Below, piece after piece: positions 1 through 64,000 of a DNA stretch of 64,000 bases. The translations under genes and the position numbers were made by a program. How positions within the stretch are numbered: position 1 is the first letter of the stretch; every line of letters starts with the position of its first letter. The notes under the pieces are model-generated. The model had not been told where the DNA came from, searched no databases, and saw nothing but the letters and a program-made list of their open reading frames with translations. The stretch comes from Pogonophryne albipinna (lineage: Eukaryota > Chordata > Actinopteri > Perciformes > Artedidraconidae), in contig CM053243.1 in NCBI GenBank assembly GCA_028583405.1, forward strand, positions 49,425,826-49,489,825. The letters run 5' to 3'.

Positions 1-273
1 ACTGAGGGGAGAGGGCATGGAGGGATTTGTAGGTGAGGAGGAGGAGTTTGTAAGTGATGCGGGACTTGACCGGGAGCCAGTGGAGGTTGAAGAGAGTGGG
101 GGTGATGTGCTGCCAGGGTTTGGTGCGTTTGAGAACCCTGGCAGCTGAATTCTGTATACACTGGAGCCTGTTCAGGGTTTTGCTGGGAACCCCGGACAGG
201 AGTCCGTTACAATAGTCCAGGCGTGAGGTAATAAAACAATGAATCAGCTTCTCTGCAACAGAGTCAGACAGTT
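1..273 (-). pseudogene. L2-type LINE fragment, C-terminal part of reverse transcriptase
   Basis: Read on the minus strand, this stretch encodes the conserved region after the RT catalytic core of L2/CR1-group LINEs. Visible motifs are [14 protein letters not shown], then IQNSAARVL, then HWLPVKSRITYKLL. The same block occurs in the better-preserved L2 copies of this window (for example near 12,750-12,930). The fragment runs off the left window edge and stops abruptly near position 273, where Gypsy sequence on the opposite strand begins. It is an old, isolated piece with no 5' part or 3' tail. The L2 group assignment is firm; the exact family is not. Confidence 0.8.
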
Positions 274-423
274 ATGGCAAACTGAGTCTCGGAAACTCAC
301 TCCCAGGTACATTGGACCTTCTGAAATTGAACGTGTCATCAATCCTAGTGTGGTTAGGCTGAAGTTGCCTGTTGCCTTGAAGGTGCACCCAACCTTTCAT
401 GTGTCAGTCCTCAAGAGAGTTTC
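274..423 (+). pseudogene. Ty3/Gypsy integrase C-terminal fragment
   Basis: The plus strand encodes [20 protein letters not shown] followed by [13 protein letters not shown]. This matches the region after the integrase core in chromodomain Gypsy elements. The intact-looking element at 17.5-23.1 kb has the corresponding segment at about 22,000-22,130 ([28 protein letters not shown]). No LTR or other Gypsy protein is next to it, so it is a small orphan fragment joined directly to an L2 piece. Confidence 0.75.
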
Positions 424-479
424 CTGCAGTCCCCTTTGCCCTCCGACCGAACTGGAGTCGAATCCTGCACTCGGACTCA

Positions 480-610
480 AGTGCCGATTTTCGGGACTCG
501 GACTCGTGAATTCTCGCGCACGATGACTTGGACTTGGGAATTTTCGCATACGATGACTTGGACTCGGATTCGTGAATTGTTCCCCCCACGATGACTCGGA
601 CTCAAACTCT
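480..610. repeat. short diverged tandem repeat (ACTCGGACTCGTGAATT-like units)
   Basis: Three imperfect units follow one another, each with an ACGATGACTTGGACT-like core and a GACTCG..GTGAATT-like spacer (about 482-525, 526-565, 566-605). Small open frames across it are by-products of the repeat. No gene is recognisable. Confidence 0.5.
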
Positions 611-924
611 AGCAAGTTTTCTCTGGAGTCTGATGTCGTCTATCCTGGCGTGTGCACCTGCGAGGCGAGTTCACGTACTGGGCCCCGCTTTTCCAGTCTA
701 AAGATGTCTAGAGACACTCCCCGCATCGTGCTGTATGCTTTCACACATTCTGCTTCCACATTGGAAAAGAGCAGCGCAAAATGCTCATTATGAGGAAACA
801 ATATTGAAGAGAAGGCTCCGTAACACATTACTCTAAGGATCGAGTTCAGACATATAGGCTGTCTTGAACACTATCATCAGAGTAACATGATCTAATCAAT
901 AAATAAAGATTCAGCCGATAACAC
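611..924. other. no gene recognised
   Basis: I see no conserved protein, terminal repeat or RNA gene here. The short open frames on both strands have no recognisable motif. Confidence 0.4.
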
Positions 925-990
925 GAAAGCACATGGCTACTTAACATGCAGAATGACATCATTTTGCATGCTAAGTAGCCATGTGCTTTC
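925..990. repeat. 66-nt near-perfect hairpin
   Basis: Arm 925-950 (begins GAAAGCACATGGCTACTTA) is the reverse complement of 965-990 (ends AGTAGCCATGTGCTTTC) with one mismatch in 26 positions. The loop is 14 nt (951-964). The hairpin is followed at once by a run of about 17 G. The size fits a pre-miRNA-like foldback, but the near-perfect pairing fits a tiny palindromic element equally well. Confidence 0.75.
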
Positions 991-1254
991 TGGGGGGGGG
1001 GGGGGGGCAGGAGCTCCAACAAGCCGTTTAGGACAGAGAGTGAATACCTGGTGAAAACACAGACTATACAGAGATGCTGTATGAGAAACCAATGTGAGTT
1101 TGGAAAATTGCACAATTTAAATCTATTCTAGTAGACCTCAACAATGGAATTATGATCAGTAGAAATGGCCATGACATGGGACCTTTCAGTAAAAGCATTT
1201 TATTTATTTATTTTCTACTTGTTTTTATTTTCATTGGATTTGATATTGAGGTAA

Positions 1255-1377
1255 TCCAAAAGTAAAAAAAATAATCAGGTTACATGTGATATTCAGATTA
1301 GGTTTCTGATTACATTTTGACATGTAACTAGTTATTATAATGGATTACATTTTTAAAGTAACCCTCCCAACCCTGTG
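1255..1377. mobile_element. one-ended MITE-like fragment
   Basis: The stretch is rich in GTAATCC/GGATTAC motifs and ends TAAAGTAACCCTCCCAACCC. Read from the right it starts GGGTTGGGAGGGTTACTTT, a terminus commonly seen in non-autonomous DNA transposons of fish. No matching opposite terminus or target duplication is visible, so the boundaries are approximate. Confidence 0.4.
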
Positions 1378-1498
1378 TTGGAGATAACTTACTTTGGGGG
1401 GCAGCTGTGAATTGAAGGTGAAGAAGTTGCTAGCAGTTGTGTTATTGTGTGACAGTCCAACACTCTGTGTTCAAAGCCTGCTAAGGGAACCCTCTGTT

Positions 1499-1557
1499 GT
1501 GTGTATGTGTGTGTATGTGTATGTGTGTGTGTGTGCGTGTGTGTGTGTGTGTGTGTC
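1499..1557. repeat. (TG)n microsatellite, interrupted
   Basis: About 59 bp of TG repeats with TATG and TGCG interruptions. Open frames reading Cys-Val or Thr-His across it are artefacts. Confidence 0.95.
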
Positions 1558-2629
1558 ATGTGCAGTGAATCAGCAGAGGTAAACCTGTAGATATAAATGA
1601 TGAAGGACATGATTGCGTTTGCAGAGCCACAGTGCCTCCATCATGTGTGCTTCACTCTGGGGATGGTGCTGATCCTGACTGGCAGCATTAGTAGGACTAC
1701 TTCACACATCAGCAGCTGCTTGTGTTGAGCATGAAAAGGGTCCCACTGCAGAGAAAGGCCGAGAGAAACTTCTAGGCTTCATTGTGCTGTTGTGAAATAT
1801 CTATTCCCACCTCAAAGCCATGCAGGCTCCTCCAACTGAGCTCTCCTTTTCATCTCAATGTGCAGCGCTGTGGGAGGCCCGGGCTCAGAACTGCAGCTGT
1901 CGCCTGAAAGGGACGCCTTCCATTAGCTGCTTCTAATCTGAGCGCTTCACATTACAAACATGTACAGCTCTCACACACACACAGATGTTGACATGATGCG
2001 GCAGTGGAAGTCAAACACTTCTCTCTCTGGAACCCCCTTATGTTCGTTTTCCGTACAGCTGCTTTTATCCAAAGCAACTCACAATAAGTGCAATCAACCA
2101 TGAAAAAGATACGAACTCAGAACAGAAATAATCCTGCAAATAAACCTTTCTAAAGTGTTGCTTTTCATTAAATGGCCACGGTGCAGGTGCACGTCCACCA
2201 TTTTGGAGCCAGGATAGCAAACAGTTGGGTCTAAATGGAGGGGTACCAGGGTACTCATTTATAAAACTTTGTGTAGGATTCACGTTAAAATCTTTTGTAA
2301 GGATGAAACACAGGAAGTTGTTACGCACAAAAAGTATTTTATTACTATAAATAGTGAGCGAAACGCCTCGCATTAGTACTCGTTTAGACTTACTGCATGA
2401 AAACGATCAGTGACGTCGACAAAAACTGCTGAAAAATACATTTCACACCGTGTAATATAGATGTTCTTGTTGGGGAGGTGGAGACAAATTAATAAGATTG
2501 TATGGTGTCAGCGGGCCTTACAGTGGCAGCATGTGGGGCCAATGTGAACGCTGCTGCCTCAGGTCAGCCCGTCACCAAAATGAAAAATAAGCGGTCCAAA
2601 AAGTGGATGACAAAATGCACTTTTTCAAT
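1558..2629. other. no gene recognised; one short SINE/LINE-tail-like patch
   Basis: No conserved coding sequence is visible. Near 2,055-2,090 the phrase GCTTTTATCCAAAGCAACTC resembles the tail shared by several fish SINE/LINE families (compare GCTTTGGATAAAAGCGTCT at 59,136). No complete element can be outlined. Confidence 0.4.
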
Positions 2630-2876
2630 TTACACACGGCATCTATTGCACGTCTGTCCGTCCTGGGAGAGGGATCCCTCCTCTGTTGCTCTCCCTGAGG
2701 TTTCTCCCATTTTCCCCTTTAAACTGTGGGTTTTCTCTGGAAGTTTTTCCTTGTACGATGTGAGGGTCTAAGGACAGAGGGTGTCGTATTGTCATACTGA
2801 TATTCTGTACAAACTGTGAAGTCCACTGAGACAAATGTGTGATATTGGGCTATATAAATAAACATTGATTGATACA
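2630..2876 (+). mobile_element. L2-type LINE 3'-end fragment
   Basis: The fragment carries a 3' UTR with TCCTGGGAGAGGGATCCCTC, GTACGATGTGAGGGTCTAAG and the terminal GGGCTATATAAATAAACATT followed by a short ATTG-type repeat. I recognise this as the conserved 3' end of a widespread teleost L2-like LINE. It is 5'-truncated, as expected for LINE insertions. Confidence 0.65.
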
Positions 2877-3536
2877 CATACATGCTTGTGAGTGTTTGCG
2901 AGGATAACTCAGATGACATCATTTTGCCTTCTTTTTTAGAAATCATAGTAAACCAAATACTTTCAAGTAGTGTTTGCAATTATGTATAAAAACAATTGAC
3001 TTTCAATTTATAAGAAATGTACATAGGATATAACCATGTCCTGGATGTGAGTTAGGCCTGTCCCAGTGTCTTTAGGCGGATATGTTGATGATAGTCAGTG
3101 ACAGTCTTAAAACATCCTGAGACACCACCCACCTGTCACTCAAAGCAGCCATACCCCCCAATTGAATATATACATATATATGTCATTGCCACAAAAGAAC
3201 CAATAATTGAGCACCAACAATTAATCAATCTCTGTACAGTACAAGTACCCTTTATTTTAACCCAAGTTGGTTGATATTATATCTCCTTGCAGCGAAACCT
3301 GCATGTGTGTGGAGAATTAAGAATCCTGCAATATCAAGCTTGACTCACACATCATTTCTACATAACAGGACTTTAAATGAAACAGTTCCTGTCTCTACAC
3401 CATGAACCTCCAGACTCCTGCGCTAGTATGTGATGGCTATCAGTAGATATAACTTGTGACTATTTTAAGCAAGGTTATAATTTCAAGCAAGACAATGTTA
3501 AACACTGAACACAAGGTGTCAAATAAAATAGAAATC

Positions 3537-3542
3537 TTTATT
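3537..3542 (-). terminator. UQCRFS1: polyadenylation signal of UQCRFS1
   Basis: TTTATT on the plus strand is AATAAA in the direction of the UQCRFS1 transcript, about 180 nt downstream of its stop codon. This implies a short 3' UTR ending near 3,515-3,525. Confidence 0.7.
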
Positions 3543-3720
3543 AAACAGACCTGAACACAACATCTGTTCTTTTCTAATTAGATGGACTATAACTTAAGAT
3601 AGGCAGGTGTTTCTTATTTCATGTCCTCATGACATTCACTGGCGAGCACAGCAGGAAGGATGGCATCTTCTCAGTGTTCACCTGTGACTCAAACACCATA
3701 TTTAAGGGGTGGAATGTTAT

Positions 3721-6700
3721 TTATCCAACGATCACATTGTCGTCGTCTGCAAACTCATAGTATGGAACCTCCAGGTTCAGGGGGGCGGGGCCTTTCCTGA
3801 TGCGACCCGAGGCATCGTAGTGAGAGCCGTGGCACGGGCAGTAGTAACCTCCGTAGTCGCCAGCGTTGGCGATGGGCACACAGCCCAGATGTGTGCACAC
3901 CCCGAGGACGATGATCCATTTGGGGTTGAGTACTCTGTCCATGTCGTGCTGAGGGTCTCGCAGCTCTGCCACGTTCACCTCGGCTTCGGCTGCGATCTCC
4001 TTTTCTGTGCGGTGACGGACGAAGAGTGGCTTGCCTCTCCACTTGAAGGTCATGTTCTTGCCCTCGGGGATGTCGCTCAGCTTCACTTCAATCTGGGACA
4101 GGGCCAGGACGTCAGCAGAGGCGCTCATGGAAGAAACAAACTGACTGACCACTGTCTTGGCAGCGTAGACCCCCACTACGGTTGAGGCGCCGGTGACAAG
4201 GTACGAGAAGGTTCTCCTGGACTCACTGCTCTCCTGGGAGGACTTGCCTGGGTCCTGCACCTCTGGACGCCTATAGTCAGTGAAGTCCGGTACCCTGACA
4301 TCTGTGTGGGCAAATCGGACTCCTGCACAGCCTGCAGACAAAAACAAACAGCTCATCAGTAGTAGTAGTAGTTCCGGCTAACGGGTACTTTTTCACAGTT
4401 TTTCTGGCTCTCCAAAATCCAGGTTCTTTCTGGGCCAACAACCGGGCTGAATATGCTAAACTAGTGAGAGAATCGCTGGCAAGGGGGCTACAACTACAAC
4501 AAGATGAACATATTTGACCGTGATTTAATTGTAATGCACGTTTCTAAATGATGCCGAAGTAACAACATACTGATACCGGTTAGTAAAAACCATGAATTAA
4601 TGCTTTGACAAGTCTGCAGACAGACGGCAGGCGAAACTCCTTTTAAAATGCATGTTTTCTAAATGGAGATCGGCTAAGCTAACGCAGTATATGCTCCGAC
4701 CGTCCACACTCACAACAACGGCCTACAGACATAAATAAACCAGCGACTGTATTCTCCATGACACAGACAGTCTGGTTTGTACTTGTTTAACTTTTGTCTA
4801 GTTTCTGAACAGATATGAGGAGCTGTGGCTCTGGTGCTAACAGCTAACGGCTGATGTTGGTCTTGTGTTTCGCATGGAAGATGACGCCACGGCTCCGCCT
4901 ACACTGCGTTACTATAGTTACTACCCCAGTTCCTAAACTGTAATGGAAACGCAGCATAAAGTGAGCCTGGCCTACCAAGGATTACCTATACCGTACGAGG
5001 CCCTGCAGTGGAAATGCGCCATTAGAATGCTAAGGTCAGAAAACATTAATGATGCAAGATAGTGATGACAGAAAGTGAAAGGCAAGACAAGATTTGACAG
5101 CCTAAAACATTAGTAAGCATCTAAAATGGAAAACCTTGAATAAATCTCGACTATACAATCAATGTAGTCAGCATCTTAAATATTGCTAGTGTTCACTTAA
5201 GATGTGACTAAGCCACATGATGTGAAAACTCTGTAATAAAAGTTTATTCCGATTATAAAAAAAAGTATTTAATCAAATTTACCATTCACATCAAATATTC
5301 ATCCAAACTATATTTTAGACCAAACAAATCAAGAAAATTGTCAGATTAAGGCGAGACACGGCAGGCAAAAACATCGTTTTTCAAGTACTGGTCAATTTTG
5401 AGATTTTGTGCTATTTTGATTCTATGACATGTTTTCTTTCAGGCTTTTGGAAGGAAAACGTACAAAATACACATTTAAGTGTTTATTTTACTATAGTTTG
5501 TCTATTTGCGTCTGTAGATTTCTCCTAAATTCACCAAAAGTTAGCATTCTAACGTAACATAAAGTACCGCGGCCGCTGTGTGCACCATGTCAACAGAGAT
5601 ATCGCTGGAAAGCTGTGTCTCTCCTGCACAATCTCATCGGATCCAAATATGGTCATTTCCTTTGTATCAGCAACCAATCGTGAAAGCACAAAGGGGTCTT
5701 AAACCAAGAAACGAAATCTCATTGGCTGGTGTCAATTTCTGACAACGTGATTCGTTCAGATGCGTCACGTGGTGTGCTAAAACACTTCCTGGTTAGCTTT
5801 CTGCTCGAAATTGAAATCTCAAAATAGCAAAAGAACGGCGAAAAAAACGTTCACAGAGAAAACGACAACAATTGTCACTTGCACGAAGCAAGGTTATACA
5901 AAAAACAAATGACCCCGAACATGAAATACCTTCACGGAGTGCGTCGAGGCGCAAGCTATCATCCAAAGAACAGGAGGGTTTAGCTAGCGCCTCACTGCAA
6001 TCTTTAAAGGTTGTTTTCTCAAAATGAGTTTTTTTATCCTACGCTGAGTTCGAAATTTCAACTTCAGTAGCACGTAGAGACACCAAACCTTCCAGTTATA
6101 TTCCTATCAATATTATGAAGGCTTTTACAGAAGGGTTTGTTCATATATCATTCATAGCCTGAATTATACAACATTTTATACCTAAAAACATGGCGAAAAT
6201 GGATATTTTAGGGAGGTTGACAGTATTTTCTGATTTATGGAGTGATAAAGAGAGATATCCAATATCCCTTCTGTAAAAGCCTTAGATACTAATATGACTA
6301 CAAAATGAAACAAGAATTTTGAACCTGGCTTTATCCAAAGTTCAGATTTCGATTCCTGAAATGTGTTAAAATATGTGCATATTTAATGAGATAATGGATA
6401 ATTTGCATATTTAAACATGCTATTTCAGAAAACTTGTAATACAAAAGACAATTGCCTTATTGTAAGTAATTAACTGGAGAAATTTCTAGCTGATACCTTT
6501 AAGTTAAAAAAATTACCCTATTCACCTGGGGTGTCTCGCCTTAAATAATATTGAAATGTATTAGTAGATTCAGCCTTATACACACACACAAGTCCATGAA
6601 GTATAGGCTGACATGTTCAAATCATCGTGGATGGACGTGTTGTTGGTTTGATGTTAGTATGAACCGCAAACTTTATCTTATCAGCACACAGACATTTGGC

Positions 6701-7671
6701 CCTGCAACATTAAGAAATTATTATTTATAAATACGCATTTAAATCTGGCTGCTTTACAATAGAAGCCTGGAGGTAAATGCCTTGTGGAAAGCTTGAATTG
6801 TCTAAGCAGCTGAACAGCGTGTGAGCCACATAACACAGACTAAGAATAGAGAGCATATCTTGAAGAGTCAACAGAGGAACATAAAACGACACGAAGGACA
6901 TAAGGAAGGGCACAGACCACAGTCAAATATTCTCTGGATATAGACATGACAATAGTGAAGTAACAAAGAAATATATCAATGTTAAAATCATTATTCAGCT
7001 TTGACCATCTTACTCGGACTACAACATTATTGTTACCGATTAAAAAACAAGTCACTGTGGTGATCCGGGGACACCGGAAGTAGTTACCGGAACGACAGCT
7101 AACGTCTTTGACGCGACAAACGTTACTATATCAGGTTGATACGGGCAGACTGTCCAAACCACACACTTTATGTTCTGGTCCACAAATCGGCGGTCAGTCT
7201 TAAACAGGAGTAAAGTAAAAGCCACTCAAAGTTGACCTACGCTGCTCGTTAGCCACCTAGGCTAACAGGATGCTCGCCTGTGGTGAATAGTAGCTTAGCC
7301 AGTAAAGTTATGGCCGGCTAACTGGCTGGTCCTGTTAACGGTGTTAAATAGGACATAACCTCCCTTTGCAGAACATGGCTCTTGTCATTAGCTTCCCATT
7401 CACACGGTAAAACAACGGAAGGTTGACTTAGTCAGCCAACGCTAGCAGTCAATGACTTACCATTGATGCTAACAGTCACAGCAGGGCCCGTCTTAGGGCT
7501 TTGGCCGCTGAGCGATTCGCGGCACAGGAACTGTTTTTTCGGGTCTAACAAAATCTTCTCTCCCTTTACCACGACCCCGGGTACCAGAGCTTTTAGAGGA
7601 CCAGCAACAGCAACAGCTGTTGCCTGCATGTAAGGGGAAAATGCCCCTGACCGGGCAGCAAGAGACATCAT
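3721..7671 (-). CDS. UQCRFS1: cytochrome b-c1 complex Rieske iron-sulfur subunit, mitochondrial (two coding exons)
   Basis: This is the Rieske 2Fe-2S subunit of respiratory complex III; it passes electrons from ubiquinol to cytochrome c1 in the inner mitochondrial membrane. Exon 1 is 7,461-7,671 (donor GTAAGT) and exon 2 is 3,721-4,331 (acceptor CTGCAG, stop TAA at 3,721-3,723). They join in frame through a Gly codon (..[13 protein letters not shown]). The start is ATG at 7,668, giving 272 aa, or the adjacent ATG at 7,671, giving 273; both match the usual length of about 274. Residues 1-70 are the presequence (subunit 9). About 112-134 is the single membrane anchor. The cluster motifs are CTHLGC and CPCHGSH: Cys215, His217, Cys234 and His237 as ligands, Cys220 and Cys236 as the disulfide. 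No defect is visible. The two-exon structure agrees with the vertebrate gene. Confidence 0.97.
5350..6540. mobile_element. TTAA-flanked non-autonomous DNA transposon in the UQCRFS1 intron
   Basis: The termini are inverted: left GGCGAGACACGGCAGG, right CCTGGGGTGTCTCGCC. Both are flanked by TTAA (5,346-5,349 and 6,541-6,544). TTAA duplication is diagnostic of piggyBac or Kolobok. There is no transposase inside its 1,191 bp. Internal inverted symmetry is visible around AGAAGGGT/ACCCTTCTGTAAAAGCCTT-like phrases near 6,120 and 6,265. Confidence 0.75.
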
Positions 7672-7722
7672 GTCTGCGCCGAACTGCTGCTGACCTTGTG
7701 ACGGGTTGACTGTGAATCCAAA

Positions 7723-7752
7723 GACGTCATCTGACCAAGAGCAGTGACGTCG
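7723..7752. promoter_or_regulatory. two CRE/ATF-like sites upstream of UQCRFS1
   Basis: GACGTCAT (7,723-7,730) and TGACGTCG (7,745-7,752) lie 50-85 bp upstream of the start codon. They match the cAMP-response-element core TGACGTCA in seven or eight positions. CRE-type sites are common in promoters of nuclear genes for respiratory subunits. Their function here is inferred only. Confidence 0.4.
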
Positions 7753-7897
7753 TACGTAATGATACGTAATCGGGACCATACTACTTGTTTTTCCAAATGC
7801 CCTTTTTCTAACTAAATACTGAAAGTGTATAGATGAAATGGAAAAAAGATTTTGTTATTATTATTCATAGATTTAATTGTTTTCAATAAAGTTATCT

Positions 7898-8151
7898 CTA
7901 TTATAAGAAGTATGTGGACAAACTGGCTCCAATATTAACAACTGTAAATGAAGAATCTTTATCCCTGGGGAAAATGCCAGAAACATTAAATGAATCTCTG
8001 ATTTCTATAATTATTAAAAAGGATAAAGACCCCACTGAACCAGGAAGCTAATAGGCCTATTAGTTTGATTAATGTGGATTGCAAAATTCTGACGAAGGTT
8101 CTTGCTATGAGGCTGGAAAGCATTCTGCCACACTTAATACACTCAGACCAG
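7898..8151 (+). pseudogene. L1/Tx1-like LINE reverse-transcriptase fragment, 5' part
   Basis: The plus strand reads YVDKLAPIL, then LPETLNESLISIIIKKDKD-like sequence, then PISLINVDCKILTKVLAMRL and LIHSDQ. This is the N-terminal RT block of L1/Tx1-type LINEs (the family pattern is PI-S-L-N-D-KI--K-LA-RL). A frameshift with stops occurs at about 8,040-8,055. The coding sequence is interrupted after the Gln codon at 8,149-8,151 by the inverted-repeat element and resumes at 9,266. Confidence 0.75.
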
Positions 8152-9262
8152 GGCTCTTTCTCATTTCATCAAATCCCCCTCCTCGACTCCTCGACTCCTC
8201 GGTCCTCCGGTCGTGACCCGGAAATGAATTTCAGCGCGCCATGTTGAAGGACATCTCATTTCTCTAAATGCACTTCGAGGACCGAGCATCGAGGAGGCTC
8301 TCTGGAGGAGCTCTAACCGAGGATACACTGATGGGTCCTCCACGGTCCTCCACGGCTCCTTCGTGGATGCATTTCCGGCAACAGAGATGTTTCAAAGAGT
8401 CGTGACGCACGGCCGGACTGATCTCAGCCAATGACAGCTCTGCATGCATCCCCTGGATATTATTTTATTAACTGCTCTCATCGCGACGCGATGTTTCCAG
8501 AGAGAACAGCTGTGAGGTCCGTGCAGAAAGCAGAGCAGTGTGTATAATATATATCACTCAGTATAACAGGCCTACTCTCTTTATTTGCTGTAGTTTAGTA
8601 GATATCTACAAACAAAGAGTCCATATTTTTCTAAAACCATTTAGTGCTTCACATAATAAAATACACAACGGCTGTTAGGCTGTTAGCTGTAGGTGCGTGT
8701 GTGTGTTTGGTACAGTGTGTGTGTAGATGCAGCGGACAGACAGGTCTCAGTTGGTTTGGTGTCCTCTGCTTACTTTTAATACTTGTAAATAAAACTTTTG
8801 GCTCGTCATTTATTTTCCTCATTGTAGCGACCACAGAGAGGGGGGGGGGGATATCCAGTCTCTGATAGTGTTACGTTAATATGCTCTGTTTGATTCTGAA
8901 ATTGTATATATATGTATATAAATATATACATATATGTGTGTGTGTGTGTGTGTGTCCGCATCTGTAGCCTGTTATTGTCTCATTATTCCGCACTGTGAAT
9001 GAATCAAAGTGGTCATGAACACATCTGTCCATCAGACAGAGGGCTGCTGTGCCTCCTGTCATCATTAATGGACGTCTCTTTAAAATGACCGCTCAGAGGA
9101 GAGGAGTTCTCATTTCTCTAACCGCCTGCTGCTTCCCCTCCTCTCTCCTCGGTTCCCCTCCTCGGCTCCTCGGCTCACATCTCCTGTGGGCGGGACTAAG
9201 TATCGAGGATAGGAGTCGAGGAGGGGAGTCGATGAGGGGAGTTAGAGAAATGAGAAAGGGCC
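8152..9262. mobile_element. non-autonomous DNA transposon with 3-bp target duplication, inserted in a LINE
   Basis: The left terminus GGCTCTTTCTCATTTC and right terminus GAAATGAGAAAGGGCC are inverted repeats with one mismatch. They are flanked by the trinucleotide CAG (8,149-8,151 and 9,263-9,265). Removing the element restores the LINE reading frame (..HSDQ then VGFIKGRSS..), which proves the boundaries. The subterminal regions are built of CTCCTCGACTCCTCGG-like repeats, pyrimidine-rich on the left and purine-rich on the right. No transposase is present. A 3-bp duplication fits PIF/Harbinger best. Confidence 0.8.
8903..8958. repeat. AT/GT microsatellite
   Basis: TATATATGTATATAAATATA grades into a (TG)n run inside the 1.1-kb inverted-repeat element. 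Confidence 0.85.
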
Positions 9263-9265
9263 CAG

Positions 9266-9317
9266 GTAGGATTCATTAAGGGAAGATCATCCACAAACAA
9301 CATCAAACGATTGTTAC
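9266..9317 (+). pseudogene. L1/Tx1-like LINE fragment, continuation
   Basis: The sequence encodes VGFIKGRSSTNNIKR-like residues, the RT motif that follows HSDQ in this LINE group (..DQ-GFIKGR...NIR). It is in phase with the fragment that ends at 8,151. It is cut again at 9,318 by a hAT terminus. Confidence 0.75.
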
Positions 9318-9416
9318 CAGGGCCGGCCCTGACCAATTTGCTGCCCTAGGCAAGATTTTAGCTGGCGCCCCCGCCAAAATGCAGACACTCAATATGACTC
9401 GCGCATGCATGCACAT
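9318..9416. mobile_element. hAT left-end fragment (CAGGGCCGGCCCTGACC)
   Basis: It begins CAGGGCCGGCCC and continues with GCTGCCCTAGGCAAG, closely related to the two termini of the 36-kb hAT element (CAGTGCCGGCCCTAG at 25,248 and, inverted, CAGGGCCGGCCCTTC at 61,346). Only about 100 bp remain before another hAT terminus at 9,417. No right end is present, so this copy is broken. Confidence 0.6.
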
Positions 9417-10233
9417 CAGTGGCGGCCGGCCCACCTCTTCCCACATACAAAAAAATATATTAAAACAAATATTAAATTAAAAAATTTTTTTTTTTTAAAT
9501 ATATATATTTTATATTTTTATTTTTAATGAACAAGGTAAATATCATACAATTGGTATCAGTAAAATGTATAATCTACAATAAAATTGCGTTTAAAATTGT
9601 GTTACGATGTCTAAAGTTACTGATAAGTCACATGTTTCCTGCCTGGCCTTGCCCATGGCATTAGTTTATCATTACCGGGCGGAGCCCCCGAGCCAAACAG
9701 CAGCAACCAGCGCGTTGCAAAAGTCTCAATAGTAAACTGTGCCGCCGAAACATAATTTCAGCCAATCAGCGCCGTCAAATATTTTGGTCACGAGGGCGCT
9801 CACGTTGGCGCCCACGTTGCTTACGTGCGTTGACGTGAGTTGTTTTTTAGACTCGTGAGTGACCAAGGTGACGCAGTATTTGGATGAGAATGGTGTGCAG
9901 GTGGAGTCGCCGGACCTCGGTCCGCACCCAATTCCGTGCAAGAGCTACTCTCCAATCCTTTCGAAAGGAGAAGTTTGGGAGATAAATTGATACTTAAAGA
10001 CCTTGGACCGGACCAACCCGATTTGTATATATCACAGCAAGCTCGTGAAAAAGACAAAACGTATCAACAAGGCTTCTCACGCAGCTGGTACACCAGAAAG
10101 GCATGGCTAGCTGGATACAAACAGGTAAATGCTATCTTTTTTTTTTAAATGACACCGAAGCTTTCTCAGGGTGGGCCAATGAGTAAATGGGTGGGCCTGG
10201 GCCCACCCTGGCCCTATGGTGGCTACGCCACTG
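9417..10233 (+). mobile_element. hAT element remnant
   Basis: The left end CAGTGGCGGCCGGCCC pairs with the right end, which reads CAGTGGCGTAGCCACC on the minus strand. The flanking 8-mers (ATGCACAT and CTGCAGGC) do not match, so a target duplication is not preserved. That suggests recombination or deletion at one side. It carries a transposase exon remnant (9,936-10,121). Confidence 0.5.
9936..10121 (+). pseudogene. hAT (ZMYM1-like) transposase N-terminal exon remnant
   Basis: The frame reads RRSLGDKLILKDLGPDQPDL, then ISQQAREKDKTYQQGFSRSW, then YTRKAWLAGYKQ. It ends at a GT donor (CAG|GTAAAT at 10,121/10,122). The LGPDQP and FSRSW-R-KAWL-GY pattern is the entry to the TTF-type zinc finger of ZMYM1-like hAT transposases, as I know the family. 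No following exon is found before the LINE at 10,238. Confidence 0.6.
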
Positions 10234-11317
10234 CTGCAGGCTAACATCTCAGTAAATGAGCTAGTAGATCATTTTAATTCAAAAATTAAAAATGTTATAG
10301 ATGCCATTGCTCCAACTAAGGTAAAGGAAGTGTCTGGCAAGAAAATATCTCCATGGAGAAAGGCCATGACCGTGAAAACAGAAAAAAGAGAATGTCGAAA
10401 AGCTGAACGCAGGTGGCGAAAAACAAATCTCCAGGTTCACTTTGAAATCTATAAAGAGAGACTTGGCCTTTATAATTTGGAATTGAAAAACGCACGAGTC
10501 GTTCTTCTCTGACATCATTACCAAAACCGTCGACAGACTAACTAACCCCCCAGTGTCAGTAGCCTCTGAATTTCTATCCACCAGGGCGTGCAATGATTTT
10601 GCCTCCTTCTTCACTGACAAAATTCAGAAAATCAGACAAGCAGTCAGTGCCTCTGCATCAGGAACAGCAAATGTGTTGTCCCTATGTCCACCTAATATCA
10701 ATTCAAACACCATGACACAATTCCATCAGATTAATGATAAAAACATAGAGGACATTATTCAACTTCTGAAATCCTCCTCCTGCTGCCTTGATATTATTCC
10801 AACCGGATTTTTCAAAGATGTTTTTCGTTGCATGGCCTCAGATCTACTTCATATAGTAAACAAATCTCTTCACTCAGGTATTTTTCCACAGGCCCTGAAA
10901 ACTGCAGTCATTAAACCGCTCTTAAAAAAGAATAATCTAGATGCTTCAGTAATGAACAATTACAGGCCCATATCAAACCTCCCATTTCTAGGTAAAATCA
11001 TTGAAAAAGTTGTTTTTCAACAGTTGAGTAACTTCTTGCATTTAAATAACTGTTTGGATGTGTTCCAGTCAGGCTTTCGTCCAAACCACAGCACTGCTAC
11101 TGCTCTTGTAAAGGTCTTTAATGACATCCACTTAAACACAGACAGTGGCAGAACTTCAGTGTTAGTATTATTAGATCTCAGTGCTGCGTTTGACACTGTT
11201 GACCACAGCATATTACTAGACCAACTGGAAAACTGGGTGGGACTTTCGGAAACAGTTCTAAATTGGTTTGAATCCTACTTAAAGGACAGAAACAACTTTG
11301 TTTCTATTGGTAAATAC

Positions 11318-12280
<963 letters not shown>

Positions 12281-13395
12281 GTAAATACACATCTGAGTTG
12301 ACAAATATGACATGTGGGGTACCTCAAGGCTCCATCTTGGGGCCTCTTCTCTTTAACGTCTACATGCTACCACTGGCTCAGATAATGAAGAACAACAAAA
12401 TAAGTTGCCATAGCTATGCGGATGACACACAAATTTACGTAACAATTTCACCAGGAGACTATGCTCGAATTCAAACACTGAGTAAGTGCATTGAACAAAT
12501 CAATGACTGGATGTGTCAGAACTTTCTCCAATTAAACAAAGATAAAATTGAGGTAATGGTTTTTGGAGCCAAGATAAAGCCAGATAAAGCCAGAAATCTA
12601 GGTGTAGTCATGGACTCTGACCTGAGTTTCAACAGTCACATTAAAACAGTTACTAAATCAGCCTACTATCACCTAAAGAACATATCTCGGATTAAAAGAC
12701 TAATGTCACAACAGGATTTGGAAAAACTTGTCCATGCTTTTAACTTCAGTAGACTCGACTACTGCAATGGTGTCTTCACAGGTCTCACTAAAAAATCTAT
12801 TAGAAAGCTGCAGCTGATTCAGAACGCCGCTGCTCGAGTCCTCACTAACACTAAGAAAGTGGATCACATCACTCCTGTTCTGAAGTCTTTACACTGGCTT
12901 CCTGTGTGTCAAAGAATAGATTTCTAAATACTGCTGCTGGTTTATAAAGCTTTGAATGGTTTAGGCCCAAAATACATTTCTGACCTCCTGCTAAATTATG
13001 AACCATCCAGATCTCTCAGGTCTTCAGGGACTGGTCAGCTTTCTGTCCCCAGAGTCAGAACTAAACATGGTAAAGCAGCGTTCAGTTATTATGCTCCAAA
13101 TATCTGGAACAAACTCCCAGAAACCTGCAGGTCCGCTGCAACTCTGACTACTTTTAAATCCAGGCTGAAGACTTTTCTTTTTGTCGCTGCTTTTAATTGA
13201 ACTATTCATATCTTAGACTGCACTGTAACTTTTATCACTGTAACTTTTATCCATGTATTTTTTCTTTTATTGTTTATTTTATTCGCTTTTCTTTTTAATG
13301 ATTTTAAATGCCATTTTCTGAATGTCTTTCATTTTTTATAAAGCACTTTGAATTGCCTTGTGTTGAAAAGTGCTATATAAATAAACTTGTCTTGC

Positions 13396-14584
13396 CCTTG
13401 CCTTGCCTGGTGGATAGAAATTCTGAGGCTATCGACACTAGGGGGTTTGTTAGTCTGTTGACGGTAGCAAACAAGGCACGCAAGTTGTTTTTATTTTTGG
13501 TAATGATGTCAGAAAATAAAGACTGTCGTGCCTTTTTTATTTCCTGATTATAGACGCAGAGTCTCTCTTTATATATTTCCAAGTGAACCTGGAGATTTGT
13601 TTTTCTCCACCTGCGTTCAGCTTTTCTGCACTCAGTTTTTGCTGTTCTCACAGTCATGGCTTTTCTCCATGGAGATATTTTCTTGCCAGATACTTCCTTT
13701 ATTTTAATCGGAGCGATGGTATCCATGACATTTGTTATTTTAGAATTAAAATGATCAACTAGCTCATTTACTGAGAAGTTAGCATGGGCAATTGAGGGAG
13801 TAAAAATCTGGGCAAACATTTCCTCTGCATTTTCAGTTAAGTGACATCTAGTGGTTACCTCTTTCTTAACAGTTGTATGGACGGTAATAGAGCTCTCACA
13901 GAAAACACAGGAATGGTCGGAGAGCGCAACATCAGTCACCACAAGCTTAGAGATGTTCAGACCCTTTGATACAATTAAGTCCAGGGTGTGCCCCTTATTG
14001 TGCGTCGGACCCTTGACATGCTGAGTCAGTCCAAAATTGTCGATAACACAAAACAGTTCTTTAGCCCCTCTGTCCTCAGGGTTGTCAACATGGATATAAA
14101 AATCGCCAACAATGATTAAACGGTCAAAGTCAATACACACTATAGACAACAACTCGGTAAAATCATCAAAAAAGCTTGCACAGTATTTGGGTGGTCTGTA
14201 GATGTTTAGGAAAAGAGCTCGAGAGGAGCATTTCAACTGAAGGGCCACATATTCAAAAGAAGCAACGTTTCCATACATAGTCTGCTTGCATTGAAATAAG
14301 TCATTAAACAAAATAGCTACTCCACCCCCTTTCTTATGTAGTCTTGCCTGACTCATAGAATTAAAGTTGGGAGGAGTTGATTCTATAAGAACAGCTGTGC
14401 TGTTGTTTTGGTCTAACCAAGTTTCAGTTAAAAACATAAAATCCAGGTTGTGCTTGGTGATAAAATCATTGATTAAAAATGATTTACCTGCTAAAGACCT
14501 GACATTTAATAAAGCCAGTTTGAGTGTGTTTGACATACCACCACTCTGAATGTTAACGACAGACCGTGGAGCACGTGCAATCAC
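13396..14584 (-). CDS. L2 ORF2 fragment: apurinic endonuclease domain
   Basis: The frame is open from 14,584 to the junction with the copy A tail. It contains LALLNVRSLAGKSFLINDFI, LTETWLDQNN, GGGVAILFND, IYRPPKY, VGDFYIHVDNP, HTLDLIVSKG and VALSDHSC. These are the ordered motifs of the exonuclease-endonuclease-phosphatase fold that nicks the target DNA in L2/CR1 LINEs. In the usual GDFN motif the Asn is Tyr here (GDFY), a change in a conserved active-site position. It continues into RRWRKTNLQVH and SIASEFLSTR and is then cut off. It is close to, but distinct in sequence from, the L2 copies at 38.5 and 50.6 kb. Confidence 0.85.
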
Positions 14585-14734
14585 TACAAAATTTGGATTG
14601 GAGGTTGGCGGTTTGGAGCCAGGTGTGGAGGCTGAGGATCCTAGTGAAACACCCTGCTCCTCGGCCTAGCGTTGGGATCGGACCTGAGATAAAAAAAACA
14701 CTTTTCACAGCTCCGTAAAAGAATAAAAAGTTTC

Positions 14735-15616
14735 TTAAAATCCTTTTTGTCCTGTATCGTTAGACCCCACATGGACGATTAGACGATTGACAGAGGACGG
14801 GAGTGAGTGCAGCAGCCACGGGAGTTTCTCCAGGATAACCAGGACGGTGGCTCCAGGGAGGCAGCGCGTAGCCGCGTTGAAAAATCGGATGTTTCTGATT
14901 ATGGAATCCCCGATTATTAATGTGGTTGGCGTAAACAGGGGACGAGGGGGTGCCGGTGATTGAAGATATGGTGACCGAGCAGAATAGGCTGGGCTCGGAG
15001 AGGATTTTCTTGCCGGCTCAGGGCCCGCAAAACTTCCCGAGTGTCTCAGCATGTCCTCTTTGAGGAGTCTACGACGTGAAGAGGTGGTCGCTGGACGGGA
15101 TGAGGGACACCGAGTTGACTCCACAGTGGCCTGGGAAGCAGCACAAATGCTGTCGGCTGCCGGCGCAGAAGTTGCAGAGGCGGCAGGGTGCAGATCTTGA
15201 CGGGTCGGTGCCGCGGGAGCATCAGCTGGATGGGCCGGATCATCTGGACAGGTCGGTGCCGCGGGAGCATCAGCTAGACGGGCCATATCGTCTGGACGGG
15301 CCAGCGCCGCGGGAGCACCAGCTGGACGGGCCGGATCATCTGGACGGGTCAGTGCCGCGGGGGCATCAACTGGATGGACCGGATTGTCGTACAGGGCCGC
15401 GAAGCGATTCCGAAGGCCCAGGCGAGGCAGTGAAGTTACCCCATTCAAAAAGCTCTTGCGCACCACTTCAAACCACGACTGCTGGTGGCCAGGTGTCGAG
15501 CAGTTGGAAGGCCGCGGACAGGTGGAAGGATCCCACAGAACTGTATCATGGATAGTTGCACTGAACGAGGCAAGCTGTTTAGACTGCACCGATGCTACCT
15601 CCATGAGACCGGACAC
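14735..15616 (-). CDS. L2 ORF1: SGNH/GDSL esterase-like protein with Pro-Ala repeats (truncated)
   Basis: The frame has a low-complexity middle with a degenerate repeat (PDDPARPADAPAA-like, about residues 75-140) and a C-terminal TTLIIGDSIIRNIRFF and LIVHVGSNDTGQKGF. The GDS nucleophile block and the (G/S)ND block are typical of the esterase domain found in ORF1 of L2/CR1 elements. The frame breaks after the SND block, so the catalytic Asp-His region is lost from this frame. The repeat has expanded compared with ORF1 at 41.6-42.4 kb. The protein is thought to bind RNA or membrane for retrotransposition. Confidence 0.7.
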   Translation of the reverse strand: MSGLMEVASVQSKQLASFSATIHDTVLWDPSTCPRPSNCSTPGHQQSWFEVVRKSFLNGVTSLPRLGLRNRFAALYDNPVHPVDAPAALTRPDDPARPAGAPAALARPDDMARLADAPAAPTCPDDPAHPADAPAAPTRQDLHPAASATSAPAADSICAASQATVESTRCPSSRPATTSSRRRLLKEDMLRHSGSFAGPEPARKSSPSPAYSARSPYLQSPAPPRPLFTPTTLIIGDSIIRNIRFFNAATRCLPGATVLVILEKLPWLLHSLPSSVNRLIVHVGSNDTGQKGF

Positions 15617-15949
15617 GAGAGACTCTTTTCTTTCAGTTTGTCAGAAAGCCGTCAGATATCCTCCTTAAGGTCTGTTATCTGTTTATTAGCTCTTTGAAGT
15701 AGAACATCATCCTCGGGGTGTTTTGATGGCATTCTTGAGTGTGAAAGGTTTAGGGCAATTACTGTCCCATGCACCAATGCTAAACTGCGTCAAGATGTTG
15801 TATAAGCAGTAGGGATGTAACGATATACCGAATATCGCGGTATCGCGGTAAATAAACGTCCCGATACCGTCGTGAGACTGACAAAATCTACCGCGATAAA
15901 AAAAAAAAGTTTAAAAAAAAAAATATTTTTTTTAAAAACTTTTTTTTTT

Positions 15950-16075
15950 TTAAACCTTTATTTAACCAGGTGGTCCCATTGAGATCATCGATCTCTTTTT
16001 CAAGAGAGACCTGTCCAACATGGCAACAAGTAGGTTACAACATGAACATAAAACAACAGAACACAAAAGGACATC
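15950..16075 (-). mobile_element. 3'-tail fragment of the 28.8-kb LINE family
   Basis: CCTTTATTTAACCAGGTGG, GAGATCATCGATCTCTTTTT and CAAGAGAGACCTG are the reverse complement of the 3' UTR at 32,840-32,910. The same tail, also inverted, lies at 59,498-59,812. Confidence 0.7.
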
Positions 16076-16754
16076 GTATTTATATGGGGGTTATTCCCTA
16101 TCTTTATTCAAGAGCGTGGTATTTAAATTTGAGAGCATACTTTATGTATTTATTTCCCTCAAACCCTGTCCTCGCACTCAAACAGTGCCTGCTTGCACTT
16201 TGCTCTGCTTCTGCTCAAACTGTACGCTTGCACTCAGATATATTGCTGCTTACAGATTTTTTCTGCTCTCAGATTTATTCTGTGCGCGCTCGAAACTTTG
16301 GTGCAACAATCCTGTCAAAATCCCTCAACCAATAGGAGGCCAGGTGTCCTTGCGGGTGCGTTCGCTTTACTTATTACAGCGTCCAGTAAGGGCGGTTACT
16401 CTTTGGTTTATAAACTCCCGCCCTCCACGGCTTTATAACATAGCATGTACTGTTCACGAGAGAGCACGCTCGTGAACTGTCAACGGGGGGGGGGGCGGTG
16501 TTATGTCGTGTGTGCATGATGCACCTCGCGGGAGCGCGCACAGCGTAAAGCAAAACCTCCCAGACATGTATTGATCTGTACGGCAAAGTACGGTTTGGAA
16601 ACTATATCATTTCCTTTTGGAGGGCATGCATAACACGGCATAACACCAGAGCCTCGCTGCGGGGAAACGTTGGCGCTGTTCCGAGTTTGTTCTAATCTGT
16701 CAAAATGACAGACTGCTTTCAGATTTTTCCGTCATTGTTAAATAAAAATATTCG

Positions 16755-16860
16755 GTTAACGCGACCACTGCTGTCCCAGCAACATCAGTACCAAGCGAGA
16801 GAGTTTTTTCCAGAGCAGGGGATATTGTAAATGCCCAAACATCCCAGTTTATAAATAGCT
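16755..16860 (+). pseudogene. hAT transposase C-terminal dimerisation-domain remnant
   Basis: The frame reads TTAVPATSVPSERVFSRAG followed by DIVNAQTSQ. The P-A-(T/S)-S--SER-FS--G block is the hallmark of the hAT C-terminal dimerisation region in ZBED-like transposases. The remnant is short and surrounded by stops. It lies in the plus-strand 3' half of the TAGGGATGTAACGATA element and identifies that family as hAT. Confidence 0.7.
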
Positions 16861-17420
16861 GGAAATGTGGACATTCTCATATTCCTAAAAACCTGTCTGA
16901 TGATGCTGAGTGAGTGACTCGTGAGTTTGAGTTGAGTTACTTGAAAAACTAAAGTGAAACTTGATTTATTTTATTGCAGGGTCTGATTATTAAATGTCCT
17001 TGTTTATTTGTGAGATGCAGTGGCACAAAGAAAATGCCTACTTTGTTTGGTAGTACTATAGGTACAAAAACACTGGTTTTCTTGTTCCAGTCTGTTACTG
17101 TCACTTTGTTTTTGACAATACTGCTATCCTACTAAAATGCTGTACAAATCAGATTTATTATTTAATAAAGAAACATTTTCCGAGTAAAAAAAAATTGTAT
17201 TGAAATTTATTTTTATTTATTTTTTTCCTTTATTATTCAATATCGCGATAAATACCGTACCGTGGACTTGTTATCGCGATATTATCGTACCGTGAGTTTT
17301 TGGTATCGTTACATCCCTAATAAGCAGGGATGGCTAAATGTTTGTAAGCAGGAGAGCTAGATGCTAAGAGATGCCAGATGCTAACAGGTAGTGGGAGCCT
17401 GTAAAAATTGCGACTGCCTC

Positions 17421-17548
17421 TGAGCTTAGCGGAAATTCAACTAATAAAGAGACAGCCAGTGGGCCGACACAAACAGGGTAAGGTTTACAGTGGTCATAAT
17501 AGTAATACTGTTCCCTGTCGCCATTTATCATGGCATTGTCATTGTAGT
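17421..17548. other. short stretch between L2 copy B and the chromovirus
   Basis: No motif is recognised. Together with 23,097-23,233 it was contiguous before the chromovirus inserted. It is probably intronic sequence of the PIF/Harbinger accessory gene, whose exon begins at 23,234. Confidence 0.35.
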
Positions 17549-18048
17549 TGTCATAGTCTGCTCCATCATTCAACAGTAGTTTTCCATTCACCTGTCTCAC
17601 CTGTTTTCCACACCCACTCGTTAGCTCACTCTCTTTCTCTTCTGCACCCATTAGTTTCTGCCAGTATTTAAACCCGCACCTTACACACACTCTTTGCCAG
17701 ATTGTACTTTGCCTCATGCTTGTCTTTCCCGCGTTTGATACCAGATTGCCTACCCGGTTCCGACCCTGCCTGTCCTCGATCTGCCTGCTCTGCCTGTTCC
17801 CTGATCCTGCCTGTCCCTCGACTATCCTGTCTGGCCTGTTATCTGACCCTGCCTGTATCTACGCTGACCGCCTCGCTTACTCCCTGACTCTCTGCCTGTC
17901 CCTGACTCACCTTCTGCCCGCTGTCCTCCGGTGCGTTAAACTGCTCGATTGGTATTCCTCAGATCCAGTGGAATCTCCAATAAAGTTTATTACCAATTCT
18001 CCTTGGTTTCTCGAGTGCTGCATTTGGGTTCTCCTTAAGATTGTGACA
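17549..18048 (+). repeat. 5' LTR of chromovirus
   Basis: 500 bp, TG...CA ends, internal CAGTATTTAAACCCGCACC as a likely TATA-type promoter region and CTCCAATAAAGTTTATTACC as a likely poly(A) signal. It is CCTGCCTGT-rich and by chance open in one frame, which makes the pol frame look longer upstream than it is. Confidence 0.9.
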
Positions 18049-18066
18049 GAACAATCTGGCCAGAAC

Positions 18067-21000
18067 ATGGACCCAGCGCACTCCTCTTCACCTAGAGACC
18101 GTTTCGAGAGAGTTGAGGACGCTCTCCAGAGGCAGGAAGCCTCGATAGCCGCCCTGGCCACCGAGGCTCATCATGCTAACTCTTCACATGACCAGACGCT
18201 AACCTATTTATCTGCGCAGCTACAGCAGCTAACGGCTACTGTGCAGCAGCTAGTGGCAGGAGTGGCCGCTCCAGCGCCTCTTCCTATGCCGTCGACACCC
18301 GCTTCTGCATCACCTCTGATGGGATTTACCCCGGAGCCTCGGGTGGGAACTCCGGAGCGCTACGCCGGGGAACCGGAGGGCTGCAGCCCGTTTCTTACGA
18401 ACTGTTCTATCCTGTTTGCGCTGCAGCCACACACTTTCGCTTCTGAAGCTGCTCATGTGGCGTTCACGGTCAATCATTTGACTGGGAAAGCCCGACTGTG
18501 GGGCACAGCGGAATGGGAGCAACAAACAACCGCCTGCTCTTCGTTCCCCGCTTTTTCTGCGGAGTTGCGCAAGGTGTTTGGACCCGTGTCTGTGGGTCCA
18601 GACGCTGCAGGAGGACTACTGAACCTGAGCCAGGGTAATGGATCTGTGGTGGATTATGCCATTGAGTTTCGCACCCAGAGCCGCCTCAGCAACTGGAATT
18701 CTGCAGCCCAGTGTGACGCCTATCTGCGTGGTTTGGCGGATTACATTAAAGACGAGCTGGTGTCGTTTGATCTGCCCAATTCACTGGATGGGTTGATTGA
18801 ACTGACTTCCCGCATGGATCGGCGCATCCAGACACGGAGACGGGAGCGGCGATCGGAGGGAGTTCAACATGCCTGGGCGCCCCGACGTCCGAGTTTGGCT
18901 GCGACTCCTCACCTCACTCCAGAGCCGCAACCAGGGGGGGATGAGCCCATGCAGGTGGGTCGCACCAACCTCACTTTGGAGGAACGTGAGCATCGCAGAC
19001 GTCGTAACCTGTGTCTCTACTGCGGCCGGGCCGGCCATTTTGTTTCTCACTGCCCGGTAAAAGGCTCAGCAGTAATGGGGAACATACTGGTGAGCCAAAC
19101 CCCTGGATTTGTTCCCGCTCAGAGACCATTGAGCCACGCCAGGTTGCTATTACCGGATAGCTCTCAGGCTCTTGCTGTTTTTATTGACTCTGGTTCGGAC
19201 GCGAATATTATGGACGAGAAGCTTATGCTGCAGTTGGGAATAGACCGGGTTCTTTTGTCTCGCCCAGTTCCAGCCAACGCCTTAGACGGTCACCTGCTGG
19301 GGACAGTGACTCATCAGACTGTACCCGTTCACATGCTCCTGTCTGGGAACCATCATGAAACTATTCAGTTTCATGTTCTCCGGTCTCCACATATTCCGCT
19401 GATCCTGGGTTATCCATGGCTCCGCCGCCACAACCCTAACATTAACTGGGAGACGGGAGCCATTTTGGGTTGGAGTCCTTCTTGTCATCTGATCTGCCTG
19501 AAACAGGCTGCCGCGCCTCAGCGTTCGGTGAACCCCAGCCAAGTTCCAGATGTTACAGGGGTTCCACCGGAATATCTGGACTTCAAGGAAGTATTCAGCA
19601 AGTCGGGGGCTACTTCCTTACCACCACACCGGCCCTACGACTGTGCCATCGACCTGCATCCCGGCACCAGCCCTCCCAGGGGTCGATTGTACTTCCTGTC
19701 TGCTCCGGAAAGAGTTTCCATGGAGACTTATATCAATGACTCTCTGGCGGCTGGGATTATTCGCCCGTCCTCATCACCTGCTGGCGCAGGGTTCTTCTTT
19801 GTGGAGAAGAAGGACAAGACCCTAAGGCCCTGTATCGACTTTCGGGGTCTTAATGACATTACGATCAAGAATCGATACCCACTGCCTCTTATCTCTTCTG
19901 CATTCGAGTTGCTGCAGGGAGCAACCATATTCACAAAGCTGGACTTGCGTAACGCGTACCACTTGGTACGTATTCACGAGGGGGATGAGTGGAAGACCGC
20001 CTTCAACACCACCTCGGGGCACTACGAGTACCTAGTCATGCCTTTTGGGCTTACCAACGCCCCTGCAGTATTCCAGGCGTTGGTAAATGACGTGCTCCGA
20101 GACATGTTGGACCGACACGTGTTTGTTTACTTGGATGACATCCTGATCTTTTCCAAGACGCTGAAAGAACACGTGCACCACGTCCAGGCGGTTCTCAGGA
20201 GATTGCTCGAGAACTCGCTGTTCGTTAAAACGGAGAAGTGCGAGTTTCACACATCCTCCGTCTCTTTTCTGGGATACATCGTGGGACAGGGGAGCATCGA
20301 GATGGATCCTTCCAAGGTTGATGCAGTCACTTCCTGGCCGGTTCCAGAATCCCGGAAGCGGCTACAACAGTTCCTCGGGTTCGTCAACTTCTACCGGAGG
20401 TTCATTCGTGGATACAGTACCTTGGCCGCTCCTCTCACAGCCCTGACCTCCTCTAAGGTTATGTTCCAGTGGTCCTCCTCGGCTGAGGAGGCGTTCCAGA
20501 ACCTTAAGGCCAGGTTCACCTCCGCCTCCATCCTCCGAGTACCCGATCCTGTAAGACAGTTTGTTTTGGAGGTGGATGCTTCTGATATGGGGGTGGGAGC
20601 CATCCTGTCTCAGCGAGCAATGAACAGCCAAAAACTCCATCCCTGTGCTTTCTTTTCAAGGCGTTTGACTCCAGCGGAAAGAAATTATGATGTGGGAAAC
20701 CGGGAGCTGCTAGCAGTGAAGTTGGCTCTGGAGGAGTGGCGTCACTGGCTCGAGGGGACCAGTCAACCTTTCCTGGTGTGGACCGACCACAAGAATTTGG
20801 AGTACATCCGGTCGGCCCGCAGACTGAATTCCCGACAGGCTAGATGGGCCCTTTTCTTCACTCGGTTCAATTTCTCCCTCTCCTACCGCCCTGGTTCTCG
20901 GAACATTAAGGCTGACGCTCTTTCTCGTCAGTTTGGAGAGGGAGGTAACATTCCCAGGGGCTTCGACACCATCCTTCCGACTCCTCAGCTCGTCGCCGCC

Positions 21001-22350
21001 CTCATCTGGGAGGTGGAGGAGAGGGTCAAGGCCGCCCAGCAGGACCAGCCGGGACCCAGTGCCTGTCCTCCGAACCGCCTGTTCGTTCCGCAGACGTTGA
21101 GGTCTGATGTTATCCAGTTGGCTCATAACTCCAGACTCACCTGCCATCCTGGGATCCAACATACATGGGAGGTAGTCCAGCAAAGGTTCTGGTGGGCAAC
21201 ACTTAAGGAAGACACCAGGGAATTTGTTAATGCCTGCCCTGTTTGCAATCAAAACAAGTCTTCTCACCAAGCTCCTGCTGGTCTCCTACGACCTCTGCCT
21301 ATCCCTCATCGCCCCTGGTCTCACATTTCTCTGGACTTTGTTACTGGTCTGCCACCGTCCAACGGACACACTGCCATCTTGACGGTGGTAGACCGATTCA
21401 GTAAGATGGCTCATTTTGTGCCGATACCCAAGCTCCCCTCAGCTAAAGAGACGGCGGAGCTGGTCCTGCTCCATGTGTTCCGGCTCCATGGGCTGCCTAC
21501 TGATGTGGTTTCCGATCGTGGTCCTCAATTTACCTCGGTGTTCTGGAGGGAATTCTGCACGCTCCTTGGGGCCACGGTCAGTCTGTCATCCGGTTTCCAT
21601 CCGCAATCCAACGGTCAGACAGAAAGAAAGAACCAGGAGATGGAGACGACCTTACGCTGTATAGTCTCCAAGCACCCAGCGGCCTGGGCTAAACAACTGC
21701 TCTGGGTCGAGTACGCCCACAACACTCTGGTCAGTTCGGCCACCAAGCTGTCCCCATTTCAGTGTGCTTACGGGTTTCAACCCCTCTGTTTCCGGCTCTG
21801 GAGAGGGAGGTTACCTGTCCGTCCGTCCAGACTTTCATCCGTCGTTGTCGACGGACCTGGAATCAAGCCCGGAGAACTCTCGTTTGTTCGGCCAACCGGT
21901 ACGCCTCCTCTGCCAACCGCCGACGTTCCAAAGCACCTGTCTACCAGGTGGGCCAAAAGGTATGGCTTTCCTCCCGGGATATTCCTTTACGGGTGGATTC
22001 AAAGAAGCTTGCACCTAGATTCATTGGACCTTTTGAGATTGTCAGGATAATCAATCCCGCAGCAGTAAGGCTAAGACTGCCTCGGACTCTGCGGATCCAT
22101 CCCACCTTCCACGTTTCCAGGATCAAATCCGAGAGAGTGCCTTGGTTCCTGCGGTCCCTCCCCCACCACCCCCCCGGATGATTGACGGCGGGCCTACGTA
22201 CACTCTCCGACGACTTCTTCGTTCCCGTCGCAGAGGAAGAGGAGTCCAGTACCTGGTGGACTGGAAGGGTTACGGCCCTGAGGAGAGGGCTTGGGTTCCA
22301 GCTCGTCATGTGTTGGACCCCCAGCTCATCAGGGAGTTCCATCGGCGTAA
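18067..22350 (+). CDS. chromovirus Gag-Pol polyprotein with chromodomain (two frameshifts)
   Basis: The ATG at 18,067 lies 18 bp after the LTR. Domains in order are: coiled-coil Gag; CCHC knuckle [14 protein letters not shown] (about 19,013); aspartic protease [10 protein letters not shown] (about 19,180); RT with YLDDILIFS (about 20,130); RNase H ([11 protein letters not shown], about 20,570); integrase zinc finger H-H-C-C ([10 protein letters not shown]) and DDE core ([27 protein letters not shown], about 21,330-21,640); and an integrase C-terminal part and chromodomain ([20 protein letters not shown], about 22,240-22,310). The frame changes near 21,780 and again near 22,135, so the integrase tail and chromodomain are out of frame with the rest. 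The chromodomain is thought to steer integration to marked chromatin. The copy looks recently active but now defective. Confidence 0.9.
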
Positions 22351-22596
22351 TCCCGAGCAACCATCTAAGACCGTCACGTCGACGGGCAGAGACACAGGGA
22401 GAGTCTCTCCTCTTACCGTCAGCTCTTCAGAGGAGGACAGCGAGGGGCCGGCTTCTGATGAGGACGCAGATTCCCACAGGGGGCAGGAGAGGGAGGCCGA
22501 AAGAACTTTTTCAGATGAGTATTAATCCCACCTCACACCCTAATCTGTAGATTAGCATTTAGGGACGTCAGGAGCCGTCCATTAAGGGGGGGGTTC

Positions 22597-23096
22597 TGTC
22601 ATAGTCTGCTCCATCATTCAACAGTAGTTTTCCATTCACCTGTCTCACCTGTTTTCCACACCCACTCGTTAGCTCACTCTCTTTCTCTTCTGCACCCATT
22701 AGTTTCTGCCAGTATTTAAACCCGCACCTTACACACACTCTTTGCCAGATTGTACTTTGCCTCATGCTTGTCTTTCCCGCGTTTGATACCAGATTGCCTA
22801 CCCGGTTCCGACCCTGCCTGTCCTCGATCTGCCTGCTCTGCCTGTTCCCTGATCCTGCCTGTCCCTCGACTATCCTGTCTGGCCTGTTATCTGACCCTGC
22901 CTGTATCTACGCTGACCGCCTCGCTTACTCCCTGACTCTCTGCCTGTCCCTGACTCACCTTCTGCCCGCTGTCCTCCGGTGCGTTAAACTGCTCGATTGG
23001 TATTCCTCAGATCCAGTGGAATCTCCAATAAAGTTTATTACCAATTCTCCTTGGTTTCTCGAGTGCTGCATTTGGGTTCTCCTTAAGATGGTGACA
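22597..23096 (+). repeat. 3' LTR of chromovirus
   Basis: It is the same length as the 5' LTR, with one difference seen near its 3' end (GATGGTGACA here, GATTGTGACA in the 5' copy). It is followed by the GTAGT target duplication. Confidence 0.9.
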
Positions 23097-23233
23097 GTAG
23101 TAGTTGTTCAAGTTATGCAACTGCAGCCATAATAACAATAAAACATTTCATTACACAGTATATCATTTACACCTCATAGAATGTCATGAATACGGTGTTG
23201 ACTTTATTATTTTTGTTATTTTTCCCTTTGTAG

Positions 23234-23508
23234 TTAAAAGGAAGCGGGATTCGTCACCTGGCCTTGTCTTGTTTATGGAGAAGAGTGACGTCAGGGATGA
23301 AGAGCTACTGGAGCACAGCCGGGCGATGCTTCAGGAGGTGCAGGAGACTAATGCTGAGTTCCTACGGGTTTTCAACATAACAGAGCAGAGCAGAATCGAG
23401 CTGAACAGAATCAACAGAATCAAGAAGACCAGAACCGAGCAGAACAGCCACATGCTTGGCTTGTTAGACAGGATGGTGAAGGTGACGGAGACCAACAACA
23501 AACACTGA
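23234..23508 (+). CDS. last exon of the PIF/Harbinger accessory (Myb/SANT-type) protein
   Basis: An acceptor CCCTTTGTAG precedes the exon. It encodes KRKRDSSPGL, then RDEELLEHSRAMLQEVQETN, EQSRIELNRINRI and LLDRMVKVTETNNKH. This is a charged coiled-coil tail like that of the DNA-binding protein carried with the transposase by PIF/Harbinger elements. Its place supports this: it is transcribed towards the Harbinger transposase, tail to tail, with the stops about 630 bp apart. The upstream exons with the Myb/SANT domain are not visible, probably lost left of 17,421. The identification rests on context more than on motif. Confidence 0.55.
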
Positions 23509-24136
23509 CCTTATTTTTGTATCTAAATTGTTCATGCCTTTTTGTATACATTCTTTTTTAAATACACTTAATTATAGTATACAGTATGTTCTCCACACTT
23601 TTTTGTGAATACTTTGTTGTATACATTATTTTTTAAATACACTTATTATATTATATACAGTACGAATATTGTCCATACTTGTCTGTATAGACATTCTTTG
23701 ATTTGTATGTAAAATAAACAAAAGTCATATGTCTTATCCATTGATTTTATTGAAAAAAAGGATAGGCATGATACAGTGAAAGTGAAAACATTTTATTTTT
23801 CTCTTGGACATTTATGTGAATTTTCAGAAATTGTCGTTTTCTTGGACCTTGATGCGAAGTTAAGATTCTTGATAAGCTTTTGGGTATTGCAATTTCACAA
23901 GTAGCTTAATTCAACCGATGAGTGCTATGTGAATAAATGTAGCTCTCAGATGAAGAAAGGTTGGAGACCCCTGGTCTAAACCTTTTGGGTATGCACTATT
24001 TTTATAAGAATATTGTTCATACCTGTTTATTCTGTGATTTGTATACAAATTAAAACAAAACACAATTCAAGTCTGATCCAGTGATTTTATTGTAAGAGGC
24101 ATGATACAAAATAGATCATGTTTAACTGCAGTAATA
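23509..24136. other. Harbinger intergenic region with degenerate tandem repeat
   Basis: Convergent 3' UTRs of the two Harbinger genes. About 23,520-23,700 holds two to three degenerate units with TTTTGTATACATTCTTTTTT and AAATACACTTA phrases. Candidate poly(A) signals are AATAAA at about 23,713 (plus) and TTTATT near 24,086 (minus). Confidence 0.5.
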
Positions 24137-24556
24137 TTAGTGGTCCCCCATGTTGAAATAGTCCATCAATGCAGATCTAACGTCAGCTCCTTCTTGTCTA
24201 CCATTCTCTTGAAAGGGGTGTAAAGGGGGTTGGTTGTACACAAGTTCATGGCAATATTCAGTGAAGTTGTCGCTATGTTCCTCACATATGTTGTGTAGTA
24301 CACAGCAAGTCACTGTCATTATTTTGGTGAGCTCCAGCTCAGAGTCGTTCCTTTTTAGGAGGCACCTCCATCTTCCTTTTAGTCTTCCAAAAGCCATCTC
24401 AACAACCGACGTGCACTGCTCAGCCTGTAATTGTAGGTGTGCTGTTCAGGGGTCAGTCTCCCGGTGTCCGGAAATGATTTAATTAGCCATCTTTGCATTG
24501 GATAGGCTGGGTCACCAATCAGTTAATGTCCCACATCACAACCAGAGATGGCCATT
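24137..24556 (-). pseudogene. PIF/Harbinger (HARBI1-like) transposase, C-terminal part
   Basis: Minus-strand reading gives LLGQNKMAISGCDVGH, a stop, then GDPAYPMQRWLIKSFPDTGR and LTPEQHTYNYRLSSAR, a one-base frameshift near 24,404, then VVEMAFGRLKGRWRCLL and TVTCCVLHNICEEH. The Glu of VVEMAFGRLK is the third catalytic residue of the DDE fold. The N-terminal half with the two Asp residues is 37 kb away at 61,356-62,360, separated by the hAT insertion. Before its interruption this was a full transposase gene. The stop and frameshift make it a pseudogene even without the insertion. Confidence 0.85.
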
Positions 24557-24566
24557 TTGTTTTGGC

Positions 24567-25222
24567 CTAGCAACACTCCGGCCCAATCCCAAACCACTCC
24601 CTCAACCCTACCCCTCGGTGCCGAGTGAACTCCGTCTGTAGCCACACTCGCAGCTCAACGAGGCTCCCTCCTGTCAGATGGAGGGAGTAAATACAGCAGC
24701 AAGCTTTGGGACGGCCTCCCCTCTCTCCGGCAGAAACAGGAAATGCCGTAACTGTATGTAAACGGTTTAAAATCAGCATCTCTTTGACAAAAAATGTAAA
24801 TTAATAGCTCAAATAAAACTCCAAACATCTTTCATTGTGTTTCAAAGCTCTTTTAGTTTTAAACCTGATGTTTATAAGCTTCTTAGTTTTTGCAACAGTC
24901 TGTAAATATACACAACTTTATAATAAAATGCACACGTTTACCTTTTTCTAGACTAACCACAGGTATAGTGGTAAATATATAGGTAGGTAAGTTAAACATG
25001 TATGAGGTTATCATGAGGTTGTTAACATCGCAGTTTATCAGTGGATGTTTGCTGGAACTACTTGTAAACAGCGTGTTTCCTGATGGACACACACAGCGTG
25101 ACTCCGGTCAGGTAGAGACCGGTCTCAAGTCAGCACCGCTGCAGACTCGCTGTTTGAGGGCTTGATAGCACACTCCCCCTCCACACCGCTCCCCACTCGT
25201 TGGTTTGGAACAGCCCTTAATA
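24567..25222. mobile_element. probable MITE inside the Harbinger transposase
   Basis: This 650-bp stretch interrupts the Harbinger coding sequence between the NLW block (61.36 kb side) and LLGQNK. Its ends are loosely inverted: GGCCCAATCCCAAACCACTC on the left and, on the other strand, GGGCTGTTCCAAACCAACGA on the right. The similarity is imperfect and no target duplication could be fixed, so the boundaries are approximate. Confidence 0.45.
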
Positions 25223-25423
25223 TGGCGGACCCGCCATCACTGATAGCCAGTGCCGGCCCTAGACATTTTGGTGCCCTAGGCGAGATTATGATTTGGTGCC
25301 CCCCCCCCCCCCCCAAGCAATACACAATAGAATATATAAAGAATAAATGAAAAATCTCTACAAAAGACCAATACACTACAAAAACAGAAACTTATTGACA
25401 TAGGTAATATACATAAAGGTTTC

Positions 25424-26249
25424 GGTAACACTTTATATTAAGGTACACACATTAACCATCAACTAGTTGCTAATTAACATGCATATTAGCAGTATATTGG
25501 CTATTTATTAGTCATTATAAAACACTTATTAATGCCTTATTCTGCATGACCATATTCTACAAGTAATAAGCCATTAGTTGAGAGTTTTTCCTCAATAACC
25601 CTCTAATTAGTGCTTATTCATTGCAAGTCAGGAAGTTGTTGTACATGAGTTTGGGTCTTAATATGCTCTGCTCAATATGGGCCTAATAAGGCAGTAGTAC
25701 CACAAGAATAGTAATTCTCCCTTAATAACACTTAACAAATATGATCTATTCTTATGTAACAAGACATGAAACTACAAGTGTTAATTGTGTCTAATTAACT
25801 CAAAATATCTAGGTCTTGTTCTATCTAAGCTATATGTTCCCTATTCTAAAGTGAAGTCTTGTTCATAACCAATAAGCTAGTAGTTTGACTCTAATTAGGT
25901 ATTTCTATCTAAGAACATGTTCCCTATTCTAAAGTGAAGTCTTGTTCATAACCAATAAGCTAGTAGTTTGACTCTAATTAGGTATTTCTATCTAAGAATA
26001 TGTTCCCTATTCTAAAGTAAAGTCTTGTTCATAACCAATAAGCTAGTAGTTTGACTCTAATTGACCTGAACAGGTTCCCTATTGTAAAGTTGCCTCCTCT
26101 TCACACTTTGTAAATAGATTATAGCACACAACTACTGAAATTAACCTCAACAGCACATGAACAAAGTAGGCTCACGTTGAAATATCTGTTTTATTCAAAT
26201 GTAACCACTTAAGAGAGGTTCAGACACATCACAAACATTTAAAGTGTCT
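25424..26249. repeat. left terminal inverted repeat of the Merlin-like element (826 bp)
   Basis: It pairs with the right arm, which is split by an L2 insertion into 36,135-36,323 and 42,869-43,334 (again at 48,221-48,409 and 54,955-55,420). Outside the repeat-number difference only scattered substitutions are seen. The inner boundary is at CATTTAAAGTGTCT. The left arm is longer because it contains about three 83-bp units where the right arm has one. Confidence 0.85.
25836..26084. repeat. 83-bp tandem repeat, about three copies, in the left terminal repeat
   Basis: Units begin GTTCCCTATTCTAAAGTGAA at 25,836, 25,919 and 26,002, and a fourth partial start is at 26,074. Each contains ACCAATAAGCTAGTAGTTTG. 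The right arm has a single unit. Confidence 0.9.
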
Positions 26250-26320
26250 TTAATCGTTCAATCGCTTTTCACTGACAGTGTAAATTTGCTATCTGCAACA
26301 TCTGCTACCTTTCACAGGCT

Positions 26321-28663
26321 TCACACTTTATATTTTTTTCTAATGTCATGCAAAAGCATTCCAAGTGGTCCATATCTGTGATGTTTTCCACGCCAGTAAG
26401 TCCACTCAATGACATCCAAATGATCTTTTAACGAACTTTGTGTCCGATTTCCTCTAAGTCTCCAGATAGTTGTCTTGCAAATACCCCAAAATCTCTCTAC
26501 GTTCTGTGTATGTGCACCTGTAACAGGGTCAACAAAAGATTCTTGATGGTTGACAGTCAGGTGATTATAACCTTCGTCCTGAAGCCGGCTGTAAGACCTC
26601 CATCCATCTGAAATGACTGAGCTTCCGTTCTTAATGTGCTTCTTTATGAGAGGCATAAGATGTCTGGCTGAGAATGGGTCTTCTCCTGCCATTTCTGATT
26701 CCAAGCATTCCGAACACCCAGGAACTCCTGTTGCTCGCCCGTCCTCTGTTGTACTGAAAATGACAAGAGTATTATGGAGCAGTGCATGTTTACAAATATT
26801 CAACTGTCCTGAGGTGCAGGAATAACGTGACATTTCCCTTTATGGCATAATTGAACTGTATATCTTATTCCAAAACGCAACAGTCATTTCTCATAGATAA
26901 GGATACTGACACAATTTTACAAAAGGCTACTACAGTATTTAGTTTTGACACACAAAAATTATCCTTCTCTTTGTTCCATGGCAGAACAAATGGTATATTT
27001 ATGCAACCTATGGCCACATAGAGCTGTGGACAATAATGCACAACCACCTGAGCCACAAACAGTGGGATGGGTAAAAGAGGTTTACATACACTTGGAATGA
27101 CTACATTAAAATGGCTCTGTCTGCAGTTTCTTTAAATAAAGAATGTTTTAAAATATTTCCGTAGTGCCTCACCATTGTATATTTCTACATGGAATACTGT
27201 ATGCATTTGTTTTCAATTATTAATCACACAGCAGTGAACTGTTCGAGCATGTTCAGAACAGTTGTTAAAATGCTTTACAATTTACAATACACTCTACTAC
27301 TTTATGTATAATTAGCAATAATAGTCTATGATAGACACAGTGTTATACAGCAGAAATGGTGAAAATAAATGTTAACTTTCTGTGTATTAAAAGTATGTAC
27401 AGTATAGTGTCTCTACATTAAGTAGCTCTGTTAAGGACAGGCTTATGCAAGATCATAGGAAAAAAACTTAATTATGTATTGTTTTGACATCAAGGTAACA
27501 ATCTTAAAGTGTTTGCATAGTTTACACACCTTTCTTTTATGGCCAAATTTGCTTTCATCGATCATAACAACTTCACTTCGTCTTCCAATGGTCTGCTGGC
27601 CTCTTCTTCTCACTCTTCTCATGGCAGATTTACAAACACTCCGCAGCTTGTCTGCGAGCTTAGTCAGAGTTGCAGAGCTACGAGTAATTCCTTCCTGCAG
27701 CATGTCCACTTGTCGCAATCGAAGGCCTTGGGCAAATCTGTAAACAATCCAGTTAGTTAGGAGGGGAGGTTAAACCCAATTTTGAAGTGGTCATGGGTGT
27801 ACAGTACATTTCCATATATACACATTTCATGAATGATTTAGAACCACTCACCTGTAGATGAAATGCATCCATGTTTGCAGTCGCACATGGGAATTCTCAA
27901 ACATGGAGCCACTTCGGATGGACCTTGAATATGTTTTCCCTTTGTGACATGAATCCCGGCACATCCTGATGATTAAACAAATTGGTTGAATAGAATTCTG
28001 ATAAATTAAGTCTAGATTTGTAAGGTGTTGATACATCTAAGACATGGATTGAATATGGCGCAAGTCCTTTGTGTTATTCAACATTTCTAGGTATACTTGA
28101 CAAGAAGAATTTAATCTACAATAATTAACTGAATAAGGAAGATATTTGAGTGCATTTAGTAGTGTTACCACCTTAAAAAGTAGCCCACATGCAAATATAA
28201 ATTATCAGCAGAGTGTGATTTGAATTATGACTTTCTAGGTGAGATTTAGCTGATAATTCCTCCTAATAAAAACAATTAGGTTTAATAATATAAATTATAT
28301 AATAATTTGCCATCAGATATGCATGAATCACATAGGTCACATAATGTAGATTCAAAATGGTGAATGTTTCTGAAAGGTGACAAGTCTGCATCCAACATTC
28401 AGATGAACTTACAGCTACAGAGCTAACAATATGATATGCCCAAAATTAATAAATGAAGCACAGGCTAAGTGTTCTAGCATTACTTACCATGATGCCTCCT
28501 TTTTAGCATAAGGCCGTTTCAACTTCATGACATGAGCACAAGAGGGGCATTTCATTGATTTTCGAAGAAGGCCTTTTTTCATTAACCAGTGGTTGAACTT
28601 AAGGTTTTCCTTGGGGCTCTGCCTAAAATGTATTCGCCTCAAAAACGTGTAATGTGACACCAT
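26321..28663 (-). CDS. Merlin-like transposase (IS1595/ISXO2 DDE family), four exons, frameshifted
   Basis: The exons are 28,488-28,663, 27,852-27,965, 27,530-27,737 and 26,321-26,753. All have GT-AG borders and compatible phases; the total is about 310 codons. Exon 1 has a zinc-ribbon half (KCPSCAHVMKLKRP) and exon 2 the other half (MCRDSCHKGKTYSRSIRSGS). Exon 3 has the first catalytic Asp in VVMIDESKFGHKRK. Exon 4 starts YNRGRASNRSSWVFGM, then has the second Asp in VISDGWRSY and the third-residue block AHTQNVERFWGICK. This order is that of the ISXO2-like domain, which in eukaryotes defines Merlin. In exon 4 the frame changes after RPIL (about 26,660-26,675), before ARHLMPLIKKHI, so a few residues are missing and the product is broken. 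The gene ends 72 bp from the terminal repeat. Confidence 0.85.
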
Positions 28664-28832
28664 ACTTGTAAAATTATCTGAAATAATATTACATTCTCAG
28701 CTATTAACACTCCACAGCGAGGGAGAAGAAATGAAATAGGCGGGACTTACCCTTTGGGAGAATAATGATTGACACTTTTTACTGTCCCCCTCCTATCAAA
28801 ACATCACCACCACTCTTCCTACGATGTCATTG
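28664..28832. promoter_or_regulatory. left part of the central, formerly shared promoter region of the Merlin-like element
   Basis: This lies between the transposase start and the LINE insertion. Together with 32,923-33,432 it formed an intergenic region of about 0.67 kb between two divergent genes. No TATA box is evident. It is inferred as a promoter from gene layout only. Confidence 0.4.
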
Positions 28833-28979
28833 GAGGCAGTCGCAATTTCTACAGGCTCGCACTTACCTGTTAGCATCTGGCATCTGTTAGCATCTGTTAG
28901 CATCTAGCATCTGTTAGCATCTAGCTCTCCTGCTTACAAACTTTTAGCCATCTCTGCTTATACAAGTAGTAGTTTTAGT

Positions 28980-29235
28980 TGTCTGCGATCTGCGGAGGCC
29001 TACTCCCACCTGTCGAGTACGGCTGTACTGAGGTGTTTTTCCTCCGGAGACGGAGCGAAGAGACGGAGCGGCTCCACCTGTTGCTGCCTGCGATCTGCGA
29101 TTTACGGAGGCCTGCTCGTCGCGAAGAGACGGAGCGGCTCCACCTGTTGCTGCCTGCGATCTGCGATCTGCGATCTACGGAGGCCTGCTCCCACCTGTAG
29201 AATACGGCTGTACTGGAGAGGTTTTTACTCCGGAG
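28980..29235 (+). repeat. tandem units in the LINE 5' UTR
   Basis: CTGCGATCTGCG, GGAGGCCTGCTC, GAAGAGACGGAGCGGCTCCA and CCTGTTGCTGC recur two to three times. Repeated 5' UTR monomers are typical of internal LINE promoters. Confidence 0.7.
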
Positions 29236-29498
29236 TCGTCGCGGAGAGACGGAGTGGATCCACGCTTCGGGCTTGGCCTGCTTCCACCGGGCGTGTGCTG
29301 CTGTGCGGAGGAGGATTTTACCACCGCTGGGGCCTGCTTTTCACCTGTCCTGGTTCTGCTGTTGCAGAGGCCTGCTTTCACCCAGGGGATACCACGGAGG
29401 GACCGGAGCGCTTCCACGCTGCTGTTTTCGCCTGTCCTTTGCTGCTGTGCTGATTTTGCTCCAGGAACATCGCGGATTCTGTGTGCTGGTCTGGGGAA

Positions 29499-32400
29499 AT
29501 GGCCCATATCGGGATTCTGCTGTGCCTGTTAACTGTTTTGGACTGTGAGAAGTTCTCTAGTCATTCTGAGAAGTCTACTGGATTCAGGTCTGTTCTGCCA
29601 CCCGCAGTGGGCATCCCCTGCAAAGGTTCGGATGTGTTGCACAAACAATTACCGGTTGCTTTGTCACAGACAATCTGCTCGACAAAATATGTTTGTCTTT
29701 TTTGTTTTCCTGCGATGATGGTTCTTCAGGACTGCTTCTTAAGCTCAAATCACACTCTCGCAGACTTTTCCGGTGTTTCTAAATTAGATGACAATGTATG
29801 TGTGTCGTTTAAGAGGAAAAGATGCCTGTTTTTGTTGTTGTTATTACTGTCAGGAAATGTACAACCTAACCCTGGTCCGCCCAGTAGTAGTAGTCAGATC
29901 GCTACTCCTGCTGATTTTAAAGCTAGGTCTGGGTTGGGTTTCATCCACTTGAATGTGCGCAGTCTGTTAGGTAAACTAGATTTTGTCCGTATCTGGGCGA
30001 GTTCGACTGACGCTGACGTCATTGTTTTATCAGAAACATGGCTAAACAAATCTATTTTGGCCTCTGACATTGCCTTAAATGGTTATAATGTGTATCGTAC
30101 CGACCGGCCTAATAAAGGTGGTGGCGTTGCCATTTATGTTAAGAATAAGTTCAGTCTATCCACATTAGTTTCCAAATCTATCAGTAAGCAATTTGAATTT
30201 TTAGCCTTAAATATAGAAGTGGCAAAGGGTCAACAGGTCATGGTGGTGGGCTGTTACAGACCCCCCTCAGCTGTCAAAGACTCCTTGTCTTCACTAGCAA
30301 ATCTTTTATCGCAACTAGACTACAAGGAAATAGTGCTACTTGGAGATTTTAACTGGGACTGGTTAACTACAGTATCAGAGGATTTTAAAAACCTTTGTAT
30401 CTCTTTGAATGTTACTCAGATTGTTGACAGTCCTACTCGCCCTAACATTAAGCCCCCTAATAAATCCTCCCTAATTGATGTCATTTTAACTAATGTTCCC
30501 CATAAATACTCATCTGTGGGAGTATTTGCAAATGATCTGAGTGATCACTGTGTTGTAGCCAAAATTAGGGACACTAAGATCCAAAAGGTTAAACCTTGTA
30601 TTATCATCAAGAGAGACATAAAACATTTTGTGGAGCAGGGTTTTGTTCATGATCTGTTTGATTTTGATTGGGGTAAAATCGATCTGTGTGCTGATGTAGA
30701 AACCGCATGGTCTTATTTTTATCTTGGTTTTATGGAGATCATTGATAGACATGCACCCCTGCGTACATTTAGAGTGAAGGGACGGGACAATCCTTGGTTT
30801 TCTGCTAATCTGTCCAGTCTCCTTCATGAGAGAAACAAGGCCTGGGCAAAGGCTAGGAAATCAGGCTCAGAGGTAGAATGGCTGCATTTTAGGCAGCTAA
30901 GAAATAGCTTCACTTCACATATCAAAAGTGCTAAATCAAAGTACTATCTGTCAGTTCCCACAAAGAACCTGAATAATCCTGGAAATTTTGGAAAGCCATT
31001 AAATCGTTATCCACCGGCGATATCTGAAATGAGCTACCTCCGTGCATTACCACAGCATCTGGCACTATATCGGACAGGGCTACTATGCTAAATTGCTTTA
31101 ATGAGCATTTTGTGTCCTGTGGTTCTCTATTTGATTCTGTCACTAACTCTGCTTCTGTGAACACTACAGTATGTGACTCTGAAAAACGTGTGTTGGAAAA
31201 CCCTTTTAGTTTTACCCCTTTTACTGTTGATGTTGTTCGTGAAGCTTTAACCAAGTTAGATCCTAAGAAACCGGCTGGCCCGGACAACGTAGAACCTTTC
31301 TTTTTAAAGATAGCTGCAGATTTTATTGCTCCACCTCTCACTACTCTTTTTAACCTCTCCCTCAGCTCAAACAATTCCAAAATTGTGGAAGTCAGCGTAT
31401 GTCCTGCCTTTGCTAAAAGGAGGGGAGGCCACTTATTAAATAACTATAGGCCAATCTCTAAGTTGTAGTTCTGGCTAAGGTTCTTGAACGCTTAGTGAGT
31501 GAACAGGTAAAGGTGTTTTTATGTACAAATGACATCCTGTCTAAACATCAGTCAGGCTTCAGAAAGCAACATAGCACCATCACTGCCACAATGAAAGTGG
31601 TGAATGATGTACGAGTATTTAGATAATAAGCAGAGTTGTGCAGCTCTATTTATTGACCTTTCAAAAGCGTTTGACACCGTCGATCATCACATTTTAAAGC
31701 AGAGGCTAGCCAGTATAGGCATGTCCAGCCATGCAGTGGGTGGTTTGTAAACTACCTCTCTGAAAGGTCCCAATGTGTTCATTTTGATGGGCTGTCTTCT
31801 GAGTGGTTGAACATTGCAAATGGTGTTCCCCAAGGTTCTGTTTTAGGTCCACTTTTATTCTCCATCTACATCAACAGTTTAGGTGAAAATGTGGATGAAG
31901 CTACTTTACATTTTTATGCGGATGATACCGTGATGTACTGTGCAGGTCCCTCCATTAGGAGGCTGGTGTTAAATTACAGGCTGTTTTTAACATTATTCAG
32001 ACTCAGCTCTCTGAACTAAAGCTTCTTTTAAATGTTGATAAAACCAAGGTAATGCTCTTTTCTAAAGCTAAAAAGACACCAGAGCCTGTTTTAGATATTG
32101 TAACTACGCAAGGAATAAAACTTGAAGTGGTTACCTGTTACAAATACCTTGGTATCTGGCTTGATGATTGTCTCACTTTTAAACTTCATGTCAATAACCT
32201 GCTTAAAAACTGAGGGTTAGGCTAGGTTTCTTCTACAGGAACAAGTCCTGTTTCTCGCTTGAGGCCAGGAAAAGGCTAGTCACTTCGACCTTTTTACCTG
32301 TGCTGGACTATAGTGATTTGATGTATATGAATGCACCTGCCAATTGCCTGGTCAAGTTAGATGCCGCCTATCACAGCGCACTGAGATTTGTGACAAACTG

Positions 32401-32769
32401 TAAAGCATTAACCCATCACTGTACCCTGTATGCAAGGGCTGGTTTGCTTTCACTAACTGTACGGAGGCTCAGTCACTGGTACATTTTTATATACAAAGCC
32501 ATGTTAGGGAAACTTCCATCTACATCTGCTCCCTGATCTCACGGAAAATTGTAAGTGGCTACTGCCTGAGATCGAATGCTGTGGTTTTATTAAATGTGCC
32601 AACTGCTAGGACTGTCTTAGGGAAGACAGCTTTTAGATGCGCAGCTCCTCTGTCTTGGAATAGTCTGCAAATTAAATGGAAACTGAACAATCTGGTGCCA
32701 CTAAATGTTTTTAAAGCTCGGTTGGATGCTAGTCAATCGGAAGCTATTGGTACCTGTTTATGTGGATAA
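29499..32769 (+). pseudogene. LINE ORF: signal-like leader, 2A-like motif, endonuclease, reverse transcriptase (several frameshifts)
   Basis: From the ATG at 29,499 (MAHIGILLCLLTVLDC, hydrophobic) the frame is open to 31,091. At 29,811-29,880 a basic-hydrophobic stretch (KRKRCLFLLLLLLSG) precedes NVQPNPGP. Endonuclease motifs follow: GFIHLNVRSLLGK, LSETWLNKS, GGGVAIYVKN, LGDFNWDW, SLIDVILTN, DLSDHC. The RT continues in other frames: LNNYRPISKL (31,430), FIDLSKAFDTVDHH (31,650), NGVPQGSVLGPLLFSIYINS (31,820) and catalytic FYADDTVMYC (31,912). C-terminal motifs lie at 32,300-32,760. At least four frame changes (about 30,990-31,090, 31,465, 31,620-31,740, 32,010) show it is dead. Confidence 0.85.
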
Positions 32770-32922
32770 TTATGTAAATGATGCTGTATGATGTCCTTTT
32801 GTTGTTCTATTTATGTTTTTATGTTTCATGTGGAACTACTTGAGCAGGTCTCCCTTGAAAAAGAGATCAATGATCTCAATGGGATTTATCTGTATAAATA
32901 AAGGTTTGAAATGAAATGAAAC

Positions 32923-33432
32923 AAAGCGATCCACCAATCCATGTTCTCATCTGTCTAGCCGCCGGTTACTTCCGCTAACAGCGAAGCTCCGGAGGCGAAG
33001 TCCCGCCCATCTACTTCCGACCTATGGGACCTTATTATTAACAGTTCACGAGCATGTCCCCCCCCTTCCCCACCCGTTGACAGTGCATGAGCGTGCTCTC
33101 TGTCCCCGCCCCCCCCCCCCCTGGTTTTTCAACTACATTCATTCGTTTGGCCAAGACGTTTAAATGTATGGATTTTATTGCAGCGGTTTGACTCTGATAT
33201 TGTGGAAACATGTGTTTTAGGATAAGTTTTGGCGTAGTTTAAGTTTGACAGGGCAGTAACGTAGAGGGGAACGGGAGTCACCTGACAGGTTGCAAACGGC
33301 AAATTCATCCAATCTTTCACTATCATATTAAATCCTCATCCAATCAGCAAAAATAAACTGCCTGCTAGTTTTTGGCCTCTTCCACTTGCCTTGGAGCTTG
33401 AAGAGGAACATTGGAAATGTTGTGCATCGAAA
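32923..33432 (+). promoter_or_regulatory. right part of the central promoter region, upstream of the CCDC106-like gene
   Basis: GC-rich stretches, two long C runs (about 33,057-33,067 and 33,108-33,121) and an inverted motif (reverse complement of GAGAGCACGCTCATG, 33,078-33,102) lie here. It is bounded by the LINE end and the CCDC106-like start codon. A near-identical copy is at 45,008-45,517. Confidence 0.45.
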
Positions 33433-35941
33433 ATGGTAAGTTACGTGCTTTGCTTTCTTATTTTTGTATTAATTGTATTGTATTTGTTGAAAATGCTCTC
33501 TTTCATGTGCACTCTGGACCTCTTTGAATTGTGTGCTTAATAAAGTCATTATTACCAACTCACGTTGTTGGCCTCGTTAGCTCAATATCGTCATGTAACT
33601 TACCCACTACTTGGCTGTATAATTCCTATAATGTTCATTATTGTTAGTCCATAAGTTAATAGGGACCCATTGCTTTTCAAAAGTAAATTATAGCTATCTT
33701 GCAAGCCGATTAAACATTGTACTTAATCACCACAGCCAACATTAGCCCCGCTTCAGAACGGAGAACTTGCTAGCTAGCTAACAACTGGCGCGAAGGCACG
33801 TGGTTATCTTTTACTTGGTTTAACCCTCGGGTCAGTCGCTTTCATTTGGCCAGCTCGCTGCCTTTTAGAGTCATGTTTGTGCACTCTAACTGTTATCCAA
33901 TGTACATATTCAGCCTTTTACACAATATTTAATAGCTTTATTCTTATTTTTTTTACAGCCTAAGGCAAAGAAGAAGAATCAGGTCCCAAAAGAGGAGTCG
34001 AGGATGGAGTTGATCAAAGAGGATCTAGATGGTAAATTGTATATCCCTTAACTAAGAAGTACAACTTAAATAATTTCCTTGTCAAACTTGATTTTAACAT
34101 TCATGTCCTCTATTCATTTTGTGAGTTTATTGTTCTTATGCCATAGGTCCTGAATATACAGAAAGCTTGGCCCCAAGTTGCAGTTCTAGCCTTGGATCAG
34201 GTGATTTATTTTTTCTTGCATTGATTCTTTGTGTTGGTAGTTTATAAACATGAAACTATATGGCTCGTTCATCCTGAGATGGAAATTGTTGCCAGATTTA
34301 GCCCATGCACCTCCTTAAGTTATGGTAAAAAATTAACAGCTCGTCAAAATTCTGAGACTGTATACAATTGTACGACTTGAGACAATTCACTTCAGTAGCC
34401 TTCCAAGGACAAATGTAAGCTTAAAGAGAACCCAACATGTAAATAAATGTTGCTGTTATATTGTGCTTTATAGAATAAAAGCACACATCGCCTCCATGTT
34501 CATGTTTGGCCACTCAATGATACATTTACATATTCACAACATAGTGATCACTAATACATAAAAAGTGTAGTTTTTCCTTACCACTGTGCATGCTCATGTG
34601 GGTAAAAGTTGGGTCTCTGTAAACTGTAAGTACAGTCTTGACCTGCTCTATAGGAAAAGTTGCGATTTGGAGCTGCAAAGAAATACTTGTAATTTAATTC
34701 ATATCTGATCATTAATATGACAAACAGTGGTGATGATAAGCAGTACACTGTAACTGACATGGCCGATGTTGACTAGGGAAACCACATATTATCTGTTGTC
34801 TCTTTTGGGAGAGGGGAAGTGGATAATTGTATACATTTTTTATTTTATCGGCTGCTACTTTATGGTTTTAAAATCCTTGAGGTTCATCAAGTTAAGGCAC
34901 AAACCATAATCGCAATCATCTGTGTTCGATCTGGCCCATGACCTTTGTTACTCGCCATCCTCTCTCTGTCTCTCCAATAAGTTTCCTGTTACTCAAGACT
35001 GTATCATAATCTTTATTGTAATCTTCTCTCAAACTGTCCTTTTGTTTTTTAAGGATCAATCTCAAGATTGGAATTCCTAGAGACCAAGATCGAATGGCAA
35101 GATAAAATGATAAAAGATCTTGGAAGAGAGCGCAATTTCTTACACGAGCAAGTCTTGGGGTTGAAGAAGAAATCAAGTGAGTGATTCGAGAAGAAACTGC
35201 ACATTTGTATTCAATTGTTATAGAAGGTGTGATGTTATGTATCTCCTCATAACAAGCTGATCAGTGTGTCATCTGTCATCCGTTGAATTTAAGCTCAATC
35301 AAAAGTCCTTACTTTGGAAGAGGATGTCAGCATGTCCGAAGATGACACTTCCCAAATTCCTGCAGACCTCAGTGATTCCTCAGACAGTGATGTTGTCATC
35401 CCAAAAAAGAAGCAACATAGCATACGGAATCCTGCATCTCCAGATGCGGCTGTGCCTGGGCGAGCTCATATGAGAGGTGAACAACTAAATATCATGAAAA
35501 GTAATAATGATAAAGATCAGATAAGCAGATGTTGCCATCCCTAGAGTATGCTTTATAGTTATTTTTAAAGAGAAATGTCAGTTGTTTAGGCCATTCTTAG
35601 CGCAATCTGCTGGACAGAATTATTAGTCTGTGTACTCATCCCTTGTGTATTTGTTTGTTTTTTCCAGTCAAAGGGCCAGCGGAGGTTGTCCATACTGTAG
35701 GTACAAAAAGGTCCTGAAAACCTTCGGACGCGTTCGCACAATGTCTGAAGCCTTCAGGATAAATAATGTGGATCGGGGAACCATAAAGATGACTGCTCCA
35801 ATTGCAGAGCTCAAGATTGTGGACCCAGACACATTCAAGACCCTCAAGTTTGATCCTGCAATAGACACCCTGCTTTCATTTGCCAAGAAGTGTGCAAGAA
35901 GTGTGCAACAAATGTTACCGTCGATAGAAAGGCCAAAATAG
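33433..35941 (+). CDS. CCDC106-like coiled-coil protein of the Merlin-like element, copy 1
   Basis: The exons are 33,433-33,435 (ATG only), 33,959-34,031, 34,147-34,200, 35,054-35,176, 35,306-35,476 and 35,668-35,941. The first five joins are GT-AG and in frame. The start is PKAKKKNQVPKEE. Exon 4 is a coiled coil (FLETKIEWQDKMIKDLGRER). Exon 5 is acidic-serine then basic (SDSSDSDVVIPKKKQ). The last exon has RYKKVLKTFGRVRTMSEAF, then NNVDRGTIKMTAPIAELKIV and FDPAIDTLLSFAKKC. The Arg-Tyr-Lys-Lys start, the Val-Asp-Arg block and the Pro-Ile-Ala-Glu-Leu block are those of vertebrate CCDC106, a nuclear protein. Two problems exist in the last exon: its phase does not fit the acceptor at 35,668 (one at 35,685 would fit), and an 11-bp duplication shifts the frame at about 35,892. 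The role in transposition is inferred (DNA-binding partner). Confidence 0.8.
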
Positions 35942-36134
35942 AGGACATGAAAGCCAAAGGCAAGCTTCTTCCCTTGCTGATGAAGTATTAAAGGGCTGGT
36001 TTTATCGGTTTAGATAAGGTGTACTGGAAGAGTTGTATATTTAAATGTGAGTTTAGTACCCTCAAGAGCAAGTTCAGCTTTTATATTTACCTATCTATTT
36101 TTATTAAAAAGTACAGGTGTGTTGTGAGCCTTGG

Positions 36135-36323
36135 AGACACTTTAAATGTTTGTGATGTGTCTGAACCTCTCTTAAGTGGTTACATTTGAATAAAACAGAT
36201 ATTTAAACGTCTGCCTACTTTGTTCATGTGCTGTTGAGGTTAATTTCAGTAGTTGTGTGCTATAATGTATTTACAAAAGTATGAAGAGGAGGCAACTTTA
36301 GAATAGGGAACCTGTTCAGGTCA
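36135..36323. repeat. inner part of right terminal inverted repeat, copy 1
   Basis: It is the reverse complement of about 26,070-26,249. It contains the CCDC106-like poly(A) signal (GAATAAAACAG at about 36,189). It stops at CAGGTCA where the L2 LINE begins. Confidence 0.85.
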
Positions 36324-36519
36324 TTTTGAGGCAAGACAAGACAAGTTTATTTATATAGCACCTTTCAACACAAGGCAATTCAAAGTGCTTTACAAAAAAT
36401 GAAAGACATTAAGAAAATGGCATTTAAAACCAGTCATTAAAAAGAAAAGATAATAAAATAAACATTAAAAGAAAAAATACATGGATAAAAGTTACAGTGC
36501 AGTTTAAGATGTAAATAGT

Positions 36520-38518
36520 TCAATTAAAAGCAGCGGCAAAAAGAAAAGTTTTCAGTCTGGATTTAAAAGTACTCAGAGTTGCAGCGGACCTGCAGGTTTC
36601 TGGGAGTTTGTTCCAGATATTTGGAGCATAATAACTGAACGCTGCTTTACCATGTTTAGTTCTGACTCTGGGGACAGAAAGCTGACCAGTCCCTGAAGAC
36701 CTGAGAGATCTGGATGGTTCATAATTTAGCAGGAGGTCAGAAATGTATTTTGGGCCTAAACCATTCAAAGCTTTATAAACCAGCAGCAGTATTTTGAAAT
36801 CTATTCTTTGACACACAGGAAGCCAGTGTAAAGACTTCAGAACAGGAGTGATGTGATCCACTTTCTTAGTGTCAGTGAGGACTCGAGCAGCAGCGTTCTG
36901 AATTAGCTGCAGCTTTCTAATAGATTTTTTAGTGAGACCTGTGAAGACACCATTACAGTAGTCCAGTCTACTGAAGATAAAAGCATGGACAAGTTTTTTC
37001 CAAATCCTGCTGTGACATTAGTCTTTTAATCCTAGATATATTCTTTAGGTGATAGTATGCTGATTTAGTAATTATTTTAATGTGACTGTTGAAACTCAGG
37101 TCAGAGTCCATGACTACACCTAGATTTCTGGCTTTATCTGTTGTTTTGAACATTGCAGACTGAAGCTCAGCGCTAACTTTTATACGTTCTGCCTTGGCTC
37201 CAAAAACCATTACCTCAGTTTTATCTTTGTTTAATTGGAGAAAGTTCTGACACATCCAGTCATTGATTTGTTCAATGCACTTACTCAGTGTTTGAATTGG
37301 AGCATAGTCTCCTGGTGAAATTGTTATGTAAATTTGTGTGTCATCCGCATAGCTATGGTAACTTATTTTGTTGTTTTTCATTATCTGAGCCAGTGGTAGC
37401 ATGTAGATGTTAAAGAGAAGAGGCCCCAAGATGGAGCCTTGAGGTACCCCACATGTCATATTTGTCAACTCAGATGTGTATTTACCAATAGAAACAACGT
37501 TTTTTCTGTCCTTTAAGTAGGATTCAAACCAATTTAGAACTGTTTCCGAAAGTCCCACCCAGTTTTCTAGTCGGTCGAGTAATATGTTGTGGTCAACAGT
37601 ATCAAACGCAGCACTGAGATCTAATAATACTAACACTGAAGTTCTGCCACTGTCTGTGTTTAAGTGGATGTCATTGAAGACCTTTACAAGAGCAGTCTCA
37701 GTGCTGTGGTTTGGACGAAAGCCTGACTGGAACATATCGAAACAACTATTTAAATGCAAGAAATTACTCAACTGTTGAAAAACAACTTTTTCAATGATTT
37801 TACCTAGAAATGGGAGGTTTGATATGGGCCTGTAATTGTTCATTACTGAAGCATCTAGATTATTATTTTTTAAGAGCGGTTTAATGACTGCAGTTTTCAG
37901 GGCCTGTGGAAAAATACCTGAGTGAAGAGATGTGTTTACTATATGAAGTAGATCTGAGGCCATGCAACGAAAAACATCTTTGAAAAATCCGGTTGGAATA
38001 ATATCAAGGCAGCAGGAGGAGGATTTCAGAAGTTGAATAATGTCCTCTAGGTTTTTATCATTAATCTGATGGAATTGTGTCATGGTGTTTGAATTGATAT
38101 TAGGTGGACATAGGGACAACACATTTGCTGTACCTGATGCAGAGGCACTGACTGCTTGTCTGATTTTCTGAATTTTGTCAGTGAAGAAGGAGGCAAAATC
38201 ATTGCATAGAAATTCAGAGGCTACTGACACTGGGGGGTTAGTTAGTCTGTCGACGGTAGCAAACAAGGCACGTGCATTGTTTTTGTTTTTGGTAATGATG
38301 TCAGAGAAGAAAGACTGTCGTGCGTTTTTCAATTCCAAATTATAAAGGCCAAGTCTCTCTTTATAGATTTCAAAGTGAACCTGGAGATTTTTTTTTCGCC
38401 ACCTACGTTCAGCTTTTCGACACTCTCTTTTTTCTGCTCTCACGGTCATGGCCTTTTTCCATGGAGATATTTTCTTCCCAGTCACTTCCTTTACCTTAGT
38501 TGGAGCAATGGCATCTAT
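36520..38518 (-). pseudogene. L2 ORF2 reverse transcriptase, copy 1
   Basis: It contains [94 protein letters not shown], catalytic [12 protein letters not shown] and [16 protein letters not shown]. An extra T in the run at 36,991 shifts the frame after MSQQDLEK, so the C-terminal part ([14 protein letters not shown] ... ) is in another frame. The copy in unit 2 lacks this extra T and is open to its end. Confidence 0.92.
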
Positions 38519-39546
38519 AACATTTTTGAATTAAAATGATCTACTAGCTCATTTACTAAAATGTTAGCAGGGGCAAGTGTGGAAGAAAAATTCTGAGTAA
38601 ACATTTCCCTAGTATTTTCAGTTAAATATCGCTTTGTGGTTACCTCTTTTTGAACATTTTTGTGAACAGAAATAGAGCTCTCAAAGAAAACACAGGAATG
38701 ATCAGAGAGTGCAACATCAGTCACCACAACCTCAGAGATATTCAGACCCTTTGAGATAATTAAGTCCAGAGTGTGCCCCTTATTGTGCGTGGGCTCCGTC
38801 ACATGCTGAGTCAGTCCATAGTTATCAAGAACACAAAACAGTTCTTTATCCCCTCTGTCCTGGGGGTTGTCAACATGGATGTTAAAATCACCAACAATGA
38901 CTAGACGGTCAAAGTCAATACACACTATAGACAGCAGTTCAGTAAAATCATTAGAAAAGCTTGCACAGTATTTGGGTGGTCTATAGATATTTAGGAACAG
39001 AGCTCGAGAGGAGCATTTCAGCTGAAGGGCCACATATTCAAAAGAAGCAAAGTTCCCATAAGATGTCTTCCTGCATTGAAGGGAATCATTGAACAGAATA
39101 GCAACTCCACCCCCTTTCTTATGCATTCTTTCCTGACTCATAAAACTAAAGTTGGGAGGGGTTGATTCAATAAGAACAGCTGCACTGTTATTTTGTTCAA
39201 TCCAAGTTTCCGTTAAAAACATAAAATCAAGATTGTGCTCAGTGATAAAATCATTGATTAAAAATGTTTTTCCTGCCAGAGACCTGACATTTAATAAAGC
39301 TAGTTTAAGTTTGTTAGATACACTATCAGTAAGATGTTTTGTGACAAGCTGTGGCTGACATGGAATCACTGCTAAATTTGATAAAGTCACACAAACGTTT
39401 GAGCACTTCCTGTTTCTAAGCTGATTCACCGCTCTTAATCTATTACCTATCAACACAGATATCGGCAAAGCTACTGGCAGGCAGGGCCCCGGCATGTCCT
39501 GGAAAGAGTTGAGAGTGCCATACGCCCTTGAGCCTGGACCCAGCAC
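38515..39546 (-). CDS. L2 ORF2 endonuclease domain, copy 1
   Basis: Open for 343 codons. Motifs: LALLNVRSLAGKTFLINDFI, LTETWIEQNN, GGGVAILFND, IYRPPKY, VGDFNIHVDNP (active-site Asp and Asn present), HTLDLIISKG, VALSDHSCVF. It stops at NSKML because, compared with L2 copy A at 10,280, seven bases are missing in the linker; the RT frame therefore starts separately. The same deletion is in unit 2. Confidence 0.88.
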   Translation of the reverse strand: MLGPGSRAYGTLNSFQDMPGPCLPVALPISVLIGNRLRAVNQLRNRKCSNVCVTLSNLAVIPCQPQLVTKHLTDSVSNKLKLALLNVRSLAGKTFLINDFITEHNLDFMFLTETWIEQNNSAAVLIESTPPNFSFMSQERMHKKGGGVAILFNDSLQCRKTSYGNFASFEYVALQLKCSSRALFLNIYRPPKYCASFSNDFTELLSIVCIDFDRLVIVGDFNIHVDNPQDRGDKELFCVLDNYGLTQHVTEPTHNKGHTLDLIISKGLNISEVVVTDVALSDHSCVFFESSISVHKNVQKEVTTKRYLTENTREMFTQNFSSTLAPANILVNELVDHFNSKML

Positions 39547-40008
39547 ATATCAGTAAGAGTTTGTTGCGTTTTGTACACACACATCCTTATCAGGCTTCGG
39601 AGACTGCAGATGCTTTCTTGAAGGGAGGGGAGGTGGTTGACGTAAGCACGGTGATGGAGATGGTGCGGGGGTAAAGGACATGCTGCCAGGGGGGGGAGGT
39701 GGTTGAAGTAGGCACGGTGATGAAGACGGGGGAGATGGTGCGCGTCTCTGCGGTGATTTTGGTGGCCGTCGTTGAGGAGCGGTGGTAAAGGACATGCTGC
39801 CAACCCTGCGTATCGCCTTAGTTTGGTCTTTGAACTTCAGGAAGGAATCGGTGCCATCCCTCTGTATCTCCTTCGTGTGTGCAGCGATCTCCAGGAGGGT
39901 GGGCGAGGGTGAAAGGGTGAATGGAGAGTAGAGAGAGCTGTGGGGTGAAGGAAGAGTATCCTCAGAGGTGATAGGAAGCGTGAGACAGGTGCAGGTGCAG
40001 AGCCTCAC

Positions 40009-41345
40009 CTGTCATTCTCCAATGTAACGGAAAAAAAGAATAATAATACAAATAATAATAATAATAAAATGTGTCCACTGATCTGTGTTGTAAATGTGAT
40101 TTCTGTTTGATTCCAATCGCTTTTTATAGTAAAAATCGGCTAATTTGCCGAGCTCCGCTACAACTACGGGGAGCGATGAGATTGAGAAGTGAGGCAGGGA
40201 CGAGCTCTGCCTCACAGAAGCCCACAGTAACTGGCTGGAGCACGGGCACTAATTTAGCGCGGGCACTTATTTTGTGAGCGCGCTCAAGCCAGTTACTGTG
40301 TGGTGAGGTGAGGCACAGATGAGCTCTGCCTCACCTCAGAATGCGTCACCCCACAGAAACTGTCTGGAAAGCGGGCCCTAAGCGCATGCCTGCACCATCT
40401 CACTGTATGTTACCAATGTAATGTTTGTAGATCCCTTTATTACATGTGTCCTCGCCATCCATAGTCTCTAAATAACTTATTTCACGTATAAATGATATTT
40501 AAGCTCGCTGGTCTCATCATACAACGGCAATGAAAAAAGCACCAGGGGAGGCAGCCACAACCTCTGCCGCACTGAAGGGGGCGCAAGTGAGCCCACAGGT
40601 TCTTGTTGCTACTGTTATTCTACGCAGAGACGGTAGACGAAAACAACAAGCTAGGCTTTTGAAACTAGAGGAAGATAAGGAGGACTTTTACAAAAAAGTA
40701 ATAAAGATTGTTGTCCAGAAGGATAGCATGGACTTCATCTTCAAGTCAAGGTAAGACCCCAATTGTAATGAAAATTGGATCTTACTAAGAGAGAACAATC
40801 CAATATTTAGATTTTGGGTATCCTTTTGTTGAACGGTCCGTTTAAAATGAATCGAAGCATCAGACTAAAAAGGCTTTTGAAAATAACAGAATATTTCGAT
40901 TAAAGGTGGGCTAGGTAAGTTTGAGAAACCGGCTCGAGATACACTTTTTGTTATATTCCATGGAATGTTATTAACATCCCGATAGCAATGAATATCTGAA
41001 GTGCTTTGACAAAAAATACATAAAAACATTTCATCTGTGGAAGCCGTAGTACTGTAAAAAGCACGACCACTCATTTTAGCCGGCCCGGCTAAAATAACCT
41101 GCCTGTCAGCCTTCCATCTGTGCACAAACTTATCTCGTGCCCTCATTGGTCATGTGCACGTTCGTGTGTGTTGGAGGAGGGGCTGTGTATTTTCAAATTC
41201 TCGCGCACTCGAGCTGGTTTCTCCCTTATATATATATCTCCAAAATTACCTACCCCACCTTTAAGGTCAAAATATATAATATTTGTAAATCTGACTCTGA
41301 AAGAGTCAGTGCCTCACCAGCCATGAACCTCACCGCACGTCACTG
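40009..41345. mobile_element. transposon nested between L2 ORF1 and ORF2, copy 1
   Basis: The right end, read inverted, is CAGTGACGTGCGGTGAGG, a terminus of the hAT kind. The left end near 40,009 is not resolved. Inside are CTGCCTCACC palindromic phrases (40,190-40,350), an open segment with a GT donor (40,530-40,751, MKKAPGEAATTSA... ending FKSR|GTAAGA) of unknown function, and a TTAA MITE. L2 ORF1 coding resumes on its right side. Confidence 0.5.
40904..41260. mobile_element. 357-bp TTAA MITE, copy 1
   Basis: The left end AGGTGGGCTAGGTAAGTTTG and right end, AGGTGGGGTAGGTAATTTTG on the minus strand, are inverted. TTAA flanks both sides (40,900-40,903 and 41,261-41,264). The TTAA duplication points to a piggyBac-type mobiliser. 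Confidence 0.82.
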
Positions 41346-42601
41346 GTGATAGGGGGGTGAAGGGCAGTGGGGACTCCTCCATTTGTCTCCCATAATCAAG
41401 ACATTCCTCAGGCGGGTGCAGTGATAGATTTTCAAGGTTTTCTGAGCGATGTGTTGTGTCTTTCTCTTGTTTTGATTCCTCTTGTTGCTTGTCCTTGGCA
41501 GAGGGAACAGATTGATGACTAGGCAGTTGAATACGTTAGAGATAAACAATTTCACTCCTGACTTGTTCAGGCAAACTCCATTTGCCTTAAAAAGATGTCT
41601 GCGGTCCCAGAAAAAGTTAAAGTTGTCAATATAATTGACCGAATGGTCAATACAGACAGTTGAAAGCCAGGTGTTCAGTGCAAACAATCTGCTGAATCTC
41701 TCCACTCCTCTTTTGACTGGCGGTAGAGGGCCACTGATGAACACCTCTGCATTTAGAGAGCTGACATTTAAAGTCTTCTTTCAGCACTTCTGATTGTTGT
41801 TTCACAACATCATTTGTTCCAATGTGCAGTACCACATTCTTCACAGTCGGATGTTCAGCCCCAATATGCAGGATCTTCTCAGCCAAGTCAGAGACCACAT
41901 CCTTGGGAAAACAGAGTACTTTGGTGTTGTTCTTACTACACAGACTTTTTACATCTCTTACAGCAGAGTCACCCACAATCAGAGTTTCAGGCCCAGTCGT
42001 TAGCTTTCCCTCTAGCCTTTTACTTTTGGAGTAGCTATTGGTCCTTACCCTGCTGTGTGAAGAGGACAGGTTATCCAGGTCATCAGAAAGAGATCTCCGG
42101 TTCTGTGTCAGCGGAGCGTATCTGTTCTGGATTGGCACACTTGGTGGTTTAGGAAGATTGTTTGTAATTCTCCCTTTAGCAGCTGTCCACTGCTGTTTCC
42201 TAGTATGAATAGGGGTTGAAGAGGCGCTCTTCCTGGGTGATAACAATGCAGGCCAGCCGGTCGCATCACAGATTTCAGAGCGCTGGGCTCTGCCTGTTGT
42301 TCGTCCTCCCAAATCCCATGGAAATGATTTACTCTTCGGCCTTGCACCCAGAGAGTTCCAGGGAGGACTACCACTTGTAGATTTATTACACACAGCCCTC
42401 CTGTTCCTTGGAATCCTTGTAGCTGCTAACTAGCTTTGAGTTAGCATGCCTTTGTCCATTATTTTGCAACACTGGTAAAGTGGTGTCATTCCAACCTAGT
42501 CCATTCACTTCCACGTTAACTTCCAACCGTTGCATTTTCATTTCCAACACGGCCATCTTCTGTAGAAGTTTGTGGAAGTCATCTGTAGAGAACGGAGGCA
42601 T
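41346..42601 (-). pseudogene. L2 ORF1, SGNH esterase-like, copy 1 (frameshifted)
   Basis: The N-terminal frame starts at MPPFSTDDFHKLLQK (42,601) with a coiled-coil segment (MAVLEMKMQRLEVNVEVNG). The frame changes near 42,390, then runs to 41,647 with TLIVGDSAVRDVKSLC and VVLHIGTNDVVKQQ (GDS and GTND blocks). It changes again near 41,740 to VFISGPLPPVKRGVERFSRL and LFKANGVCLNKSGVKL, the final esterase block. It is the same kind of protein as at 14.7-15.6 kb but without the Pro-Ala repeat expansion. Confidence 0.8.
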
Positions 42602-42868
42602 TTTGCTGCTAACTAGCTTAAGCTAAATAGCATGCCAGGCTTTAGCTGTTGCCAGGCCACGCTACTGTAAGACTGAGGTCGTCGTAAAAATATTGAAATA
42701 TGGCTGAAACCCTCCGTCTATTTACGAAGAATAACTGTCCCAGTGATAGGTTAATGTCCAGGAGCCGCTGCTCGAAGTTTTCAGAAAAGAAAAATAGAAA
42801 AACAGCATAAAAAAGTAAGCAGAGGCAAGAGCAAGCAGAAAAGCGTCTGCACTGTAAGAAGGCTACAC

Positions 42869-43334
42869 ATTAGAGTCAAATTACTAGCTTATTGGTTATG
42901 AACAAGACTTCACTTTAGAATAGGGAACATGTTCTTAGATATAAATACCTAATTTTTAGTTAATTAGAGACAATTAACACTTGTAGTTTCATGTCTTGTT
43001 ACATAAGAATAGATCATATTTGTTAAGTGTTATTAAGGGAGAATTACTATTCTTGTGGTACTACTGCCTTATTAGGCCCATATTGAGCAGAGCATATTAA
43101 GACCCAAACTCATGAACAACAACTTCCTGACTTGCAACAAATAAGCACTAATTAGAGGGTTATTGAGGAAAAACTCTCAACTAATGGCTTATTACTTGTA
43201 GAATATGGTCATGCAGAATAAGGCATTAATAAATGTTTTATAATGACTAATAAAGAGCCAATATACTGCTAATATGCATGTTAATTAGCAACTAGTTGAT
43301 GGTTAATTTGTGTACCTTAATATAAAGTGTTACC
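42869..43334. repeat. outer part of right terminal inverted repeat, copy 1
   Basis: It is the reverse complement of the outer left repeat, starting at ATTAGAGTCAAA and ending AAAGTGTTACC at 43,334. It holds one 83-bp unit where the left arm has three. The target duplication AAGGTTTC follows. Confidence 0.9.
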
Positions 43335-43859
43335 AAGGTTTCAAATGTATTCATTATTGTATGAACATGTTTTAATTGGGGGGTGGATGTCACATCCTCT
43401 AGGGGGGTCCGGGGGTACTTTTTAAAGTAAAATGCTTCAATCTGGTGCACTTTGAGCACACAATTACTAGAGACCTCATAGGAGGTACAACTCTAAAGCA
43501 CCCATATGAAAAAGATCGGTTTACATTTTAAAAACCAAATAAGTATGTGAACATAACCATTAACCTACCGTAGCCAATAACAAATAAATGTAACATATTT
43601 ATTTATTTTATCCTTATTATTAATATTGTAGTTATTAAATGAAAATCACTCATCAAACAAAAGTAGCTTCTCTTAAAACTTTAAGAAAATAAAGTGCAAA
43701 CGTGGACACAAATATAGCCAACGGAGCTCTTACAACTGAGGTTATTGCAAATAAATTAAGATAATGAACAACATTACACACACTATAAATCAAATGAAAC
43801 AGGCAATCAGAACAACAAGTCTCTGCTATGTTATTGTGTCCTTTAATTAGTCCACTTCC
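43335..43859 (-). other. hAT 3' region, unit 1
   Basis: Non-coding sequence between the Merlin end and the stop codon of the hAT transposase; AT-rich, with no feature recognised. Unit 2 has the same at 55,421-55,945. Confidence 0.6.
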
Positions 43860-44888
43860 TTAAAGTCCGACACGTCTGGACTTCCTTGCTGCAAATTCAT
43901 TTATTGTATCGTCAAATGATATTTGCCCCGAAACCTCGCGATTGATGCTTATTAAAGCTAATTCATTGAGGCGTTCTTGAGCCATTGACGACCTCAGGTA
44001 TGTTTTAATGAGCTTCAATTTGGAGAAGCTCCTCTCCCCAGCAGCAACTGTCACTGGAATAGTGACAGCGATCCTGAGGGCCACCCACATATTTGGATAC
44101 ACTTCGTTCATTTTCTTCTCCTGTAGGAAAGTCAGAAGTTCCAGGGTGGTCATGTTGGCTTTTGGCAAAGCTGGGAAATTCTGCATCTCCAGTGCAAGTT
44201 CCCTCTTATCCAGGTCTGACTGTCCACCCCAGCTCAGGGTGTTGCTGAGTGTTTCACACTGCTTCGTCAGATCTTCCTTTGGCAGGTCAGGGAAGTTGAG
44301 TAGCACCCCAAACTTTTCCTCTACTTCACCTAAGGCCTTGAATCTCTCCTGCAGTGATGCAATGGAAACATCCACCACCATATTGAAAAAATAAACTTTG
44401 AGTTTCTTTAGTGCATCACTCACTTGCTCCTCCGGGGACTCATAGGAGAACTGTCTCTTGGTTGTTCTCAGCCTCTTCTGCTTGAGAACAGCTTCCACAT
44501 TCATTTGGCCACAGATGTCTTTGGCAGATGTTTGGGCAGAAGCAAATCCATTGCTTCTGTAAATGACCAAAGAAACTTCTGTTTTTCTCAGGAGGTCAAC
44601 AGCAATATCCAGCTGCATTGACACTGATTGCAACATTTTGCTGACATGTTTGATGTTGGTCAGGATGTCATACCATACCACAGTGCATATTGCAAATCGG
44701 TATGATCCAACCTCTTCAGTCAAAGATTGTGCCTCAATTTTTACAACTCCATCTGTGGCTTTATCCCTCACCTCTAGAAGTGCATCTCTGACTTCTGCAG
44801 CCTGATACCTTACAGCCTCTATGCTGTTGATCCGACTCTCCCATCTGGTATCAGACCATGATTTCAATGTGATGTTCACATGGCTTTT
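43860..44888 (-). pseudogene. hAT transposase C-terminal part, truncated by the duplication junction
   Basis: It is identical in reading to the C-terminal 343 codons of the full gene at 55,946. It includes the hAT dimerisation block (VTIPVTVAAGERSFSKLKLI, KTYLRSSMAQERLNELALIS). It lacks the zinc finger and the first catalytic parts because the tandem duplication broke it at 44,888 and joined it to a LINE 3' UTR. Confidence 0.92.
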
Positions 44889-45517
44889 GTTCTATTTATG
44901 TTTTTATGTTTCATGTGGAACTACTTGAGCAGGTCTCCCTTGAAAAAGAGATCAATGATCTCAATGGGATTTATCTGTATAAATAAAGGTTTGAAATGAA
45001 ATGAAACAAAGCGATCCACCAATCCATGTTCTCATCTGTCTAGCCGCCGGTTACTTCCGCTAACAGCGAAGCTCCGGAGGCGAAGTCCCGCCCATCTACT
45101 TCCGACCTATGGGACCTTATTATTAACAGTTCACGAGCATGTCCCCCCCCTTCCCCACCCGTTGACAGTGCATGAGCGTGCTCTCTGTCCCCGCCCCCCC
45201 CCCCCCTGGTTTTTCAACTACATTCATTCGTTTGGCCAAGACGTTTAAATGTATGGATTTTATTGCAGCGGTTTGACTCTGATATTGTGGAAACATGTGT
45301 TTTAGGATAAGTTTTGGCGTAGTTTAAGTTTGACAGGGCAGTAACGTAGAGGGGAACGGGAGTCACCTGACAGGTTGCAAACGGCAAATTCATCCAATCT
45401 TTCACTATCATATTAAATCCTCATCCAATCAGCAAAAATAAACTGCCTGCTAGTTTTTGGCCTCTTCCACTTGCCTTGGAGCTTGAAGAGGAACATTGGA
45501 AATGTTGTGCATCGAAA

Positions 45518-48027
45518 ATGGTAAGTTACGTGCTTTGCTTTCTTATTTTTGTATTAATTGTATTGTATTTGTTGAAAATGCTCTCTTTCATGTGCACTCT
45601 GGACCTCTTTGAATTGTGTGCTTAATAAAGTCATTATTACCAACTCACGTTGTTGGCCTCGTTAGCTCAATATCGTCATGTAACTTACCCACTACTTGGC
45701 TGTATAATTCCTATAATGTTCATTATTGTTAGTCCATAAGTTAATAGGGACCCATTGCTTTTCAAAAGTAAATTATAGCTATCTTGCAAGCCGATTAAAC
45801 ATTGTACTTAATCACCACAGCCAACATTAGCCCCGCTTCAGAACGGAGAACTTGCTAGCTAGCTAACAACTGGCGCGAAGGCACGTGGTTATCTTTTACT
45901 TGGTTTAACCCTCGGGTCAGTCGCTTTCATTTGGCCAGCTCGCTGCCTTTTAGAGTCATGTTTGTGCACTCTAACTGTTATCCAATGTACATATTCAGCC
46001 TTTTACACAATATTTAATAGCTTTATTCTTATTTTTTTTACAGCCTAAGGCAAAGAAGAAGAATCAGGTCCCAAAAGAGGAGTCGAGGATGGAGTTGATC
46101 AAAGAGGATCTAGATGGTAAATTGTATATCCCTTAACTAAGAAGTACAACTTAAATAATTTCCTTGTCAAACTTGATTTTAACATTCATGTCCTCTATTC
46201 ATTTTGTGAGTTTATTGTTCTTATGCCATAGGTCCTGAATATACAGAAAGCTTGGCCCCAAGTTGCAGTTCTAGCCTTGGATCAGGTGATTTATTTTTTC
46301 TTGCATTGATTCTTTGTGTTGGTAGTTTATAAACATGAAACTATATGGCTCGTTCATCCTGAGATGGAAATTGTTGCCAGATTTAGCCCATGCACCTCCT
46401 TAAGTTATGGTAAAAAATTAACAGCTCGTCAAAATTCTGAGACTGTATACAATTGTACGACTTGAGACAATTCACTTCAGTAGCCTTCCAAGGACAAATG
46501 TAAGCTTAAAGAGAACCCAACATGTAAATAAATGTTGCTGTTATATTGTGCTTTATAGAATAAAAGCACACATCGCCTCCATGTTCATGTTTGGCCACTC
46601 AATGATACATTTACATATTCACAACATAGTGATCACTAATACATAAAAAGTGTAGTTTTTCCTTACCACTGTGCATGCTCATGTGGGTAAAAGTTGGGTC
46701 TCTGTAAACTGTAAGTACAGTCTTGACCTGCTCTATAGGAAAAGTTGCGATTTGGAGCTGCAAAGAAATACTTGTAATTTAATTCATATCTGATCATTAA
46801 TATGACAAACAGTGGTGATGATAAGCAGTACACTGTAACTGACATGGCCGATGTTGACTAGGGAAACCACATATTATCTGTTGTCTCTTTTGGGAGAGGG
46901 GAAGTGGATAATTGTATACATTTTTTATTTTATCGGCTGCTACTTTATGGTTTTAAAATCCTTGAGGTTCATCAAGTTAAGGCACAAACCATAATCGCAA
47001 TCATCTGTGTTCGATCTGGCCCATGACCTTTGTTACTCGCCATCCCTCTCTCTGTCTCTCCAATAAGTTTCCTGTTACTCAAGACTGTATCATAATCTTT
47101 ATTGTAATCTTCTCTCAAACTGTCCTTTTGTTTTTTAAGGATCAATCTCAAGATTGGAATTCCTAGAGACCAAGATCGAATGGCAAGATAAAATGATAAA
47201 AGATCTTGGAAGAGAGCGCAATTTCTTACACGAGCAAGTCTTGGGGTTGAAGAAGAAATCAAGTGAGTGATTCGAGAAGAAACTGCACATTTGTATTCAA
47301 TTGTTATAGAAGGTGTGATGTTATGTATCTCCTCATAACAAGCTGATCAGTGTGTCATCTGTCATCCGTTGAATTTAAGCTCAATCAAAAGTCCTTACTT
47401 TGGAAGAGGATGTCAGCATGTCCGAAGATGACACTTCCCAAATTCCTGCAGACCTCAGTGATTCCTCAGACAGTGATGTTGTCATCCCAAAAAAGAAGCA
47501 ACATAGCATACGGAATCCTGCATCTCCAGATGCGGCTGTGCCTGGGCGAGCTCATATGAGAGGTGAACAACTAAATATCATGAAAAGTAATAATGATAAA
47601 GATCAGATAAGCAGATGTTGCCATCCCTAGAGTATGCTTTATAGTTATTTTTAAAGAGAAATGTCAGTTGTTTAGGCCATTCTTAGCGCAATCTGCTGGA
47701 CAGAATTATTAGTCTGTGTACTCATCCCTTGTGTATTTGTTTGTTTTTTCCAGTCAAAGGGCCAGCGGAGGTTGTCCATACTGTAGGTACAAAAAGGTCC
47801 TGAAAACCTTCGGACGCGTTCGCACAATGTCTGAAGCCTTCAGGATAAATAATGTGGATCGGGGAACCATAAAGATGACTGCTCCAATTGCAGAGCTCAA
47901 GATTGTGGACCCAGACACATTCAAGACCCTCAAGTTTGATCCTGCAATAGACACCCTGCTTTCATTTGCCAAGAAGTGTGCAAGAAGTGTGCAACAAATG
48001 TTACCGTCGATAGAAAGGCCAAAATAG
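45518..48027 (+). CDS. CCDC106-like coiled-coil protein of the Merlin-like element, copy 2
   Basis: Exons correspond to copy 1 plus 12,085 or 12,086: 45,518-45,520, 46,044-46,116, 46,232-46,285, 47,140-47,262, 47,392-47,562 and 47,754-48,027. I see no coding differences from copy 1. It has the same splice-phase conflict at the last exon and the same 11-bp duplication near the end, so both defects predate the tandem duplication. It has the full upstream region (45,008-45,517) but no transposase beside it; instead its upstream neighbour is the LINE-tail/hAT junction. Confidence 0.8.
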
Positions 48028-48220
48028 AGGACATGAAAGCCAAAGGCAAGCTTCTTCCCTTGCTGATGAAGTATTAAAGGGCTGGTTTTATCGGTTTAGA
48101 TAAGGTGTACTGGAAGAGTTGTATATTTAAATGTGAGTTTAGTACCCTCAAGAGCAAGTTCAGCTTTTATATTTACCTATCTATTTTTATTAAAAAGTAC
48201 AGGTGTGTTGTGAGCCTTGG

Positions 48221-48409
48221 AGACACTTTAAATGTTTGTGATGTGTCTGAACCTCTCTTAAGTGGTTACATTTGAATAAAACAGATATTTAAACGTCTGC
48301 CTACTTTGTTCATGTGCTGTTGAGGTTAATTTCAGTAGTTGTGTGCTATAATGTATTTACAAAAGTATGAAGAGGAGGCAACTTTAGAATAGGGAACCTG
48401 TTCAGGTCA
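48221..48409. repeat. inner part of right terminal inverted repeat, copy 2
   Basis: Same as 36,135-36,323. It ends at CAGGTCA where L2 copy 2 begins. Confidence 0.85.
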
Positions 48410-48605
48410 TTTTGAGGCAAGACAAGACAAGTTTATTTATATAGCACCTTTCAACACAAGGCAATTCAAAGTGCTTTACAAAAAATGAAAGACATTAAGA
48501 AAATGGCATTTAAAACCAGTCATTAAAAAGAAAAGATAATAAAATAAACATTAAAAGAAAAAATACATGGATAAAAGTTACAGTGCAGTTTAAGATGTAA
48601 ATAGT

Positions 48606-50570
48606 TCAATTAAAAGCAGCGGCAAAAAGAAAAGTTTTCAGTCTGGATTTAAAAGTACTCAGAGTTGCAGCGGACCTGCAGGTTTCTGGGAGTTTGTTCC
48701 AGATATTTGGAGCATAATAACTGAACGCTGCTTTATCATGTTTAGTTCTGACTCTGGGGACAGAAAGCTGACCAGTCCCTGAAGACCTGAGAGATCTGGA
48801 TGGTTCATAATTTAGCAGGAGGTCAGAAATGTATTTTGGGCCTAAACCATTCAAAGCTTTATAAACCAGCAGCAGTATTTTGAAATCTATTCTTTGACAC
48901 ACAGGAAGCCAGTGTAAAGACTTCAGAACAGGAGTGATGTGATCCACTTTCTTAGTGTCAGTGAGGACTCGAGCAGCAGCGTTCTGAATTAGCTGCAGCT
49001 TTCTAATAGATTTTTTAGTGAGACCTGTGAAGACACCATTACAGTAGTCCAGTCTACTGAAGATAAAAGCATGGACAAGTTTTTCCAAATCCTGCTGTGA
49101 CATTAGTCTTTTAATCCTAGATATATTCTTTAGGTGATAGTATGCTGATTTAGTAATTATTTTAATGTGACTGTTGAAACTCAGGTCAGAGTCCATGACT
49201 ACACCTAGATTTCTGGCTTTATCTGTTGTTTTGAACATTGCAGACTGAAGCTCAGCGCTAACTTTTATACGTTCTGCCTTGGCTCCAAAAACCATTACCT
49301 CAGTTTTATCTTTGTTTAATTGGAGAAAGTTCTGACACATCCAGTCATTGATTTGTTCAATGCACTTACTCAGTGTTTGAATTGGAGCATAGTCTCCTGG
49401 TGAAATTGTTATGTAAATTTGTGTGTCATCCGCATAGCTATGGTAACTTATTTTGTTGTTTTTCATTATCTGAGCCAGTGGTAGCATGTAGATGTTAAAG
49501 AGAAGAGGCCCCAAGATGGAGCCTTGAGGTACCCCACATGTCATATTTGTCAACTCAGATGTGTATTTACCAATAGAAACAACGTTTTTTCTGTCCTTTA
49601 AGTAGGATTCAAACCAATTTAGAACTGTTTCCGAAAGTCCCACCCAGTTTTCTAGTCGGTCGAGTAATATGTTGTGGTCAACAGTATCAAACGCAGCACT
49701 GAGATCTAATAATACTAACACTGAAGTTCTGCCACTGTCTGTGTTTAAGTGGATGTCATTGAAGACCTTTACAAGAGCAGTCTCAGTGCTGTGGTTTGGA
49801 CGAAAGCCTGACTGGAACATATCGAAACAACTATTTAAATGCAAGAAATTACTCAACTGTTGAAAAACAACTTTTTCAATGATTTTACCTAGAAATGGGA
49901 GGTTTGATATGGGCCTGTAATTGTTCATTACTGAAGCATCTAGATTATTATTTTTTAAGAGCGGTTTAATGACTGCAGTTTTCAGGGCCTGTGGAAAAAT
50001 ACCTGAGTGAAGAGATGTGTTTACTATATGAAGTAGATCTGAGGCCATGCAACGAAAAACATCTTTGAAAAATCCGGTTGGAATAATATCAAGGCAGCAG
50101 GAGGAGGATTTCAGAAGTTGAATAATGTCCTCTAGGTTTTTATCATTAATCTGATGGAATTGTGTCATGGTGTTTGAATTGATATTAGGTGGACATAGGG
50201 ACAACACATTTGCTGTACCTGATGCAGAGGCACTGACTGCTTGTCTGATTTTCTGAATTTTGTCAGTGAAGAAGGAGGCAAAATCATTGCATAGAAATTC
50301 AGAGGCTACTGACACTGGGGGGTTAGTTAGTCTGTCGACGGTAGCAAACAAGGCACGTGCATTGTTTTTGTTTTTGGTAATGATGTCAGAGAAGAAAGAC
50401 TGTCGTGCGTTTTTCAATTCCAAATTATAAAGGCCAAGTCTCTCTTTATAGATTTCAAAGTGAACCTGGAGATTTTTTTTTCGCCACCTACGTTCAGCTT
50501 TTCGACACTCTCTTTTTTCTGCTCTCACGGTCATGGCCTTTTTCCATGGAGATATTTTCTTCCCAGTCAC
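48606..50570 (-). CDS. L2 ORF2 reverse transcriptase, copy 2 (open)
   Basis: Open for 654 codons from MTGKKISPWKKAMTV to the stop. It has all RT blocks ([48 protein letters not shown]) and the C-terminal [20 protein letters not shown] and [20 protein letters not shown]. Unlike copy 1 the T-run near 49,080 has five T, so the frame is continuous. It is still separated from the endonuclease by the 7-base deletion near 50,600. Confidence 0.92.
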   Translation of the reverse strand: MTGKKISPWKKAMTVRAEKRECRKAERRWRKKNLQVHFEIYKERLGLYNLELKNARQSFFSDIITKNKNNARALFATVDRLTNPPVSVASEFLCNDFASFFTDKIQKIRQAVSASASGTANVLSLCPPNINSNTMTQFHQINDKNLEDIIQLLKSSSCCLDIIPTGFFKDVFRCMASDLLHIVNTSLHSGIFPQALKTAVIKPLLKNNNLDASVMNNYRPISNLPFLGKIIEKVVFQQLSNFLHLNSCFDMFQSGFRPNHSTETALVKVFNDIHLNTDSGRTSVLVLLDLSAAFDTVDHNILLDRLENWVGLSETVLNWFESYLKDRKNVVSIGKYTSELTNMTCGVPQGSILGPLLFNIYMLPLAQIMKNNKISYHSYADDTQIYITISPGDYAPIQTLSKCIEQINDWMCQNFLQLNKDKTEVMVFGAKAERIKVSAELQSAMFKTTDKARNLGVVMDSDLSFNSHIKIITKSAYYHLKNISRIKRLMSQQDLEKLVHAFIFSRLDYCNGVFTGLTKKSIRKLQLIQNAAARVLTDTKKVDHITPVLKSLHWLPVCQRIDFKILLLVYKALNGLGPKYISDLLLNYEPSRSLRSSGTGQLSVPRVRTKHDKAAFSYYAPNIWNKLPETCRSAATLSTFKSRLKTFLFAAAFN

Positions 50571-50599
50571 TTCCTTTACCTTAGTTGGAGCAATGGCAT

Positions 50600-51631
50600 C
50601 TATAACATTTTTGAATTAAAATGATCTACTAGCTCATTTACTAAAATGTTAGCAGGGGCAAGTGTGGAAGAAAAATTCTGAGTAAACATTTCCCTAGTAT
50701 TTTCAGTTAAATATCGCTTTGTGGTTACCTCTTTTTGAACATTTTTGTGAACAGAAATAGAGCTCTCAAAGAAAACACAGGAATGATCAGAGAGTGCAAC
50801 ATCAGTCACCACAACCTCAGAGATATTCAGACCCTTTGAGATAATTAAGTCCAGAGTGTGCCCCTTATTGTGCGTGGGCTCCGTCACATGCTGAGTCAGT
50901 CCATAGTTATCAAGAACACAAAACAGTTCTTTATCCCCTCTGTCCTGGGGGTTGTCAACATGGATGTTAAAATCACCAACAATGACTAGACGGTCAAAGT
51001 CAATACACACTATAGACAGCAGTTCAGTAAAATCATTAGAAAAGCTTGCACAGTATTTGGGTGGTCTATAGATATTTAGGAACAGAGCTCGAGAGGAGCA
51101 TTTCAGCTGAAGGGCCACATATTCAAAAGAAGCAAAGTTCCCATAAGATGTCTTCCTGCATTGAAGGGAATCATTGAACAGAATAGCAACTCCACCCCCT
51201 TTCTTATGCATTCTTTCCTGACTCATAAAACTAAAGTTGGGAGGGGTTGATTCAATAAGAACAGCTGCACTGTTATTTTGTTCAATCCAAGTTTCCGTTA
51301 AAAACATAAAATCAAGATTGTGCTCAGTGATAAAATCATTGATTAAAAATGTTTTTCCTGCCAGAGACCTGACATTTAATAAAGCTAGTTTAAGTTTGTT
51401 AGATACACTATCAGTAAGATGTTTTGTGACAAGCTGTGGCTGACATGGAATCACTGCTAAATTTGATAAAGTCACACAAACGTTTGAGCACTTCCTGTTT
51501 CTAAGCTGATTCACCGCTCTTAATCTATTACCTATCAACACAGATATCGGCAAAGCTACTGGCAGGCAGGGCCCCGGCATGTCCTGGAAAGAGTTGAGAG
51601 TGCCATACGCCCTTGAGCCTGGACCCAGCAC
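50600..51631 (-). CDS. L2 ORF2 endonuclease domain, copy 2
   Basis: Identical in translation to 38,515-39,546, with the GDFN active-site motif and the same early stop after NSKML. Confidence 0.88.
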   Translation of the reverse strand: MLGPGSRAYGTLNSFQDMPGPCLPVALPISVLIGNRLRAVNQLRNRKCSNVCVTLSNLAVIPCQPQLVTKHLTDSVSNKLKLALLNVRSLAGKTFLINDFITEHNLDFMFLTETWIEQNNSAAVLIESTPPNFSFMSQERMHKKGGGVAILFNDSLQCRKTSYGNFASFEYVALQLKCSSRALFLNIYRPPKYCASFSNDFTELLSIVCIDFDRLVIVGDFNIHVDNPQDRGDKELFCVLDNYGLTQHVTEPTHNKGHTLDLIISKGLNISEVVVTDVALSDHSCVFFESSISVHKNVQKEVTTKRYLTENTREMFTQNFSSTLAPANILVNELVDHFNSKML

Positions 51632-52093
51632 ATATCAGTAAGAGTTTGTTGCGTTTTGTACACACACATCCTTATCAGGCTTCGGAGACTGCAGATGCTT
51701 TCTTGAAGGGAGGGGAGGTGGTTGACGTAAGCACGGTGATGGAGATGGTGCGGGGGTAAAGGACATGCTGCCAGGGGGGGGAGGTGGTTGAAGTAGGCAC
51801 GGTGATGAAGACGGGGGAGATGGTGCGCGTCTCTGCGGTGATTTTGGTGGCCGTCGTTGAGGAGCGGTGGTAAAGGACATGCTGCCAACCCTGCGTATCG
51901 CCTTAGTTTGGTCTTTGAACTTCAGGAAGGAATCGGTGCCATCCCTCTGTATCTCCTTCGTGTGTGCAGCGATCTCCAGGAGGGTGGGCGAGGGTGAAAG
52001 GGTGAATGGAGAGTAGAGAGAGCTGTGGGGTGAAGGAAGAGTATCCTCAGAGGTGATAGGAAGCGTGAGACAGGTGCAGGTGCAGAGCCTCAC

Positions 52094-53431
52094 CTGTCAT
52101 TCTCCAATGTAACGGAAAAAAAGAATAATAATACAAATAATAATAATAATAAAATGTGTCCACTGATCTGTGTTGTAAATGTGATTTCTGTATGATTCCA
52201 ATCGCTTTTTATAGTAAAAATCGGCTAATTTGCCGAGCTCCGCTACAACTACGGGGAGCGATGAGATTGAGAAGTGAGGCAGGGACGAGCTCTGCCTCAC
52301 AGAAGCCCACAGTAACTGGCTGGAGCACGGGCACTAATTTAGCGCGGGCACTTATTTTGTGAGCGCGCTCAAGCCAGTTACTGTGTGGTGAGGTGAGGCA
52401 CAGATGAGCTCTGCCTCACCTCAGAATGCGTCACCCCACAGAAACTGTCTGGAAAGCGGGCCCTAAGCGCATGCCTGCACCATCTCACTGTATGTTACCA
52501 ATGTAATGTTTGTAGATCCCTTTATTACATGTGTCCTCGCCATCCATAGTCTCTAAATAACTTATTTCACGTATAAATGATATTTAAGCTCGCTGGTCTC
52601 ATCATACAACGGCAATGAAAAAAGCACCAGGGGAGGCAGCCACAACCTCTGCCGCACTGAAGGGGGCGCAAGTGAGCCCACAGGTTCTTGTTGCTACTGT
52701 TATTCTACGCAGAGACGGTAGACGAAAACAACAAGCTAGGCTTTTGAAACTAGAGGAAGATAAGGAGGACTTTTACAAAAAAGTAATAAAGATTGTTGTC
52801 CAGAAGGATAGCATGGACTTCATCTTCAAGTCAAGGTAAGACCCCAATTGTAATGAAAATTGGATCTTACTAAGAGAGAACAATCCAATATTTAGATTTT
52901 GGGTATCCTTTTGTTGAACGGTCCGTTTAAAATGAATCGAAGCATCAGACTAAAAAGGCTTTTGAAAATAACAGAATATTTCGATTAAAGGTGGGCTAGG
53001 TAAGTTTGAGAAACCGGCTCGAGATACACTTTTTGTTATATTCCATGGAATGTTATTAACATCCCGATAGCAATGAATATCTGAAGTGCTTTGACAAAAA
53101 ATACATAAAAACATTTCATCTGTGGAAGCCGTAGTACTGTAAAAAGCACGACCACTCATTTTAGCCGGCCCGGCTAAAATAACCTGCCTGTCAGCCTTCC
53201 ATCTGTGCACAAACTTATCTCGTGCCCTCATTGGTCATGTGCACGTTCGTGTGTGTTGGAGGAGGGGCTGTGTATTTTCAAATTCTCGCGCACTCGAGCT
53301 GGTTTCTCCCTTATATATATATCTCCAAAATTACCTACCCCACCTTTAAGGTCAAAATATATAATATTTGTAAATCTGACTCTGAAAGAGTCAGTGCCTC
53401 ACCAGCCATGAACCTCACCGCACGTCACTGG
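52094..53431. mobile_element. transposon nested between L2 ORF1 and ORF2, copy 2
   Basis: Duplicate of 40,009-41,345, with one base change (A at 52,192 for T). The right end is again CAGTGACGTGCGGTGAGG inverted. Confidence 0.5.
52989..53345. mobile_element. 357-bp TTAA MITE, copy 2
   Basis: Duplicate of 40,904-41,260, flanked by TTAA at 52,985-52,988 and 53,346-53,349. Confidence 0.82.
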
Positions 53432-54687
53432 TGATAGGGGGGGTGAAGGGCAGTGGGGACTCCTCCATTTGTCTCCCATAATCAAGACATTCCTCAGGCG
53501 GGTGCAGTGATAGATTTTCAAGGTTTTCTGAGCGATGTGTTGTGTCTTTCTCTTGTTTTGATTCCTCTTGTTGCTTGTCCTTGGCAGAGGGAACAGATTG
53601 ATGACTAGGCAGTTGAATACGTTAGAGATAAACAATTTCACTCCTGACTTGTTCAGGCAAACTCCATTTGCCTTAAAAAGATGTCTGCGGTCCCAGAAAA
53701 AGTTAAAGTTGTCAATATAATTGACCGAATGGTCAATACAGACAGTTGAAAGCCAGGTGTTCAGTGCAAACAATCTGCTGAATCTCTCCACTCCTCTTTT
53801 GACTGGCGGTAGAGGGCCACTGATGAACACCTCTGCATTTAGAGAGCTGACATTTAAAGTCTTCTTTCAGCACTTCTGATTGTTGTTTCACAACATCATT
53901 TGTTCCAATGTGCAGTACCACATTCTTCACAGTCGGATGTTCAGCCCCAATATGCAGGATCTTCTCAGCCAAGTCAGAGACCACATCCTTGGGAAAACAG
54001 AGTACTTTGGTGTTGTTCTTACTACACAGACTTTTTACATCTCTTACAGCAGAGTCACCCACAATCAGAGTTTCAGGCCCAGTCGTTAGCTTTCCCTCTA
54101 GCCTTTTACTTTTGGAGTAGCTATTGGTCCTTACCCTGCTGTGTGAAGAGGACAGGTTATCCAGGTCATCAGAAAGAGATCTCCGGTTCTGTGTCAGCGG
54201 AGCGTATCTGTTCTGGATTGGCACACTTGGTGGTTTAGGAAGATTGTTTGTAATTCTCCCTTTAGCAGCTGTCCACTGCTGTTTCCTAGTATGAATAGGG
54301 GTTGAAGAGGCGCTCTTCCTGGGTGATAACAATGCAGGCCAGCCGGTCGCATCACAGATTTCAGAGCGCTGGGCTCTGCCTGTTGTTCGTCCTCCCAAAT
54401 CCCATGGAAATGATTTACTCTTCGGCCTTGCACCCAGAGAGTTCCAGGGAGGACTACCACTTGTAGATTTATTACACACAGCCCTCCTGTTCCTTGGAAT
54501 CCTTGTAGCTGCTAACTAGCTTTGAGTTAGCATGCCTTTGTCCATTATTTTGCAACACTGGTAAAGTGGTGTCATTCCAACCTAGTCCATTCACTTCCAC
54601 GTTAACTTCCAACCGTTGCATTTTCATTTCCAACACGGCCATCTTCTGTAGAAGTTTGTGGAAGTCATCTGTAGAGAACGGAGGCAT
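53432..54687 (-). pseudogene. L2 ORF1, SGNH esterase-like, copy 2 (frameshifted)
   Basis: Same motifs and breaks as copy 1 (TLIVGDSAVRD, LHIGTNDVV, VFISGPLPPVKRG). One extra G in the run near 53,436 lies at its edge. Confidence 0.8.
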
Positions 54688-54954
54688 TTTGCTGCTAACT
54701 AGCTTAAGCTAAATAGCATGCCAGGCTTTAGCTGTTGCCAGGCCACGCTACTGTAAGACTGAGGTCGTCGTAAAAATATTGAAATATGGCTGAAACCCTC
54801 CGTCTATTTACGAAGAATAACTGTCCCAGTGATAGGTTAATGTCCAGGAGCCGCTGCTCGAAGTTTTCAGAAAAGAAAAATAGAAAAACAGCATAAAAAA
54901 GTAAGCAGAGGCAAGAGCAAGCAGAAAAGCGTCTGCACTGTAAGAAGGCTACAC

Positions 54955-55420
54955 ATTAGAGTCAAATTACTAGCTTATTGGTTATGAACAAGACTTCACT
55001 TTAGAATAGGGAACATGTTCTTAGATATAAATACCTAATTTTTAGTTAATTAGAGACAATTAACACTTGTAGTTTCATGTCTTGTTACATAAGAATAGAT
55101 CATATTTGTTAAGTGTTATTAAGGGAGAATTACTATTCTTGTGGTACTACTGCCTTATTAGGCCCATATTGAGCAGAGCATATTAAGACCCAAACTCATG
55201 AACAACAACTTCCTGACTTGCAACAAATAAGCACTAATTAGAGGGTTATTGAGGAAAAACTCTCAACTAATGGCTTATTACTTGTAGAATATGGTCATGC
55301 AGAATAAGGCATTAATAAATGTTTTATAATGACTAATAAAGAGCCAATATACTGCTAATATGCATGTTAATTAGCAACTAGTTGATGGTTAATTTGTGTA
55401 CCTTAATATAAAGTGTTACC
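54955..55420. repeat. outer part of right terminal inverted repeat, copy 2
   Basis: Same as 42,869-43,334. It ends AAAGTGTTACC at 55,420 and is followed by AAGGTTTC. Confidence 0.9.
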
Positions 55421-55945
55421 AAGGTTTCAAATGTATTCATTATTGTATGAACATGTTTTAATTGGGGGGTGGATGTCACATCCTCTAGGGGGGTCCGGGG
55501 GTACTTTTTAAAGTAAAATGCTTCAATCTGGTGCACTTTGAGCACACAATTACTAGAGACCTCATAGGAGGTACAACTCTAAAGCACCCATATGAAAAAG
55601 ATCGGTTTACATTTTAAAAACCAAATAAGTATGTGAACATAACCATTAACCTACCGTAGCCAATAACAAATAAATGTAACATATTTATTTATTTTATCCT
55701 TATTATTAATATTGTAGTTATTAAATGAAAATCACTCATCAAACAAAAGTAGCTTCTCTTAAAACTTTAAGAAAATAAAGTGCAAACGTGGACACAAATA
55801 TAGCCAACGGAGCTCTTACAACTGAGGTTATTGCAAATAAATTAAGATAATGAACAACATTACACACACTATAAATCAAATGAAACAGGCAATCAGAACA
55901 ACAAGTCTCTGCTATGTTATTGTGTCCTTTAATTAGTCCACTTCC

Positions 55946-58900
55946 TTAAAGTCCGACACGTCTGGACTTCCTTGCTGCAAATTCATTTATTGTATCGTCA
56001 AATGATATTTGCCCCGAAACCTCGCGATTGATGCTTATTAAAGCTAATTCATTGAGGCGTTCTTGAGCCATTGACGACCTCAGGTATGTTTTAATGAGCT
56101 TCAATTTGGAGAAGCTCCTCTCCCCAGCAGCAACTGTCACTGGAATAGTGACAGCGATCCTGAGGGCCACCCACATATTTGGATACACTTCGTTCATTTT
56201 CTTCTCCTGTAGGAAAGTCAGAAGTTCCAGGGTGGTCATGTTGGCTTTTGGCAAAGCTGGGAAATTCTGCATCTCCAGTGCAAGTTCCCTCTTATCCAGG
56301 TCTGACTGTCCACCCCAGCTCAGGGTGTTGCTGAGTGTTTCACACTGCTTCGTCAGATCTTCCTTTGGCAGGTCAGGGAAGTTGAGTAGCACCCCAAACT
56401 TTTCCTCTACTTCACCTAAGGCCTTGAATCTCTCCTGCAGTGATGCAATGGAAACATCCACCACCATATTGAAAAAATAAACTTTGAGTTTCTTTAGTGC
56501 ATCACTCACTTGCTCCTCCGGGGACTCATAGGAGAACTGTCTCTTGGTTGTTCTCAGCCTCTTCTGCTTGAGAACAGCTTCCACATTCATTTGGCCACAG
56601 ATGTCTTTGGCAGATGTTTGGGCAGAAGCAAATCCATTGCTTCTGTAAATGACCAAAGAAACTTCTGTTTTTCTCAGGAGGTCAACAGCAATATCCAGCT
56701 GCATTGACACTGATTGCAACATTTTGCTGACATGTTTGATGTTGGTCAGGATGTCATACCATACCACAGTGCATATTGCAAATCGGTATGATCCAACCTC
56801 TTCAGTCAAAGATTGTGCCTCAATTTTTACAACTCCATCTGTGGCTTTATCCCTCACCTCTAGAAGTGCATCTCTGACTTCTGCAGCCTGATACCTTACA
56901 GCCTCTATGCTGTTGATCCGACTCTCCCATCTGGTATCAGACCATGATTTCAATGTGATGTTCACATGGCTTTTTAGGATGGACCATCTCTGAGTGGAGG
57001 CAGAAAAGAGTGTGAAAAGCTTCTGCAGGTAGCCAAAGTAGCTAGTTGCTTCTGCAGAGCTTTTTGCTGCATCAGCTACCACCAGGTTCAATGTATGTGC
57101 TCCGCATGGCACAAATAAAGCTCTTGGATTGATTTGAAGAAGTCTGGCTTGGACTCCTTTCCTCTTTCCTTTCATATTTGCACCGTTATCATAAGACTGC
57201 CCTCTACAGTCTTCAAAAGGGATATCAAGCTGTTCTAATCTATTTAGAATCAGGGTTGAAAGGCTTTCTCCAGTGGACTGTTCTACCTCAAGGAACCCCA
57301 TAAAATGTTCTTTTATTTGGGGCGTGTCCTGGGTTGTAACTAGTCGAATAATGACTGATAGTTGCTCTGTATGGCTCAAATCTGGGGTGCAATCCAAAAT
57401 AATTGAAAAGTATTTGGATTGTTTGATTTCATTGACCATATGGTCCCCAATCTTCCCACTGATGCAATCTATCAGTTCATTTAGAATTATTTTTCCTAAA
57501 TAGGAAATATTGGTGGTTCCTCTTTGGACCTCAGCAACATGCTGTTTGAGGACTGGGTCGAACTTCGCCATGAGCTCTACCTCCTTCAGGAAGTTGCCAT
57601 TATTTGTCTGGTTAAGTGTTTCTGTGGTCCCTCTAAAAGCAATGTTTCGCTCTGCCAACGACTGAATTATTGCCACCAACCTGGTCAGGACTTCACGCCA
57701 CTTCCTCTTTTCAGCCTCCATAAGTGCCATTTCTACCTTGTCTATAGTTAGGCCCTTTTGAAGTCGAGTCTCCAGTTCTTTCCACGACGTCATGTGCCTA
57801 GAGTGTTCTGGGCTGTTCTCATGTGTTTTTAGTCTGTCAGTGCAATTTTTCCAGTAATTTAGTCCACTGCTGATTAGTTGGTACTCTTTTTGGGAGAACA
57901 GCTTGCAGCAAAAGCAGTAAATACTTTTGTTTTTCTTGGAATACACAACCCAGCTCCTCTTGATTGTCTCTCCATTCACTAATCTTCTGTAAAAGTAGTG
58001 ATGATGGCAACTTCTCCCGTCCTCCTTTTTAGGAAAGGTGAAGTCGGATTTTAAATGATATGGCCCTCGTCTGACTAACTCCATCCTCACTGTATCACTC
58101 AGTGCTGGCCAGTCAGCAGGATCTGAGGGGACTGCAATGTTGGACTCAGATGGGCCTGGGCAGTCAGCAGGATCTGAGGGGACTGCAATGGTGGACTCAG
58201 ATGGGCCTGGGCAGTCAGCAGGATCTGAGGGGGCTGCAATGAATAGAATAGAATAGTTTAATGTCATTATACATGTACAATGAGATAAATGCTTCTCCCT
58301 TTCAAGGGTGCCATCAAAACAAAAACAAAACATCACAACATAAGACAACAAAATACACGCAGCATACATACTTAGGAATAAGGGATAAAGGAATAAAGAG
58401 TAAAGTGCAGTAATTATTTCCAGGAGTATAAAATAAAATCTGTAATGTAATAAATAATAATAATAATAGTGTGTATTTATAATAATAATAATAATAATAA
58501 TAATAGTAATGATATGGTGGACTCAGATGGGCCTGGGCAGTCAGTAGGATCTGAGGGGACTGCAATGGTGGACTCAGATGGGCCTGGGCAGTCAGCAGGA
58601 TCTGAGGGGGCTGCAATGGTGGACTCACATACTGTGCTCGTTATTCCTTCACCTGCAGGCAGGCAATCCAAACATGCAAAGAAGTTATTCATGCTTCAGT
58701 TTTCAGTATTTATCATAATAATAACAATAATAATAATGACAAAAAAGTAGTGTGTTAACGATTACACAGAGACCATAAATGTTTGGCAAAACTTACATTC
58801 TTCAGAGTGTGATGTACATGGGAGATCAGATGTTCCTTCTCCAGCAACTGGGGGCTTTTTGAGGTATTTCTCAAGTGCAGCTGGAAAATTATAGGGTAGA

Positions 58901-59950
58901 TATTAGCACATTACAAGCAAAAACATGTATATATAGTGAGGCAAAAATAACTGCTGCAATCTGCCTCAGCTGTATGCAAGTTCACAACTGGCCTATATAA
59001 AAGTTAGGTCTGGACTTTGAATCAGGGGGTAGCAAGTTCTAGTCCCACTGCAGTCAGCATGTCGTTGTGTCCCTGAGACACTTCACCCCAAATTGCTCCT
59101 GTGGGGATTGTCCACAGTACTGAATGTATGTAAGACGCTTTGGATAAAAGCGTCTAACAAATGACATGTCATGTAAATAATAACACATGCCCATATTGGT
59201 TGGTCAGCCTCACTTTATACAAAGGAGCAGTTATCCAGATAGCTTTCTTCTGGCTAACATTCACATTATTTCGTTACAGAAGCATATAAAACAAAGCATT
59301 GCACAATAATTAGACATTAAAAAGAACAGAAAATAAACAAATTCTAAAATATAAAAGATAATAAACAGAAAAATAAATATATATATATATATATATTAGG
59401 GCTGTCAGTCGATTAAAATATTTATTCGCGATTAATCGCACATTTTTTATCTGTTCTAAATGTACCTTAGAGGGATATTTTTCATGTTTTTGTTTGTAGC
59501 CTTTATTTAACCAGGTGAAAGCCCCTTGAGATCAAAAGATCTCTTTTTCAAGGGTGACCTGCAGGACATTAGTTACACATGTAACATAAAAACAACAGAA
59601 CAACAATAAGGATGACATAAAAACATAATGTACAGTTTACAAACTCTATTTACAGTGACAGGTACCATGAGTATCAAACAGCATGTCACCCAGCCGAGTT
59701 TTAAAATGATGCAGGGGAACCAAAGTGCTCAGTTTTAAACATGTTTGCAGACTGTTCCAAGTTAGTGGAGCTGCACAACTAAAAGCTTTCTTCCCTAAGA
59801 CAGTCCTTTTAATACTCTTATCAACATATGAGTGGACAAATATGCTTTATGCAAATATTGTTTATTATCATTTGAACAATGACAAATAATCTCATGAATA
59901 TTAAACATAACAACCTCTGAACAAACTCTCTCATTCAATAATACAATACA

Positions 59951-60028
<78 letters not shown>

Positions 60029-60962
60029 TGGATCGTTGGAGCTATGTGCAACTCAAGGCATATGCTCGAACGGGAGCTGCCTGGACGCTGCAATCATGTT
60101 GCGCACTATCCGTGCTGAGTGTGCTGACTTTTCGTACAATGTCCCACTGTCTGGCTGCCTGCATAAAGTCAAGTGCTCGGCACAGTTGTGGCGAAATGTC
60201 GCTCCTCTGTTTTCATTTAAACAGCTCCTTATATCCGTTAGCGCAGCTAGCTAGCACCAGATGCTAACAACAACAATGCACGTAAGGTCTCTCTCTCGCT
60301 CGCTCGAGCCACACATACACACACCCTCCCGGTCCTCCCGATGGCCAGTCGGTGCCTGCCGGTGAGCGTGGGAGTGTGGTCTGCCGCAAGCGGACGGCAG
60401 GAGCGGGGCTGTCAGCATCAGCTTGTAGATGGTATTTTTAAACTCGATGCGCTCTGAAACTACGGGGCGGCCGAGGAAAAAAAATACACATGCGTTAATC
60501 GCGTTAAAATAATTAGTGGCGTTAATTTGTTTTTGTGTTAACGCGTTAACTTGACAGCCCTAATATATATATTTATATACACACTTGTTGACCGTGAAAA
60601 TAAACGATCTGACAAATTAAACACTATTGGAGGATCAATTTACAGCTATCACAATAGAAAAGTAGTATATTATTTACAAAAAGATTATATAAGAATAATA
60701 ACACATAAATAAAAACTTTAAATAATTTGTATTTATCATTCTGTATCAGAGGCTCGCGGCTAGCATGGCATCAAAGCTGTATCATGGGCAGGCTACCTCC
60801 TTAGCTAGCTAGCTAGCTTAAAATCAAATGTCTAACGGTACAGTACATACTGACTTTTTTCTTTTTTACACAATCCGACGTACCTCTGTCTTTGACTTTC
60901 GATTCCTCCTGTTATTTTTTCCGTTTCCTTCCCGTTGCCCCTGAAGGCTTGGACCTTTTCAT
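55946..60962 (-). CDS. hAT transposase, ZMYM1-like, three exons (nonsense codon and insertion)
   Basis: Exon 1 is 60,884-60,962 (MKRSKPSGATGRKRKK then a TAA at codon 17), exon 2 is 58,797-58,880 (ALEKYLKKPPVAGEGTSD), exon 3 is 55,946-58,652. Phases fit through GT-AG introns. Exon 3 starts with 17-residue repeats (SESTIAVPSDPADCPGP), interrupted by a 275-bp LINE fragment. It continues with a TTF-type zinc finger (YCFCCKLFSQKE ... HENSPEHSRH), the DDE region (YFSIILDCTPDLSHTEQLSV, GQSYDNGANMKGKRKG, FVPCGAHTLNLVV) and the dimerisation block (TVAAGERSFSKLKL). Length, about 800 aa, is normal for the family. The early stop and the insertion make it non-functional as read, though a start downstream of codon 17 cannot be excluded. 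Confidence 0.88.
58085..58640 (-). repeat. 51-bp coding tandem repeat in the hAT transposase N-terminus
   Basis: Five units of GATCTGAGGGGACTGCAATG + GTGGACTCAGATGGGCCTGG + GCAGTCAGCAG, three at 58,085-58,240 and two at 58,516-58,620. Each encodes 17 residues (about PSDPADCPGPSESTIAV). The array is split by a LINE fragment. Confidence 0.9.
58241..58515 (-). mobile_element. LINE 3'-end fragment with (TAA)n tail inside the hAT transposase exon
   Basis: It begins AATAGAATAGAATAGTTTAA and has TGTCATTATACATGTACAAT, a phrase typical of fish LINE 3' regions. It ends in an AATAATAAT tract (58,478-58,505). The flanking 51-bp repeat phase shows it was inserted into the array. Family not certain. Confidence 0.55.
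59015..59180 (+). mobile_element. tRNA-derived SINE, partial
   Basis: AGCAAGTTCTAGTCCCACTG resembles a tRNA B box (GGTTCGAATCC). After a central domain with GTCCCTGAGACACTTCACCC, the element ends GCTTTGGATAAAAGCGTCT, AACAAATGACATG, ATGTAAA. This is the layout of the HE1/V-SINE type of fish SINEs. The A box is weak or missing. Confidence 0.6.
59484..59812 (-). mobile_element. 3'-end fragment of the 28.8-kb LINE family
   Basis: The minus strand reads AGGACTGTCTTAGGGAAGAA, TTAGTTGTGCAGCTCCACTA, then CAGGTCACCCTTGAAAAAG and GATCTTTTGATCTCAAGGGG. These are counterparts of 32,600-32,900. It was inserted in the TAGGGCTGTCA MITE. Confidence 0.75.
59954..60028. repeat. (GT)n microsatellite
   Basis: About 75 bp of pure GT. 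It corresponds to the CA tract of the other MITE copy. Cys-Val frames over it are artefacts. Confidence 0.95.
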
Positions 60963-61029
60963 AATGCTAATTGTTTGCCTCTTGCTGTCTTGCAATCTCC
61001 GACACTTTCAGCTGGAGCTGCCGCGTCAC

Positions 61030-61346
61030 TTTGGCTGTGAGCCGCGGCCCGTGGGTGCCAGATAAGCGACCATCCCCCCTTTCATCACTTACAGTTACAG
61101 CGCCCATCGTACAGGGAAAATGCAAAATTTTGCCGCCAGCCCGGGGTGCAAAGGGTGTTTACTTTATTCAATTATTAATGTAAACGTATTACATCAAGGG
61201 CATACAATTAGGCAGAATAAAAACTTTATTTTTTTTTTAAATTAAAAAACTTTTTTATTATTTTTTTTTTTCTCCTAGCGCAGCGCCCCTCCAGATCTGG
61301 CGCCCTAGGCGACCGCCTAGTTCGCCAGTGGGAAGGGCCGGCCCTG
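61030..61346. promoter_or_regulatory. 5' subterminal region of the 36-kb hAT element
   Basis: This lies between the transposase first exon and the right terminus. It includes a 60-bp A/T tract (61,220-61,272) and CTGGCGCCCTAGGCGACCGC, a palindromic subterminal motif also found, diverged, at the other end (GGTGCCCTAGGCGAG at 25,270). Confidence 0.45.
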
Positions 61347-61355
61347 CTGATAGCC

Positions 61356-61805
61356 ACCCAAAGATTGGATTGTTTTAGCACTCTAGCATCATGTACACTA
61401 CTAACACACACATCCCAGAACATCCCCCTGCCATCAACAACAGCCTGTAGAACAACAGAATGCCATCCTTTTCTGTTATAATATTCCTTGGGATAATTTT
61501 CTGGTGCTAAAATAGGGATGTGGCTTCCATCTATTGCATCAACACACTGTGGTGCTCTCCAACGGTTGTTGAAAAGAGTGGCCATTTCCACCAACTTCTC
61601 CACATCAGGAAATTTGATATGTCGATGTTGATATGGCGCTGTATTCTCCGCCGGTGGCCAGCTTCCAGAGGGCAATTGCAACCCGTTTTTTATTGGGTAT
61701 ACACAGACGGTAATTTGTGTTTCTTCTCCCCAAAAACGCTGCTGAGCTGGTTGCAGATGTACTCAAAGGACTCCCTGGACATGCGGAAATTCTGCATGAA
61801 TTGCT
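61356..61805 (-). pseudogene. PIF/Harbinger transposase, central-N part
   Basis: The minus strand reads QQFMQNFRMSRESFEYICNQ, a frameshift/stop region, then FPDVEKLVEMATLFNNRW, CVDAIDGSHIPILAPEN, YPKEYYNRKGWHSVVLQAV and VCVSSVHDARVLKQSNLW. The first and second catalytic Asp are in VDAIDGSH and VHDARV. The coding sequence stops at 61,355 where the hAT begins, and its continuation is at 24,137-24,556. Confidence 0.88.
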
Positions 61806-61813
61806 GAGGGGAG

Positions 61814-62278
61814 TGTAAGGGAAACTTCTACAGCAATGGAGAGTCAGGACTCAGAGAGACACAAGGAGAGTTGGAGCTTTGATGTCAAACACTGATATTT
61901 ATTTACAAGTATCGGCCGGAGAAATTCACATCACAAGTCACAGCAGCCAGAGATTCTGCGTGCCCTGGTGGGTTGCCATGTCAAATCTGCCCAGCCCCTC
62001 TCTCGATAGACCTTTTAACTAGTTTACAGAGAGTTAATCCACATATTGGGGGATGGTGCGTAAACACTGGGAACACTGGAGATATCCCCCAACATCTGGA
62101 AATACTCAATCACTTGCCTGACTTTTAGGCTCTGTGATCGAGAGTTGACCAGTCATTAAACTGAGAATGAGTGCAGCAACACATTCTTTAAAGGAGATAA
62201 CGAGTCAGGGTTGGTCGTAAACGTCAACAGGCAGAAGGGTTAAATATCTAGAAGTAAAGACATAAATATTCTTTGACA
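61814..62278 (-). mobile_element. solo LTR inside the Harbinger transposase
   Basis: 465 bp starting TGTAAGGGAAAC and ending CTTTGACA, flanked by GGGAG on both sides (61,809-61,813 and 62,279-62,283). The TG...CA ends and 5-bp duplication define an LTR. Harbinger coding sequence continues on both sides (SSDWWDTIASDFS to QQFMQNF). No internal retroelement sequence remains. The orientation is uncertain; TTTATTTACAAG near 61,900 would be a poly(A) signal on the minus strand. Confidence 0.8.
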
Positions 62279-62283
62279 GGGAG

Positions 62284-62370
62284 AAGTCTGAAGCAATGGT
62301 GTCCCACCAATCCGAAGATCTGGGCTGTGTCCAAATAACACGCGACCTCCGCCATTTCAACATGATCTGT
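62284..62370 (-). pseudogene. PIF/Harbinger transposase, N-terminal part
   Basis: The minus strand reads RRSRVIWTQPRSSDWWDTIA then SDF, the stretch before the NFRMSRESF block in HARBI1-like proteins. It is separated from it by the solo LTR. Confidence 0.6.
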
Positions 62371-62775
62371 GGAAATAACATTGAGAATCCGTTTTAATGT
62401 TATATCATACTAATTAATGCTGCAAAGCTGGGTATTTTGAGCTTGGCGCATTCAGAGGCTAACAACAGCTAGCTCTAACGCCATCGAATAGGACGTATAT
62501 TTACCTTATTTTTCCGACGGAATCGTCGTTGAAGTAGATGCTGAAGACCGCAAAGAAGTCTTGAATTTCGCATGTGATGTTTGTAAAGTTCCAAGTAAAG
62601 TCGTCCTTGTAAAGTCGTTCCTTGTAAAGTCGTCCCATGCCTTCCATTTAGTTTCGTAAGAGCATAACCAAAGCGAACAGCACTTCAATACAATCGGCCA
62701 TTGTTCTTGTTGTCGATGTGAGGGATTTCCACCGTTATGAAGCAGGCACGTAAACCAGACCCGGCGCCAGAACAA
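62371..62775 (-). other. Harbinger 5' region
   Basis: This probably holds the 5' UTR or first exon and intron of the Harbinger transposase: a GT donor-like site (AATAAG|GTAAATATAC on the minus strand near 62,506) follows a serine-rich frame. Short GTAAAGTCGTC repeats occur at 62,590-62,635. The element's terminal repeat could not be identified. Confidence 0.35.
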
Positions 62776-63169
62776 ATCTAAAGGGAGGGCATATGATTTT
62801 CATGGGAGGGCACACAAAACCGTCATGTGCTGCGGGCCTGCGGCACAATATATATCAAACAGCAAGGCCAACAGCATTGCGCAAAGACGCACACTTATCG
62901 CAAGTACATACACAAATAAAGGGCAACATAGAAACCACTTTTGAAACATTGTGTGCGTGGCAGCACAAACACTGGTAAATCACGAGCAAGACACACTGGT
63001 TAAGGATGGCAGCTTCCTCATCGTTGCACTCGGAGAGAAATAGTAGAGACGGAGACGATGAACTGCTGTTAGCTCTATTATGGCATTGTGCATGTCGTGA
63101 GAGGTGTATGTTGCTGTGTGGGGAATGCTTTCTATTATTTTGGCCAACTCTGCATCTTTGTACTGCAGC
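62776..63169. other. no gene recognised
   Basis: AGGGAGGGCATATGATTTTC and CATGGGAGGGCACAC near 62,778 suggest a transposon terminus, but no partner is seen. Nothing else can be supported. Confidence 0.35.
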
Positions 63170-63275
63170 GTATTAAAGCAAACAGATATTGTTCTAAACT
63201 GTATTAAAGTAAACAGGTATTATCTTGAACTGTATTGAAGTGAACATGTATTATTTGGGACTGTTTTAAAGTAAT
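63170..63275. repeat. 31-bp minisatellite, about 3.4 copies
   Basis: GTATTAAAG.AAACAG.TATT units repeat with a 31-bp period and about 80 per cent identity. Confidence 0.8.
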
Positions 63276-63324
63276 CCTATATATATAACCCTTCTCACTT
63301 ACACTCAATGACCCAGATACCCTG

Positions 63325-63432
63325 ACACACACACTTACACCTCCTGTCTCCAGCACACACACATACACTCACTGACCCAGATATCAGCACACACACACAC
63401 ATACACTTTCCCCCCCACCAGCACACACACAT
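63325..63432. repeat. CA-rich simple repeat
   Basis: Interrupted CACACACA runs with ACTGACCCAGATA repeated twice. Confidence 0.8.
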
Positions 63433-63968
63433 GTTCCTTTCAAGGTTCTTCCTGGGGCCAGTATAATCTCAAGCACCAATATATCTGTGTACAATGTTTG
63501 ATACTAATATCTCTGTGTACAATGTTTGATTGTTTTGGGAAAGAATAGTTTGTGTGAAATCTTCCCTGGGAAAGTAAAGGAGTGAAGTTAGGTGGAAGAT
63601 AAAAAGTGATTCTGACCTTGACTAGTTCCGAGGCTCTCACGCTTCACTTAGGAGTAAAATGGGATGGAAGAGCCGACCCACATATCCGCCCCAAAAATGT
63701 CCATATATACTGTTGGTTATTCATGCAAAAGGCCCCCCTTGTTTCTGACTGGCTGGTCCCGATACCTGTATCGCACAGCAGTAGAGCTGGGAGTCCAGAG
63801 TACTCTGTAATTTGTATTGGTGTTTTTTACCATTAAAATCAGATTATTGTTATAACTTTTATGCCGGTGTTTTGAACTCCTTCTCTTATTAATCTGACCA
63901 GGCTCATCTAACGAACGGCGCGGAGCAGAGGTGGGCTTTAAGCCACCACTATTGTGTCTGTTCCAACA
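63431..63968 (+). mobile_element. probable 5' LTR at the window edge
   Basis: The right end is fixed by GTTCCAACA followed three bases later by a primer binding site. Inside are a TATA-like CATATATAC (63,700) and ATTAAA (63,832) about 130 bp apart, as expected for U3-R. A start at TGTTCC (63,431) gives 538 bp and TGTT...AACA ends. A start at TGTTGG (63,709) would fit the inverted ends better but would leave the TATA-like site outside. The internal region lies beyond the window, so retrovirus-like and Gypsy-like types cannot be separated. Confidence 0.5.
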
Positions 63969-63971
63969 AGT

Positions 63972-63991
63972 TGGTGACCTCCCGACGTGAT
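63972..63991 (+). promoter_or_regulatory. primer binding site resembling tRNA-Trp
   Basis: TGGTGACCTCCCGACGTGAT matches the reverse complement of the tRNA-Trp 3' end (TGGTGACCCCGACGTGAT, recalled from the known vertebrate tRNA) apart from two extra bases in the middle. It stands three bases after the LTR end. Confidence 0.55.
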
Positions 63992-64000
63992 GAGTGCTGG

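Follow-up and report, generated by a model that had tools for sequence, protein, structure and literature searches.

Does the CCDC106-like gene that lies inside a Merlin element at positions 25424-43334 of the window (the whole analysed stretch of 64,000 nucleotides from Pogonophryne albipinna) belong to that transposon, or did it arrive there by another route? Merlin elements are, to our knowledge, generally described by their transposase alone. In our main reading, to which we assign a probability of roughly 0.77, the element is a decayed Merlin of notothenioid fish, of a kind that had two genes and was presumably autonomous at one time; its CCDC106-like protein would have been an accessory subunit.

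The element is a Merlin with long GG-starting inverted repeats, an exact 8-bp target duplication and two genes. The terminal sequence GGTAACACTTTATATT is located at 25424 on the plus strand and at 43319-43334 on the minus strand with 0 mismatches between the two termini, and the duplication AAGGTTTC lies directly outside them (25416..25423 on the left, 43335..43342 on the right). Both features of the original prediction were thus re-found, whereas the inverted repeat, given there as 16 bp, is actually 826 bp long and position 26249, named there as a terminus, is the inner edge of the left repeat. GG-starting inverted repeats and a target duplication of 8 or 9 bp, here exact, mark the element as a member of Merlin. 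The left repeat (25424..26249, plus strand), which starts with GGTAACACTTTATATT, contains a unit of about 84 bp three times in tandem (about 25819-26062). The right repeat consists of an outer part (42869..43334, minus strand, 96% to positions 1-472 of the left repeat) and an inner part (36135..36334, minus strand, 95% to positions 628-826), 25424-26249 pairing with 43334-42869 and 36334-36135. Between the repeats the two genes diverge from the middle of the element and each faces one repeat, as had been predicted, their coding parts ending about 70-150 bp before the inner repeat edge. One AATAAA is found inside each repeat, at 26190..26195 on the minus strand downstream of the transposase gene, for which it probably serves as polyadenylation signal, and at 36189 on the plus strand in the inner part of the right repeat.

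The transposase gene (26320..28663, minus strand) comprises four exons at 28663-28488, 27965-27852, 27737-27530 and 26753-about 26320. Its match to Pfam DDE_Tnp_IS1595 (E 4.4e-13, 49.9 bits versus a cut-off of 27) bears out the predicted four-exon ISXO2-type transposase on this strand and specifies it as IS1595-type. By eye, the DDE catalytic residues are present in the translation of this frame-broken copy within IDESKFG, SDGWRSY and HTQNVERFW, which correspond to the DDE block motifs; the protein presumably also has a putative zinc ribbon and helix-turn-helix of its own, again judged by eye. The six-exon CCDC106-like gene predicted on the plus strand was likewise confirmed (33417..35992; exons 33417-33435 with the ATG at its end, 33959-34031, 34147-34200, 35054-35176, 35294-35476 and 35668-35992, the limits of exons 1 and 5 being refined by eye). 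With X placed at the frame breaks, its translation matches Pfam CCDC106 (PF15794) with E 3.1e-26 and 93 bits versus a cut-off of 30.2. The CCDC106-like protein is predicted to form a coiled coil and, at its C-terminal end, a helical domain. Intact proteins of this kind exist in fish, for example P0006 of Tautogolabrus. In the first of two models LEAFY was the one family standing out by fold for the helical domain; the LEAFY match was missing among the second model's results, and a profile comparison of LEAFY with the domain gave no sequence kinship. The likeness to the DNA-binding domain of this plant protein is one of fold only and is treated as a lead.

Both genes of the element are frame-broken: exon 4 of the transposase spans two frames with a break near 26,670, while in the CCDC106-like gene it is the last exon that is disrupted, spanning three frames with breaks near 35,694 and 35,895. 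Furthermore, two LINEs are inserted in the element, one between the two genes (about 29481..32915, plus strand, endonuclease frame 29481-31091, outer limits approximate) and one splitting the right inverted repeat (36335..42868, minus strand, with reverse transcriptase and endonuclease frames whose domains were shown on the duplicated copy). The length of the element without them is therefore estimated at about 8 kb. As assembled, the sequence also has a 12,087-bp tandem duplication (32802-44888 / 44888-56974, 99.96% identical), which was absent from the original prediction and may be real or an assembly artefact. The second copy of the duplicated stretch (44888..56974, plus strand) contains the CCDC106-like gene again at about 45502-48078 and the right repeat up to 55420, yielding a third element end with the same AAGGTTTC outside, at 55421.

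In the Pogonophryne albipinna genome, all eight loci found for the element's CCDC106-like family adjoin this repeat on the 3' side of the gene, and in the seven loci with the edge preserved the inner repeat edge follows 135-169 bp beyond the end of the coding match. CCDC106-like copies lacking these repeats, which had been named as a check on the two-gene reading, were thus not seen among the eight. Both genes occur in the same divergent layout at four of these loci (25424-43334, C4:11.69M, C3:5.60M and C14:32.49M). Target duplications were read at seven loci with both ends located, four with gene remnants and three without genes; six showed exact 8-bp duplications, all different, and the remaining one agreed in 7 of 8 positions. 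Among the first 100 listed ends of this first family, 24 end pairs within 30 kb were obtained, two of them holding the transposase, both together with the CCDC106-like gene, and 22 holding neither gene. The element at 25424-43334 and the copies on C3 and C14 possess both ends, the transposase and the CCDC106-like gene. The expectation that the transposase does not occur without the CCDC106-like gene held among the end-paired elements; two unreadable transposase fragments of the element's type (C10:35.89 Mb and C18:8.80 Mb), which had no CCDC106 match within 30 kb, may be exceptions. Further CCDC106-like loci (C4:17.72M, C9:34.94M) and pairs (C6:1.31M, C9:38.98M, C12:32.59M) were recorded by coordinates only, except for the short loci L023 and L033.

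Another family of CCDC106-like genes, whose identity to that of the element is about 34%, was found adjacent and divergent to a Merlin transposase, with the terminal motif as in the first family. Its protein scores 101.9 bits with PF15794, and its transposase, 53-56% identical to that of the element, represents a distant Merlin. The end of this family is GGTAACACTTTACAATAAG, and an exact end lies less than 3 kb away on the 3' side at seven of nine CCDC106-like loci. Thirteen end pairs were obtained, of which three hold the transposase, each with the CCDC106-like gene in divergent orientation, and ten hold neither. At six transposase places beside an end of the second-family type (on C8, C17, C18, C6, C4 and C16), neither a CCDC106 match nor an exact partner for that end was found within 30 kb; single-gene or decayed copies therefore exist.

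A search of this one genome with the Pfam models gave at least 82 Merlin transposase places and at least 29 CCDC106 loci. An IS1595 match was located within 30 kb at 10 of the 29 CCDC106 loci listed, in divergent orientation in all ten cases, versus 0.13 expected for uniform placement; the ring from 30 to 230 kb around the CCDC106 loci contained three pairs with an IS1595 match. With transposase P0025 as query, a match was obtained near 12 of 31 loci, all divergent, where 0.19 were expected. For 72 of the 82 transposase places listed, comprising all families, no CCDC106 match was found within 30 kb. From the repeat-adjoining loci, the second family and the genome-wide excess we conclude that the CCDC106-like gene is, with near certainty, an integral second gene of these Merlins. 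The two-gene Merlin of the original prediction is strongly supported by the same-layout copies at independent sites and by the second family with the same pairing. These copies were all read in a single genome, and the evidence from other species is indirect.

Produced along with the transposase, the CCDC106-like protein could act as an accessory subunit. Its predicted coiled coil may provide dimerisation or bridging, while the helical C-terminal domain might attach to the long repeats with their tandem units; once bound there, the protein would assist end pairing, transposase recruitment or nuclear entry, by analogy with the Myb-like partner of PIF/Harbinger. A role as DNA-binding partner of transposition is proposed tentatively on the basis of the predicted coiled coil and helical domain, at less than even odds, and our confidence in it was lowered because the second model lacked the LEAFY match. 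Furthermore, if the putative zinc ribbon and helix-turn-helix of the transposase are real, it may manage without a partner. The gene could instead be integral yet non-essential, a passenger or regulator tuning transcription of the element or meeting host silencing outside transposition, which we consider quite possible, if somewhat short of even odds. Such a role is consistent with a gene that is retained in two families yet absent near many transposase copies, and with host CCDC106, described in the available portion of PMC10713525 as a p53 partner and suppressor of p21 transcription; however, copies with both ends and a transposase keep the gene (all three such copies of the second family; 25424-43334, C3 and C14 in the first), suggesting, on small numbers, that selection acts on the mobile unit as a whole.

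Taken alone, copy 25424-43334 with its nested LINEs and duplication could suggest a one-off capture, either a chance pick-up of host CCDC106 or a separate gene-carrying element nested inside. This is very improbable, as it is contradicted by the recurrence of the layout at four independent sites, the repeat adjoining the gene at every one of the eight loci found, the identically arranged second family with its end pairs, and the AATAAA in the repeat at the end of the CCDC106-like gene. That two kinds of copies, both common in this genome, meet by accident has a negligible probability in view of the ten loci observed against 0.13, their single orientation and their shared ends.

The two-gene reading also bears on vertebrate CCDC106, which belongs to the same Pfam family (PF15794) as the transposon gene and shares its last intron. 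This intron, in phase 1, is common to both transposon families and two host-like ccdc106 genes, while the intron pattern of a third host-like gene (L025) is not clearly the same. Near the host-like genes at C15:7.96M, C18:10.87M and C21:14.63M no Merlin transposase match was found within 30 kb, and the element's repeat gave no match within about 1.5 kb. In a tree of CCDC106-family proteins the deep forks had no support. With this pairing, the question of where vertebrate CCDC106 came from becomes testable. The 'CCDC106-like' genes scattered through fish genomes would be explained as cargo of transposons, which can mislead counts of gene families.

PIF/Harbinger elements produce a 3-bp target duplication. 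Membership of the element in that group is ruled out by its Pfam IS1595 and CCDC106 domains and its 8-bp duplication. With the Merlin superfamily, as described in the accessible sections of PMC8101967, it shares the DDE_Tnp_IS1595 transposase, GG-starting ends, 8-bp duplications and inverted repeats of sometimes considerable length, for which the summary of Feschotte 2004 given there states 24-462 bp; it differs in its second, spliced and divergent CCDC106-family gene and in its 826-bp repeat with tandem units. The same sections are consistent with the transposase-only description of Merlin and report one extra frame, judged accidental, in a Symbiodinium family, where it overlaps with the transposase. 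No report of a Merlin paired with a CCDC106-family gene was found in the open PMC literature. In PIF/Harbinger, a DDE transposase is likewise combined in one transposon with a small helical DNA-binding-domain protein, which binds the ends and helps nuclear import of the transposase (available text of PMC9179366), DNA binding being a proposal for our element; the transposase family is another one and the partner is of the Myb/SANT instead of the CCDC106 family. It is an unlikely extension that fish Merlins are a second, independently evolved two-component system with a coiled-coil, DNA-binding and possibly LEAFY-like helical partner, that the vertebrate p53 partner CCDC106 was domesticated from it, and that many of the fish genes listed in databases as 'CCDC106-like' belong to transposons. 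With a second gene retained in two distant families, these Merlins lend themselves to studying why certain cut-and-paste transposons depend on a partner protein.

At 25424–43334, both genes were found as the original prediction had described them: a transposase of four exons with a DDE_Tnp_IS1595 domain on the minus strand and a six-exon gene with a CCDC106 domain on the plus strand, both of which are broken in this copy. The proposed ends GGTAACACTTTATATT were borne out and the flanking AAGGTTTC was likewise found at both sides; the inverted termini are present, and their extent had been put far too short, the left repeat (25424–26249) measuring 826 bp. The right repeat consists of an outer part (42869–43334, 96% to the left repeat) and an inner part (36135–36334, 95%) with a LINE between them (36335–42868), and a tandem unit of about 84 bp occurs three times in the left repeat and once in the right. 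The coding sequence of the transposase ends about 70 bp, and that of the CCDC106-like gene 143–147 bp, short of the inner boundary of the adjacent repeat, each repeat containing an AATAAA (26190, minus; 36189, plus). A second LINE lies between the two genes (endonuclease frame 29481–31091). The whole Merlin is nested in a hAT element, whose end, judged from its motif, presumably starts at 25248 and whose transposase frame (58369–55946, 807 aa) carries DUF4371 and Dimer_Tnp_hAT domains.

Because 32802–44888 is repeated, as assembled, at 44888–56974 (12,087 bp, 99.96% identical, two mismatches and three gaps), a third Merlin end occurs at 55420. One breakpoint falls within a LINE and one within the hAT transposase gene, and the repeat may be a real duplication or an assembly artefact. 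The reverse transcriptase frames in the two copies of the LINE that splits the right repeat are unequal (36968–39546, 505 aa; 48606–51631, 654 aa).

In the 1.07 Gb genome of Pogonophryne albipinna, whose contigs are denoted by C and a number (the window lies on C2, 50,992,350 bases; C3 has 47,603,259 bases; M, Mb), profile searches gave 35 matches to PF15794 (CCDC106), grouped by hand into 29 loci, to which the window contributes a single one, and 82 to PF12762 (IS1595-type transposase), 29 and 82 being lower bounds. An IS1595 match was located within 30 kb of 10 of the 29 loci, compared with 0.13 expected under uniform placement, and all ten pairs were divergent; three pairs were found in the ring of 30–230 kb. 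Seen from the transposase, 10 of the 82 places had a CCDC106 neighbour within 30 kb and 72 had none. With the transposase P0025 as query, 12 of 31 CCDC106-like loci (11 of 30 before one further locus was added) had a neighbour, all divergent (expected 0.19). Besides the pairs of the two families described below, three divergent pairs, known by coordinates, belong to other families (C9:38.97–38.98M, C6:1.31–1.34M, C12:32.59–32.60M).

The 16-base window-type end occurs 547 times (control 1) and the 34-base end 211 times (control 0); therefore most copies are gene-less. The window-type CCDC106-like gene was found at at least eight independent loci, leaving out the window's duplicate, and the window-type repeat adjoins its 3′ side at all eight, each of which was read. 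Four of them carry both genes divergently (the window, C4:11.69M, C3:5.60M and C14:32.49M), with the transposase against one repeat and the CCDC106-like gene against the other; at C4:11.69M the outer left repeat was not found. At the other four (C20:12.998M, C4:0.665M, C1:27.66M, C113:0.306M) no transposase match lay within the 20 kb read. Of the 11 loci read, 7 yielded both ends, three of the seven being hand-chosen gene-less end pairs. Six are flanked by exact 8-bp duplications (AAGGTTTC, GGATAAGT, AAAGTTTC, ATTTTATC, TTTTCCAG, AAATGTTT; chance at one site with equal bases 1.5e-5) and the remaining one by TGATTTTT/TGATTTTC. Among the first 100 listed ends, 24 pairs lie within 30 kb, two with both genes, 22 with neither and none with the transposase alone. 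Two window-type transposase fragments (C10:35.89M, C18:8.80M) had no CCDC106 match within 30 kb.

The genome also has another CCDC106-like family, which shares about 34% identity with the first and comprises nine loci. Between two of these, the common DNA stops exactly at GGTAACACTTTACAATAAG, one differing at the next base; this end occurs 67 times (control 0) and lies, exact, less than 3 kb on the 3′ side of seven of the nine. A Merlin transposase, 53–56% identical to the window type, was found within 30 kb of five of the nine, always divergently. Judged by match coordinates, 13 end pairs within 30 kb comprise ten with neither gene and three with the transposase, all three of which hold the CCDC106-like gene (C1:46.09–46.11M, C5:30.20–30.21M, C407:11–24 kb). 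Six ends of this type (C8, C17, C18, C6, C4, C16) had a transposase and no CCDC106 match within 30 kb, and none of the six had an exact partner end. The subterminal region of one copy (L038:2008–3158, a short stretch of this genome) is dense in direct and inverted repeats, a possible hairpin or binding-site array.

Two protein searches returned 24 and 65 CCDC106-like proteins, all species-named ones being from fish. Dissostichus eleginoides has six entries on contigs of six sizes, one Tautogolabrus cluster represents 17 sequences, and in Gouania transposase and CCDC106-like protein both lie on a contig of equal size; these entries show dispersal, not linkage. The Pogonophryne albipinna protein P0009 has the same frame break as the window gene and is probably its gene model; P0018 is a second protein from this species. 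The Dissostichus protein P0024, named inositol trisphosphate receptor, includes part of a CCDC106-like transposon protein and is likely a gene-model fusion.

For the three multi-exon host-like CCDC106 genes (C15, C18, C21), the surrounding 30 kb on either side gave no match to a Merlin transposase. Two of the three share with both transposon families the last intron (phase 1, ahead of the same domain; the preceding G inferred for host genes and second family), the pattern being indistinct in the third, and host and transposon genes therefore look like homologues with a common spliced structure; the tree gives no order of origin between them. Without sequence kinship to LEAFY, and with the match absent from a second model's results, the modelled C-terminal domain of the intact Tautogolabrus protein P0006 (residues 133–239) resembles in its predicted fold the DNA-binding domain of plant LEAFY.
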